A stretch of DNA of 39,972 nucleotides from Acidocella aminolytica 101 = DSM 11237. GTDB lineage: Bacteria; Pseudomonadota; Alphaproteobacteria; Acetobacterales; Acetobacteraceae. The notes beneath the pieces are model-generated. The model ran no database searches and was not told where the DNA came from. It saw only the letters and a program-made list of their open reading frames with translations. A program made the translations under genes and the position numbers. The stretch spans positions 1 to 39,972 of the forward strand of contig NZ_FQVJ01000034.1 in assembly GCF_900129125.1 (NCBI RefSeq), given 5' to 3'. Below are positions 1-39,972 of this stretch, piece after piece. Every line of letters begins with the position of its first letter. Within the stretch, counting starts at the first letter, position 1.

Positions 1-2
1 CC

Positions 3-224
3 GACGCCAACCGCCTCACCTCATGGGGCAAGGCCATCTATAAACGACGAAAAGAGACGGTCGAGCGGTCCTTCGCCGATGCCAACCAACTCCTCGGACA
101 CCGCTACGCACGCTTCCGAGGCTTAACCGGCGTCACCTGCCAATGCCTGCTCGCCGCCACCGCACAAAATATCAAAAAAATCGCCATGGCACTCACCAAA
201 GCACCAACGCCAAGCCCGGCCTGA
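3..224 (+). CDS. IS1182-like transposase, C-terminal part (5' end outside window)
   Basis: Only the last 73 residues are present, in the frame starting at base 3 and ending with TGA at 222-224. The block KRRKETVERSFADANQL, followed by GHRYARFRGL and a CLLAAxxQNIKKIA segment, is the typical C-terminal signature of IS1182-type DDE transposases. It includes the catalytic glutamate region (ETVERSFAD). The enzyme would cut and rejoin the element's ends. The reading frame is intact to its stop, so the copy may be complete and active, but that depends on sequence to the left. Family placement is by motif memory; a related IS5/IS4-group element is the alternative. Confidence 0.8.
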   Translation, partial: DANRLTSWGKAIYKRRKETVERSFADANQLLGHRYARFRGLTGVTCQCLLAATAQNIKKIAMALTKAPTPSPA

Positions 225-278
225 GAGGGAAACCCCCTCACAAACAGAACAATTACAAGCCAAACAATAAATAAAACA

Positions 279-304
279 AAACCCCGCCAAAAATGACGGG
301 GTTT
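279..304. repeat. Hairpin near the insertion-sequence right end
   Basis: AAACCCCG (279-286) and CGGGGTTT (297-304) form an 8-bp perfect stem with a 10-base loop. It lies 55 bases after the transposase stop and overlaps the presumed inner part of the terminal repeat. It could end transposase transcription, since TTT follows, or limit read-through into the element from ald. Confidence 0.5.
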
Positions 305-316
305 GTCAGCAGTCTG

Positions 317-340
317 AAGGCCGCCCTACAGGGCGGCCTT
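317..340 (-). terminator. Terminator hairpin of ald
   Basis: AAGGCCGCCC (317-326) and GGGCGGCCTT (331-340) form a perfect 10-bp stem with a TACA loop, 18 bases past the ald stop codon. Read in the ald direction, the expected run of T is missing. The stem is followed at once by the insertion-sequence end, which suggests that the insertion removed or displaced the T-tract. Confidence 0.65.
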
Positions 341-358
341 GCCTTTAACGCATTTGGC

Positions 359-1477
359 TCAGGCGGCGAGCGCCTGCTCCACGGTCTTGAGGTTCAGGCC
401 AAGAGCCGCCGCCACGGCCGGGTGGGTGATGGCCCCGCCCTGCACGTTCAAGCCGTCGCGCAGATGCTTGTCGTCAGCCAGAGCCTGCTTCCAGCCCTTA
501 TCCGCCAACGCCACAATATAAGGCAGGGTGGCATTATTGAGGGCGAAGGTGGAGGTGCGTGCCACGCCGCCCGGCATGTTGGCGACGCAGTAATGCGTCA
601 CGCCGTCCACCACATAGGTGGGTTCGGAATGGGTGGTCGCCTTGGAGGTTTCCGTGCAGCCACCCTGATCGATCGCCACGTCCACGATCACGGAGCCGGG
701 ACGCATGGTCTTGAGCATCGGCCGGGTGACCAGCTTGGGCGCCGCTGCGCCGGGGATCAGCACGGTGCCGATCACCAGATCAGCCTGCGCCACCAGCTTG
801 CCCACCGCATCCTTGGTGGAATAGGCGGTTTTCACGCGGGTGCCGAAGGTGGCGATAATCCGGCGCAGCACGTCCGGTGAACGGTCCACCACGGTCACGT
901 CCGCACCCAGACCAACGGCCATCAGCGTCGCATTGGTGCCAGAGACGCCGCCGCCGAGAATCACCACATTGGCCGGCGCCACGCCCGCCACGCCGCCCAG
1001 CAGCATACCGGGGCCGCCATAGGCGTTCTCAAGATACTGCGCGCCCACCTGCACGGACATGCGGCCCGCGACTTCGGACATTGGCTGCAGCAGCGGCAGG
1101 GTGCCAGCCGGGCTGGTCACGGTCTCATAAGCAATGCAGGTCGCGCCAGAGGCGATGAGGTCCTGCGCCTGAGCCGGGTCCGGTGCAAGATGCAGATAGG
1201 TGAACAGGAGTTGGTCTGCCCGCAGCTTCTTGCGCTCCACGGCCAGCGGCTCCTTCACCTTCACGATCATCTCCGCCTGACCCCAGACCGCGTCCGCATC
1301 CGGGACGATCTTGGCACCAGCGGCAACATAATCCTCGTTCGTCAGGCCGATATTCTTACCAGCATCATGCTGCACGAGTACTTCATGGCCTTTGCTGACC
1401 AACTCATGCACGGCGCCGGGCACCATGCCAACGCGGTCTTCATGATCCTTGATTTCCTTGGGCACACCAATACGCAT
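359..1477 (-). CDS. ald: Alanine dehydrogenase
   Basis: The 372-residue protein has full family length. It catalyses the reversible NAD-dependent deamination of L-alanine to pyruvate and ammonia in the cytoplasm. The N-terminus MRIGVPKEIK, the substrate-site lysine in VKVKEP (K75), the histidine in TYLHLAP (H96) and D270 in VDVAIDQGG match the known active-site residues of the family. The Rossmann motif ILGGGVSG lies at 173-180. The start at 1477 has a good ribosome site (GGGAG and GAGG within 15 bases upstream). It is divergent from an Lrp/AsnC-type gene, a common arrangement in which the regulator responds to alanine. Its terminator abuts an insertion sequence. Confidence 0.97.
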   Translation of the reverse strand: MRIGVPKEIKDHEDRVGMVPGAVHELVSKGHEVLVQHDAGKNIGLTNEDYVAAGAKIVPDADAVWGQAEMIVKVKEPLAVERKKLRADQLLFTYLHLAPDPAQAQDLIASGATCIAYETVTSPAGTLPLLQPMSEVAGRMSVQVGAQYLENAYGGPGMLLGGVAGVAPANVVILGGGVSGTNATLMAVGLGADVTVVDRSPDVLRRIIATFGTRVKTAYSTKDAVGKLVAQADLVIGTVLIPGAAAPKLVTRPMLKTMRPGSVIVDVAIDQGGCTETSKATTHSEPTYVVDGVTHYCVANMPGGVARTSTFALNNATLPYIVALADKGWKQALADDKHLRDGLNVQGGAITHPAVAAALGLNLKTVEQALAA

Positions 1478-1515
1478 CTTACCTCACTCCCGTATCAGGC
1501 CAGGCCCGCCCCAGC

Positions 1516-1528
1516 CGAATAATATTCG
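1516..1528. promoter_or_regulatory. Candidate Lrp-type operator 1 (ald side)
   Basis: CGAATA-A-TATTCG is a perfect palindrome with one central base, 39 bases before the ald start codon. It shares the half-site CGAATA with a second palindrome on the regulator side. Binding by the neighbouring Lrp/AsnC protein is an inference from position and symmetry. Confidence 0.5.
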
Positions 1529-1615
1529 AACATTATAGTGCTTTCTGAACCATTTTCCTCGTATTTACGTGTATCCAGCTGAAAACTTCGACCAGAAATT
1601 CGTTGAATCAGAAAA

Positions 1616-1627
1616 TTATTCGAATAA
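1616..1627. promoter_or_regulatory. Candidate Lrp-type operator 2 (regulator side)
   Basis: TTATTCGAATAA is a perfect 12-bp palindrome in an AT-rich stretch, 10 bases before the preferred ATG of the regulator. It contains the same CGAATA half-site as the palindrome at 1516-1528, and further TTCG half-sites occur at 1587 and 1599. Its position favours the ATG at 1638 over the GTG at 1569 as the true start, because the operator would otherwise be coding sequence. Confidence 0.5.
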
Positions 1628-1637
1628 AATTCTAGCC

Positions 1638-2096
1638 ATGACTCTGGATGACACAGACCGTAAAATCCTCAACGCCCTGCAGCAGGACGGACGGCTGACC
1701 AATGCCGATCTGGCGGAGAAGGTGAACCTGTCTCCATCCGCCTGCCTGCGGCGGCTGCATTTGCTGCTGCAGGGCAATCTGGTAGCAGGAACGCATCTGG
1801 TGCTGGACCAGAAGGCCGCCGGTTTCCCCGGCACCGCCTATGTATTTATCACGCTGGAGGGGCAGGACCGCAAGCAACTCGATGCATTCGAGGCACGCGT
1901 GAAGCTCATTGCCCAGGTGCAGGAATGTTACCTGCTCGCAGGGCAGGCCGATTATCTGCTGCGCGTGGTTTATAACGGGGCAGAGGATCTGGAGCGGCTA
2001 CATTCAGAGGTGCTGACCCGCCTGCCTGGAATCAGGCGCGTGCAATCAACCCTCACGCTGCGCACGGTCAAACGCACAACAGAATTGCCCCTGTAA
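1638..2096 (+). CDS. Lrp/AsnC family transcriptional regulator
   Basis: From the ATG at 1638 the protein has 152 residues, the usual Lrp/AsnC length, and begins with the typical MTLDDTDRKILNALQ. A winged helix-turn-helix (LTNADLAEKVNLSPSACLRR, about residues 22-41) is followed by a RAM/AsnC effector domain with the sequence QECYLLAGQADYLLRVV. An upstream in-frame GTG at 1569 would add 23 residues that look unlike the family. No clear ribosome site precedes 1638. Divergent placement suggests control of ald by alanine, as for AldR-type regulators; this is an inference from context. Confidence 0.92.
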   Translation: MTLDDTDRKILNALQQDGRLTNADLAEKVNLSPSACLRRLHLLLQGNLVAGTHLVLDQKAAGFPGTAYVFITLEGQDRKQLDAFEARVKLIAQVQECYLLAGQADYLLRVVYNGAEDLERLHSEVLTRLPGIRRVQSTLTLRTVKRTTELPL

Positions 2097-2199
2097 CGGG
2101 TAAGCGAAAAGTCAGAAAATTTTAAAACCGTTTTTACGACGAGGCACGTATGTGCTCAACGCAGCATGGGCCATGGCTACCACCTCCAGGACAGGCTGC

Positions 2200-2230
2200 C
2201 GGATGGCGGACCATGGTGGTTCGCCATCCG
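2200..2230. repeat. Inverted repeat between the regulator and pmbA
   Basis: CGGATGGCG (2200-2208) and CGCCATCCG (2222-2230) form a perfect 9-bp stem with a 13-base loop. The loop itself contains the palindrome ACCATGGT (2210-2217). It lies between two convergent genes, 18 bases past the pmbA stop. No T-tract follows on either strand, so it is at best a weak terminator or an RNA-stabilising hairpin. Confidence 0.45.
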
Positions 2231-2247
2231 CGACCGGAGGGGGGGCT

Positions 2248-3552
2248 TCAAGCGCCCGCCAAAGTCATCCCCTCAATCCGTAAGGTTGGCGCATCTGTGC
2301 CGCGCTTGAACTCAAGGTCACTCGCAGGAGTGAGGTTCAGGAACATATCCTTGAGGTTTCCAGCGATGGTGAATTCCGCCACCGGCTCGGCGATCTGGCC
2401 ATTGCGGATCATGAACCCCGCCGCCCCGCGCGAATAATCGCCGGTGAGACCGTTGATGCTGGAGCCCATCATCTCGGTCACATACAGCCCTTCGGCAATG
2501 TCAGCCATGAGCTGCTCGGGGGTCATTTTGCCCGGCTCCATGTAGAAATTGCTCACCCCCCCGGCATGGCCGTTGGTTTTGAGGCCGAGCTGGTTGGCAG
2601 CGCGCGTGTCCAGGACCCAGTCAGTCAGATTGCCGTCATCAATGAAGTTCATCCGCCGCACGCTTTGTCCTTCACGGTCGAAGGGGCGAGAGCGGCGGCC
2701 GCGCACGCGCAACGGGTCGTCCACGATGTTGATGCCTGACGCGAAGATCTGCTCGCCCAGCGCGTCTTTCAAAAAAGACGTACCGCGCGCGATGGAGGCG
2801 CCGGAGATGGCGCTGGCTAGATTCCCCAGAATGGAGCCCGCTACGCGTGGGTCGAACAGCACTGGCAGCCGGGCCGTGACCGGTCGCCTGGGGTTGAGGC
2901 GGGCCAGCGCGCGGGCGGCAGCGTTGCGGCCAAGCTGTGCGGGGTCGCCCAGATCCTCGGCATGGATTACGGAGTCGAAATCGTAATCGCGCTGCATATC
3001 CGTACCCGCCCCCGCGATGGCGGTGACAGACACGCTATGGAAGGAACGCGCATATTCCCCCAGAAACCCCCGGCTAGTAGCCAGCACGGAGATGGAGCGC
3101 GACCAGGATGCCGACGCACCCTCTGAATTGGTGATGCCAGGCACGGCAAGCGCGGCTTCCTCCGCCGCCGTGGCGCGTTCAATTAGCAGGTCCGCGCTGG
3201 GCTCAACCGGGTCGTCCAGCTCCAGAAACGCGGCATCAAGCGCGGGCGGGGCGAAGGGGATTTCCGCGTACGGGTCCTCCGGTACCACTTTGGCCATCGC
3301 CACCGCCTGCTCGGCCATGCGCTGAAAGGCGCCATGGTCGATGGAGCTGGCGGAGACGCTGGCCGAGCAGCGGCCCAGAAACACGCGCAGGCCAAGCTCG
3401 GTGGTCTCGGCGCGTTCGGTTTCCTCAATCTTGCGCAAGCGGCGCTGGATGCCGACGGAGGTGCCCTCATACAGCCCAACTTCGGCCACTTCGGCCCCTG
3501 CCTGCTTCGCGGCCTCCAGCAGGGCGGCTGCGGCGTCGCTCAGCGCGCTCAT
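2248..3552 (-). CDS. pmbA: TldE/PmbA family protein (partner of the TldD metalloprotease)
   Basis: The 434-residue protein matches the usual PmbA/TldE length. Features include the glycine-rich C-terminal half (EMMGSSINGLTGDYSRGAAG), the segment VLFDPRVAGSILG, and the FTIAGNLKDMFLNL block with which the family ends. In characterised systems TldE pairs with TldD to form a protease for unfolded peptides and modified-peptide maturation. TldE lacks the HEXXH zinc motif, and none is seen here. The start ATG overlaps the M16 peptidase stop by four bases, so translation is probably coupled. A TldD gene is not in the window. Confidence 0.92.
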   Translation of the reverse strand: MSALSDAAAALLEAAKQAGAEVAEVGLYEGTSVGIQRRLRKIEETERAETTELGLRVFLGRCSASVSASSIDHGAFQRMAEQAVAMAKVVPEDPYAEIPFAPPALDAAFLELDDPVEPSADLLIERATAAEEAALAVPGITNSEGASASWSRSISVLATSRGFLGEYARSFHSVSVTAIAGAGTDMQRDYDFDSVIHAEDLGDPAQLGRNAAARALARLNPRRPVTARLPVLFDPRVAGSILGNLASAISGASIARGTSFLKDALGEQIFASGINIVDDPLRVRGRRSRPFDREGQSVRRMNFIDDGNLTDWVLDTRAANQLGLKTNGHAGGVSNFYMEPGKMTPEQLMADIAEGLYVTEMMGSSINGLTGDYSRGAAGFMIRNGQIAEPVAEFTIAGNLKDMFLNLTPASDLEFKRGTDAPTLRIEGMTLAGA

Positions 3553-4814
3553 GCGGCCAGCCTGTCGATGATGGCGGAGAATTTCGGCACCTGCGCCACC
3601 GGGCCGATGGTCGCCAAGGTCGGCTTACGGCGGAAGATGCTGGCGGCGGATGCACGGATATCATCCACCGTGACGGCATTAATCTTCCCCACGGTTTCTT
3701 CCACGGGGATGATCCGGCCGAACACCTGCCATTGGCGGGCCAGCTGCTCGCACCGGCTGCCGGTGGATTCCAGGCTCATCAGCAGCCCGGCCTTCAACTG
3801 CGCGCGGGCACGGTTCAGCTCGGCCTCGCTCACCTCACGCTGCACTTTCTCCAGCTCCTCCAGTGTAACTGGAATCAGCTCCGCCGCCTCGGACTCGCCG
3901 GTACCCGCATAAATGCCGAACAGCCCGCCATCCTGCGCCGGGGCGGTGAAGCTGTAGATGGAATAAACCAACCCGCGCTTCTCGCGGATTTCCTGGAATA
4001 GCCGCGAGGACATGCCCCCGCCCAGCAAGGTAGAGAGCAGCATGGCGGGGTAGTAAGCCGCCTCGCCATAGGCCGGGGCGTCAAAGCCCAGCACGATATG
4101 CGCTTGGTCCAGATCCCGCAGCTCCCGGTACTCACCGCCCATATAGTCGGACGGCATGGGACTGTTACGCTGCGCGCGGGGCAAGTCGGCAAAATGCTTC
4201 TGCGCCAACTCCACCACCTGCTCGTGATGCAGATTGCCAGACGCGGCGAGAACCATGTTGTCCGGCGTGTAATGCTGGCTCATAAAGCCTGGCAGCGCCT
4301 CGCGCTTCATGTTGCGGATAATCTGCTCCGTGCCCAGCACCGGGCGGCCCATCGGCTGCGCCGGATAGGCGGCGGACTGAAAATGGTCGAACACGATATC
4401 GTCCGGCGTGTCGTTCGCCTGGCCGATTTCCTGCAAAATCACGCCGCGCTCGCGCTCCAGCTCCTCCGGCTCGAAAGTGGAGTGGCAGAGGATGTCGCCG
4501 ATGATATCGATACCCAGGGCCAAATCCTCCTTCAGCAGCTTGACGTAATACGCCGTCTGCTCGCGGGAGGTATAAGCATTGATATGGCCGCCGACATTCT
4601 CGATCGCTTCGGCAATATCCGCCGCTGAGCGACACGCCGTGCCCTTGAAGGCCATGTGCTCAAGAAAATGCGCCACGCCGTTTTCAGCGGCGGTTTCGTG
4701 GCGGGTGCCCGCCCCGACATAGGCGCCGAAAGACACGGTCTCCACACGCTCCATGCGCTCTGTCAGGACGGTGAGGCCGGAGGGCAGTGTGGTAATGGAT
4801 ACCTGTTCAGGCAT
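3549..4814 (-). CDS. M16 family zinc peptidase (mitochondrial processing peptidase-like)
   Basis: The start at 4814 gives 421 residues beginning MPEQVSITTLPSGL, the usual start of short M16B peptidases. An upstream in-frame start would run into thrC with unrelated sequence. The inverted zinc motif HFLEH is complete at H49-E52-H53, and the second glutamate region follows (LEREREVIL-type block, here LERERGVILQEI). The C-terminal half carries the R/Y substrate region (SSRLFQEIREKRGLVYSIYSF). This is the catalytically competent subunit type, cytoplasmic and probably acting on peptides. It overlaps thrC by eight bases and pmbA by four, so the three genes form one transcript. Confidence 0.93.
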   Translation of the reverse strand: MPEQVSITTLPSGLTVLTERMERVETVSFGAYVGAGTRHETAAENGVAHFLEHMAFKGTACRSAADIAEAIENVGGHINAYTSREQTAYYVKLLKEDLALGIDIIGDILCHSTFEPEELERERGVILQEIGQANDTPDDIVFDHFQSAAYPAQPMGRPVLGTEQIIRNMKREALPGFMSQHYTPDNMVLAASGNLHHEQVVELAQKHFADLPRAQRNSPMPSDYMGGEYRELRDLDQAHIVLGFDAPAYGEAAYYPAMLLSTLLGGGMSSRLFQEIREKRGLVYSIYSFTAPAQDGGLFGIYAGTGESEAAELIPVTLEELEKVQREVSEAELNRARAQLKAGLLMSLESTGSRCEQLARQWQVFGRIIPVEETVGKINAVTVDDIRASAASIFRRKPTLATIGPVAQVPKFSAIIDRLAA

Positions 4815-6210
4815 TCTGGTTCCTGTTCGCAAAATTCCACACCAATGTTTCGACCGCGTGCAGGTCGGCCGGGGCGCGGGTGAAAATCTCTTTCCTGTCA
4901 TATAGGTCGGAAAGATGCGGCGGTAAGGGTGGGCGGCTGCCCACCGCTTTTTCAATGACATCAGGGAACTTGGCCGGATGCGCGGTGGCGGCGGCGATCA
5001 CCGGCAGGCCCACCGGCGCGCAGTCCCGCCCGGCCGCAAGGCCGATAACGCTGTGCGGGTCCGCTAGATATTGGCTTTCCGCGTAAAAGCGCGCGATTTC
5101 CTTCAGCGTTGCCGCATCATCCAGCCGATAGCCCTTAAACTGGTGGCCGATGGCCTGCCAGACCGGGGCCTCCACCGCCATTTTGCCGGAGTTGCGAAAA
5201 TCCGCCATCGTTTTGGCGGTCAACGCCGCGTCACAGCCCTGGAACTCAAACAGCAGACGCTCGAAATTCGAGCTGACGCCGATATCCATGGATGGCGAGA
5301 GGCTTGGCTCCACGGTTTTCACGCTCATGTCGTTGGCGTCGAGGAAGCGGGTCAGAATGTCGTTACGGTTGCTTGCCACGATGAATTTGGCGATCGGCAG
5401 CCCCATCTGCTTCGCCGCCCAGGCCGCGAGGATATTGCCGAAATTGCCGGTGGGTACCGCCACCGCCACCTCACGCTCCGGTGCGCCAAGATTCAGCGCG
5501 GCATAGACGTAATAGGGGATCTGCCCGGCGATGCGGGCGAAGTTGATGGAGTTCACGGCGGAGAGGTTCATTTCCGCCCGGAACGGCTCATCCGCGAACA
5601 TCGCCTTCACGAGGTCCTGGCAATCGTCAAAATTGCCCGCCACCGCGATGTTCAGCACGTTATCCGCCTTGACCGTGGTCATCTGGCGGCGCTGCACCTC
5701 GGAGGTTTTGCCCTCGGGGTGGAGGATGGTGATGTCGATATTCTTGCGGTTGGCCACGGCCTCGATCGCGGCTGAGCCGGTATCACCGGAAGTGGCGCCG
5801 ACAATCCGCACCTTCTCACCGCGCCGGGCCAGCACATGCTCGAACAGATGGCCGACCAGTTGCAGCGCCATATCCTTGAAGGCGAGCGTGGGGCCGTGAA
5901 ATAACTCCAGGGAGTAGAGGTTGGTGTCCACCTGGACCAGCGGCACAATCGCCTTATGGGCGAAGTTCGCGTAGGCGCGGCGGCACATGGCCAGAAGGTC
6001 GATATACTCAATGCTACCCGCCGCGAAGGGGGCGATGATCTTGGCCGCCAGTTCAGGATAAGGCAAGCCACGCAGAGCCTTCAACTCACCGGCGGAAAAG
6101 CGCGGCCAGCTTTGCGGCATATAAAGCCCGCCATCGGCGGCAAGGCCAGCCAGCAGCACGCCGGCGAAATCCATCTCTGGGGCTTGGCCCCGCGTCGAAA
6201 CATAGCGCAT
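4807..6210 (-). CDS. thrC: Threonine synthase
   Basis: The 467-residue protein is of the long threonine synthase class. It converts O-phospho-L-homoserine to L-threonine using pyridoxal phosphate. It begins MRYVSTRG, as most homologues do. The cofactor lysine is K112 in GPTLAFKDMALQ, and the phosphate-binding block GATSGDTGSAAIEA follows. A further conserved block, VPTGNFGNILAAW, is present. The ribosome site AAGGGA lies six bases before the ATG. It lies 30 bases downstream of hemW on the same strand and is the second gene of a four-gene run. Confidence 0.97.
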   Translation of the reverse strand: MRYVSTRGQAPEMDFAGVLLAGLAADGGLYMPQSWPRFSAGELKALRGLPYPELAAKIIAPFAAGSIEYIDLLAMCRRAYANFAHKAIVPLVQVDTNLYSLELFHGPTLAFKDMALQLVGHLFEHVLARRGEKVRIVGATSGDTGSAAIEAVANRKNIDITILHPEGKTSEVQRRQMTTVKADNVLNIAVAGNFDDCQDLVKAMFADEPFRAEMNLSAVNSINFARIAGQIPYYVYAALNLGAPEREVAVAVPTGNFGNILAAWAAKQMGLPIAKFIVASNRNDILTRFLDANDMSVKTVEPSLSPSMDIGVSSNFERLLFEFQGCDAALTAKTMADFRNSGKMAVEAPVWQAIGHQFKGYRLDDAATLKEIARFYAESQYLADPHSVIGLAAGRDCAPVGLPVIAAATAHPAKFPDVIEKAVGSRPPLPPHLSDLYDRKEIFTRAPADLHAVETLVWNFANRNQNA

Positions 6211-6240
6211 CGAAAATCCCTTATTCCGCGTAGGGCTATA

Positions 6241-7389
6241 CTATCGGGCGAGGGCGGGCAGCAATGCGTCCAGCCTTTTGGTCCCTTGCACGGTGGCAGC
6301 AAGCCGGTCATCCGCGAAGGTCAGATAGCCCTCGGCCTGACATTCCGCCAGAATATCAGGCTCCAGCGCGTCTTTTAGCGCAATGCCAGTGCGGGCGGCG
6401 AAGCGGGCGGCGGAAATGCCCTCCCGGAGCCGTAAGCCCATGATCAGCGCCTCGCGGGCACGGTCCTCGGCTGGAATCGCCTCCTCCAGCGTGGTGCCAT
6501 GGCCGCGAGCGGTCACGCGCTCCATCCAGGCTTCAGGGGCGCGGTGGCGGGTGGTGGCGAGAAGCTGCCCCCCCAGCGACAGCCGGCCATGCGCGCCCGG
6601 GCCGATGCCCACATAGTCACCATAGCGCCAGTAAGTGAGGTTATGGCGGCTCTCCCCGCCCGGCTTGGCGTAGTTGGAGATCTCATAACGCTGCAACCCG
6701 TAGCGCGCAGCTTCCTCCGCCGTGATGTCGTACAGCGCCTCGGCCTCGTTCTCATCCGGCAGCACGAATTCCCCGCGGGCATGGAGGGTGGCGAATTTGG
6801 TGCCGTCCTCGATGGTGAGTTGGTAGAGTGAGAGATGGTCCGCCGCCAGGTCCAACGCCCGGCGCAGTTCCGCCCGCCAAGCCGGCTGGGTCTGGCCGGG
6901 GCGGGCATAGATCAGGTCGAACGTGATGCGCGGAAAAGTCCTCGCCCCCAGTTCAATGGCGGCAATGGCCTGATCCGCGCTGTGCTGGCGACCCAGAAAG
7001 CGCAGGGCCTCCGGGTCAAAACTCTGCACGCCGATGGACATGCGATTGACTCCCGCCGCGCGGTAGGCGGCGAATTTGGCGGCCTCAATGCTGGTGGGGT
7101 TGGCTTCCAGCGTAATCTCGGCATCCGGGGCCAGAATGAACAGCCGCCCTGCTTCCTCAATCAAGGCCGCGACGCTCGCCGGGTCCATGAGGCTCGGCGT
7201 ACCGCCACCGAAAAAGATGGACTCAACACGCCGCGTACCCAGTCGCGCGGCCTCAAACGCCAGCTCCGTTTTCAGCGCGGCAAGCATGGCGGCCTGGGGC
7301 AAGATTTCGCGCACATGGGAGTTGAAGTCGCAATAAGGGCATTTGGCCAGGCAGAACGGCCAGTGAAAATAGAGCGCCAGTGAATCCAT
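6241..7389 (-). CDS. hemW: HemW-like radical SAM protein (coproporphyrinogen oxidase-like)
   Basis: From the ATG at 7389 the protein has 382 residues and begins MDSLALYFHWPFC. The radical SAM cluster motif is complete as C13-x3-C17-x2-C20 in CLAKCPYCDFNSH, and the motif FFGGGTPS is present. The PYCDFNSH form is typical of HemW rather than of the true oxygen-independent oxidase HemN. HemW proteins bind haem and are thought to deliver it to membrane haem proteins; many are misannotated as HemN. In-frame ATGs at 7401 and 7431 are possible starts, and none has a convincing ribosome site. It is divergent from the gene at 7515 and is the first gene of the hemW-thrC-M16-pmbA run. Confidence 0.93.
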   Translation of the reverse strand: MDSLALYFHWPFCLAKCPYCDFNSHVREILPQAAMLAALKTELAFEAARLGTRRVESIFFGGGTPSLMDPASVAALIEEAGRLFILAPDAEITLEANPTSIEAAKFAAYRAAGVNRMSIGVQSFDPEALRFLGRQHSADQAIAAIELGARTFPRITFDLIYARPGQTQPAWRAELRRALDLAADHLSLYQLTIEDGTKFATLHARGEFVLPDENEAEALYDITAEEAARYGLQRYEISNYAKPGGESRHNLTYWRYGDYVGIGPGAHGRLSLGGQLLATTRHRAPEAWMERVTARGHGTTLEEAIPAEDRAREALIMGLRLREGISAARFAARTGIALKDALEPDILAECQAEGYLTFADDRLAATVQGTKRLDALLPALAR

Positions 7390-7514
7390 GCGGCAGGACA
7401 TAGCTCCATGGGCCGCGCGGTGCGAGTCCATGACCGGTCAAATCCATGAGAAAGATCAAAGCGCCACCCGCCAGGGCTGCTATGCCGGACCTCTATCACA
7501 CCAGGAAGCGACGC

Positions 7515-7868
7515 ATGATTCAGGATTGGGTCCAACTCATTAACGACATGAATGGCGGGATGAAATCTCTTCGTCAGGGGGCGCCAGAAACAATGAAGGG
7601 CTTTTCCGCCCTGGCGCAAGGGGCGCATGGCGGTACGGCCCTGGACCAGAAAACCAAAGAGCTGATCGCGCTCGCCATCGGCGTGGCGGTGCGTTGCCAG
7701 CCTTGCATCGCTTACCACGCCGAGGCCGCCGCCAAGACCGGTGCCAGCCGGGATGAAGTGTTGGAGACAATGGGCATGGCGATTTACATGGGCGCCGGGC
7801 CTTCCGTGATGTATGCCGCGCAGGCGCTGGACGCGTTCGATCAGCTGAAAGCCACGCAAGAGGCATAA
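7515..7868 (+). CDS. Carboxymuconolactone decarboxylase family protein (AhpD-like)
   Basis: The ATG at 7515 has a GGAAG ribosome site seven bases upstream and gives 117 residues. The AhpD-type redox motif is complete: C61-Q-P-C64-x3-H68 in VRCQPCIAYHAE. This suggests a peroxidase or disulfide-relay activity rather than lactone decarboxylation. The helix before it (LDQKTKELIALAIGVAV) and the one after it (GASRDEVLETMGMAIYMGAG) are characteristic. An upstream in-frame ATG at 7446 would add 23 residues unlike the family. The substrate is unknown. Confidence 0.9.
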   Translation: MIQDWVQLINDMNGGMKSLRQGAPETMKGFSALAQGAHGGTALDQKTKELIALAIGVAVRCQPCIAYHAEAAAKTGASRDEVLETMGMAIYMGAGPSVMYAAQALDAFDQLKATQEA

Positions 7869-7919
7869 CCCTCATCCGATGCGGTTGGCAAAGTCGCGGC
7901 GCCCGCTTATCCGGGAAGC

Positions 7920-8648
7920 ATGGAAGCCATCCGCGTTGAAAATCTCGTTAAGCGCTATCCCAAGGCGTTAGCGGTGGATAATTTGTCCTTTACGCTGGAG
8001 CGCGGGCAAATTTTGGGCCTACTGGGTGGCAATGGCGCGGGCAAGACCACCACCATTTCCATGCTGCTAGGGCTGCTGGTGCCAACCTCCGGCCGAATTA
8101 CGGTGCTGGGGCACGACATGGCGAAAAACCGCTTCGCCGCCCTGGCGCGGATGAATTTTTCCTCACCTTACATCTCCTTGCCAGGCCGCCTTACCGTGCG
8201 GGAAAATCTGGAGGTGTATGGGCATCTCTATAACGTGCCGAAGCTGAAAACGCGGATCGGCCAATTGGCGGAACAGTTTCGGCTAACGGAATTGCTGACC
8301 CGCCCGGCAGGTGACCTGTCCGCAGGGCAGAAAACCCGCGTGGCCCTGGCCAAATCCCTGCTCAACCAGCCGGACCTGCTGCTGCTGGACGAGCCTACCG
8401 CCAGCCTGGACCCGGATACGGGCGATTATGTCCGTACCGCGCTGGAAGATTACCGGGTGGCTACCGGCGCCTCCATCCTGCTTGCCTCGCACAACATGGC
8501 GGAGGTGGAGCGGCTGTGCGACCATGTCCTGATGATGAAGCAAGGCCGCGTGGCGGACCATGGCGCGCCGGAGGATCTCATTACCCGTTACGGGCGAGAA
8601 GATATGGAAGAGGTATTTCTGCATATCGCCCGGAGCGAGGCGATATGA
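7920..8648 (+). CDS. ABC transporter ATP-binding protein (ABC-2 exporter type)
   Basis: The 242-residue single nucleotide-binding domain has Walker A GGNGAGKTT (36-44), signature LSAGQ (133-137), Walker B LLLLDEP (153-159) and the switch histidine in LLASHNMAEVE. The usual Q-loop position reads NFSSPYISLP, without a glutamine. I recall this sequence from a subgroup of exporter ATPases, so it may be normal there. The stop overlaps the permease start by four bases (ATGA). It should energise an efflux or lipid/polysaccharide export pump; the substrate cannot be read from the sequence. Confidence 0.95.
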   Translation: MEAIRVENLVKRYPKALAVDNLSFTLERGQILGLLGGNGAGKTTTISMLLGLLVPTSGRITVLGHDMAKNRFAALARMNFSSPYISLPGRLTVRENLEVYGHLYNVPKLKTRIGQLAEQFRLTELLTRPAGDLSAGQKTRVALAKSLLNQPDLLLLDEPTASLDPDTGDYVRTALEDYRVATGASILLASHNMAEVERLCDHVLMMKQGRVADHGAPEDLITRYGREDMEEVFLHIARSEAI

Positions 8649-9448
8649 ACGGCACGCCGCAACGCATTTGGGGGCTGGTGTACCGGCATCTGTGCATGTA
8701 TCGGCGCTCCTGGCCACGGCTGGTGGAAATTGCGTATTGGCCGACCCTGGAACTGCTGATCTGGGGCTTTACCGCCAATTTCTTTAGCCGGGATCTGCAT
8801 GGCGGCTCGCCGATTCTGGCCGGGGTGGCCCTGGTGGCGGGCGTGCTGCTGTGGGAGATTGTGCTACGCGCGCAGATCGGCGTGGCGTTCAGCTTTCTGG
8901 AGGAAATCTGGTCGCGTAATCTCGGCCATCTCTTTGTCAGCCCGCTGCGCCCGGCAGAGCTTGTGGGCGCGTTGTTGAGCGTCTCCCTGATCCGGACAAT
9001 CATCGGCCTGCTTCCCGCCACAATTATCGCTTTCCTGCTTTATCATTATGACGTCTTTGCGCCCGGCCCGGTAATGGTGCTGTTCTTCGTCAACCTGCTC
9101 GTGATGGGCTGGTGGGTGGCGCTTGCCATCGTGGCGCTGCTGTTCCGATATGGCGCCGGGGCGGAGGCACTGGCCTGGACCATCGCCTTTGGCATCACCC
9201 CCGTGGCCTGCGTGTTCTACCCCCTCTCCTCTTTGCCGTACTGGCTACAGCCGGTGGCGCAGGCCTTGCCCGCCGCGCATGTGTTCGAGGGTTTGCGCGC
9301 CCTGCTGCTGCACGGGCAGACAGACTGGCACCAATTTGCCTGGGCCACCGGGCTGAACATACTCTGGACGCTAGCTGCGGTCAGTATATTCGGCCTTGAA
9401 TTCCGCCGCGCGCGCGTGCGCGGTGCCTTAATCTCAATCGGAGAATGA
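8645..9448 (+). CDS. ABC-2 type transporter permease
   Basis: The start at 8645 gives 267 residues, the usual size for a six-helix ABC-2 membrane subunit. Hydrophobic segments are visible at LVEIAYWPTLELLIWGF, PILAGVALVAGVLLWEIV, LIRTIIGLLPATIIAFLLY, PVMVLFFVNLLVMGWWVAL, GITPVACVFYPLSSL and near the C-terminus. The cytoplasmic coupling segment EEIWSRNLGHLFVSPLRPAEL is typical of this family. It overlaps the ATPase gene by four bases and is followed directly by the phosphatase gene, so all are probably co-translated. Confidence 0.93.
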   Translation: MNGTPQRIWGLVYRHLCMYRRSWPRLVEIAYWPTLELLIWGFTANFFSRDLHGGSPILAGVALVAGVLLWEIVLRAQIGVAFSFLEEIWSRNLGHLFVSPLRPAELVGALLSVSLIRTIIGLLPATIIAFLLYHYDVFAPGPVMVLFFVNLLVMGWWVALAIVALLFRYGAGAEALAWTIAFGITPVACVFYPLSSLPYWLQPVAQALPAAHVFEGLRALLLHGQTDWHQFAWATGLNILWTLAAVSIFGLEFRRARVRGALISIGE

Positions 9449-9450
9449 GC

Positions 9451-10143
9451 ATGCATCATTTCTGGCTCATCCGCCATGCCTTGGTTCACCGGGATAGCCT
9501 CGTCTATCTGTATGGAACAGACGACGTGCCTGTCTGCACGGACACCATGGAAGCACAGACCTCGCATTATGCCGCCCTGGCCGCGCGGCTGCCGCGCCCG
9601 GCGCGTCTGGTCTGCACCCCGCTCTCGCGTACCCAGCTGACCGCCGATGCGTTGATGCGCGCTGGCTACCCAGCGACCGGGAAACTGATCGACCCCGCGT
9701 TCATTGAGCAGAATTTTGGGGATTGGCAGGGCGTGCCCATCTCGGAGTTCGATGCCCGCCCGCATGAAGAGCGGCACCCGTTCTGGCCGATCCACGCCGC
9801 TGAAACACCGCCAGGCGGGGAAAGCTTCGAGGATCTCATCGGACGGGTCGGCGCGGGGCTGGAAGGGCTACTGGAAACCGCTGAGAGCAAACACACCATT
9901 ATCGTCAGCCATGGTGGGGCCATCCGCGCCGCATGCGCTTACGCGATGGGCCTGAGTCCGCATCAGGCGCTGTGCCTGCAAATCGACAACGTCTCCCTTA
10001 CCCGCCTCTCCGTGACCGAGCGCGGCTGGCGGGTCTTTTCCGTGAATGAACATTCCTCCACCACGGCTTGTTCGCCGGGCGGAGCAGCCCCACCTGCCCA
10101 AAAGCGTGAGGATAAGACCATGAAACAAGGAGTTCTCTCATGA
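9451..10143 (+). CDS. Histidine phosphatase superfamily protein
   Basis: The protein of about 230 residues has a phosphoglycerate mutase-like fold. The catalytic histidine is in FWLIRHALVHR, the second histidine in TIIVSHGGAIRAA, and the CTPLSRTQLTADAL and LIDPAFIEQNFGDWQG blocks are also typical. The usual RHG motif reads RHA here. GGAG lies seven bases before the ATG at 9451, and an ATG at 9445 overlapping the permease stop is the alternative start. The last 30 residues are low in complexity and probably disordered. The stop overlaps the SYLF gene start by four bases. The substrate could be a small phosphate ester or a phosphoprotein; context does not decide. Confidence 0.88.
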   Translation: MHHFWLIRHALVHRDSLVYLYGTDDVPVCTDTMEAQTSHYAALAARLPRPARLVCTPLSRTQLTADALMRAGYPATGKLIDPAFIEQNFGDWQGVPISEFDARPHEERHPFWPIHAAETPPGGESFEDLIGRVGAGLEGLLETAESKHTIIVSHGGAIRAACAYAMGLSPHQALCLQIDNVSLTRLSVTERGWRVFSVNEHSSTTACSPGGAAPPAQKREDKTMKQGVLS

Positions 10144-10856
10144 AGCGCCTGCTGCTCGCGGCTGCCTTCACCGCCGTCTCTGCCGCACCGGCCCTGGCGG
10201 GCAACCCACAGCATCTGGTGGACAGCTCCACCCTCGCGCTGGAGGATATGATGGGCGGCGCCCAGGGCACCCAGGCGCAGGAGTTTCTGCGCAAGGCCAA
10301 GGCCGTGGTAATCTGTCCCAACGTATTCAAGGCCGGGTTTTTCATCGGCGGTGAAGGTGGGGGCTGCGTGCTCTCCGCCCGCACGGCCAGCGGTGGCTGG
10401 TCCAACCCGGCCCTTTATTCCATGGGCAGCGGCAGCTTTGGCTTGCAGATCGGCGTGCAGAATGCCGAGGTGATGATGATTATCATGACCGATGGCGGAC
10501 TGAACGCGTTGTTGAATTCGCAGTTCAAAATCGGGGCGGATGCGGGTATTTCCGTCGCCACGCTGGGGGCGGGAGTCAGCGGTGCAATGTCCACCGCCAT
10601 CAACGCCGATATTATCAGCTTCTCCAAAAGCCAGGGGCTTTATGGCGGCATTTCGCTTTCCGGCACCGTGCTGTCCAACAATGCCGGGGCTGAGCAGCAA
10701 TATTACGGCCAGCAGCTTGATGCCCGGCAGATCGTGATTGACGGCATGGGCAATAATCCCGGCGCCAACCCGTTGCGCCAAACACTGGCGCGTTACGGCG
10801 CTCCGGCCACACCACCCGCCGCACCGGTGCCGCCCCCCGCGCCGGCGCAGCAATAG
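10140..10856 (+). CDS. Secreted SYLF/Ysc84 domain lipid-binding protein
   Basis: The 238-residue protein starts with a clear Sec signal peptide (MKRLLLAAAFTAVSAAPALA, cleavage probably after residue 20). A SYLF/Ysc84-like domain follows: AKAVVICPNVFKAGFFIGGEGGGCVL, then the alternating hydrophobic block around MMIIMTDGGLNALL, and GLYGGISLSGTVL near the end. SYLF domains bind membrane phospholipids, and bacterial versions are periplasmic. A Pro/Ala tail (about 20 residues) closes the protein. AAGGAG lies before the ATG, which overlaps the phosphatase stop. It is convergent with the Spy-like gene, seven bases away. A role in the envelope together with the ABC exporter is an inference. Confidence 0.9.
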   Translation: MKRLLLAAAFTAVSAAPALAGNPQHLVDSSTLALEDMMGGAQGTQAQEFLRKAKAVVICPNVFKAGFFIGGEGGGCVLSARTASGGWSNPALYSMGSGSFGLQIGVQNAEVMMIIMTDGGLNALLNSQFKIGADAGISVATLGAGVSGAMSTAINADIISFSKSQGLYGGISLSGTVLSNNAGAEQQYYGQQLDARQIVIDGMGNNPGANPLRQTLARYGAPATPPAAPVPPPAPAQQ

Positions 10857-10863
10857 GCGTGGT

Positions 10864-11484
10864 TTAAGCGCCGGGGCCACCCCACGGCACCCCGCATCCC
10901 CGACCTGTGCCCCAACCGGCCAGGCCGGGCAAAATCTCCTGGGCCTGCCCTTGCTGGTAGGGGGTGAGGTGGGACACAAGCGCGTCCGCAGCCTGCTTCT
11001 CCTGCTGGTAACGCTGGCGCATCAGGCCTACCATCTGGTCCATACGCTGAAAACGCTGATCGGGCGTCCAGGCGCCATTGCCCCCGGATTGCCAGAGCGG
11101 CTGCATACCGTTCCAAAACGCCTTATGGGCTGAGGTGATCGCTGCTTCATAAGTGTTCCAGGCCGCGGTTTCGGCGGCAGTGATCTTCAACTCGGCCTTC
11201 ACGGCGTCCAGCCTGTTCTGGATGCCCCCAGGTCCCCAGCCACCACGCCCGCCGCCCCAGCCCTGCATCATGCCGGGCCCAAAACCGGGTGCGCCTCCTA
11301 TCATCCCCGGCCCAAACCCATAGCCAGCGCCTGCGCCGTACATCATGCCGTAGCCTGGGCCGTATCCAGAACCAGACTGGTTGCCCGCCATACCAGGCGT
11401 TTGCGCCAGCGCGGCACCAGCCGCCACGGCAAACCCCAACGTGACCAAGGCAACACTGCCAACGCGTGAAACTGTTCCGTGCAT
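10864..11484 (-). CDS. Secreted Spy/LTXXQ motif family protein, glycine-rich
   Basis: The 206-residue protein has a signal peptide (about residues 1-28, ending AGAALAQ). A Gly/Tyr/Met-rich segment of about 60 residues follows (GYGPGYGMMYGAGAGYGFGPG style), then a helical domain. The LTxxQ motif is visible as SHLTPYQQGQ. The first repeat, LKITAAETAAWNTYEAA, is the matching Spy/CpxP-type half. Members are periplasmic chaperones or metal/envelope-stress proteins. The GM-rich stretch could bind metal, but that is speculation. It is transcribed towards the SYLF gene; its own upstream region (11485-11587) shows no clear promoter. Confidence 0.85.
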   Translation of the reverse strand: MHGTVSRVGSVALVTLGFAVAAGAALAQTPGMAGNQSGSGYGPGYGMMYGAGAGYGFGPGMIGGAPGFGPGMMQGWGGGRGGWGPGGIQNRLDAVKAELKITAAETAAWNTYEAAITSAHKAFWNGMQPLWQSGGNGAWTPDQRFQRMDQMVGLMRQRYQQEKQAADALVSHLTPYQQGQAQEILPGLAGWGTGRGCGVPWGGPGA

Positions 11485-11587
11485 GGGAACCCCTTTCCAT
11501 CCTATTTCAGCAAGGCGCCAACAGGCGCGCCCGGCTTGCCAGCAGACAACACCCGCCAGAATGAAAAAACATTGATCCCGCTCAAAT

Positions 11588-11619
11588 CAAAAGGCGGCCT
11601 TTTACAAGACCGCCTTTTG
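11588..11619 (-). terminator. Rho-independent terminator of ilvBN
   Basis: CAAAAGGCGG (11588-11597) and CCGCCTTTTG (11610-11619) form a 10-bp stem with a 12-base loop, 27 bases past the ilvN stop. Read on the minus strand the stem ends in TTTTG followed by ATTTG, a reasonable termination signal. Confidence 0.75.
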
Positions 11620-11645
11620 GAACCGGCAATTTTTGAATCCTTGCA

Positions 11646-12155
11646 TTAGGAAATCGTCTTCACGCCACGGGCGATGGCCGCCACACCAGTGCGCGAGACT
11701 TCCGCCAGCCCGATCGGGCGCATCAGGTCCAGAAACGCATCCAGCTTGTCGGTCGCGCCGGTGAGTTCGAAGGTGAAGCTCTCCGTCGTCGCGTCGATCA
11801 CGCGGGCGCGAAACGCATCCGCCAGGCGCAGCGCCTCGGCTCGTTTTTCCCCGGTACCGATCACTTTGATCAACGCCAGCTCCCGCGCCAGATGCGGCCC
11901 CTCGGACAGGTCCAGCACCTTGTAAACCGGCACCAGACGGTCAAGCTGCGCCTTGATCTGCTCGATCACCATCTGCGTGCCCTGGGTCACCACGGTGATG
12001 CGGCTCTTGGAGCCATCCCGCTCCACGGGCGCCACGGTCAGGTTGTCTATATTATAGCCACGCCCTGAAAACAGCCCGATGACGCGCGCCAGCACGCCAG
12101 ACTCATTCTCCACCAGCACCGAAATGGTGGCGGAGCGCAAATTCGTGTCAGACAT
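11646..12155 (-). CDS. ilvN: Acetolactate synthase small (regulatory) subunit
   Basis: The 169-residue protein has the usual length of the long small-subunit type (IlvH/IlvN). The N-terminal ACT domain ISVLVENESGVLARVIGLF, with GRGYNIDNLTVAP, is the valine-binding part. The second domain, with FRARVIDATTESFTFELTG, follows. It activates the large subunit and confers feedback inhibition in branched-chain amino acid synthesis. Its ATG overlaps the ilvB TAA by one base (TAATG), a sign of translational coupling that suits a hetero-oligomer. Confidence 0.97.
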   Translation of the reverse strand: MSDTNLRSATISVLVENESGVLARVIGLFSGRGYNIDNLTVAPVERDGSKSRITVVTQGTQMVIEQIKAQLDRLVPVYKVLDLSEGPHLARELALIKVIGTGEKRAEALRLADAFRARVIDATTESFTFELTGATDKLDAFLDLMRPIGLAEVSRTGVAAIARGVKTIS

Positions 12156-13963
12156 TAAACCAACGCCATCCCTTCATTGGTCACAGCCGGGCCGGAACCG
12201 TCCTGGTTACCGGGCCCCAGCAGCATTTGATTATGCGCGGCACCGGAGGGGATCATCGGGAACACATTTTCCGCCTGATCCACGCAGATATCCGCGATCA
12301 CCGGCTTGTCCACGGCGATCATCTCAGCAATCACCCGGTCGAGATCATCCACCGTCTCGGCACGCAGCCCCACGGCATGGAAGCTCTCTGCCAGCTTCAC
12401 GAAGTCCGGCAAAGCCTCGGAATAGGAGCTGGAATAGCGCCCACCATGCAGCAGTTCCTGCCACTGGCGCACCATTCCCATATATTGATTATTCAAAATG
12501 AATACTTTTACTGGCAGACGGAACTGCGCCAGCGTGCCCATTTCCTGAATGTTCATCAGGATGCTAGCCTCGCCCGCAATATCCACCACCAGCGCATCCG
12601 GGTGCGCCACCTGCACGCCCATGGCGGCGGGCAAACCATAGCCCATGGTGCCCAGCCCGCCGGAAGTCATCCAGTGATTCGGCTTCTCAAACTTGAAGTG
12701 CTGGGCCGCCCACATCTGGTGCTGGCCAACCTCGGTGGTGATATAGGTCTCACGTCCGCGCGTGGCTTTATACAGCTGCTGGATGGCGTATTGCGGCTTG
12801 ATGATGCTGCCTCTGTCACGCGGCTGATGGAAGCCGAGCGAGTTCTTCGACCGCCACACATCAATTTGCCCCCACCATTGCGCCAGGGCGTTTTTGTTCA
12901 CCGGCGTAGCGTCTTTCTTCCAGGCCGCGATCAGCGCCTTCAGCGTTGCCAGCGCATCTCCAACAATCGGCACATCCACCGGTACCGTCTTGTTGATGTT
13001 GGACGGGTCGATATCCGCGTGGATCTTCTTGGAGTTGGGCGAGAAGGCGTTGAGCCGCCCGGTCACGCGGTCATCGAACCGCGCGCCAATATTCAGCATC
13101 ACGTCGCACCCATGCATGACGAGATTCGCCTCATACGTGCCGTGCATCCCCAACATGCCGATAAACAGCGGATCAGACGCCGGATAAGCGCCCAGCCCCA
13201 TCAGCGTGTTAGTGATGGGAAAACCTGTGAGGCGCGTGAACTCAGTGAGCAAACGCGAAGCCTCTGGCCCGGCATTCACCACGCCACCACCGGCATAGAT
13301 CACCGGGCGTTCAGCGCGTTTGAGCAGCGCCACCGCTTCATCAATCCGGCGCGCGTCCGGCTCAGTCCGAGGGCGGTAAGAGCGGTGCTGGGTCTGGCTC
13401 GGCTCACGGTAAGAGGCCGGGGCGATTAGAATATCCTTCGGCAGGTCGATCAGCACCGGGCCGGGGCGGCCCGAACGTGCGACGAGGAAGGCCTCATGCA
13501 CCACGCGCACCAGATCCTCGGACTTCTTGACTAGATAATTATGCTTAGTCGCCGGGCGGGTGATGCCAGTGGTGTCCGCCTCCTGGAAGGCGTCGTTCCC
13601 GATGAGATGCGTGGGCACCTGGCCACACAGGCAGACCAGCGGAACGGAATCCATCAGCGCGTCCACCAAGCCGGTGACGGCATTGGTGGCACCAGGGCCG
13701 GAGGTGACGAGCACGCAACCCACCTTGCCGGTGGAGCGGGCATAGCCCTCCGCCGCATGCACGGCAGCTTGCTCATGCCGGACGAGGATGTGCTTGATCT
13801 CGTTCTGCTGGAAGATCGCGTCGTAAATCGGCAATACGGCGCCGCCGGGATAGCCGAAAATTACATCCACGCCCTGCGCCTTGAGAGCCCGGAGCAGCGC
13901 TTCCGCCCCGGAATTCATCAGCTCAGGTGATGCAATTGTGCCGTCCATGATTGTACCTGCCAT
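12155..13963 (-). CDS. ilvB: Acetolactate synthase large (catalytic) subunit
   Basis: The 602-residue thiamine diphosphate enzyme condenses pyruvate with pyruvate or 2-oxobutyrate, the first common step to valine, leucine and isoleucine. The catalytic glutamate is E64 in VRHEQAAVHAAEGYA. The FAD-site block and GYGLPAAMGVQVAHP are present. The diphosphate/Mg motif, usually GDGS, reads GEAS (464-467), with NN 27 residues later. Starts at 13963 or 13948 are possible. It lies 47 bases downstream of miaA on the same strand. No leader peptide or attenuator is seen in that gap. Confidence 0.96.
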   Translation of the reverse strand: MAGTIMDGTIASPELMNSGAEALLRALKAQGVDVIFGYPGGAVLPIYDAIFQQNEIKHILVRHEQAAVHAAEGYARSTGKVGCVLVTSGPGATNAVTGLVDALMDSVPLVCLCGQVPTHLIGNDAFQEADTTGITRPATKHNYLVKKSEDLVRVVHEAFLVARSGRPGPVLIDLPKDILIAPASYREPSQTQHRSYRPRTEPDARRIDEAVALLKRAERPVIYAGGGVVNAGPEASRLLTEFTRLTGFPITNTLMGLGAYPASDPLFIGMLGMHGTYEANLVMHGCDVMLNIGARFDDRVTGRLNAFSPNSKKIHADIDPSNINKTVPVDVPIVGDALATLKALIAAWKKDATPVNKNALAQWWGQIDVWRSKNSLGFHQPRDRGSIIKPQYAIQQLYKATRGRETYITTEVGQHQMWAAQHFKFEKPNHWMTSGGLGTMGYGLPAAMGVQVAHPDALVVDIAGEASILMNIQEMGTLAQFRLPVKVFILNNQYMGMVRQWQELLHGGRYSSSYSEALPDFVKLAESFHAVGLRAETVDDLDRVIAEMIAVDKPVIADICVDQAENVFPMIPSGAAHNQMLLGPGNQDGSGPAVTNEGMALV

Positions 13964-14010
13964 TTACGTCCAAAATATCCATGTTCCGGTACAGCGCTGA
14001 GACCAGAAGG

Positions 14011-14979
14011 TCAACCGGGCGAATTCATAAAATTACTAAAATCAGCAATAATTCTTTCCGAAAATTTCGTATCAGAGGCGATTCTTGAATGAATTATTTG
14101 CATGCCTGTCTTGCTTACCAGCTTTTGATGCCGGAACCAGGTCATTTGCCGTTTCGTGTACTGGGATGTCGCCAGAATGGCACGGGCTTTTGCTTCTTGT
14201 AACGTGATTTCGCCGCGCAGATAAGCCGCCAGCTCCGGCATCCCGTGGGCGCGCAGCAATGGCAAAGACGGGGGCAGGTTCTGGGCCAGCAGGGCCTGCG
14301 CTTCCTCCAACGCGCCCAGGTCCAGCATGGTCTCGAAACGGATCTCGATCGCCTCGCGCAAAGCCGGGCGCGGCGGGTCGAGCAGGATCATTTTCAGCCG
14401 CCAGCCTTCCAGCTTTTCCGTCGGCCGGGCCTGCCAATGGGCAAGCCCCTTGCCGGTACCCAACAGCACCTCATAGGCGCGTGCCACGCGCTGACTGTCA
14501 CCGGGCTTCAGCTTCACGGCGGTTTCAGGGTCCAGCTTCGCGTGCAATGCCTCGGGGCCAATCTGCGCCAGCAGGCGGCGGGCTTCGGCGCGGGCGTCCT
14601 CGCCTGGGTCGGGAATATCGGCAATGCCGTTCACCAGCGCGGAGAAATACATGCCCGTGCCACCGCACAGAATGGGAAACCGCGCGGACTCCATCTCCGC
14701 ACGCGCGGCTAAGCGCCACCAGGCGGCATTGGCAGGTTCATCCGCCAGCCGCACGCCATAAAGGCAATGCGGGGCCTGCGTTTCATCCTCCGGCGAAGGT
14801 CTGGCAGTGAGTACCCGTAATTCGCGGTAGCATTGCATGGCATCGGCATTGATGACGGTGCCGCCAAATTGCTTGGCGATGGCCAAGGCGAGCGCGGACT
14901 TACCGCTGGCCGTCGGGCCTGCGATGATCAATGCCGTGCGTTGCCCAAAAGCTGTGTCTGCCCTATCGGTCGCGTCCAT
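14011..14979 (-). CDS. miaA: tRNA dimethylallyltransferase
   Basis: The 322-residue enzyme transfers dimethylallyl to A37 of tRNAs that read codons starting with U. The P-loop GPTASGKS (21-28) and the DAMQCYRELRVLTARPSPED block (catalytic Asp and Thr region) are complete. So are CGGTGMYFSALVNG and the C-terminal RQMTWFRHQ. Its start codon overlaps that of serB on the opposite strand in a shared CATG (14977-14980). It is followed by ilvB and ilvN and probably leads that transcript. Confidence 0.95.
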   Translation of the reverse strand: MDATDRADTAFGQRTALIIAGPTASGKSALALAIAKQFGGTVINADAMQCYRELRVLTARPSPEDETQAPHCLYGVRLADEPANAAWWRLAARAEMESARFPILCGGTGMYFSALVNGIADIPDPGEDARAEARRLLAQIGPEALHAKLDPETAVKLKPGDSQRVARAYEVLLGTGKGLAHWQARPTEKLEGWRLKMILLDPPRPALREAIEIRFETMLDLGALEEAQALLAQNLPPSLPLLRAHGMPELAAYLRGEITLQEAKARAILATSQYTKRQMTWFRHQKLVSKTGMQIIHSRIASDTKFSERIIADFSNFMNSPG

Positions 14980-15871
14980 GACAGCCGTTCATTCTCACAT
15001 CGTCACGCTCGTTGCTAGCCAGGAGGCCGGGCCCCTTACCGCGCAGGACGTTGCCCGCGCCATGGCCTATGCCGAAGGTCGCAACCTCGTTTGGCTGGAT
15101 GAAGGCCACGCGGCCGAGTTCCAGTCCCCCACCGCGCCGGACCGCTGCGCCCTCGCGGCGGTGATGACCCATAAGGAGGTGGATATTTTTCTCACCCGCC
15201 CGCGCGGTCGCCGCAAGGCCGTGCTGGTGGCGGATATGGACAGTACCATTGTCACCGCCGAAACGCTGGATGAATTGGCCGCCTTTGCCGGGCTGAAAGA
15301 AAAAATCGCCTACATTACCGCCCGCGCGATGAATGGCGAGCTGGATTTCCAGGCCGCCCTCCGTGAGCGTGTGAGGCTGTTGAAGGGACTGAAGGTCTCG
15401 GCGCTGGAAGACACCTGGAAAGAAATTCAATACACCCCCGGCGCGCGCGCGCTGGTGGCAACCATGAACGAATTTGGGGCTACCACGGCGCTGGTCTCCG
15501 GCGGGTTCACCTTTTTCACTGCTCGCGTGGCGCAGGAGCTGGGCTTTACAATCCACCGCGCCAATACGCTGCTGGATGACGGCACCGCTCTGACCGGCGA
15601 AGTCGGCGAGCCGATTCTGGACAGGCACACCAAGCTGGCCTCGCTGGAGGAATTTGCCGCCCAGCGGGGCGTGAAGCTCTCCGCCACGCTGAGCGTGGGC
15701 GACGGCGCCAATGACCTACCCATGTTAAAAGCCGCGGGGCTTGGCATTGCGTATCATGCCAAGCCTGTGGTGGCGGCGGAAGTCGTCAACCGCGTGACCC
15801 ATACAGACTTGACCTCGCTGCTTTTCGCACAAGGTTATCCGGCATCCTCATTCAAAGGAGTGGACGCATGA
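14978..15871 (+). CDS. serB: Phosphoserine phosphatase
   Basis: The 297-residue protein carries out the last step of serine synthesis. The HAD motif DMDST (86-90) holds the nucleophile D86 and acid D88. The second motif ALVSGGFTFFT and the metal motif VGDGANDLPMLKAAGLGIAYHA are complete. The N-terminal 75 residues form the small ACT-like region found in proteobacterial SerB. The ATG at 14978 is chosen because MTAVHSHIVTLVAS resembles homologue N-termini. This makes the start overlap the miaA start on the other strand. The stop overlaps the frmA start by four bases (ATGA). Confidence 0.95.
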   Translation: MTAVHSHIVTLVASQEAGPLTAQDVARAMAYAEGRNLVWLDEGHAAEFQSPTAPDRCALAAVMTHKEVDIFLTRPRGRRKAVLVADMDSTIVTAETLDELAAFAGLKEKIAYITARAMNGELDFQAALRERVRLLKGLKVSALEDTWKEIQYTPGARALVATMNEFGATTALVSGGFTFFTARVAQELGFTIHRANTLLDDGTALTGEVGEPILDRHTKLASLEEFAAQRGVKLSATLSVGDGANDLPMLKAAGLGIAYHAKPVVAAEVVNRVTHTDLTSLLFAQGYPASSFKGVDA

Positions 15872-16977
15872 AGACACGGGCGGCTGTGGCACGTGCACCA
15901 GGCAAGGTGCTTTCTCTGGAAACAGTGGATATTGAGGGACCGAAATTCGGTGAGGTGCTGGTGGAAGTAAAAGCCACCGGCATCTGCCATACGGATGAGT
16001 ACACGCTCTCCGGCGCGGACCCGGAAGGTATTTTCCCCGCCATTCTCGGCCATGAGGGGGCGGGCGTGGTGGTGGATGTCGGCCCTGGCGTGACATCCTT
16101 GAAAAAAGGCGACCACGTAATTCCGCTCTACACGCCGGAATGCCGCCAGTGCAAAACCTGCCTCTCGCAAAAGAGCAATCTCTGCACCTCCATCCGCGCC
16201 ACGCAAGGCAAGGGCGTGATGCCGGACGGCACCTCCCGCTTCTCCTGCGATGGCGCGCCGGTAATGCATTATATGGGCTGCTCCACTTTCGCGAACTTCA
16301 CGGTGCTGCCGGAGATTGCCCTGGCCAAGGTGCGCGAGGACGCGCCGTTCGAGAAAATCTGCTATATTGGCTGCGGTGTCACCACCGGTATCGGCGCCGT
16401 ATTCAACACCGCGAAGGTGCGGCCGGGTGACAATGTGGTGGTGTTCGGCCTCGGTGGCATCGGCCTCAACGTGATCCAGGGCGCGCGCATCGCGGGGGCG
16501 GACAAGATTGTCGGCGTGGATCTGAATAATGGCCGCAAAACCATGGCCGAGAAATTCGGCATGACGCATTTTGTGAATCCTAGTGAGATCGGCGAGGATC
16601 TGGTCCCCTATCTCGTCAACCTCACCGAAGGCGGGGCGGATTATTCCTTCGAGTGCATCGGCAATGTGAATGTCATGCGTCAAGCGCTGGAATGCTGCCA
16701 TCGCGGCTGGGGCACGTCGATCATCATCGGCGTGGCCGGTACGGGGCAGGAAATTTCCACCCGCCCGTTCCAGTTGGTGACAGGCCGGACCTGGAAGGGC
16801 ACTGCCTTCGGCGGCGCGCGCGGACGGACGGACGTGCCGAAGATCGTGGATTGGTACATGGAGGGCAAGATCGATATCGACAGCCTGATCACCCATGTGA
16901 TGCCCTTCGAGCAGATCAATGAAGGCTTCGAGTTGATGCGCAAGGGCGAGAGCATCCGCTCAGTCGTAGTGTACTGA
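15868..16977 (+). CDS. frmA: S-(hydroxymethyl)glutathione dehydrogenase (class III alcohol dehydrogenase)
   Basis: The 369-residue zinc enzyme oxidises the glutathione adduct of formaldehyde, and also reduces S-nitrosoglutathione, with NAD. Catalytic zinc ligands are C40 (ATGICHTDEY) and H62 (GHEGAG), with the third Cys in YIGCGVTTG. The structural zinc cysteines are C92, C95, C98 and C106. The nucleotide motif FGLGGIGLN follows. The ribosome site AAAGGAG is strong. It is coupled to serB by a four-base overlap. That pairing could link serine and one-carbon metabolism, but it may simply be chance clustering. Confidence 0.96.
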   Translation: MKTRAAVARAPGKVLSLETVDIEGPKFGEVLVEVKATGICHTDEYTLSGADPEGIFPAILGHEGAGVVVDVGPGVTSLKKGDHVIPLYTPECRQCKTCLSQKSNLCTSIRATQGKGVMPDGTSRFSCDGAPVMHYMGCSTFANFTVLPEIALAKVREDAPFEKICYIGCGVTTGIGAVFNTAKVRPGDNVVVFGLGGIGLNVIQGARIAGADKIVGVDLNNGRKTMAEKFGMTHFVNPSEIGEDLVPYLVNLTEGGADYSFECIGNVNVMRQALECCHRGWGTSIIIGVAGTGQEISTRPFQLVTGRTWKGTAFGGARGRTDVPKIVDWYMEGKIDIDSLITHVMPFEQINEGFELMRKGESIRSVVVY

Positions 16978-16985
16978 GTTTCCGC

Positions 16986-17009
16986 AAAGGACCGCCGCGT
17001 GCGGCCTTT
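16986..17009 (+). terminator. Terminator of serB-frmA
   Basis: AAAGG plus CCGC (16986-16995, with one bulged A) pairs with GCGG plus CCTTT (17001-17009), and TT follows. It begins eight bases past the frmA stop. The stem is GC-rich and ends in a T-run on the plus strand. Confidence 0.7.
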
Positions 17010-17022
17010 TTCTCATAAAAAA

Positions 17023-17042
17023 AGGCCCCGTAAACGGGGCCT
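17023..17042 (-). terminator. Terminator of the DUF1127 gene
   Basis: AGGCCCCG (17023-17030), loop TAAA, CGGGGCCT (17035-17042). On the minus strand the stem is followed by seven T. It stands back to back with the frmA terminator, insulating the two convergent genes. Confidence 0.85.
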
Positions 17043-17064
17043 ATTTTACACCGATTTTGCGGCG

Positions 17065-17295
17065 TTACTTAACAGTCCGCACAATCATCGGGATGTCAGC
17101 GCGAGCCAAGCCAATATCATTCAAATCGCGATCGGTCATTGCATACAGTTCGGCGGCCACGGCACGGCGGGCCTGCCAAGATTTGAACCAACGGCGCAGG
17201 CCACCAGACTGAGCCTCATCCGCCTGAATTTCACGCGGCATCACCAGCGACCCGAGCTTGCCCAGGACATTGTGATTATGGATAGTCGTCGACAT
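17065..17295 (-). CDS. DUF1127 domain protein
   Basis: The small 76-residue protein carries the DUF1127 signature in its C-terminal half: RRWFKSWQARRAVAAELYAMTDRDLNDIGLARADIP, in which the arginine-rich helix and the final LxDIGL..xDI element are typical. The N-terminal 30 residues are variable. Such proteins are frequent in alphaproteobacteria. Some act in RNA binding or in phosphate and carbon regulation; the role here is unknown. AGGTGA lies before the ATG. The upstream gap (17296-17470) contains TATATA and TTATAA stretches but no clear -35/-10 pair. Confidence 0.88.
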   Translation of the reverse strand: MSTTIHNHNVLGKLGSLVMPREIQADEAQSGGLRRWFKSWQARRAVAAELYAMTDRDLNDIGLARADIPMIVRTVK

Positions 17296-17470
17296 GATTC
17301 ACCTACGGTTTTCGGGGGAGCGGCCGTTTCGATATGACCCAGCTGCACTCCATTTATAAGGGCCAGAACTCGCCCTTCCCGGGACAGTATATAGCGCGGA
17401 TTGACGGGTTTTTGTGCAGGTGCGAACGCCGAGTCAGACCTGCGATTGACGCATAACGTAAGGACCCCCC

Positions 17471-19240
17471 ATGTCATCAGAACATAGCAAGCGCCTTGCC
17501 GCCTTACGCGCTCAATTTCAAGCGCATGGGTTAAATGGATATATTATTCCGCGCTCAGACGAATATTTGGGTGAATATGTCCCGGCCTGCGCGGAACGCC
17601 TGGCCTGGGTCAGCGGGTTCACCGGCTCGGCTGGGTTTGCCATCGCGCTGGCGGAACGTGCCTCCATATTTTCGGATGGCCGCTATACCTTACAGTTGGA
17701 GCAGCAAACCGACGCCACGCTGTGGGAACGACACCATATCATTGAAGACAAGCCCGAGGACTGGCTGCGCGATACGGCACCGGGGCGCAAGATCGGCTTT
17801 GACCCCTGGACGATCAGCGCCGATGTGCTGGCCCGCTTCACGGGCGTGGACATGGTGCCGGTCGCCCCCAATCTGATTGACGCCATCTGGGCAGACCGCC
17901 CTGCCCCGCCCTTGGACCCGGCTTTGCCATACCCAGAAACCCATTCGGGCGAACCCGCCGCCGCCAAGCGCCGCCGCCTTGGCGCAGCCCTGGCCAAGGA
18001 CGGACAGGACGCGGCGATTTTGAGCGATGGCGCCTCCCTCGCCTGGCTGTTCAATATTCGCGGCACGGATCTGGAGTTTTGCCCCTTCGCGCTCGGCTAT
18101 GCGCTGCTGCGCCAGGACGGCTCGGCCATGCTCTTCATGGCGCCCGAGAAAATAAACGAGGCCTTGCGCGCGCATCTAGGGGATGAGGTACGCATCACTG
18201 GACACGAGGCACTGCCCGGCGCCATTGCGGCACTGACGGGCCAGACCGTGCGCTACGACCCCGCCACCATGCCGGTCTGGTTCAAAACCGCGCTGGAGCA
18301 GGCCGGGGCCGTTATCGCCAACGGGGCAGATCCTGTCGCACTGCCTCGCGCCTGCAAAAACACCACCGAGCAAAACGGTGCGCGCACCGCGCATCTGCGT
18401 GACGGCGTGGCGATGGTTGAGTTTCTGGCCTGGGCGGCTGAGGCCATGCCCCAGGGCGGCGAAACTGAAATCTCCGCGGCGGAGCATCTGCTCGCCTGCC
18501 GCGCTCGGCAGGATTTGTTCAGGGGCGAGAGCTTCCCCGCAATTTCCGGCGCCGGGGAGAATGGCGCGATCATCCATTACCGCGTCACCCCAGAGAGCAA
18601 CCGCCCCATCCTGCCCAATGAGGTCTATCTCATCGATAGCGGCGGGCAGTATCTGGACGGCACCACTGACATCACCCGCACCCTCTGGACCGGCCCCGGT
18701 CCTGCCCCCGCACAGATTAAAGAGCATGTTACCCGTGTGCTGGCCGGCACTATCGCGCTAGCCCGCGCCATCTTCCCCGAAGGTGTGGCGGGCGCGCATC
18801 TCGATGTGCTTGCGCGGCAGGAATTATGGCGTGCGGGGTTAGATTACGACCACGGCACCGGCCATGGCGTCGGGGCTTATTTGTCCGTACATGAGGGACC
18901 AGTTGGCATTTCCCGAGCCGCCCGGCCGGTGCCGCTGGCAGAGGGCATGATCCTCTCGGACGAACCGGGCTATTACCTACCCGGCGCCTATGGCATCCGC
19001 ATGGAAAACCTGCTGCTGGTGAAACAGGCCGCGTATGCAGGCGCCAAAAAACCCTTCCTTCGGTTTGAGACGCTGACCCTGGTGCCGTTTGACCGCGCGC
19101 TGATCGACCCGACCTTACTGCCGGGCACGTCGCTGGACTGGCTGAACAGCTATCACGCCCGGCTGCGGACGGCCTTGTCGCCACAGCTCTCCGATAAAGC
19201 CCGCCTCTGGCTGCTGGATGCCACCGCCCCGATATTATGA
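17471..19240 (+). CDS. pepP: Aminopeptidase P family protein (Xaa-Pro aminopeptidase, long form)
   Basis: The 589-residue protein is the long, three-domain M24B type: two creatinase-like N-terminal domains (from RLAALRAQFQAHGLNGYIIPRSDEYLGEY) and a C-terminal pita-bread catalytic domain. Metal ligands are visible as the two Asp in YLIDSGGQYLDGTTDITRT, the His in GTGHGVGAYLSVHEGP, and the Glu in ILSDEPGYY and in GIRMENLLLV. It removes N-terminal residues preceding proline. AAGGA lies six bases before the ATG. It seems to be transcribed alone; the next gene starts 70 bases on. Confidence 0.95.
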   Translation: MSSEHSKRLAALRAQFQAHGLNGYIIPRSDEYLGEYVPACAERLAWVSGFTGSAGFAIALAERASIFSDGRYTLQLEQQTDATLWERHHIIEDKPEDWLRDTAPGRKIGFDPWTISADVLARFTGVDMVPVAPNLIDAIWADRPAPPLDPALPYPETHSGEPAAAKRRRLGAALAKDGQDAAILSDGASLAWLFNIRGTDLEFCPFALGYALLRQDGSAMLFMAPEKINEALRAHLGDEVRITGHEALPGAIAALTGQTVRYDPATMPVWFKTALEQAGAVIANGADPVALPRACKNTTEQNGARTAHLRDGVAMVEFLAWAAEAMPQGGETEISAAEHLLACRARQDLFRGESFPAISGAGENGAIIHYRVTPESNRPILPNEVYLIDSGGQYLDGTTDITRTLWTGPGPAPAQIKEHVTRVLAGTIALARAIFPEGVAGAHLDVLARQELWRAGLDYDHGTGHGVGAYLSVHEGPVGISRAARPVPLAEGMILSDEPGYYLPGAYGIRMENLLLVKQAAYAGAKKPFLRFETLTLVPFDRALIDPTLLPGTSLDWLNSYHARLRTALSPQLSDKARLWLLDATAPIL

Positions 19241-19310
19241 TTGACCAGATATTCATCGATCGGGCAAAATTTCCATACAGTGTCGCTGAACTTTGAAGAA
19301 AGGGCATGCC

Positions 19311-19844
19311 ATGCGCCTGTTCGTCGCACTCGATCTTCCTTGGGAGGTCAAGGAAGAACTCAGCGAACTCTCCTGCAATCTTCCCGGCGCGCGCTGGGTG
19401 CCGGAGGAGAATTTCCACCTCACCCTGCGCTTTATCGGCGAGGCCAACAGGCTGCAGGCGGAGGAAATCGACCACGCGTTGAATGCCCTGCGCGGGCGCG
19501 GCTTTTTCTTCAGCCTCTCCGGGTTGGGCTGGTTCGAGAAAAACGGGCGGATCAACACGCTTTATGCTGGGGTTGAGCGGAATGAGGCCCTGGCGCGGCT
19601 CCAGGCCAAGGTGGAAACCGCCTTGCACCGCGTGGGGCTGGCGCCTGAGCGGCGGCGCTTTATCCCGCATGTCACGCTGGCGCGGATGGAGATGCCAGTC
19701 TCCCCGACCCTCACCAACTTTGTGCAGGCGAATAATCTCTACCGCTCCGCGCCCATCCGCGCGGACAATGTCACGCTGTTCAGCTCATTATTGGGGAAGG
19801 ACCAGCCAACTTACACGCCGGAGGCTGAATACGCCCTCGCCTGA
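19311..19844 (+). CDS. thpR: RNA 2',3'-cyclic phosphodiesterase (ThpR, 2H phosphoesterase)
   Basis: From the ATG at 19311 the protein has 177 residues and starts MRLFVALDLP, the classic ThpR N-terminus. Both catalytic HxT motifs are complete: H36-L-T in NFHLTLRF and H120-V-T in IPHVTLAR. It hydrolyses 2',3'-cyclic phosphates; the older name is 2'-5' RNA ligase. AAGGG lies before the ATG. An in-frame TTG at 19293 would add six residues. Confidence 0.93.
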   Translation: MRLFVALDLPWEVKEELSELSCNLPGARWVPEENFHLTLRFIGEANRLQAEEIDHALNALRGRGFFFSLSGLGWFEKNGRINTLYAGVERNEALARLQAKVETALHRVGLAPERRRFIPHVTLARMEMPVSPTLTNFVQANNLYRSAPIRADNVTLFSSLLGKDQPTYTPEAEYALA

Positions 19845-19901
19845 GCAAAGCAACCTCTGAATCGGCTCGACTTGCTGTTTCCAAGATCGTATCGTCTTGG
19901 C

Positions 19902-21407
19902 ATGGATGCGGTTGCCCCCTGTCAGGCGGAAATCAGCGTGGAACCGGCGCTGAGTATGCTGCGCTTCAGCCTGTCTGAAGCCGATCTCTCAGGTTTGGAT
20001 GCAAACGCCGCCCTAGCCTTACCACGCCCCCGCGCGTTGCGCATTCAGGATAGGTTTTTCGACACGGCGGACTTCGCCTTGGCCCGGCATGGCATCACGC
20101 TGCGAGTCCGCAAAGCCGGGCGGACCAAGAACATGACGCTCTGCAATGGCACGGAGCAGCTAAACGCCACCCTGACCGGCCCGCAACCGGACCTCACCAC
20201 CCTGCCGCCTGACTGGCAAGCCACCCTGGCTCCGCTGCTGGACAGTGCCGCCCTGGAAGAAAAAGCCGGCGCCAGCTTCAAACAAGCCAAACGCCGACTG
20301 GATGGCGCGGAGCTGTCTTTCGAGACCGGCCACCTGCTCACCGGAGCGCAAAAAATCCCGTTCAGCGAACTGGAACTCGCCGCCCCCGCCGCCATTTTGC
20401 CGGACACCGCCCTGAGGCTGGCAACACACTGCACTTTGCTGGCGCAGACTGAAACACTCGGCCAGCGCGCGCTGCGTCTGGCGGGCGCACCCGCCCCCGC
20501 CGTGCAGAAGGCAGCCCCCGGGCTGAATGGTACGCCCTGCCTGGATGAAGCGGTGGACCATATTATTCGCGCCTGCCTCACGCAGTTTCGCGCGAACATC
20601 CCGGTTTTTTTTGAAGGCAATGAGATCGGCGCCGTACATCAGATGCGCGTTTCCATGCGCCGCCTGCGCTCCGCCTTGGGGCTGTTCAACCGCGCCCTGC
20701 CCACGCCGGACTTCATCTCCCTGCGCGATGAAGCCAAGCGCATCGCCAACGCTATGGGGGATGCCCGGAACTGGGACGTGTTCATCACCATGCTGCAAAA
20801 CGGCCCCGCCGCCGCGTTTCCCGATGAAGTGGGCTTCGCGGCGCTGGAAGCCCAATGCGCCTCGCACCGTCAGGCGGGATACCAGCAGGTTCATGCCTTA
20901 TTGGAAGACCCCGCGACCACGCGCTTTCTGCTAACGGCGGAGGCCTTTGTCGCGCGGCGCGGCTGGCGCGGTGGCCTGCCCACGGAACTGCTGCCCCGCT
21001 TGGCCGAGCCCGCCAAAAGTTTCGGCGCTGAATGTCTAGAGCGGCTGCAACGCAAAGTCCGCAAACACGGCAAACATCTGGCGCGCCTGCCCGCGCATGA
21101 CCGACATCTGGTCCGCATCGAGCTTAAAAAACTCCGCTATACGGCCGAGTTTTTTGGTAGCTTATTCGAACCGCGCGGGCGGGTGCGCGGCTTTAACCGC
21201 GCCGCCGCCGCCTTGCAGGAGGAGTTGGGCAAGCTCAACGACATGGCTACCGCGGAAAGGCTGGCGGCGAAACTCCATGGCGGCTCGGTTGAAGCGCAAC
21301 GCGCGCTTGGCATCGTGCTGGGCTGGACGGCCCATGCCGCCTTAGGTGAACCCCACGCCTTGACCGCCACCTGGAAAGCGTTTCAGGACGCCAAGCTGTT
21401 CAACTGA
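19902..21407 (+). CDS. CYTH and CHAD domain protein
   Basis: The protein of about 501 residues has a CYTH-like N-terminal part, with RFFDTADFALARHGITLRVRK at about 51-71. A CHAD domain runs from about 213 to the end. The conserved histidine H246 is in AVHQMRVSMRRLRSALGLF, and a second histidine/basic block is HLVRIELKKLRYTAEFF. CYTH domains act on triphosphates and CHAD domains bind polyphosphate. The usual ExExK opening of CYTH is degenerate here (AEISVE), so catalysis is doubtful. The ATG at 19902 lacks a good ribosome site, and an in-frame TTG at 19872 is possible. It is convergent with the sensor kinase gene, six bases away. Confidence 0.88.
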   Translation: MDAVAPCQAEISVEPALSMLRFSLSEADLSGLDANAALALPRPRALRIQDRFFDTADFALARHGITLRVRKAGRTKNMTLCNGTEQLNATLTGPQPDLTTLPPDWQATLAPLLDSAALEEKAGASFKQAKRRLDGAELSFETGHLLTGAQKIPFSELELAAPAAILPDTALRLATHCTLLAQTETLGQRALRLAGAPAPAVQKAAPGLNGTPCLDEAVDHIIRACLTQFRANIPVFFEGNEIGAVHQMRVSMRRLRSALGLFNRALPTPDFISLRDEAKRIANAMGDARNWDVFITMLQNGPAAAFPDEVGFAALEAQCASHRQAGYQQVHALLEDPATTRFLLTAEAFVARRGWRGGLPTELLPRLAEPAKSFGAECLERLQRKVRKHGKHLARLPAHDRHLVRIELKKLRYTAEFFGSLFEPRGRVRGFNRAAAALQEELGKLNDMATAERLAAKLHGGSVEAQRALGIVLGWTAHAALGEPHALTATWKAFQDAKLFN

Positions 21408-21413
21408 GCGGCC

Positions 21414-22859
21414 TTATACCGGCAGCGTCACCGTAACCCGCAGCCCCTTCCCCAGATTGGACAACGTAATATCTCCGCCATGAGCCCGGACGATGTTGCG
21501 GGCGATTGACAGCCCCAGCCCTGAGCCGCCAGTCTCGCGGTTACGGCTGGTTTCCAGCCGCCGGAACGGCTCAAACACGCGCTCCATCTCATCCTCGGGA
21601 ATCCCCGGCCCGTCATCCTCAATATCAATCCGTGCCATACCCTTCAGCGGCAGATGCAAGGTCACCCGCGCGGCATCGCCATATTTCATCGCATTGGTGA
21701 TGAGGTTGCTGAGCGCGCGCTTCAGCGCCAACGGGCGGGCATTCACGGGCATGTGCTGCGGCCCCTTATAATCCACCGCATCGGCGCGGTCTGGGTCGAT
21801 ATCCGCCATCTCATCCACGATGGTGCGCAGCAGGCTGGCCAGATCCAGCCGGGTCAATGGCTCGGTTGTGGTGATGTCCTTGCCGAAGGCCAGAGTGGCG
21901 GCCACCATGGCTTCCATCTCGTCCAGATCCGCCAGCATTTTCGCCCGCTGCTCGTCATCCTCCATATATTCAGCGCGCAGCTTCAGCCGCGTGATCGGCG
22001 TGCGCAGATCATGCCCGATGGCGGTGAGCAGAAATGTCCGGTCCTCAACAAACCGGCGGATGCGCGCCGCCATGGTATTAAAGGCCCGTGCGGCGGTCAC
22101 AATCTCGCTCGGCCCGGTCTCCGGCAACGGCTTGGCATTCGCCACGTCGCGCCCAAACGCCTCGGCCGCCGCCGCCAGCGTTTTCACTGGCACCAACAAC
22201 TGCCGCACGGCCAGAGCAATCATGATTCCGCCCAGCAGCATCATCACAACAAATGCGGTGGCAAAGCCTGGCGAACGCCAAGGGGCGGGCGGGTGAAGCT
22301 CAGTCGTGACCGTCAGCCACATCAAAGGCGGTAACAAGCTTTGAGAGGGAAGCGCGAACAGGCTGTCCGGCGAGGGGCCGTTCGGCGGGTGTGCCTCTTC
22401 AGCCGGAGGCGGCGGCAGCGGCAGAAACAGCCCGTCTGGCAGCCCAAAACTTACAATCAAACGCAAAGGACGCAGAGAGACACGCAGCATGATGCCGCGC
22501 GGGTGCACGTTACGCGGAATGCCATAGGTAAAAATCCCCGCTCGTACCGCCTCGGCAATGGGCAGCGGCATGGGCAAGGTGTCGCTGATGGGCGGGGAAA
22601 GCGTCAGGCTTACCGTATCACCCTTGGGCACCGGCTCCCGCGCTGCGACCAGCGCCCTGTCCGCTGGCGGCGCCAGGGCGATATGACGGTAGATAATGGC
22701 CGCGCGGGTCGCGAATTCCTGTTCCGCCACCAGCCTTTGCAGCTTCATCTGATTGAAGGTGTGCACCAGCAACCCAAGCAACTGAATAAACGCGAACCCC
22801 ACCAGCAGGAACAGAATGGCCCGGCTGGCAAGGCTGCGGGGCAGAAAGCGGAGCTTCAA
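21414..22859 (-). CDS. Sensor histidine kinase (EnvZ-like)
   Basis: The 481-residue membrane kinase has a first membrane helix (about 12-33) and a periplasmic domain of about 165 residues. A proline-rich stretch (about 146-190) and a second membrane helix (about 199-218) follow, then HAMP, a phosphoacceptor H283 in IGHDLRTPITRLKLR, an N-box NLITNAMKYG, and the G boxes DDGPGIP and GGSGLGLSIA. It should phosphorylate the response regulator gene it overlaps by four bases. The signal is unknown; the class typically senses envelope or osmotic conditions. Confidence 0.95.
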   Translation of the reverse strand: MKLRFLPRSLASRAILFLLVGFAFIQLLGLLVHTFNQMKLQRLVAEQEFATRAAIIYRHIALAPPADRALVAAREPVPKGDTVSLTLSPPISDTLPMPLPIAEAVRAGIFTYGIPRNVHPRGIMLRVSLRPLRLIVSFGLPDGLFLPLPPPPAEEAHPPNGPSPDSLFALPSQSLLPPLMWLTVTTELHPPAPWRSPGFATAFVVMMLLGGIMIALAVRQLLVPVKTLAAAAEAFGRDVANAKPLPETGPSEIVTAARAFNTMAARIRRFVEDRTFLLTAIGHDLRTPITRLKLRAEYMEDDEQRAKMLADLDEMEAMVAATLAFGKDITTTEPLTRLDLASLLRTIVDEMADIDPDRADAVDYKGPQHMPVNARPLALKRALSNLITNAMKYGDAARVTLHLPLKGMARIDIEDDGPGIPEDEMERVFEPFRRLETSRNRETGGSGLGLSIARNIVRAHGGDITLSNLGKGLRVTVTLPV

Positions 22860-23575
22860 GACCGCTCGACAGGGGTGGAGAGCACATACCCGCCACCACG
22901 CACGGTTTTGATAAGCTGGGCGTTGCGACCATCATCTTCCAGCTTGCGGCGCAAACGCGACACCGCCACATCTATCGCCCGGTCAAACGGCCCCGCCTGG
23001 CGGCCGCGCAGCAGATCCAGCAACATGTCGCGGGTCAGCACGCGATTGGGGCGGTCCAGCAGGGCTACCAGCAGGTCGTACTCACCGCCGGTGATGGCAA
23101 CCTCCACCCCGCTCGGGTCCAGCAGGCGGCGGCGGGCGGTTTCCAGCGTCCAGCCTGCGAACTGATACACCTTGGTGGCCTGCTCGGAGACGCGGTCCTC
23201 AGCCTCGCTGGTCCGGCGCAGCACGGCGCGGATGCGCGCCAGCAGCTCACGCGGGTTGAAGGGCTTGGTGACATAATCGTCCGCCCCCAGCTCCAGCCCG
23301 ATAATCCGGTCTGTCTCATCCGCCATGGCGGTAAGCATGATGATCGGCACATTCGTCTCGGCGCGGAACCAGCGCGCCAACTCCAGCCCACCCTCGCCGG
23401 GAAGCATGAGGTCCAGCACCACAAGCTGGTAATGGCCGTTCAGAAAAGCCCTGCGGGCCTCTTTCCCGTCACGGGCGGTGGTCACGCGCAAACGCTGGCG
23501 CTCCAGAAACTTGGCCAGCAGCTCACGGATTTCGCGGTCGTCATCCACGACCAAAATATGCGGCAGGGTTTCCAT
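22856..23575 (-). CDS. OmpR family response regulator
   Basis: From the ATG at 23575 the protein has 239 residues. The receiver domain is complete: acidic triad DDD at 11-13, phosphorylated D55 in LVVLDLMLPG, and K104 in VTKPF. The C-terminal winged helix includes RLLDPSGVEVAITGGEYDLL and RAIDVAVSRLRRKLEDD. An upstream in-frame extension to 23722 is unlike the family. It is the first gene of the pair with the kinase, with coupled translation. Confidence 0.95.
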   Translation of the reverse strand: METLPHILVVDDDREIRELLAKFLERQRLRVTTARDGKEARRAFLNGHYQLVVLDLMLPGEGGLELARWFRAETNVPIIMLTAMADETDRIIGLELGADDYVTKPFNPRELLARIRAVLRRTSEAEDRVSEQATKVYQFAGWTLETARRRLLDPSGVEVAITGGEYDLLVALLDRPNRVLTRDMLLDLLRGRQAGPFDRAIDVAVSRLRRKLEDDGRNAQLIKTVRGGGYVLSTPVERS

Positions 23576-23877
23576 GTCTGTTACAATAGCGCGCCGCTGG
23601 GGTTTTGGGCAGTAGAGGTTGCAATTGGTGACAATTCGGCCGGAGCCGTAACATACACCCCCAGGCGGAATAAACACTTGCCCCCCGCCCCGCATGGCTT
23701 TAAGGGGCAGATCACGCAGCAACGTACGTGCCTCTGCCGGATCTCCGGTTACGCAACGGCGTCAAGCGTTCTGGCAGCACGACTGGGGAAACCTGGAAGT
23801 CGGCTGGTTCGTTGGACCGTTTCGCAACCTTGCCCCGCCGCGTGAACAGGCGGGCAATTGAGAGAAGGATGAGGGCG
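23576..23877. other. 302-base intergenic region between divergent genes
   Basis: This divergent region separates the response regulator from the decarboxylase. It holds a 10-bp-spaced CAATT repeat at 23619-23636 (listed separately). Reading frames that cross it look random, and I see no RNA gene, no terminator and no convincing -35/-10 pair. Confidence 0.5.
23619..23636. promoter_or_regulatory. Candidate OmpR-type tandem operator
   Basis: TTGCAATT (23619-23626) is followed by TGACAATT (23629-23636). The shared CAATT cores are exactly 10 bases apart, the spacing expected for head-to-tail OmpR-family dimers. It lies 44 bases before the response regulator start. Autoregulation is inferred from position; chance is possible for so short a repeat. 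Confidence 0.3.
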
Positions 23878-24999
23878 ATGACTCCCAAGATCGCTTCCTT
23901 TCTGGCGTCGCAACCCGCAACGCCCTGCTTGGTTCTGGATCTGGACCGGGTGGCTGAGAATTTTGCCCGGCTCCGTGCGGCCCTACCCGCCGCGGCGATT
24001 TATTACGCCGTGAAAGCCAACCCCGCGCCGCAGATTTTGCGCCTGCTGGCCGAAGCGGGCTCCTGCTTCGATGCCGCCTCCTTGCCCGAAATTGAGGCCA
24101 GCCTTGAGGCCGGCGCCCAGCCCGAGGCGATCTCCTTCGGTAATACGGTTAAAAAACCCTCTGCCATCGCGCGCGCCCATGCGTTTGGCGTGCCGCTCTA
24201 CGCCTTCGATTCACGCGAGGAGCTGGAGAAAATTGCCGCCCACGCACCGGGTGCGAAAATCTATTGCCGCCTGGCGGTGAATAATGTTGGCGCGGAATGG
24301 CCGCTCTCCAAGAAATTCGGCACCACGCTGGAAAAAGCCAAGGAGCTGATGCTGGCCGCCCGGGGCCTTGGGCTGATGCCGCACGGGCTCTCATTCCATG
24401 TCGGCAGCCAGCAGACCGGCACGCTGGCCTATGAACTCGCCATCGCCGAGGTGGCGATGCTGTTCACGGATCTGAAAAACGCGGGCCTGCCCCTGCAAAT
24501 GCTCAATCTTGGCGGCGGCTTTCCCACGCGCTACCAAGAAGACGTGCCAGAGCATGACGAGTTCGGCACCGCCATCATGGACACAATGATCCGGCATTTC
24601 GGCAACGACCTGCCGGACATCCTGATCGAACCCGGCCGTTCCATGGTTGGCGATGCTGGCGTGGTGGCCGCGGAAGCCGTACTGGTCTGCCGCCGCATGC
24701 CGCAGGATGAACGCCGCTGGGTGTATCTGGACATTGGCCGCTTTGGCGGGCTGGCGGAGACCGAGGGCGAGGCCATCCGCTACCGGATCACCGCCGGAGA
24801 TGGCGCCACCGGCCCCGTGGTACTGGCCGGCCCCTCCTGCGACGGGGTGGATGTGATGTATGAGAAAACCCCCTACCGCCTGCCGCTGGGGTTGAAATCC
24901 GGAGACACGGTGCTGATCCACGATACCGGCGCGTACGTCACCAGCTATGCCAGCCAGAACTTCAACGGCTTCACGCCGCTGGCCGAACATTACATCTGA
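23878..24999 (+). CDS. Ornithine/lysine decarboxylase (PLP group IV, alanine racemase-like fold)
   Basis: The ATG at 23878 follows AGAAGG at nine bases and gives 373 residues. The cofactor lysine is K46 in IYYAVKANPAP. HVGSQ, LNLGGGFPTRY, EPGRSMVGDAG and the active-site C321 in GPSCDGVD follow in the family order. The CDGVD motif is typical of ornithine and lysine decarboxylases, not of diaminopimelate decarboxylase. It should make putrescine or cadaverine in the cytoplasm. Another ATG at 23869 is too close to the ribosome site. Confidence 0.93.
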   Translation: MTPKIASFLASQPATPCLVLDLDRVAENFARLRAALPAAAIYYAVKANPAPQILRLLAEAGSCFDAASLPEIEASLEAGAQPEAISFGNTVKKPSAIARAHAFGVPLYAFDSREELEKIAAHAPGAKIYCRLAVNNVGAEWPLSKKFGTTLEKAKELMLAARGLGLMPHGLSFHVGSQQTGTLAYELAIAEVAMLFTDLKNAGLPLQMLNLGGGFPTRYQEDVPEHDEFGTAIMDTMIRHFGNDLPDILIEPGRSMVGDAGVVAAEAVLVCRRMPQDERRWVYLDIGRFGGLAETEGEAIRYRITAGDGATGPVVLAGPSCDGVDVMYEKTPYRLPLGLKSGDTVLIHDTGAYVTSYASQNFNGFTPLAEHYI

Positions 25000-25067
25000 C
25001 CCGGCGGGGCGTTTTCCCCATCGCTGATCTTCCTTTATAAGGCGCAGGCCCCATATCCCGAGGCGCT

Positions 25068-25088
25068 GCCCGGCCATCCCGGCCGGGC
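25068..25088. repeat. GC-rich stem-loop before the dienelactone hydrolase gene
   Basis: GCCCGGCC (25068-25075) and GGCCGGGC (25081-25088) form an 8-bp stem with a 5-base loop, 22 bases before the start codon. No T-run follows, so it may be an RNA structure in the leader or a weak terminator of the decarboxylase gene. Confidence 0.4.
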
Positions 25089-25110
25089 TCCCACCAACAC
25101 GGAGACCAGG

Positions 25111-25812
25111 ATGCGCGAAATCAAACTGCAAGCCGCCGATCAGAGCGGTGAATTCTCGGCCTTCATCTGGGAGCCGAAAGGCAAGACATCGGCAGGTGCC
25201 GTTGTGGTGATCCAGGAAATTTTCGGCGTGAACGACTCGCTGCGTGAAACCGCGCAAAATCTCATGGACCAGGGTTTCATTGCCATCGCCCCCGATCTGT
25301 TCTGGCGCCTTGAACCCGGCGTAAACATCTCCGACAAAACCGACGCTGAATGGCAAAAAGCCTTCGACCTGATGAACCGCTTTGATCAGGACAAAGGCAT
25401 CGAGGACCTTAAAACCACCCTCGCCGCCGCGCGGGACCTTCCCAGCTGCAACGGCTATGCGGGCACCATCGGCTACTGCCTCGGCGGGCGCCTGGCGGTA
25501 ATGATGGCCACCCGCTCCGATGCTGACGTAAATGTCTCTTATTACGGTGTCGGGCTCGACGGGCTGCTGGATGAGTTCGACAATATCGAAGCGCCACTGA
25601 TGCTGCATATCGCGGAGAAGGACGAGTTCTTCCCCGCCGAAGGCCGCGCCAAGCTGATCGACGGCATTGAGGATAACGACTGGATCGACGCGTTCGTTTA
25701 CCCGGATGTGCAGCACGCCTTCGCCCGCGTCGGCGGTGTGCATTACGACGCACGCGCCGCCACCATCGCCAACGGCCGCACCACCGAACTGCTTGCTGAA
25801 ATCCTTGAATAA
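25111..25812 (+). CDS. Dienelactone hydrolase family protein
   Basis: The 233-residue alpha/beta hydrolase has the full dienelactone hydrolase triad: C123 in TIGYCLGGRLAV, D171 in AEKDEFF and H202 in DVQHAFAR. The E of VVIQEIFGV (about residue 36) is the conserved partner. Members hydrolyse lactones or esters, and the natural substrate here is unknown. GGAG lies before the ATG. The stop codon overlaps the TTG-started gene that follows. Confidence 0.93.
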   Translation: MREIKLQAADQSGEFSAFIWEPKGKTSAGAVVVIQEIFGVNDSLRETAQNLMDQGFIAIAPDLFWRLEPGVNISDKTDAEWQKAFDLMNRFDQDKGIEDLKTTLAAARDLPSCNGYAGTIGYCLGGRLAVMMATRSDADVNVSYYGVGLDGLLDEFDNIEAPLMLHIAEKDEFFPAEGRAKLIDGIEDNDWIDAFVYPDVQHAFARVGGVHYDARAATIANGRTTELLAEILE

Positions 25813-26974
25813 GCTCACCCGACGAGGCTTTTGCACCGGCGCCCTGCTGGTGCCCGCCTTGGCTCAGGCCAAGGCTGCGCTGGGGCAGCAACTCGTCACC
25901 GCCTTGCTCGGCCAAATGGCGGCTCTGGGTGACGGGCCGGTGCTGCTGAATTCCTACTTGGTGAAAACCGGACCGGGAGCGGATGATTTCGACCTCACCC
26001 AGGCCAACGCCGCCTATGTTTACGACAATGCCCTCGCCGGGCTGCTGTTGCTGGCCGCCGGGCACAAGGCCCAGGCACAACGCATCGGCGACGCACTGGC
26101 GATCGCCCAGGCGCATGACCGGCATTTCCACGATGGCCGCTTGCGCAACGGCTATGCCGCCGGGCCTATGACCACCCCCGCCAAACTACCAGGCTTCTGG
26201 AACAAAAAGACCAAACAGTGGGACGAGGACCCGTATCAGGTCGGTACGGATACCGGCCCCGTCGCCTGGGCCATGCTACTCTGGGCCGCGCTGGGCATGA
26301 CCGCCCCCGCCAACAAGGCAGGCAATTTTCTTGATGAAAAGCTACGCGCCCCGCTGGGTTATTATGGCGGCTTTTACGGCTTCGACGCCACCCAGCAGAA
26401 ATTGACCTGGGAAAGCACTGAACAAAATTTGGACTCGGCTGTGGCTTTCAGAAATCTTGGCCGGGCAGAGGATTTCGCCCATGCCACCGCCTTCGTCCAC
26501 GCCGCGTACGATGCGCGGCAGGGGCTGTTCAAAACCGGCCTAACGCCAACCGGTAAACCCGGCGCCATGGTCGCCGCGGATGCGGGCATCTGGCCCTACC
26601 TCGCCGGGCTAGGCAGCGCCGCCAGCGCAAAGCATGCCATCCGCAAGCTGCAACACGGCCTGGGGATCGGCTTTTCCGACGCAAGCAACGGCATCTGGTT
26701 GGAGGGCACGGCCTTCGCCGCGCTGGCTTTAAAAACCATGCACGCCGTTCTGGCCAAGGCGTTTCTGGGCACTGTATCGGCCAATTTATCGCCGCAGGGC
26801 TATGTCTTCGCCACCATCGGCCCGGAGCTGACAACCGGCCTCACGGTTGGGCCGTCCCTGAAAAAAGGGATGCCGCCACAGAATTTCAACTATTACCGCC
26901 GCCCGTCCCTAAGCGCCACAAGCTGGGCCGGGCTGGCCGCCTTGGGCGTGAATCCTCTACGCAACGCCACATAA
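25805..26974 (+). CDS. Tat-exported protein, probable (alpha/alpha) toroid glycosidase-like fold
   Basis: No ATG gives a sensible start. The TTG at 25805, overlapping the hydrolase stop, gives 389 residues beginning MNKLTRRGFCTGALLVPALA, a twin-arginine signal peptide (TRRGFC). The mature part has repeated aromatic and helical segments: NAAYVYDNALAGLLLLAAG, DTGPVAWAMLLWAALG and GIWLEGTAFAALALKTM. They recall six-hairpin glycosidases. I do not recognise a family. The start is inferred from the Tat motif and the coupling; an upstream ATG in the hydrolase reading region (25667) would bury the signal. Function unknown. Confidence 0.75.
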   Translation: MNKLTRRGFCTGALLVPALAQAKAALGQQLVTALLGQMAALGDGPVLLNSYLVKTGPGADDFDLTQANAAYVYDNALAGLLLLAAGHKAQAQRIGDALAIAQAHDRHFHDGRLRNGYAAGPMTTPAKLPGFWNKKTKQWDEDPYQVGTDTGPVAWAMLLWAALGMTAPANKAGNFLDEKLRAPLGYYGGFYGFDATQQKLTWESTEQNLDSAVAFRNLGRAEDFAHATAFVHAAYDARQGLFKTGLTPTGKPGAMVAADAGIWPYLAGLGSAASAKHAIRKLQHGLGIGFSDASNGIWLEGTAFAALALKTMHAVLAKAFLGTVSANLSPQGYVFATIGPELTTGLTVGPSLKKGMPPQNFNYYRRPSLSATSWAGLAALGVNPLRNAT

Positions 26975-27002
26975 CCTATCACGGCGCGGGGCTTTCAAAC
27001 AA

Positions 27003-27032
27003 AAATGGCCGGCGCATCGCGTCCGGCCATTT
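27003..27032 (-). terminator. Terminator of the sugar ABC transporter operon
   Basis: AAATGGCCGG (27003-27012) and CCGGCCATTT (27023-27032) form a 10-bp stem. On the minus strand it is followed by TT and then GTTTG, and the stem itself ends in TTT, so five T stand in a row. It is 29 bases past the ATPase stop and also separates the convergent Tat-protein gene. Confidence 0.8.
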
Positions 27033-27060
27033 AAGGCATCACATCTCTACAAGGCGCGGC

Positions 27061-27888
27061 TTAGCCAGGCGCCGCTGCAGCTTCATTGGCGTTTCCAGCC
27101 GGGGCGCGGCTCAGCTCATGCTTCAGCGTCTCCAGATCCCCGCCGCCCGCCATGTGGAACATCAGATTCTCAAGGCTCAGCTGGGACCGTGGGGCATCCA
27201 GCTCCACCCGGCCCCGCGAGAGCACAATAAAGTGGTCGCCAACCATGTAGGCATGATGCGGGTTATGGGTAATAAAGATTACCCCCGTGCCATGCTCACG
27301 CGCCGCCCGCGCGATATAGCGCAGCACCAGGCCGGACTGCGCGACACCAAGGGCCGCCGTCGGCTCATCCAGGATCAGCACGCGCGCGCCGAAATAAATG
27401 GCGCGGGCAATCGCCACAACCTGCCTCTGCCCGCCAGAGAGCGTGCCGACCGGCTGGTTGAGATCCGCCACATTAATGCCCATGCGGCGCAGCTCGGTCT
27501 GGGCGATGTCGTACATCTCCTTCACGTTCAGCCGCTTGAAAAGGCCGGAGCCGGCGGTGAGTTCCGAGCCCAGGAAGAAATTGCGCCAGATCGGCAGCAG
27601 TGGCACCAGGGCCAGAGTCTGATACACGGCGGAAATGCCAAGATTCAGCGCCTGACGCGGGGAGGTGAACTTTACCGCCTCGCCATCCACGGCATAGGTG
27701 CCTTCATCATGCGCCCGCAGACCGGCGATGATGCTGATAAGGCTGGATTTACCGGCACCGTTATCACCTAGAACACACGTCACCTCGCCACGACGCACGC
27801 TGAGTGAAATCCCGCTCAGAGCCCGGATGTTGCCGTAGCTCTTGCCGACATCCGTCAGCTGAATAATGGGGTTGGAATGGTTTTCCAT
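27061..27888 (-). CDS. ABC transporter ATP-binding protein, sugar-import type (single domain)
   Basis: From the ATG at 27888 the protein has 275 residues. Walker A is GDNGAGKSS, the signature LSGGQRQ, Walker B ILDEPTAALG, and the switch histidine is in FITHN. It is a single ATPase domain, unlike the fused double RbsA type, and resembles FrcA-like subunits. The ATG lies one base after the permease stop. An alternative start 36 codons upstream falls in the permease gene and is rejected. It powers uptake of the sugar or cyclitol bound by the exported protein encoded at 29031. Confidence 0.94.
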   Translation of the reverse strand: MENHSNPIIQLTDVGKSYGNIRALSGISLSVRRGEVTCVLGDNGAGKSSLISIIAGLRAHDEGTYAVDGEAVKFTSPRQALNLGISAVYQTLALVPLLPIWRNFFLGSELTAGSGLFKRLNVKEMYDIAQTELRRMGINVADLNQPVGTLSGGQRQVVAIARAIYFGARVLILDEPTAALGVAQSGLVLRYIARAAREHGTGVIFITHNPHHAYMVGDHFIVLSRGRVELDAPRSQLSLENLMFHMAGGGDLETLKHELSRAPAGNANEAAAAPG

Positions 27889-27889
27889 A

Positions 27890-28948
27890 TCACTTTGCTC
27901 CGTTCGCCCGTACGCGGATCCAGGTATTAACGACAGTGGCAACAAGCAGCGTCGCGCCGACAAAGAACATGAACCAGTCTGGGTCCCAGTCGGCATAAAT
28001 CACACCTTCTGTGGTCATGCCGAATATAAAGGCGCCAAAAGCCGAACCAATCGCCGAACCATACCCGCCGGTGAGCAAACACCCACCAACCACCGCAGCC
28101 GCGATGTAAAGTAACTCATTGCCAACACCCGCACCTGATTGCACCGTGTCATACTCAAACAGCATGTGCATCCCCAGGAACCAAGCGCTGAACCCAACGA
28201 ACATGAACAAGGCGATCTTGGTTTTATTGACCGGCACACCCACCGCCAGCGCGCTGTCAGCCGCACCGCCCACGGCGAAGATCCAGTTGCCGTATTTCGT
28301 GCGTAGCAGGAACCAGGTAGCCGCGAGTAGAAACACAATCCAGTAAAAGATCGCGATGCTTACATGCATGTTGCCGATCGTGAACTCAGAGGCGAAAATC
28401 GCGTGGGCGGAGGCATAACCCGGAAGCTGACTGATATCCCCGGTCGCGACATTACCGGTCACGAGCTTCGTCATGGCGATGTTCAAGCCTTGCAGCATCA
28501 GGAAGGTGGACAGGGTGACAAGAAAGCTGTGCAGCTTGGTGCGGACCAGCAAAAAGCCGTTCAACCAGCCGATGCTCAGCGAAATCACAAGCCCGAAGAT
28601 AATCCCAACCCAAAGATTTCCCGCCACCTGAGACGCGAACATGGAGGCTGACAGGGAGGAGGTTGTCACCGCCACACCCGCGGTAAGGTCGAACTCACCT
28701 CCAATCATCAGCAAGGAGACAGCAACGGCGGGAATGCCAATAGTCGCGGATTCATAAAGAACAGTCGAGAAAGCCGGTAGTTGCCGGAAGGGAGGCGCCA
28801 CGACGAAGAACAGAATAAAAACCATGATCGCGCCGCCAAGAGCGCCGACTTCAGGACGTTTCAGAATTTTTTTCCAAAAAGCCTGTTGCACCAATTGCGG
28901 ATGAACCGGACCCGCTGGCGCAGGGCTCGCTGCTGTTCGATTCGCCAT
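27890..28948 (-). CDS. ABC transporter permease, sugar-import type (RbsC/FrcC-like)
   Basis: The 352-residue membrane protein has about ten hydrophobic segments, from EVGALGGAIMVFILFFVVAP to FMFFVGATLLVATVVNTWI. The conserved block GGEFDLTAGVAVTTSSLSA (about 109-127) is the hallmark of the ribose/inositol/fructose permease family. GNELLYIAAAVVGGCLLTGGYGS is the second conserved block. It is the middle gene of binding protein, permease and ATPase, and is preceded by an intercistronic stem-loop. Confidence 0.94.
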   Translation of the reverse strand: MANRTAASPAPAGPVHPQLVQQAFWKKILKRPEVGALGGAIMVFILFFVVAPPFRQLPAFSTVLYESATIGIPAVAVSLLMIGGEFDLTAGVAVTTSSLSASMFASQVAGNLWVGIIFGLVISLSIGWLNGFLLVRTKLHSFLVTLSTFLMLQGLNIAMTKLVTGNVATGDISQLPGYASAHAIFASEFTIGNMHVSIAIFYWIVFLLAATWFLLRTKYGNWIFAVGGAADSALAVGVPVNKTKIALFMFVGFSAWFLGMHMLFEYDTVQSGAGVGNELLYIAAAVVGGCLLTGGYGSAIGSAFGAFIFGMTTEGVIYADWDPDWFMFFVGATLLVATVVNTWIRVRANGAK

Positions 28949-28979
28949 GATAAAATTCGCTCCCGAGAAAATTATATTG

Positions 28980-29001
28980 CTGGCTGCCTATTGGCAGCCA
29001 G
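28980..29001 (-). other. Intercistronic stem-loop between binding protein and permease
   Basis: CTGGCTGCC (28980-28988), loop TATT, GGCAGCCAG (28993-29001): a perfect 9-bp stem, 29 bases past the binding-protein stop. No run of T follows on the minus strand. Such stems often protect the upstream message, so that much more binding protein than permease is made. Confidence 0.6.
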
Positions 29002-29030
29002 TCAGCTTTTTAGTGCCAGGAAAGCCCCGC

Positions 29031-29987
29031 TTAGCGCGTACCTTCCTTCACAAACTTGGCAATCTCATTGACATTCTGCGCAGTCACGAAAGTCGGTCCG
29101 GTCAGCACGGGGCCGCCACCACCAACAACATCGCCATTTGTCTTGTAGAGCCAGAGCAGGTCGATTGCCTCATAACCCTGCACGAAAGGCTGCTGATCCA
29201 CGGCCCATTGCAACTTGCCGGACTGGATGAGACCAACAGCCTGTGGGTTCATGTCGAACGTGCCGACCTTGGCTTTGCTGTTTGCCAGCTGCACCGCCTG
29301 CACGGCGGTCGGCGCGAAGGGCGCCCCCAGCGTCACGATATAACCAACATCCGGATTCTGCTGCAGCGACGCCACCATGCGGGCCTGGGCGGAGGCCATA
29401 TTATAACCGTTAACGTACAGAACAGTCAGCTTACCTTTGAAAGTGTCCTTGATACCATCACAACGCGCCTGCAACTGTACCGCACCCTGCTGCTGGTCCA
29501 CGCAGATCGCGGATTGAACGCCTTCCGCATTCAGCTTATCACCCACCGCCTTGCCAGCAATTGTTTCATCCTGGCCGACAAACATCAGCATGCCGGCACT
29601 CTTCCAGTCCGACATTCCGGCATTTAAACCAACAACAGGAATCTTCGTGGCTTCAGCCTGCTTAACGGCAGGAACTTCAGCATCCGGGAACGCCAAGGTC
29701 ACTGCGATACCATCAACATGCTGCTGCACCATGGTGTTGATCAACTGCGTTTCACCTGCCGCATTCGGGTTGGCTTCGTAAATCAGCTTCACATGATCTT
29801 TCTTGGCCGCAGCTTCAGCGCCTTTGCGGATAATATCCCAGAACGTATCGCCGGGCTGGGCATGGGTGATCAGGGCAAATTTATATTCAGGCTGCTTTGC
29901 GGAGGCTGCGGGAGCAGCCAGCGCCATTCCCGCCAATGCAACGCCACCTAACAAAACTTTGGTCAACTTCGCCTTGGACATTTTCAT
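29031..29987 (-). CDS. Periplasmic sugar-binding protein of an ABC importer
   Basis: The 318-residue protein has a signal peptide (about 1-30, ending AAPAASA) and a type I periplasmic binding fold. The segments YKFALITHAQPGDTFWDIIRKGAEAAAKK, DGIAVTLAFPDAEVPAVKQA and IPVVGLNAGMSDW are typical of the ribose/galactose/inositol class. GAGGGAGGG lies before the ATG. The pair of cysteines at IC and RC (about 164 and 179) could form a disulfide. Placement within the inositol island suggests inositol or a related polyol as ligand, which is an inference. Confidence 0.93.
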   Translation of the reverse strand: MKMSKAKLTKVLLGGVALAGMALAAPAASAKQPEYKFALITHAQPGDTFWDIIRKGAEAAAKKDHVKLIYEANPNAAGETQLINTMVQQHVDGIAVTLAFPDAEVPAVKQAEATKIPVVGLNAGMSDWKSAGMLMFVGQDETIAGKAVGDKLNAEGVQSAICVDQQQGAVQLQARCDGIKDTFKGKLTVLYVNGYNMASAQARMVASLQQNPDVGYIVTLGAPFAPTAVQAVQLANSKAKVGTFDMNPQAVGLIQSGKLQWAVDQQPFVQGYEAIDLLWLYKTNGDVVGGGGPVLTGPTFVTAQNVNEIAKFVKEGTR

Positions 29988-30041
29988 TTTTTCCCTCCCT
30001 CATCTGTCTGCACCACGCGGACATTACAATGAGTTTTGCAG

Positions 30042-30070
30042 AATTTATTTTTTTGCAAAAAACCACTCAA
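30042..30070 (-). promoter_or_regulatory. Candidate promoter of the ABC importer
   Basis: On the minus strand TTGAGT (30065-30070) and TAAATT (30042-30047) are 17 bases apart, each matching four of six consensus bases. The spacer contains the half-site TTTTTTGCAAAAAA, and another TTTTGCA occurs at 30034-30040, close to the likely transcription start. Only half-sites of the GCAA-N6-TTGC motif are present, so control by the RpiR regulator is less certain here. Confidence 0.4.
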
Positions 30071-30136
30071 GGCACATTCCGTCAAGAAAAAACGTACGGA
30101 AAGCCAAAAACGCGCCCGAAATCCGGGAGCTGCGAA

Positions 30137-30946
30137 TTATAAGGGCGCGGCTGGTGCTGGGGACGTATCGTAAGCGCCCCAAACAGATTGGTCGAAATTA
30201 ATCACCGAGCCCGTCATCAGCCCAGATTCAGCACTGGACAGAAATGCCACGGCCCGCGCGACTTCCGCTGGGTCGATGAGGCGACCAAAAGGCTGCTGCG
30301 CCTCCGCCTCGGCTTTCCAATTGGGGTTGCCGCCATGATATTTGATCTGGATATGGTCTTCGCCATCGCTGGCCATCCAGCCAATATTCAAGGCATTGAC
30401 TCTGATCCTGTTGCGCAGCACGGCGTAGGCAGTATTGCGCGTCAACGTGGCCAACGCGCCTTTGGAGGCGCAATAAGCCGCGATGAAAGACTGCCCGGCA
30501 AGGGCGGACATCGAACAGATATTCACAATCGTACCCTGTGTCCTCTCCCGGAGCATCAGCTTCAGAGCTTCCTGCATCAGGAAAAACGGCGCGCGGACAT
30601 TCACCGCGAAAATCTGGTCGAACAATTCCGGCGAGGTATCCAGAATCGTCCCTCGGTCTGTGATAGCGGCCGCATTCACCAGCGCATCCACACGCCCAAA
30701 GATTTTGTCCGCCGCCGCCACCACCTCCCGACAATCCTCGACACAGCTAAGGTCAGCTGCCACGAACTTCGCCGCGACACCGGTATCCGCGACAATCTTC
30801 GTAGCCTGCGCCTCGCCTTTCTCACGGGAGCGGCCGCAGATCACCAGACCCGCCGCTCCCCGCTCAGCAAATAAATGGGCAATCGCCGCTCCAAGCCCCT
30901 GCGTGCCGCCTGTAACAACGGCGATTTTCCCCTCCAACTGGTTCAT
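30137..30946 (-). CDS. SDR family NAD(P)-dependent oxidoreductase
   Basis: The 269-residue classical short-chain dehydrogenase has the cofactor motif TGGTQGLG (13-20), NAAA, the catalytic Ser in SMSALAGQ, and YxxxK in AAYCASKGAL. It lies at the 3' end of the iolD-iolE transcript and overlaps iolE by four bases. It probably oxidises or reduces a cyclitol or an inosose. Scyllo-inositol or inosose conversion is a reasonable guess but not shown by the sequence. Confidence 0.93.
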   Translation of the reverse strand: MNQLEGKIAVVTGGTQGLGAAIAHLFAERGAAGLVICGRSREKGEAQATKIVADTGVAAKFVAADLSCVEDCREVVAAADKIFGRVDALVNAAAITDRGTILDTSPELFDQIFAVNVRAPFFLMQEALKLMLRERTQGTIVNICSMSALAGQSFIAAYCASKGALATLTRNTAYAVLRNRIRVNALNIGWMASDGEDHIQIKYHGGNPNWKAEAEAQQPFGRLIDPAEVARAVAFLSSAESGLMTGSVINFDQSVWGAYDTSPAPAAPL

Positions 30947-31857
30947 ACCGCCGCTCCTTCAATTTCATAGCCGGCCGCCGTCAGCGCCTGGGTCAGTGCC
31001 TTATGGCCGATCTTGGCAAACTCCCCCGGCGGCGCCTTGGTGGGGTCTTGCTCCGCCTCAACCACAAACCAGCCTTCATAGCCGATTTCCGCCAAGCGCT
31101 TAGTCACCGGCCCAAAATCGATATCTCCATCGCCCGGCACCGTGAACGCGCCCGCCAGTACCGCATCGAGGAAGGATTGCCGCTCGCGGTCCAGCTTCGC
31201 CACCACCTTGCCACGAAGATCCTTGGTATGAACATGGTTGATTCGGCAGCCATATTTATCCAGCACGCGGAACAAATCCGCCCCAGCAAAGCGCAAATGG
31301 CCCGTATCATACAGCAACCCCACCGCCGGACCGGTATTATCCATCAGAATATCAATATCGCGCTCGGTCTCGATCGCCGTGGCCATGTGATGATGGAAAG
31401 CCAGTGGCATACCCTGCTCAGCACAATATTCGGCAAAGCGCGTTAGGCGGCGACCATAAGCTTTGATTTCATCTTCCCAAAGCCGGCGGCGCAAATTCAG
31501 CGGCGCGTTGCGGCGGTTCTGCAACGTACCAGCGGTTTCCCCATACACGATGCAAGGCGCCCCTAGTTCCCGGAACAACTTTAACTGCGCGAAAGCTTTT
31601 TCTTTCTCAGCCACCAGATCATCTGGTGCATCCAGCACCGTGCCGGAATACCAGCCAGAGCAGAGATATAACTCGTGCGATTGTAAAATCGGTTCCAGTT
31701 CAGCCGTTGTCCTCGGAAATTTCCCGCCCATCTCCACTCCGGAGAAACCCGCGGCACGGGATTCTCTCAGGCATGTCTCCAGCGGCGTATCACCGCCCAG
31801 TTCGGGCAAATCGTCATTCGTCCAGGCAATCGGCGCAATTCCAAGCTTTGCTTTCAT
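30943..31857 (-). CDS. iolE: myo-Inosose-2 dehydratase
   Basis: The 304-residue TIM-barrel protein of the xylose isomerase-like family matches IolE in length and motifs. These are MKAKLGIAPIAWTNDDLPELGG at the start, GFSGVEMGGKFP, LAFHHHMATAIETE, LLYDTGHLRFAGAD and RINHVHTKD, which hold the metal-binding His, Glu and Asp. It removes water from 2-keto-myo-inositol to give the trihydroxycyclohexane dione that is the substrate of IolD. It lies 47 bases after iolD on the same strand. Confidence 0.95.
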   Translation of the reverse strand: MKAKLGIAPIAWTNDDLPELGGDTPLETCLRESRAAGFSGVEMGGKFPRTTAELEPILQSHELYLCSGWYSGTVLDAPDDLVAEKEKAFAQLKLFRELGAPCIVYGETAGTLQNRRNAPLNLRRRLWEDEIKAYGRRLTRFAEYCAEQGMPLAFHHHMATAIETERDIDILMDNTGPAVGLLYDTGHLRFAGADLFRVLDKYGCRINHVHTKDLRGKVVAKLDRERQSFLDAVLAGAFTVPGDGDIDFGPVTKRLAEIGYEGWFVVEAEQDPTKAPPGEFAKIGHKALTQALTAAGYEIEGAAV

Positions 31858-31904
31858 CCGCCAGCGTCCTTAATTTCAGATTTTATTGATAAAGAAACCG
31901 GCGC

Positions 31905-33746
31905 TTACACGCCGACACGCTGCTTCTTACGGCCTTCCTTCTGTGCCGCGGCAGCCTCACGCACGCTTTCCCGTGCGCTGACGTCGGGCACCCCCACATC
32001 CCACCAAGCATCGCCCGGCGTCCACACAAAGGCATCAGACACGATGCTGAGCACCGTGGTGCGATCTGTTGTCTTCGCCCACTCCAGCGCCTCGCCCAGA
32101 TCGCCCAGACTTTCAACATGCCGCGCGAGCGCACCCATGGATTCCGCATGTTTAACGAAATCAACCGGGAACGGTTCCTTCACCCGGCAATCCTTCAGCA
32201 AATTGTTGAAGGAGGCACCACCCTTGGCGTTCTGCAGCCGGTTAATGACAGCATAGCCACCATTGTCGCACACGATGAGGATGAATTTATGCCCGGACAG
32301 CACCGAGGCATAAATGTCGGAATTCATCATCATGTAGGTACCATCACCAATCATCACGATCGGCGTACGTGTTTCATCCGCCATCGCGGCCCCCCACCCG
32401 GCGGAAATCTCATAGCCCATGCAGGAGAAGCCGAATTCACAGTCGAACGTGTTGGGTGTCTTGACCCGCCAGTTCTTCACCACCTCACCCGGCAGCCCGC
32501 CCGCAGCGGCAATCAGCAGGTCACGCTCCCCAACGTGCTTGTTCACCACCCCCACAACCTGGGCATAGGTTGGCACGGAGTCGTTGGTCAGCTTCTGATA
32601 GCCATCCAGCAGCGTGTTCCACTTGGCAAACTCATCGCGCCCGCGCTTTGTCCAGTCCGCGTCAACTTTCCAGCCTTCCAGCGCGATTGCCAGTTCTTCC
32701 ACCGTCTCACGCGCATCGCCAACCACCGCGAGAGCGCGATGCTTGGTAGCGTCCCAGCGCGCGGCATTGATGGAAATGAACTTTGCGTCCTCCGCAAAGC
32801 AGGTCCAAGAACCTGTGACAAAATCCATCAGCCGCGTGCCAATGGCCACAATCACATCCGCTTCCGCCGCCATGGCATTGGCGGATGTTGAGCCCAGAAT
32901 ACCAATCGGCCCCACATGCGCGGGGTGGTCATGCACCACACCGCCCTTGCCCGCGATGGTCTCGCATAGCGGAATTCCGTGCTCGGCGGCCAGCGCGGCC
33001 AGTTCCTGCTCAGCACCTGAATAACGCACACCGCCGCCGGAGATGATCAACGGCCGACTCGCCGCCTTCAACAGGCGCACAGCCTCTCCCAACTGGTCAC
33101 GGTCCGGGCGAGCGCGCGGAATTTTATGCACGGTCTCGGCAAAGAAGGCTTCCGGGTAATCCCATGCCATTTCCTGCACATCCTGCGGCAGCGCGACAAA
33201 AGCAGGACCACAATCGCCGGGGTCCAACATTGTCGCCACCGCTTGCGGCAGTGAGGATATCAACTGCTCAGGATGCACAATCCGGTCCCAGTAACGGGTG
33301 ACGGCCTTGAATGAGTCGTTTACATTGATGCTCGGATTGCCGAAATGCTCGACCTGCTGCATCACCGGGTCTGGGCGGCGATTCACGAACGTATCGCCCG
33401 CCAGCAGCAACACCGGCAAACGGTTGGCATGCGCCAGCCCGGCGGCGGTCACCATATTAAGGGCGCCCGGCCCAATTGAGGACGTTGCCACCATAATCTG
33501 CCGGCGGCGCTTGGCCTTGGCGAACCCTATGGCGGCCATTGCCATGGATTGCTCGTTCTGCCCGCGCCAAGTCGGCAACGTATCCTGCACGGCCTCCAGC
33601 GCCTCAGACAGGCACGTCACGTTGCCATGGCCAAAAATCGCGAAAACGCCTGGAAACAGCGGCGCGCGCTCATCATCGACGATAGTGAATTGATTGCACA
33701 GGTAACGAACCAGGGCTTGCGCCATGGTACAACGCACTGCGGTCAT
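31905..33746 (-). CDS. iolD: 3D-(3,5/4)-trihydroxycyclohexane-1,2-dione acylhydrolase
   Basis: The 613-residue thiamine diphosphate enzyme opens the cyclitol ring to 5-deoxy-glucuronate. Family landmarks include the N-terminal FAIFGHGNVTCLSEALE, the catalytic Glu in WRGQNEQSMAMAA, and the cofactor motif IGDGTYMMMNSDIY. GAALNMV-type and DCGPAFVALPQDVQ blocks are also present. Length and order match IolD rather than acetolactate synthase. GGGAGA lies before the ATG. The 127-base gap upstream, before the RpiR gene end, contains a perfect GCAA-N6-TTGC site. Confidence 0.96.
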   Translation of the reverse strand: MTAVRCTMAQALVRYLCNQFTIVDDERAPLFPGVFAIFGHGNVTCLSEALEAVQDTLPTWRGQNEQSMAMAAIGFAKAKRRRQIMVATSSIGPGALNMVTAAGLAHANRLPVLLLAGDTFVNRRPDPVMQQVEHFGNPSINVNDSFKAVTRYWDRIVHPEQLISSLPQAVATMLDPGDCGPAFVALPQDVQEMAWDYPEAFFAETVHKIPRARPDRDQLGEAVRLLKAASRPLIISGGGVRYSGAEQELAALAAEHGIPLCETIAGKGGVVHDHPAHVGPIGILGSTSANAMAAEADVIVAIGTRLMDFVTGSWTCFAEDAKFISINAARWDATKHRALAVVGDARETVEELAIALEGWKVDADWTKRGRDEFAKWNTLLDGYQKLTNDSVPTYAQVVGVVNKHVGERDLLIAAAGGLPGEVVKNWRVKTPNTFDCEFGFSCMGYEISAGWGAAMADETRTPIVMIGDGTYMMMNSDIYASVLSGHKFILIVCDNGGYAVINRLQNAKGGASFNNLLKDCRVKEPFPVDFVKHAESMGALARHVESLGDLGEALEWAKTTDRTTVLSIVSDAFVWTPGDAWWDVGVPDVSARESVREAAAAQKEGRKKQRVGV

Positions 33747-33828
33747 CGGCTTTTCTCCCTCTCGCCAGACAAAGCATGCTGGCCCCTTGCTCGGGTTGGG
33801 AAAACGTTATTGCTGAAAAAATTTTTTT

Positions 33829-33842
33829 GCAAGTATTTTTGC
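33829..33842. promoter_or_regulatory. Candidate RpiR/IolR operator upstream of iolD
   Basis: GCAAGTATTTTTGC fits GCAA-N6-TTGC exactly. Its reverse complement matches the site at 35078 at 13 of 14 positions. It lies 83 bases before the iolD start. A degenerate copy (AAAAATTTTTTTGC, 33817-33830) overlaps it. Confidence 0.65.
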
Positions 33843-33873
33843 AGAAATAATTTGGCGGGGGGGATTTACCGCA

Positions 33874-34806
33874 TCACCCCCGCTTGCCGCGCCCCTGCCC
33901 TTTCCTGTTCCGCAATTTCTCCGTAACCGTCGGAATTCGCGGCGCTTCTTCACGGTTTTGCTGCAACAGCGCCGCCACCGCCACCGCCAAGCACTGCACC
34001 AAGCATACCGGTGCGGCCAATGAACGCGAGAAGGTATATTCATCCTCCGGGATGGTAAACAGCACCGTAGCATCCTTCGCCAACGGCGAAAGCTGGCTGT
34101 CGGTCAACGCAATCACTGGCACACTGTTGCCCGCCGCGCGCTCAGTAATGGCCACAACTTCCTGCGCGTAATGCCGAAAAGAGATGGCAACCAACGTGTC
34201 ACGCGGGGTTATCGTCTCTGCCATTTCCTGCGAAAGCCCGCCCGCCGGGTCCAGCAGCACCACGCGGCGGTGCAGCATGGTCAGCAGGTAACGGAACAGC
34301 GAGGCAATAGGCTCAGAGCGCAGCTGCCCGGCAATATACACTGTATCGGCCTTAGTCAGCAGCCTCGCGGCCTGAGCCAGTTCCTCCTCCGGCACTCGTT
34401 CCAGCAATTCCTGCAACGCCGCGATGTCACGCACCACCAGTGCCCGCAAATGCCCCAGATTCCCTGAGCTGGTATTGCGGGAGAGCTCCCCCTCCAGCGC
34501 CTTCACCCGCTCCCGGAACCCGGGCGCCGCCGTAGCCAGCCGTGTTTGGAACACCAGCTGCATCTCCTTGAAGCCGGAATAGCCGAACTCCTGCGCGAAC
34601 CTGACTAGGCTGGAAGGGTGGGTGTCACATTTGGAGGCAATCAGACTGATCGATTCGAGCGCCACGACATTCGGGTTCTGCGTCACGTAACGTGCAATTT
34701 TCTGGAAACCCGAAGACAGGTTCGGATATTCCATGGTGATAAGGTTAACAATTCCCTCATAGTTATTGGGTAATGACTTGCCGCTTTTTATTTCGCCGCG
34801 TGCCAT
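33874..34806 (-). CDS. RpiR family transcriptional regulator, probable inositol regulator
   Basis: From the ATG at 34806 (GAGAGG six bases upstream) the protein has 310 residues. An in-frame ATG at 34863 would add a charged 19-residue tail. The N-terminal HTH of the RpiR type (SLIASKCDTHPSSLVRFAQEFGYSGFKEM) is followed by a sugar-isomerase (SIS) domain. That domain includes ADTVYIAGQLRSEPIASLF and VAISFRHYAQEVVAITERA. The SIS domain should bind a phosphorylated or keto sugar signal. Similar IolR proteins repress inositol genes in rhizobia. The C-terminus is basic and glycine-rich (RNRKGQGRGKRG). It is transcribed towards iolD and lies among candidate operators. Confidence 0.93.
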   Translation of the reverse strand: MARGEIKSGKSLPNNYEGIVNLITMEYPNLSSGFQKIARYVTQNPNVVALESISLIASKCDTHPSSLVRFAQEFGYSGFKEMQLVFQTRLATAAPGFRERVKALEGELSRNTSSGNLGHLRALVVRDIAALQELLERVPEEELAQAARLLTKADTVYIAGQLRSEPIASLFRYLLTMLHRRVVLLDPAGGLSQEMAETITPRDTLVAISFRHYAQEVVAITERAAGNSVPVIALTDSQLSPLAKDATVLFTIPEDEYTFSRSLAAPVCLVQCLAVAVAALLQQNREEAPRIPTVTEKLRNRKGQGRGKRG

Positions 34807-34899
34807 GGCTGCCTCTCTTTCTTCCGCCTCTTCCGCTCCCGCATTTGCCTTACTCCTGCGCATGAAATCCAGCCTGGCGCAAATCAGGACTTGCGTTTT

Positions 34900-34913
34900 G
34901 GAAATTTTTTTGC
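34900..34913. promoter_or_regulatory. Candidate RpiR/IolR operator, degenerate (GGAA-N6-TTGC)
   Basis: GGAAATTTTTTTGC fits the motif with one arm base changed, making one half identical to the GGAA half-site I recall for rhizobial IolR. It starts 29 bases before the next site, as a pair. Confidence 0.5.
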
Positions 34914-34928
34914 GAACAATGCATCAAA

Positions 34929-34942
34929 GCAAATATTTTTGT
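34929..34942. promoter_or_regulatory. Candidate RpiR/IolR operator (GCAA-N6-TTGT)
   Basis: GCAAATATTTTTGT has one mismatch in the right arm. Its reverse complement matches the 35078 site at 13 of 14 positions. It lies upstream of the regulator gene, which suits autoregulation. Confidence 0.55.
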
Positions 34943-35077
34943 AGAGCCAAATACGTTTCAGGGCCAAGGTAAACCCGCCGATCCGCACAAGACCCCAACC
35001 CGTCTGACTTTCCTCCAATCCACCCAGTCCGATATGGCGATGACTGTCGGATAAAGTTAGCCCAACGTCCGGGTTAT

Positions 35078-35091
35078 GCAAAAATATTTGC
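35078..35091. promoter_or_regulatory. Candidate RpiR/IolR operator upstream of the aldolase group
   Basis: GCAAAAATATTTGC fits GCAA-N6-TTGC exactly and is almost a perfect palindrome (GCAAA-AATA-TTTGC). It lies 36 bases before the start of the decayed aldehyde dehydrogenase, a position suited to repression of the plus-strand group. Confidence 0.65.
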
Positions 35092-35127
35092 GAAGACGAC
35101 GAAAGAACAATTCAGGGAAACGCTCTG

Positions 35128-35567
35128 ATGTATGGAAATTACGGCATGTTTATCGATGATGCCCGGCGCGGCCAAGCGGAGGGACCGAGGTGATCGCCCC
35201 CGGCATGTGTGGCACCTTTGGCGACGTACCGACCACGTCCCTGGCCAAGGCTGAGGGAGCGCTGGCATCGGCCGCTCAAGGGCTGGTTACCCGGCGCAAA
35301 ATCCCGACCTGGACCCGTGCGGACCTCCTGCACAACCTGGCCGACACGATGAAGCACCGCGCCGATGAAGCCGCCCGGATGATTACGCTTGAAACCTGCA
35401 TGGTGGGCAGGAACAGCTTTGCTCTCGCCGTGGCGGAAGTCCCCTTCGTCTGCATCAAGGAAAGCGGCACGGGCCATGAGGGCGGCGCCGAAAGCATTTT
35501 CGATTTTCTGAATATAAAGCTCGCCCACGTTGCGTGCCTGATGGGAGGTTTCCATGATCGCCAATAA
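35128..35567 (+). pseudogene. Decayed NAD-dependent aldehyde dehydrogenase (frameshift and large internal deletion)
   Basis: Three pieces of one aldehyde dehydrogenase remain. At 35128, after GGGAA, MYGNYGMFIDDARRG reads like the usual N-terminus but stops at 35191-35193. The frame then shifts by one base, and from 35190 VIAPGMCGTFGDVPTTSL continues the N-terminal domain down to ITLET (about 35399). There the sequence jumps in frame to the last 50 residues (NSFALAVAEVPF, then KESGTGHEGGAESIFDFL). About 330 central residues, with the catalytic Cys and Glu, are missing. The PFGG motif reads PFVC, a further sign of decay. The ORF end overlaps the aldolase start. It is not the methylmalonate-semialdehyde type (IolA); the C-terminus looks like succinate-semialdehyde dehydrogenase. 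Confidence 0.85.
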
Positions 35568-36375
35568 AATTCTCCGCAAATGGGCCAACAACGAACCCGT
35601 TTTAAATGGCTGGCTCTCCATCGCCTGCCCCTTCACCGCCGAGATCATGGCCGCTCAAGGCTATGATTCCGTGACCATCGACCTCCAGCACGGGCTAGTG
35701 GGATACGAGATGGCCACCGCCATGCTGCAGGCCATGCGCGCAAGCGGCATCACCCCGATGGTGCGCGTCCCTTGGCTGGACCCCGCTGCGATCATGAAGA
35801 CGCTGGATGCCGGGGCTTATGGCGTCATCTGCCCGATGGTCAATAACCGCGCCGAGGCTGAGCAACTGGTCTCTTATGTCCGCTATCCACCACACGGCGT
35901 ACGCAGCTTTGGCCCCACCCGCGCTAATTTTTCCGCCGGGACCGATTACGGAACCCATGCGGATCAAGAAATCATCTGCCTGGCCATGATCGAAACGGCC
36001 GAGGCCGTAGCCAATCTTGAGGAGATCCTCTCCACCCCCGGCCTGAACGGCGTCTATATCGGTCCGGCCGACCTCACGATGGGCCTCACCGGCCGCAAAT
36101 ACCGTACCGGATTCGACCGGGAAGAGCCGGAGATCGTCGAGGCCATCCAGTCCATTCTGCAAAAGGCTCACAGAGCTAACCTTCGCGCCTGCCTGCATAA
36201 TGGCAACCCCGCTTACGCAGCCAAGGCCATCAGCTGGGGGTTCGACCTCGTCACCATCAGCAACGATGTCCGGCTGCTGGCGGATTCTGCGCGCAGCAGC
36301 GTGGAAGCCACACGCAGCCTGATCGGTGGAACGCAGCTACCTTCGGCGGACAGCTGCGCCAGCGGAGGGTACTGA
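35554..36375 (+). CDS. HpcH/HpaI family aldolase
   Basis: The 273-residue class II pyruvate aldolase has GYDSVTIDLQHG (base histidine), PMVRVPWLDPAAIMKTLDAGAYGVICPMV, the metal Glu in MIETAEAV and the metal Asp in GVYIGPADLTMGL. The family cleaves 4-hydroxy-2-oxo acids to pyruvate and an aldehyde, for example 2-dehydro-3-deoxy-glucarate. GGGAGG lies six bases before the ATG. It starts inside the remnant dehydrogenase and is followed after one base by the hydroxyacid dehydrogenase. The substrate within this island is unknown. Confidence 0.93.
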   Translation: MIANKILRKWANNEPVLNGWLSIACPFTAEIMAAQGYDSVTIDLQHGLVGYEMATAMLQAMRASGITPMVRVPWLDPAAIMKTLDAGAYGVICPMVNNRAEAEQLVSYVRYPPHGVRSFGPTRANFSAGTDYGTHADQEIICLAMIETAEAVANLEEILSTPGLNGVYIGPADLTMGLTGRKYRTGFDREEPEIVEAIQSILQKAHRANLRACLHNGNPAYAAKAISWGFDLVTISNDVRLLADSARSSVEATRSLIGGTQLPSADSCASGGY

Positions 36376-36376
36376 C

Positions 36377-37357
36377 ATGCCGCACATCCTCATTGGCGGG
36401 CGGATTCATGAGGCGGGGCTGGACCTCATCCGCGCTACACCCGGCATAAGATTCGACATGGTGGACGACATGACCGCCCCTACCACCCTGCCACTGCTGG
36501 AAAAAACGGACGCCATTCTCGTCCGTACCCAGACACTGCCCGCCACGCTGCTTGAGCAGGCGAAGAATCTGAAAATTCTATCCCGCCATGGTGTCGGGTA
36601 CGATAATGTGCCGGTGGAGGTTCTCAATCGCCGTCACATTCCCCTTTGCATTGTCGGCGACGCCAATTCCAGCGCCGTCGCGGAACATACGCTGATGCTG
36701 ATGCTAGCCCTCGCCAAGCGGGTCATCGCGTATGACCGAGAAACCCGGGCCGGAAACTGGCGCTTCCGCGACAGCCAGGAAGCCACGGACCTGGACGGCA
36801 AAACCCTGCTGCTGCTGGGCTTCGGGCGCATTGGCCACGCCGTTGCCAAACGCGCCGCCGCGTTCGGCCTCAACATCGAAGTGCACGACCCCTACGCCGA
36901 CCCGAATGTGGTCAGCAACACGGGCGCCACCCCCACCCCCTCATTGCACGAGGCCCTGCCGCGCGCGGATTTCCTGTCCGTGCATATTCCGCTGATCGGC
37001 AGCAAGGCACCCATCGGCGCTGAGGAACTGGCGTTGCTCAAACCCGGTGCCATCGTCATCAACACCGCCCGCGGCGGCATCATCGACGAATCCGCCCTGG
37101 CCGAGGCCCTCACGCGCGGCCATATCAGCGGCGCGGGGCTGGACGTGTTCGTAACCGAACCGCCCGCCCCCAACCATCCGCTTTTTTGTCACGACAGAGT
37201 GATCCTCACCCCACATGCCGCCGGGCTGTCCAAAGAGTGCGCGATGCGGATGGCCAGCATGGCCGCACAGAACATTCTGGACTTTTTCCAGGATAAGCTT
37301 GACCCCGCGCTGGTGGTGAACAGCGCCCACACCTCACTGGCGCCCGCCGGAAGGTAA
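36377..37357 (+). CDS. D-2-hydroxyacid dehydrogenase family protein (phosphoglycerate dehydrogenase-like)
   Basis: The ATG at 36377 follows the aldolase stop by one base, with GGAGGG upstream, and gives 326 residues. The motifs are LLLGFGRIGHAVAKRA (nucleotide binding), INTARGGIIDESAL (catalytic Arg region), a Glu in FVTEPPAPNHPLF, and the catalytic His in LTPHAAG. There is no C-terminal ACT domain, so it is not a full serine-pathway SerA. It could reduce an aldolase product such as tartronate semialdehyde, glyoxylate or hydroxypyruvate; this is an inference from the operon. Confidence 0.93.
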   Translation: MPHILIGGRIHEAGLDLIRATPGIRFDMVDDMTAPTTLPLLEKTDAILVRTQTLPATLLEQAKNLKILSRHGVGYDNVPVEVLNRRHIPLCIVGDANSSAVAEHTLMLMLALAKRVIAYDRETRAGNWRFRDSQEATDLDGKTLLLLGFGRIGHAVAKRAAAFGLNIEVHDPYADPNVVSNTGATPTPSLHEALPRADFLSVHIPLIGSKAPIGAEELALLKPGAIVINTARGGIIDESALAEALTRGHISGAGLDVFVTEPPAPNHPLFCHDRVILTPHAAGLSKECAMRMASMAAQNILDFFQDKLDPALVVNSAHTSLAPAGR

Positions 37358-37382
37358 GCTGCGCTGACCAACTAAACTGTTC

Positions 37383-37396
37383 GCAATTTCATTTGC
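37383..37396. promoter_or_regulatory. Candidate RpiR/IolR operator 1 upstream of iolG
   Basis: GCAATTTCATTTGC fits GCAA-N6-TTGC exactly and differs from the neighbouring site at one position. The pair starts 28 bases apart. It lies 26 bases past the hydroxyacid dehydrogenase stop. Confidence 0.65.
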
Positions 37397-37410
37397 AAAC
37401 ATTGACACAT

Positions 37411-37424
37411 GCAATTTTATTTGC
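37411..37424. promoter_or_regulatory. Candidate RpiR/IolR operator 2 upstream of iolG
   Basis: GCAATTTTATTTGC fits GCAA-N6-TTGC exactly. A TTGACA at 37402-37407 lies just before it, so the site would sit between the promoter elements, but no convincing -10 box follows at the right distance. It lies 155 bases before iolG. Confidence 0.65.
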
Positions 37425-37579
37425 AAACCATACGTCTGCACAAATAATTCAAAACCCCTTGGGATGGAAAGGATCTTTGCCAAGCCGCCGATAGGCACAT
37501 GACCGTTTGCGCGAACAAAGCGCGGCGCGGCCAGTGCTGGGCTCCAAAGATCTGATCCACCGATTAAACGGAGCAAATC

Positions 37580-38572
37580 ATGTTACGCGTTGCAGTGCTC
37601 GGAGCCGGCCGCATTGGCCGTATTCATGCCGCTAATGCCGCCTTGAACCGTGATGCCACGCTGATCGCGGTGGCGGATCCGTTCGGGGATGGCGCCCAAA
37701 ACTTGGCCGCGGAATGGGGATGTGACGCCTCGCAAGACCCTATCACCACCTTGCGGCGCTCCGACATTGATGCTGTGGTCATCGGCACCCCAACAGACAC
37801 GCATGTTTCCCTGACTCTTGAAGCCGTACGCAACGGCAAAGCCGTTTTGTGCGAAAAGCCGATCGACTTGGACATCGCCAAGGTTGATGAAGCAGTCGCC
37901 GAGGTGGAGCGCATGAACGGGCGCGTGATGGTGGCGTTCAACCGCCGCTTCGACCCCTCCGCCCAGGCCATGCGCAAGAGCATGGATGCAGGCGAGATCG
38001 GCGACCTGCGCCAGGTAATCATCTCCAGCCGCGACCCCAGCCCACCGCCTCGTTCCTATCTTGAACATTCCGGCGGCATTTTCCGGGACATGACCATCCA
38101 TGATTTCGACATGGCCCGCTGGCTACTGGGCGAGGAACCCGTGCAAGTCACCGCCACCGCCAGCCGCCTCATCGACCCGAGCCTTGCCGAAATTGATGAT
38201 TTCGACACGGTCATGGTCAATCTTCGAACCGCATCCGGGCGTCAGTGCCACATTAATTGCTGTCGCGCGACCTCCTATGGGTACGATCAGCGCATGGAAG
38301 TGTTCGGCGCCGATGGCATGCTGCTGAACGAAAATCTCCGCGCCAGCACATTGCGCCGCTGGAGCAGCAGTTACACTGAAGCCCGTGAGCCACTGCTGGA
38401 TTTTTTCTTGGAACGTTACGCCGATGCCTATCGCACGGAATTCGAACATTTCCGTGCCGCCGTTGCCAATAACGCGCCCATGCCGGTGACGATGCGTGAT
38501 GGCCGTCAGGCTCTGCGCCTAGCCGATGCCGCGCTTGAATCCGCCCTGAGCGGCCGTGTTGTCGCCGTCTAA
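37580..38572 (+). CDS. iolG: myo-Inositol 2-dehydrogenase
   Basis: The 330-residue Gfo/Idh/MocA protein has the Rossmann start VAVLGAGRIGRIHAAN, the catalytic Lys in LCEKPIDLD, and the family blocks VMVAFNRRFDPS and SGGIFRDMTIHDFDMARWLLGE. The last of these is typical of inositol dehydrogenases. It oxidises myo-inositol to 2-keto-myo-inositol with NAD. GGAG lies before the ATG. Operators precede it by 155-200 bases. A second paralogous dehydrogenase follows 16 bases on. Confidence 0.93.
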   Translation: MLRVAVLGAGRIGRIHAANAALNRDATLIAVADPFGDGAQNLAAEWGCDASQDPITTLRRSDIDAVVIGTPTDTHVSLTLEAVRNGKAVLCEKPIDLDIAKVDEAVAEVERMNGRVMVAFNRRFDPSAQAMRKSMDAGEIGDLRQVIISSRDPSPPPRSYLEHSGGIFRDMTIHDFDMARWLLGEEPVQVTATASRLIDPSLAEIDDFDTVMVNLRTASGRQCHINCCRATSYGYDQRMEVFGADGMLLNENLRASTLRRWSSSYTEAREPLLDFFLERYADAYRTEFEHFRAAVANNAPMPVTMRDGRQALRLADAALESALSGRVVAV

Positions 38573-38588
38573 ACCAAGGAGCCGCGTT

Positions 38589-39698
38589 ATGCGCGAAATT
38601 GGAATCGGCCTTATCGGTACCGGCTTCATGGGCAAAACGCACGCCATTGGCTACCGCGCCGCGTCCGCCATTTTCCCTGGCTGCCCCGGTGCAGTTTTGC
38701 GGACTGTCAGCGACATTAACGCCCAGGCAGCGGAAGCCATGGCCACGCAATTCGGCTTTCAGAACTGGAATGCCGAATGGCGCAGTCTACTGGAAGACCC
38801 TGCCATCGACGTCATTTCCATCACCACCCCCAACATCATGCACCGCGAAATGGCCCTGGCGGCCATTGCGGCGGGCAAGCATGTGCATTGTGAAAAGCCC
38901 CTCGCCCCCAACGCCGCTGAAGCCCTGGACATGATGGCTGCGGCCGAGCAGGCTGGATGCGTGACGCAAGTGGGCTTCAACTACATCAAAAACCCGTTGC
39001 TCAAGCTGGCGCGCGACATGATCGCAGCCGGCGAGCTGGGTGACATTACCGGCTTTCGTGGCATCCACGCTGAAGATTTCATGGCCGATCCTGAAATTCC
39101 TTATAGCTGGCGGCTCGACCCCGCAGGCGGCGGCGGCGCGGTGGCGGATCTCGGCAGCCATATCATCGGCATGGCTCGCTTTCTGCTGGGCCCAATAAGC
39201 GCTGTGAACGCGGAGCTGGATACCGTCATCAAAACCCGCCCCAGCGCTCCCGGCGCCAGCAACCGGCGCGAGGTTCTAGTTGACGATATTGCCCGCCTCA
39301 CCCTCCGCTTCACACGCGGTTGCGGTGGCAGCATTGAGGCCAACTGGGTTGCCAGCGGCCGCAAAATGCAGCTCGGCTTTGAACTAAACGGCACAAAGGG
39401 CAGCCTTGTTTTTACGCAGGAGCGACTGAACGAGTTGCTGCATTACCGCACGGGCGGTTCCGGCTTCACCCGGATTGAAACCGGTCCGGAACATCGGCCT
39501 TACGGCCTGTTCTGCGTCGCCCCTGGTCATCAACTCGGTTTCAATGATCTCAAAACAATTGAAATGGCCGAATTCCTGATGGCCATTGACGGCGCCACGC
39601 GGCAAGGCCCCGATTTCCGCGAAGCTTGGGAAATTCAAAAGATCATCGATACTGCCATCGCCTCATCTAAAGCAAAAAACTGGCTGAATATTCACTGA
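38589..39698 (+). CDS. Gfo/Idh/MocA family oxidoreductase (second dehydrogenase)
   Basis: From the ATG at 38589 (AAGGAG upstream) the protein has 369 residues. It has GLIGTGFMGKTHAIGY, HVHCEKPLAPNAAEA and the C-terminal GFELNGTKGSLVF beta-domain. It is only distantly like iolG and longer. It could act on scyllo-inositol, another cyclitol or a different inosose isomer; nothing in the sequence decides. It is followed 74 bases later by the exported protein, so iolG, this gene and that gene form one group. Confidence 0.9.
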   Translation: MREIGIGLIGTGFMGKTHAIGYRAASAIFPGCPGAVLRTVSDINAQAAEAMATQFGFQNWNAEWRSLLEDPAIDVISITTPNIMHREMALAAIAAGKHVHCEKPLAPNAAEALDMMAAAEQAGCVTQVGFNYIKNPLLKLARDMIAAGELGDITGFRGIHAEDFMADPEIPYSWRLDPAGGGGAVADLGSHIIGMARFLLGPISAVNAELDTVIKTRPSAPGASNRREVLVDDIARLTLRFTRGCGGSIEANWVASGRKMQLGFELNGTKGSLVFTQERLNELLHYRTGGSGFTRIETGPEHRPYGLFCVAPGHQLGFNDLKTIEMAEFLMAIDGATRQGPDFREAWEIQKIIDTAIASSKAKNWLNIH

Positions 39699-39772
39699 TA
39701 ATACCTAATAGGCATGGCCCTTCATCCAGCTACGCTTTCAGCCTCATAACCAAATAAAATCGGAGGTTTACG

Positions 39773-39972
39773 TTGAAATTACAGAAGCATAAAAGGCGGT
39801 CTTTCCATTTATCCCGCAGCAAGGCGGCATTTGTTGCGGCTGGCATGATGCCGCTTGTGGGCCTTGCCCCCCCGGCGCACGCGCAAAGCCTGCAGGACGC
39901 GCTGAAGCAGACCACCATCACCGGCAATGCTGGCATTTATGACTTCACCTATGCCAATCAAGCGCATACAGG
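39773..39972 (+). CDS. Exported protein, probably an outer membrane porin (3' end outside window)
   Basis: A strong ribosome site (GGAGG, six bases) precedes a TTG at 39773, and the frame stays open to the window end. The product begins with a basic stretch, then a signal peptide with AAFVAAGMMPLVGLAPPAHA, cleaved probably before QSLQDALKQTTITGNAG. The mature start (DALKQTTITGNAGIYDFTYAN) looks like the first strand of an OprD- or other carbohydrate-type porin. Uptake of inositol or another polyol through it would fit the operon, but only 66 residues are seen. Confidence 0.75.
   Translation, partial: MKLQKHKRRSFHLSRSKAAFVAAGMMPLVGLAPPAHAQSLQDALKQTTITGNAGIYDFTYANQAHT

Follow-up and report, generated by a model that had tools for sequence, protein, structure and literature searches.

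The inositol gene module and the adjacent regulator gene

The window, by which we mean the whole analysed stretch of 39,972 nucleotides, contains a module of inositol genes arranged around an RpiR-family regulator gene (33874-34806, minus strand). The N-terminal HTH_6 domain of the regulator (PF01418; 44.3 bits, cut-off 28.3) and its C-terminal SIS domain (PF01380; 66.7 bits, cut-off 25) place it in the MurR/RpiR family, and its DNA-binding domain carries His63, Arg69 and Lys80. Its AlphaFold model, with a mean pLDDT of 57 and the DNA-binding domain mostly below 55, was too uncertain to be of use. Also on the minus strand lie iolD, for trihydroxycyclohexane-dione hydrolase (31905-33746; TIGR04377, 828 bits, cut-off 715), iolE, for myo-inosose-2 dehydratase (30943-31857; TIGR04379, 389 bits, cut-off 290), an SDR oxidoreductase gene (30137-30946) and sugar ABC transporter genes (27061-29987), namely an ATPase (27061-27996), a permease (27890-28948) and a rhizopine-type binding protein (29031-29987), whose NCBIfam names scored below their cut-offs. 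The plus strand carries a decayed remnant of an aldehyde dehydrogenase gene that is intact in relatives (35190-35531), an HpcH/HpaI-type aldolase gene (35554-36375), a D-2-hydroxyacid dehydrogenase gene (36377-37357), iolG, for inositol 2-dehydrogenase (37580-38572; TIGR04380, 392 bits, cut-off 355), and a second Gfo/Idh/MocA dehydrogenase gene, levoglucosan-dehydrogenase-like but below cut-off (38556-39698).

The preliminary description of this DNA spoke of an inositol regulon, and iolD, iolE and iolG are indeed present, adjacent to the regulator as inositol catabolic genes are to a classical IolR; the gene set is not that of the classical pathway, as neither iolB nor iolC was found in the module. 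Searches of the whole genome returned no IolB match and no IolC match over the cut-off, so that formation of DKGP by the usual route is doubtful. A survey that defines a bacterial inositol catabolic cluster by at least three of iolB, iolC, iolD and iolE (PMC9430895) would, by that definition, leave the module out, since it has iolD and iolE and neither of the other two. The module also occurs on plasmids of several families.

Dyad sites in the promoter regions

A pattern scan of the window located exact copies of the dyad GCAA-N6-TTGC at 33829, 35078, 37383 and 37411 and one-mismatch copies at 34900 (GGAAATTTTTTTGC) and 34929 (GCAAATATTTTTGT), as previously described for three iol promoter regions. 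The earlier figure of 13 identities in 14 positions likewise holds, for 37383 against 37411 and for 33829 and 34929 against the reverse complement of 35078. Beyond the earlier description, we found that most of the dyads are paired in tandem. The first tandem operator (O1, 33800-33842; GAAAACGTTATTGC and GCAAGTATTTTTGC, at 33800 and 33829) has a 29-bp register and lies 54-96 bp upstream of the iolD start. The second (O2, 34900-34942), also in a 29-bp register, consists of the two one-mismatch copies and precedes the rpiR ATG at 34806 by 94 bp, or an alternative ATG at 34863 by 37 bp. The copy at 34900 had been taken as an intermediate between two operator codes; it is better read as the degenerate partner of 34929. 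A single exact dyad (O3, 35078-35091; GCAAAAATATTTGC) stands in the part of the divergent region nearer the plus-strand operon, where a search for a partner at 28 or 29 bp found none. Before iolG lies a tandem operator in a 28-bp register (O4, 37383-37424; GCAATTTCATTTGC and GCAATTTTATTTGC, at 37383 and 37411), overlapped by a weak sigma-70-like match (37420/37421-37448); the promoter scan gave three matches against 1.5 expected, two overlapping each other at the iolG operator and one within a coding region. Exact GGAA-N6-TTCC, the dyad of a classical IolR, is absent from the iol promoter regions, which have GCAA-N6-TTGC instead.

A fifth exact dyad in the window, at 13715, has a G+C-rich spacer and falls within a mechanical ORF away from the iol region. 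Two further candidates were set aside. The longer operator YTGCAA-N6-TTGCAR occurs at only two places in the genome, one of them in the region, and so need not be invoked. A copy of the 14-mer at 37383 lies on another contig (C107), inside a mechanical ORF and absent from the tandem-pattern places.

When up to one mismatch is allowed, the window as a whole holds 30 matches where chance predicts 31.3, and the one-mismatch copies are therefore no evidence by themselves. The exact dyad occurs 99 times in the 3,964,820 bp of the genome, and the pattern read backwards 55 times. The earlier description had proposed a check on motif frequency, and here the four exact iol copies stand well above the genome's own density: 0.09 are expected in 33829-37424 (P of at least four, about 2.5e-6), and none of 5000 dinucleotide shuffles (mean 0.064) placed four in the three promoter gaps, although these window figures are indicative because the region was picked after the sites had been seen. 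At least three pairs in the 28/29-bp register were likewise reached in none of 5000 shuffles (mean 0.003). The independent support for the sites is their conservation in relatives, together with this tandem register.

Conservation and tandem register in relatives

An exhaustive dyad search (256 half-sites by 15 spacers) over 20 orthologous loci (set A), the window included, ranked GCAA-N6-TTGC first, with 45 sites against 0.20 expected and every one of the 20 loci represented; the scan of related genomes suggested earlier thus found the motif conserved at the iol genes. Per-gene counts cover 18 of these loci, with divergent gaps counted for both genes. By this count an exact dyad lies upstream of the aldehyde dehydrogenase gene in 12/12 gaps, of the regulator in 14/16, of iolD in 10/17, of iolG in 4/11 and of the SBP gene in 1/6. 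Among 14 loci of set B with a His-type regulator (that is, with His at the position of His63), there were five whose examined gaps held no exact dyad, and a looser search of those five found an exact or tandem degenerate site in three.

The register is also seen in relatives. Seventeen of 23 close dyad pairs are exactly 29 bp apart; these 29-bp pairs come from 10 of the 30 relatives scanned, and the other 20 have no 29-bp pair at the one-mismatch level. At offset 29, 23 of 82 positions reached a partner score of at least 6/8; the other offsets averaged 0.54 such positions. The Gln set shows a weaker, broader signal at 29-31 bp and one at 52 bp, unlike the sharp 29-bp register of the His-type module. 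Genome-wide, the tandem pattern with at most two mismatches has four places, two of them in the window (reversed control, none), and one place precedes an inositol-dehydrogenase-like gene on another contig (C51), which suggests a regulon member elsewhere in the genome.

Operator code and regulator type

Loci of classical Gln-type IolR carry [AG]GAA-N6-TTC[CT], and the Gln-type regulators read here have Gln at the His63 position and mostly Ser at the Lys80 position. After dereplication, 16 of 30 loci with His-type regulators are CAA-type and one is GAA-type, against none and 23 of 33, respectively, for Gln-type regulators; an [AG]GAA dyad lies upstream in 3/43 His loci. With the rule fixed beforehand, 36 new His or Gln loci gave no contradiction, 14 of them having no dyad at all (His loci: 3/6 CAA-type, 0/6 GAA-type; Gln loci: 0/30 CAA-type, 19/30 GAA-type). 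A CAA-type dyad was found in two new non-His loci, L162 (Asn), where it lies at a coding-sequence end, and L124 (Pro), where it lies downstream, and Pro-type IolR loci have too few dyads to be placed.

In a quick tree with SH-aLRT support only, the regulator falls in a separate clade of 30 rows (100%), made up of 29 His rows (98%) and L044 as their sister, and does not group with the IolR of S. meliloti or Caulobacteraceae. L044 belongs to the same kind of module, with a Gln helix and a GAA dyad. All sampled His regulators belong to the one His clade except L163, which has Ser at position 80, a long branch and no dyad at all. A single change of residue and code thus underlies the counts, which are not independent of one another; the regulators sampled offer no usable phylogenetically independent His switch.

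The claim that spacing is kept, that the second base differs and that the code is paired with the regulator agrees with these results, in that the dyad is conserved and its type tracks the regulator clade. In these sequence comparisons the operator code follows the regulator, and relatives in several bacterial groups share the GCAA code together with a changed residue in the predicted DNA-reading helix. In a gap-free alignment with SpNanR of Streptococcus pneumoniae, His63 corresponds to Ser50 and Arg69 to Arg56. In the SpNanR-DNA crystal the phosphate at nucleotide 4 is touched by Ser50 and base 4 by Arg56, and SpNanR is reported to read DNA mainly indirectly (PMC12713135). By our own mapping, nucleotide 4 would be half-site base 2 here, and base 2 would fall at the start of the recognition helix, away from the dyad centre. 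His63, at the start of that helix, is our best candidate for the code determinant, and Lys80 the second.

Proposed mechanism and alternatives

It is very probable that the sites form a genuine switch on which the adjacent RpiR-type regulator acts. We consider it highly probable that GCAA-N6-TTGC is the operator dyad of that protein (33874-34806), with tandem binding of dimers, repression and His63 as a candidate residue. One dimer would bind each dyad; where dyads are paired at a distance of 29 (or 28) bp, as at three of the four operator places, both could be held by a dimer of dimers. The regulator would very likely repress iolD-iolE-SDR-ABC, its own gene, the aldolase operon and the iolG operon, and a metabolite of the inositol pathway may release repression. 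The code would depart from the classical [AG]GAA-N6-TTC[CT] at half-site base 2. Of 17 His-type genomes checked, 11 have an IolB gene over the cut-off elsewhere, so cells probably often contain the old regulon as well as the new. More tentatively, and as a possibility on which we would not yet rely, His63 versus Gln at the start of the recognition helix may set base 2 and so insulate two inositol regulons coexisting in many cells, a classical one with IolB/IolC and GAA operators and a mobile one free of IolB/IolC with 29-bp tandem GCAA operators, whose regulator would sense an inducer other than DKGP.

That the dyads are chance palindromes of A+T-rich promoters is suggested by the chance level of one-mismatch matches over the window; the shuffles, the counts at orthologous loci and the fixed 29-bp register led us to reject this, and we regard it as exceedingly improbable. 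Binding by another regulator, such as a LacI-type protein, is brought to mind by LacI-type genes near the module in L080, L090, L093 and L094, but one reference LacI protein has no relative in the window's module or in 17 of the 20 loci in set A. The dyad is present at all 20, and its type follows the RpiR helix type even in L044; we think binding by another regulator very unlikely.

If the adjacent RpiR-type regulator reads the dyads, a further question is which residue sets the code. There is some real chance, if not the one we would favour, that Lys80, some other residue that became fixed along the same branch, or several residues jointly did so rather than His63. Thr42, Cys60, His63 and Lys80 each set the His clade apart from the classical regulators and from L044, and Lys80 aligns with SpNanR Arg67, a minor-groove residue reported as essential for binding (PMC12713135). 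Against Lys80, base 2 would lie at the recognition-helix start and not at the dyad centre, SpNanR combines Arg67 with a GAA half-site (PMC12713135), and in L161 a GAA-type dyad goes with Arg at position 80 and Ala at position 63. Since the His cases are one clade plus an uninformative outlier, and Lys80 changed on the same branch, Lys80 cannot be separated from His63. It is also conceivable, but rather unlikely, that the codes do not insulate and that the Gln paralogue of the same genome controls these promoters too, or the reverse: the codes differ by one base per half-site and 34900 has one GGAA half, yet at the paralogue (L046), which neighbours an iolA homologue, there are two AGAA-N6-TTCT-type dyads and no exact GCAA dyad in its 19-kb stretch, and in a genome taken to be A. 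aquatica (G009), which contains both clusters, each of them keeps to its own dyad type.

Comparison with known systems

The regulator family is known and the operator variant is new; among the matches listed from the openly licensed literature, we recognised neither an RpiR-regulator GCAA-N6-TTGC nor a comparable IolB/IolC-free inositol route. Within one clade, each operator half-site changed at a single base, and with it changed one residue of the helix and another that aligns with a minor-groove contact; two proteins, two operators and two point changes would make operator-code evolution and regulon insulation directly testable.

The GGAA-N6-TTCC motif named earlier for IolR of rhizobia has been published for Caulobacter crescentus and for four of five other compared alphaproteobacteria, with B. 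japonicum as the exception in that comparison, and in C. crescentus the iolC promoter became more active when one dyad was mutated (PMC2597717). As described there, the Caulobacter and rhizobial systems share with this module an RpiR-type regulator beside inositol genes, 4-bp half-sites with an N6 spacer and sites that precede dehydrogenase, catabolic and transport genes; the half-site here has C, not G, as its second base. The published model of S. meliloti IolR has DKGP as the releasing ligand (reported in PMC8877191), in contrast to a module without iolB and iolC. SpNanR, also of the RpiR family, has a near-palindrome of 18 bp, whose GAA core is by our mapping in the same register, and a dimer-tetramer equilibrium; unlike the regulator proposed here it is an activator, of a sialic acid regulon, with Ser50 and Arg67 at the His63 and Lys80 positions (PMC12713135). 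Escherichia coli MurR likewise has two adjacent sites, which a proposed tetramer bridges over 47 bp in all (PMC12713135), the MurR sites being 17 bp apart and the 14-mers here 15 bp.

Predicted operator sites in the window

The inositol module at 27061-39698, part of a 3.96 Mb genome, contains neither iolB nor iolC. The regulator belongs to the RpiR family (33874-34806, minus strand; HTH_6 and SIS domains) and lies on the same strand as iolD, iolE, an SDR gene and a sugar ABC transporter, and the plus strand carries a broken aldehyde dehydrogenase, an HpcH/HpaI aldolase, a 2-hydroxyacid dehydrogenase, iolG and a second Gfo/Idh dehydrogenase. The preliminary description had reported a GCAA-N6-TTGC dyad here in four exact (33829, 35078, 37383 and 37411) and two one-mismatch copies (34900 and 34929), and all six were found at these positions. 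With up to one mismatch, matches across the window are at chance level (30 observed, 31.3 expected); the four exact copies, in contrast, exceed chance, with 0.09 expected at own-genome density and none of 5000 shuffles equaling them. The tested region was chosen once the sites had been seen, so conservation is a better test than these chance figures.

The aldehyde dehydrogenase gene (35190-35531) retains N-terminal and C-terminal pieces with the middle mostly missing, and the operator at 35078 now precedes this remnant and the aldolase gene. Relatives have full-length matches to it (e.g., loci L005, L006 and L043).

Conservation of the dyad and its tandem register

All 256 four-base half-sites with spacers of 0-14 were searched exhaustively in promoter-bearing gaps. 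In set A (20 loci including the window, regulators 59-100% identical to the window's, from Acidocella, others of the window's genus or family, an Afifella MAG, rhizobial plasmids, Erwinia, Pantoea and Klebsiella), the top dyad was GCAA-N6-TTGC, with 45 sites in 20/20 loci versus 0.20 expected from base composition; four of these sites are the window's own and some loci are closely related. The same dyad ranked first in set B (15 loci, regulators 50-58% identical), with 16 sites in nine loci versus 0.13 expected. Ten classical loci (set C) gave AGAA-N6-TTCT instead (8 sites, 6 loci), and site-by-site reading of classical Gln-type loci gave [AG]GAA-N6-TTC[CT].

The dyads also occur in pairs. Across 31 loci, in gaps holding at least one exact site, 19 of 27 pairs lying 14-60 bp apart (up to one mismatch per dyad) are exactly 29 bp apart; with the window excluded, this holds for 17 of 23 pairs, from 10 of 30 relatives. 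At offset 29 from 41 exact sites, 23 of 82 positions score at least 6/8 versus a mean of 0.54 elsewhere, the best other offset being 12 (at most 7 positions), where half-sites overlap. A second set gave 7/33 versus 0.16. The signal in the Gln set is weaker and broader (6/73 at 29 bp, 9/73 at 30 bp and 8/71 at 31 bp, with 8/65 at 52 bp; mean 1.23). The window's pairs are 33800/33829 and 34900/34929, both at 29 bp, and 37383/37411 at 28 bp; membership in such pairs accounts for the one-mismatch copies. Dyad pairs 149-250 bp apart also recur in the divergent regions of L005-L008, L042, L043 and L074-L077, an arrangement in which a tetramer could loop the DNA.

When the whole genome was searched for the 29-bp tandem pattern with up to two mismatches, four places were found, two in the window, one at C51:11771 and one on contig C68, while a reversed control pattern found none. 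The unlinked operator C51:11771-11813 (L048 9772-9814) starts 131 bp ahead of an inositol-dehydrogenase-like gene, which scores 249 bits against an inositol/chiro-inositol dehydrogenase model (cut-off 540) and is followed by a weakly IolE-like frame (22 bits); this gene is likely a distant regulon member. Elsewhere, L088 (8992-9852) encodes a His-type regulator from the window regulator's own clade; it adjoins TRAP-transporter and biotin-uptake genes, with no adjacent iol genes, and has a one-mismatch GCAA dyad upstream.

Dyad type and regulator residue 63

In a 105-regulator alignment, the window's clade has His at residue 63 (window regulator numbering), where other regulators mostly have Gln, Pro or Thr. 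Up to 450 bp of upstream DNA was scored for 104 of these (one, its helix unread, was left out), dereplicated to 78. CAA-type ([AG]CAA) and GAA-type ([AG]GAA) dyads occurred at 16 and 1 of 30 His loci, 0 and 23 of 33 Gln loci, 0 and 2 of 10 Pro loci, 0 and 2 of 3 Thr loci, 0 and 1 at a single Ala locus, and neither at a single Arg locus. Control spacers averaged 1.67 against 25 His/CAA sites and 1.00 against 33 Gln/GAA sites.

The rule was recorded before new loci were fetched; 63 of these were scored, six repeats being excluded. CAA-type and GAA-type counts were 3 and 0 for His (n=6; two further loci had a GCAA dyad when the stretch was widened), 0 and 19 for Gln (n=30), 1 and 3 for Pro (n=19, one without upstream DNA), 0 and 2 for Thr (n=5), 0 and 1 for Ala (n=1), 1 and 0 for Asn (n=1), and 0 and 0 for Arg (n=1). 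Fisher's test on His versus Gln gave 0.0006, the rows being related and hence non-independent. Dyad type tracks the regulator clade in both sets, which favors the earlier suggestion of a recognition code paired with the regulator.

Both types can share a cell. The genome taken as A. aquatica (G009) has the window's cluster, with GCAA dyads, and in addition a cluster of the classical type (L052, iolA-E-D-R-B-C-G) in which GGAATTTGCATTCC lies between the Gln-type regulator gene and iolD. The window's own genome has a Gln-type paralogue (L046) next to an iolA homologue; the dyads there are of the AGAA type.

A quick-method tree of 77 rows, built with helix columns removed, places L044 as the sister of the His clade (29 rows; support 98% for the clade, 100% for both together). 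L044 has a similar module, Gln at position 63, and promoter-gap dyads AGAACGTATATTCC (8917, GAA-type, ahead of the regulator gene) and TGAACAAACATTCT (18508). We regard this early-branching regulator of the module as a natural pre-switch form; its position, Gln and GAA dyad suggest that, within this sample, helix and code each changed a single time, with the module already present.

Four DNA-binding-domain positions (42, 60, 63 and 80) set the His clade apart from L044 and classical regulators. His63 aligns with Ser50 and Lys80 with Arg67 of SpNanR, the Streptococcus pneumoniae RpiR-family regulator, and the chain's numbering agrees with the SpNanR residues cited from PMC12713135. As described there for the SpNanR-DNA crystal, Ser50 touches the phosphate at nucleotide 4, Arg56 touches base 4, and Arg67 contacts the minor groove; nucleotide 4 would be half-site base 2 here by our own superposition of dyad centers. 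Lys80 alone is a weaker candidate, because SpNanR combines Arg67 with a GAA site. A residue switch is plausible but unproven, and caution is due because DNA reading by SpNanR is reported as largely indirect (PMC12713135).

Distribution of the module and its ligand

IolB/IolC-free modules also occur at L005-L009, L042-L043, L071-L077, L080-L084 and similar loci, with varying completeness (RpiR, iolD, iolE, SDR, ABC transporter, aldehyde dehydrogenase, HpcH aldolase, 2-hydroxyacid dehydrogenase, iolG, Gfo/Idh). Hosts are Acetobacteraceae, rhizobia, Paracoccus, Pantoea, Erwinia and Klebsiella, and several modules are plasmid-borne, a plasmid collection being among the DNA searched. The window's genome is close to Acidocella aquatica, whose regulator (L005) is 85% identical to the window's. 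By the definition stated in a 2022 survey of inositol clusters, which demands three of iolB, C, D and E (PMC9430895), such modules would go uncounted. L080 and L090, one a plasmid locus and the other a chromosomal-size contig, have 100% identical LacI-type proteins and neighbors equally identical to the window, perhaps through recent duplication or exchange.

Neither the set A stretches (20 loci) nor those of set B (15 loci), several of which are short, yielded an iolB or iolC relative; what they commonly carry in their place are genes for aldehyde dehydrogenase, aldolase and hydroxyacid dehydrogenase. For KduI/IolB, no match was found in the window's own genome, and the best one for IolC scores 111 bits (cut-off 300). 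Among 18 genomes (17 with a His-type regulator plus G051), IolB was above cut-off in 12 (11 of the 17, and G051), weaker in two, and not detected in four (G000, the window's own, G077, G167 and G120). The IolD product may undergo oxidation and aldol cleavage with no phosphorylation. Since the S. meliloti model, as reported in PMC8877191, has DKGP releasing IolR, the window regulator probably senses something other than DKGP.

Proposed mechanism and relation to known regulators

Regulator dimers would bind GCAA-N6-TTGC, with two dimers held on dyad pairs at 29 bp, and would repress iolD, the plus-strand operons and the regulator gene itself, with release once a ligand derived from inositol binds the SIS domain. 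We infer repression from operators lying about 37-184 bp from start codons and from C. crescentus, where mutating one dyad is described as raising iolC promoter activity (PMC2597717). MurR, the Escherichia coli RpiR-family regulator, is described as a tetramer spanning two adjacent sites (PMC12713135), which makes a dimer of dimers a natural model for the tandem dyads. The preliminary finding was right, and stronger than its sequence-only basis could reveal: judged by these comparisons, GCAA-N6-TTGC is a new predicted operator variant inside a known regulator family.
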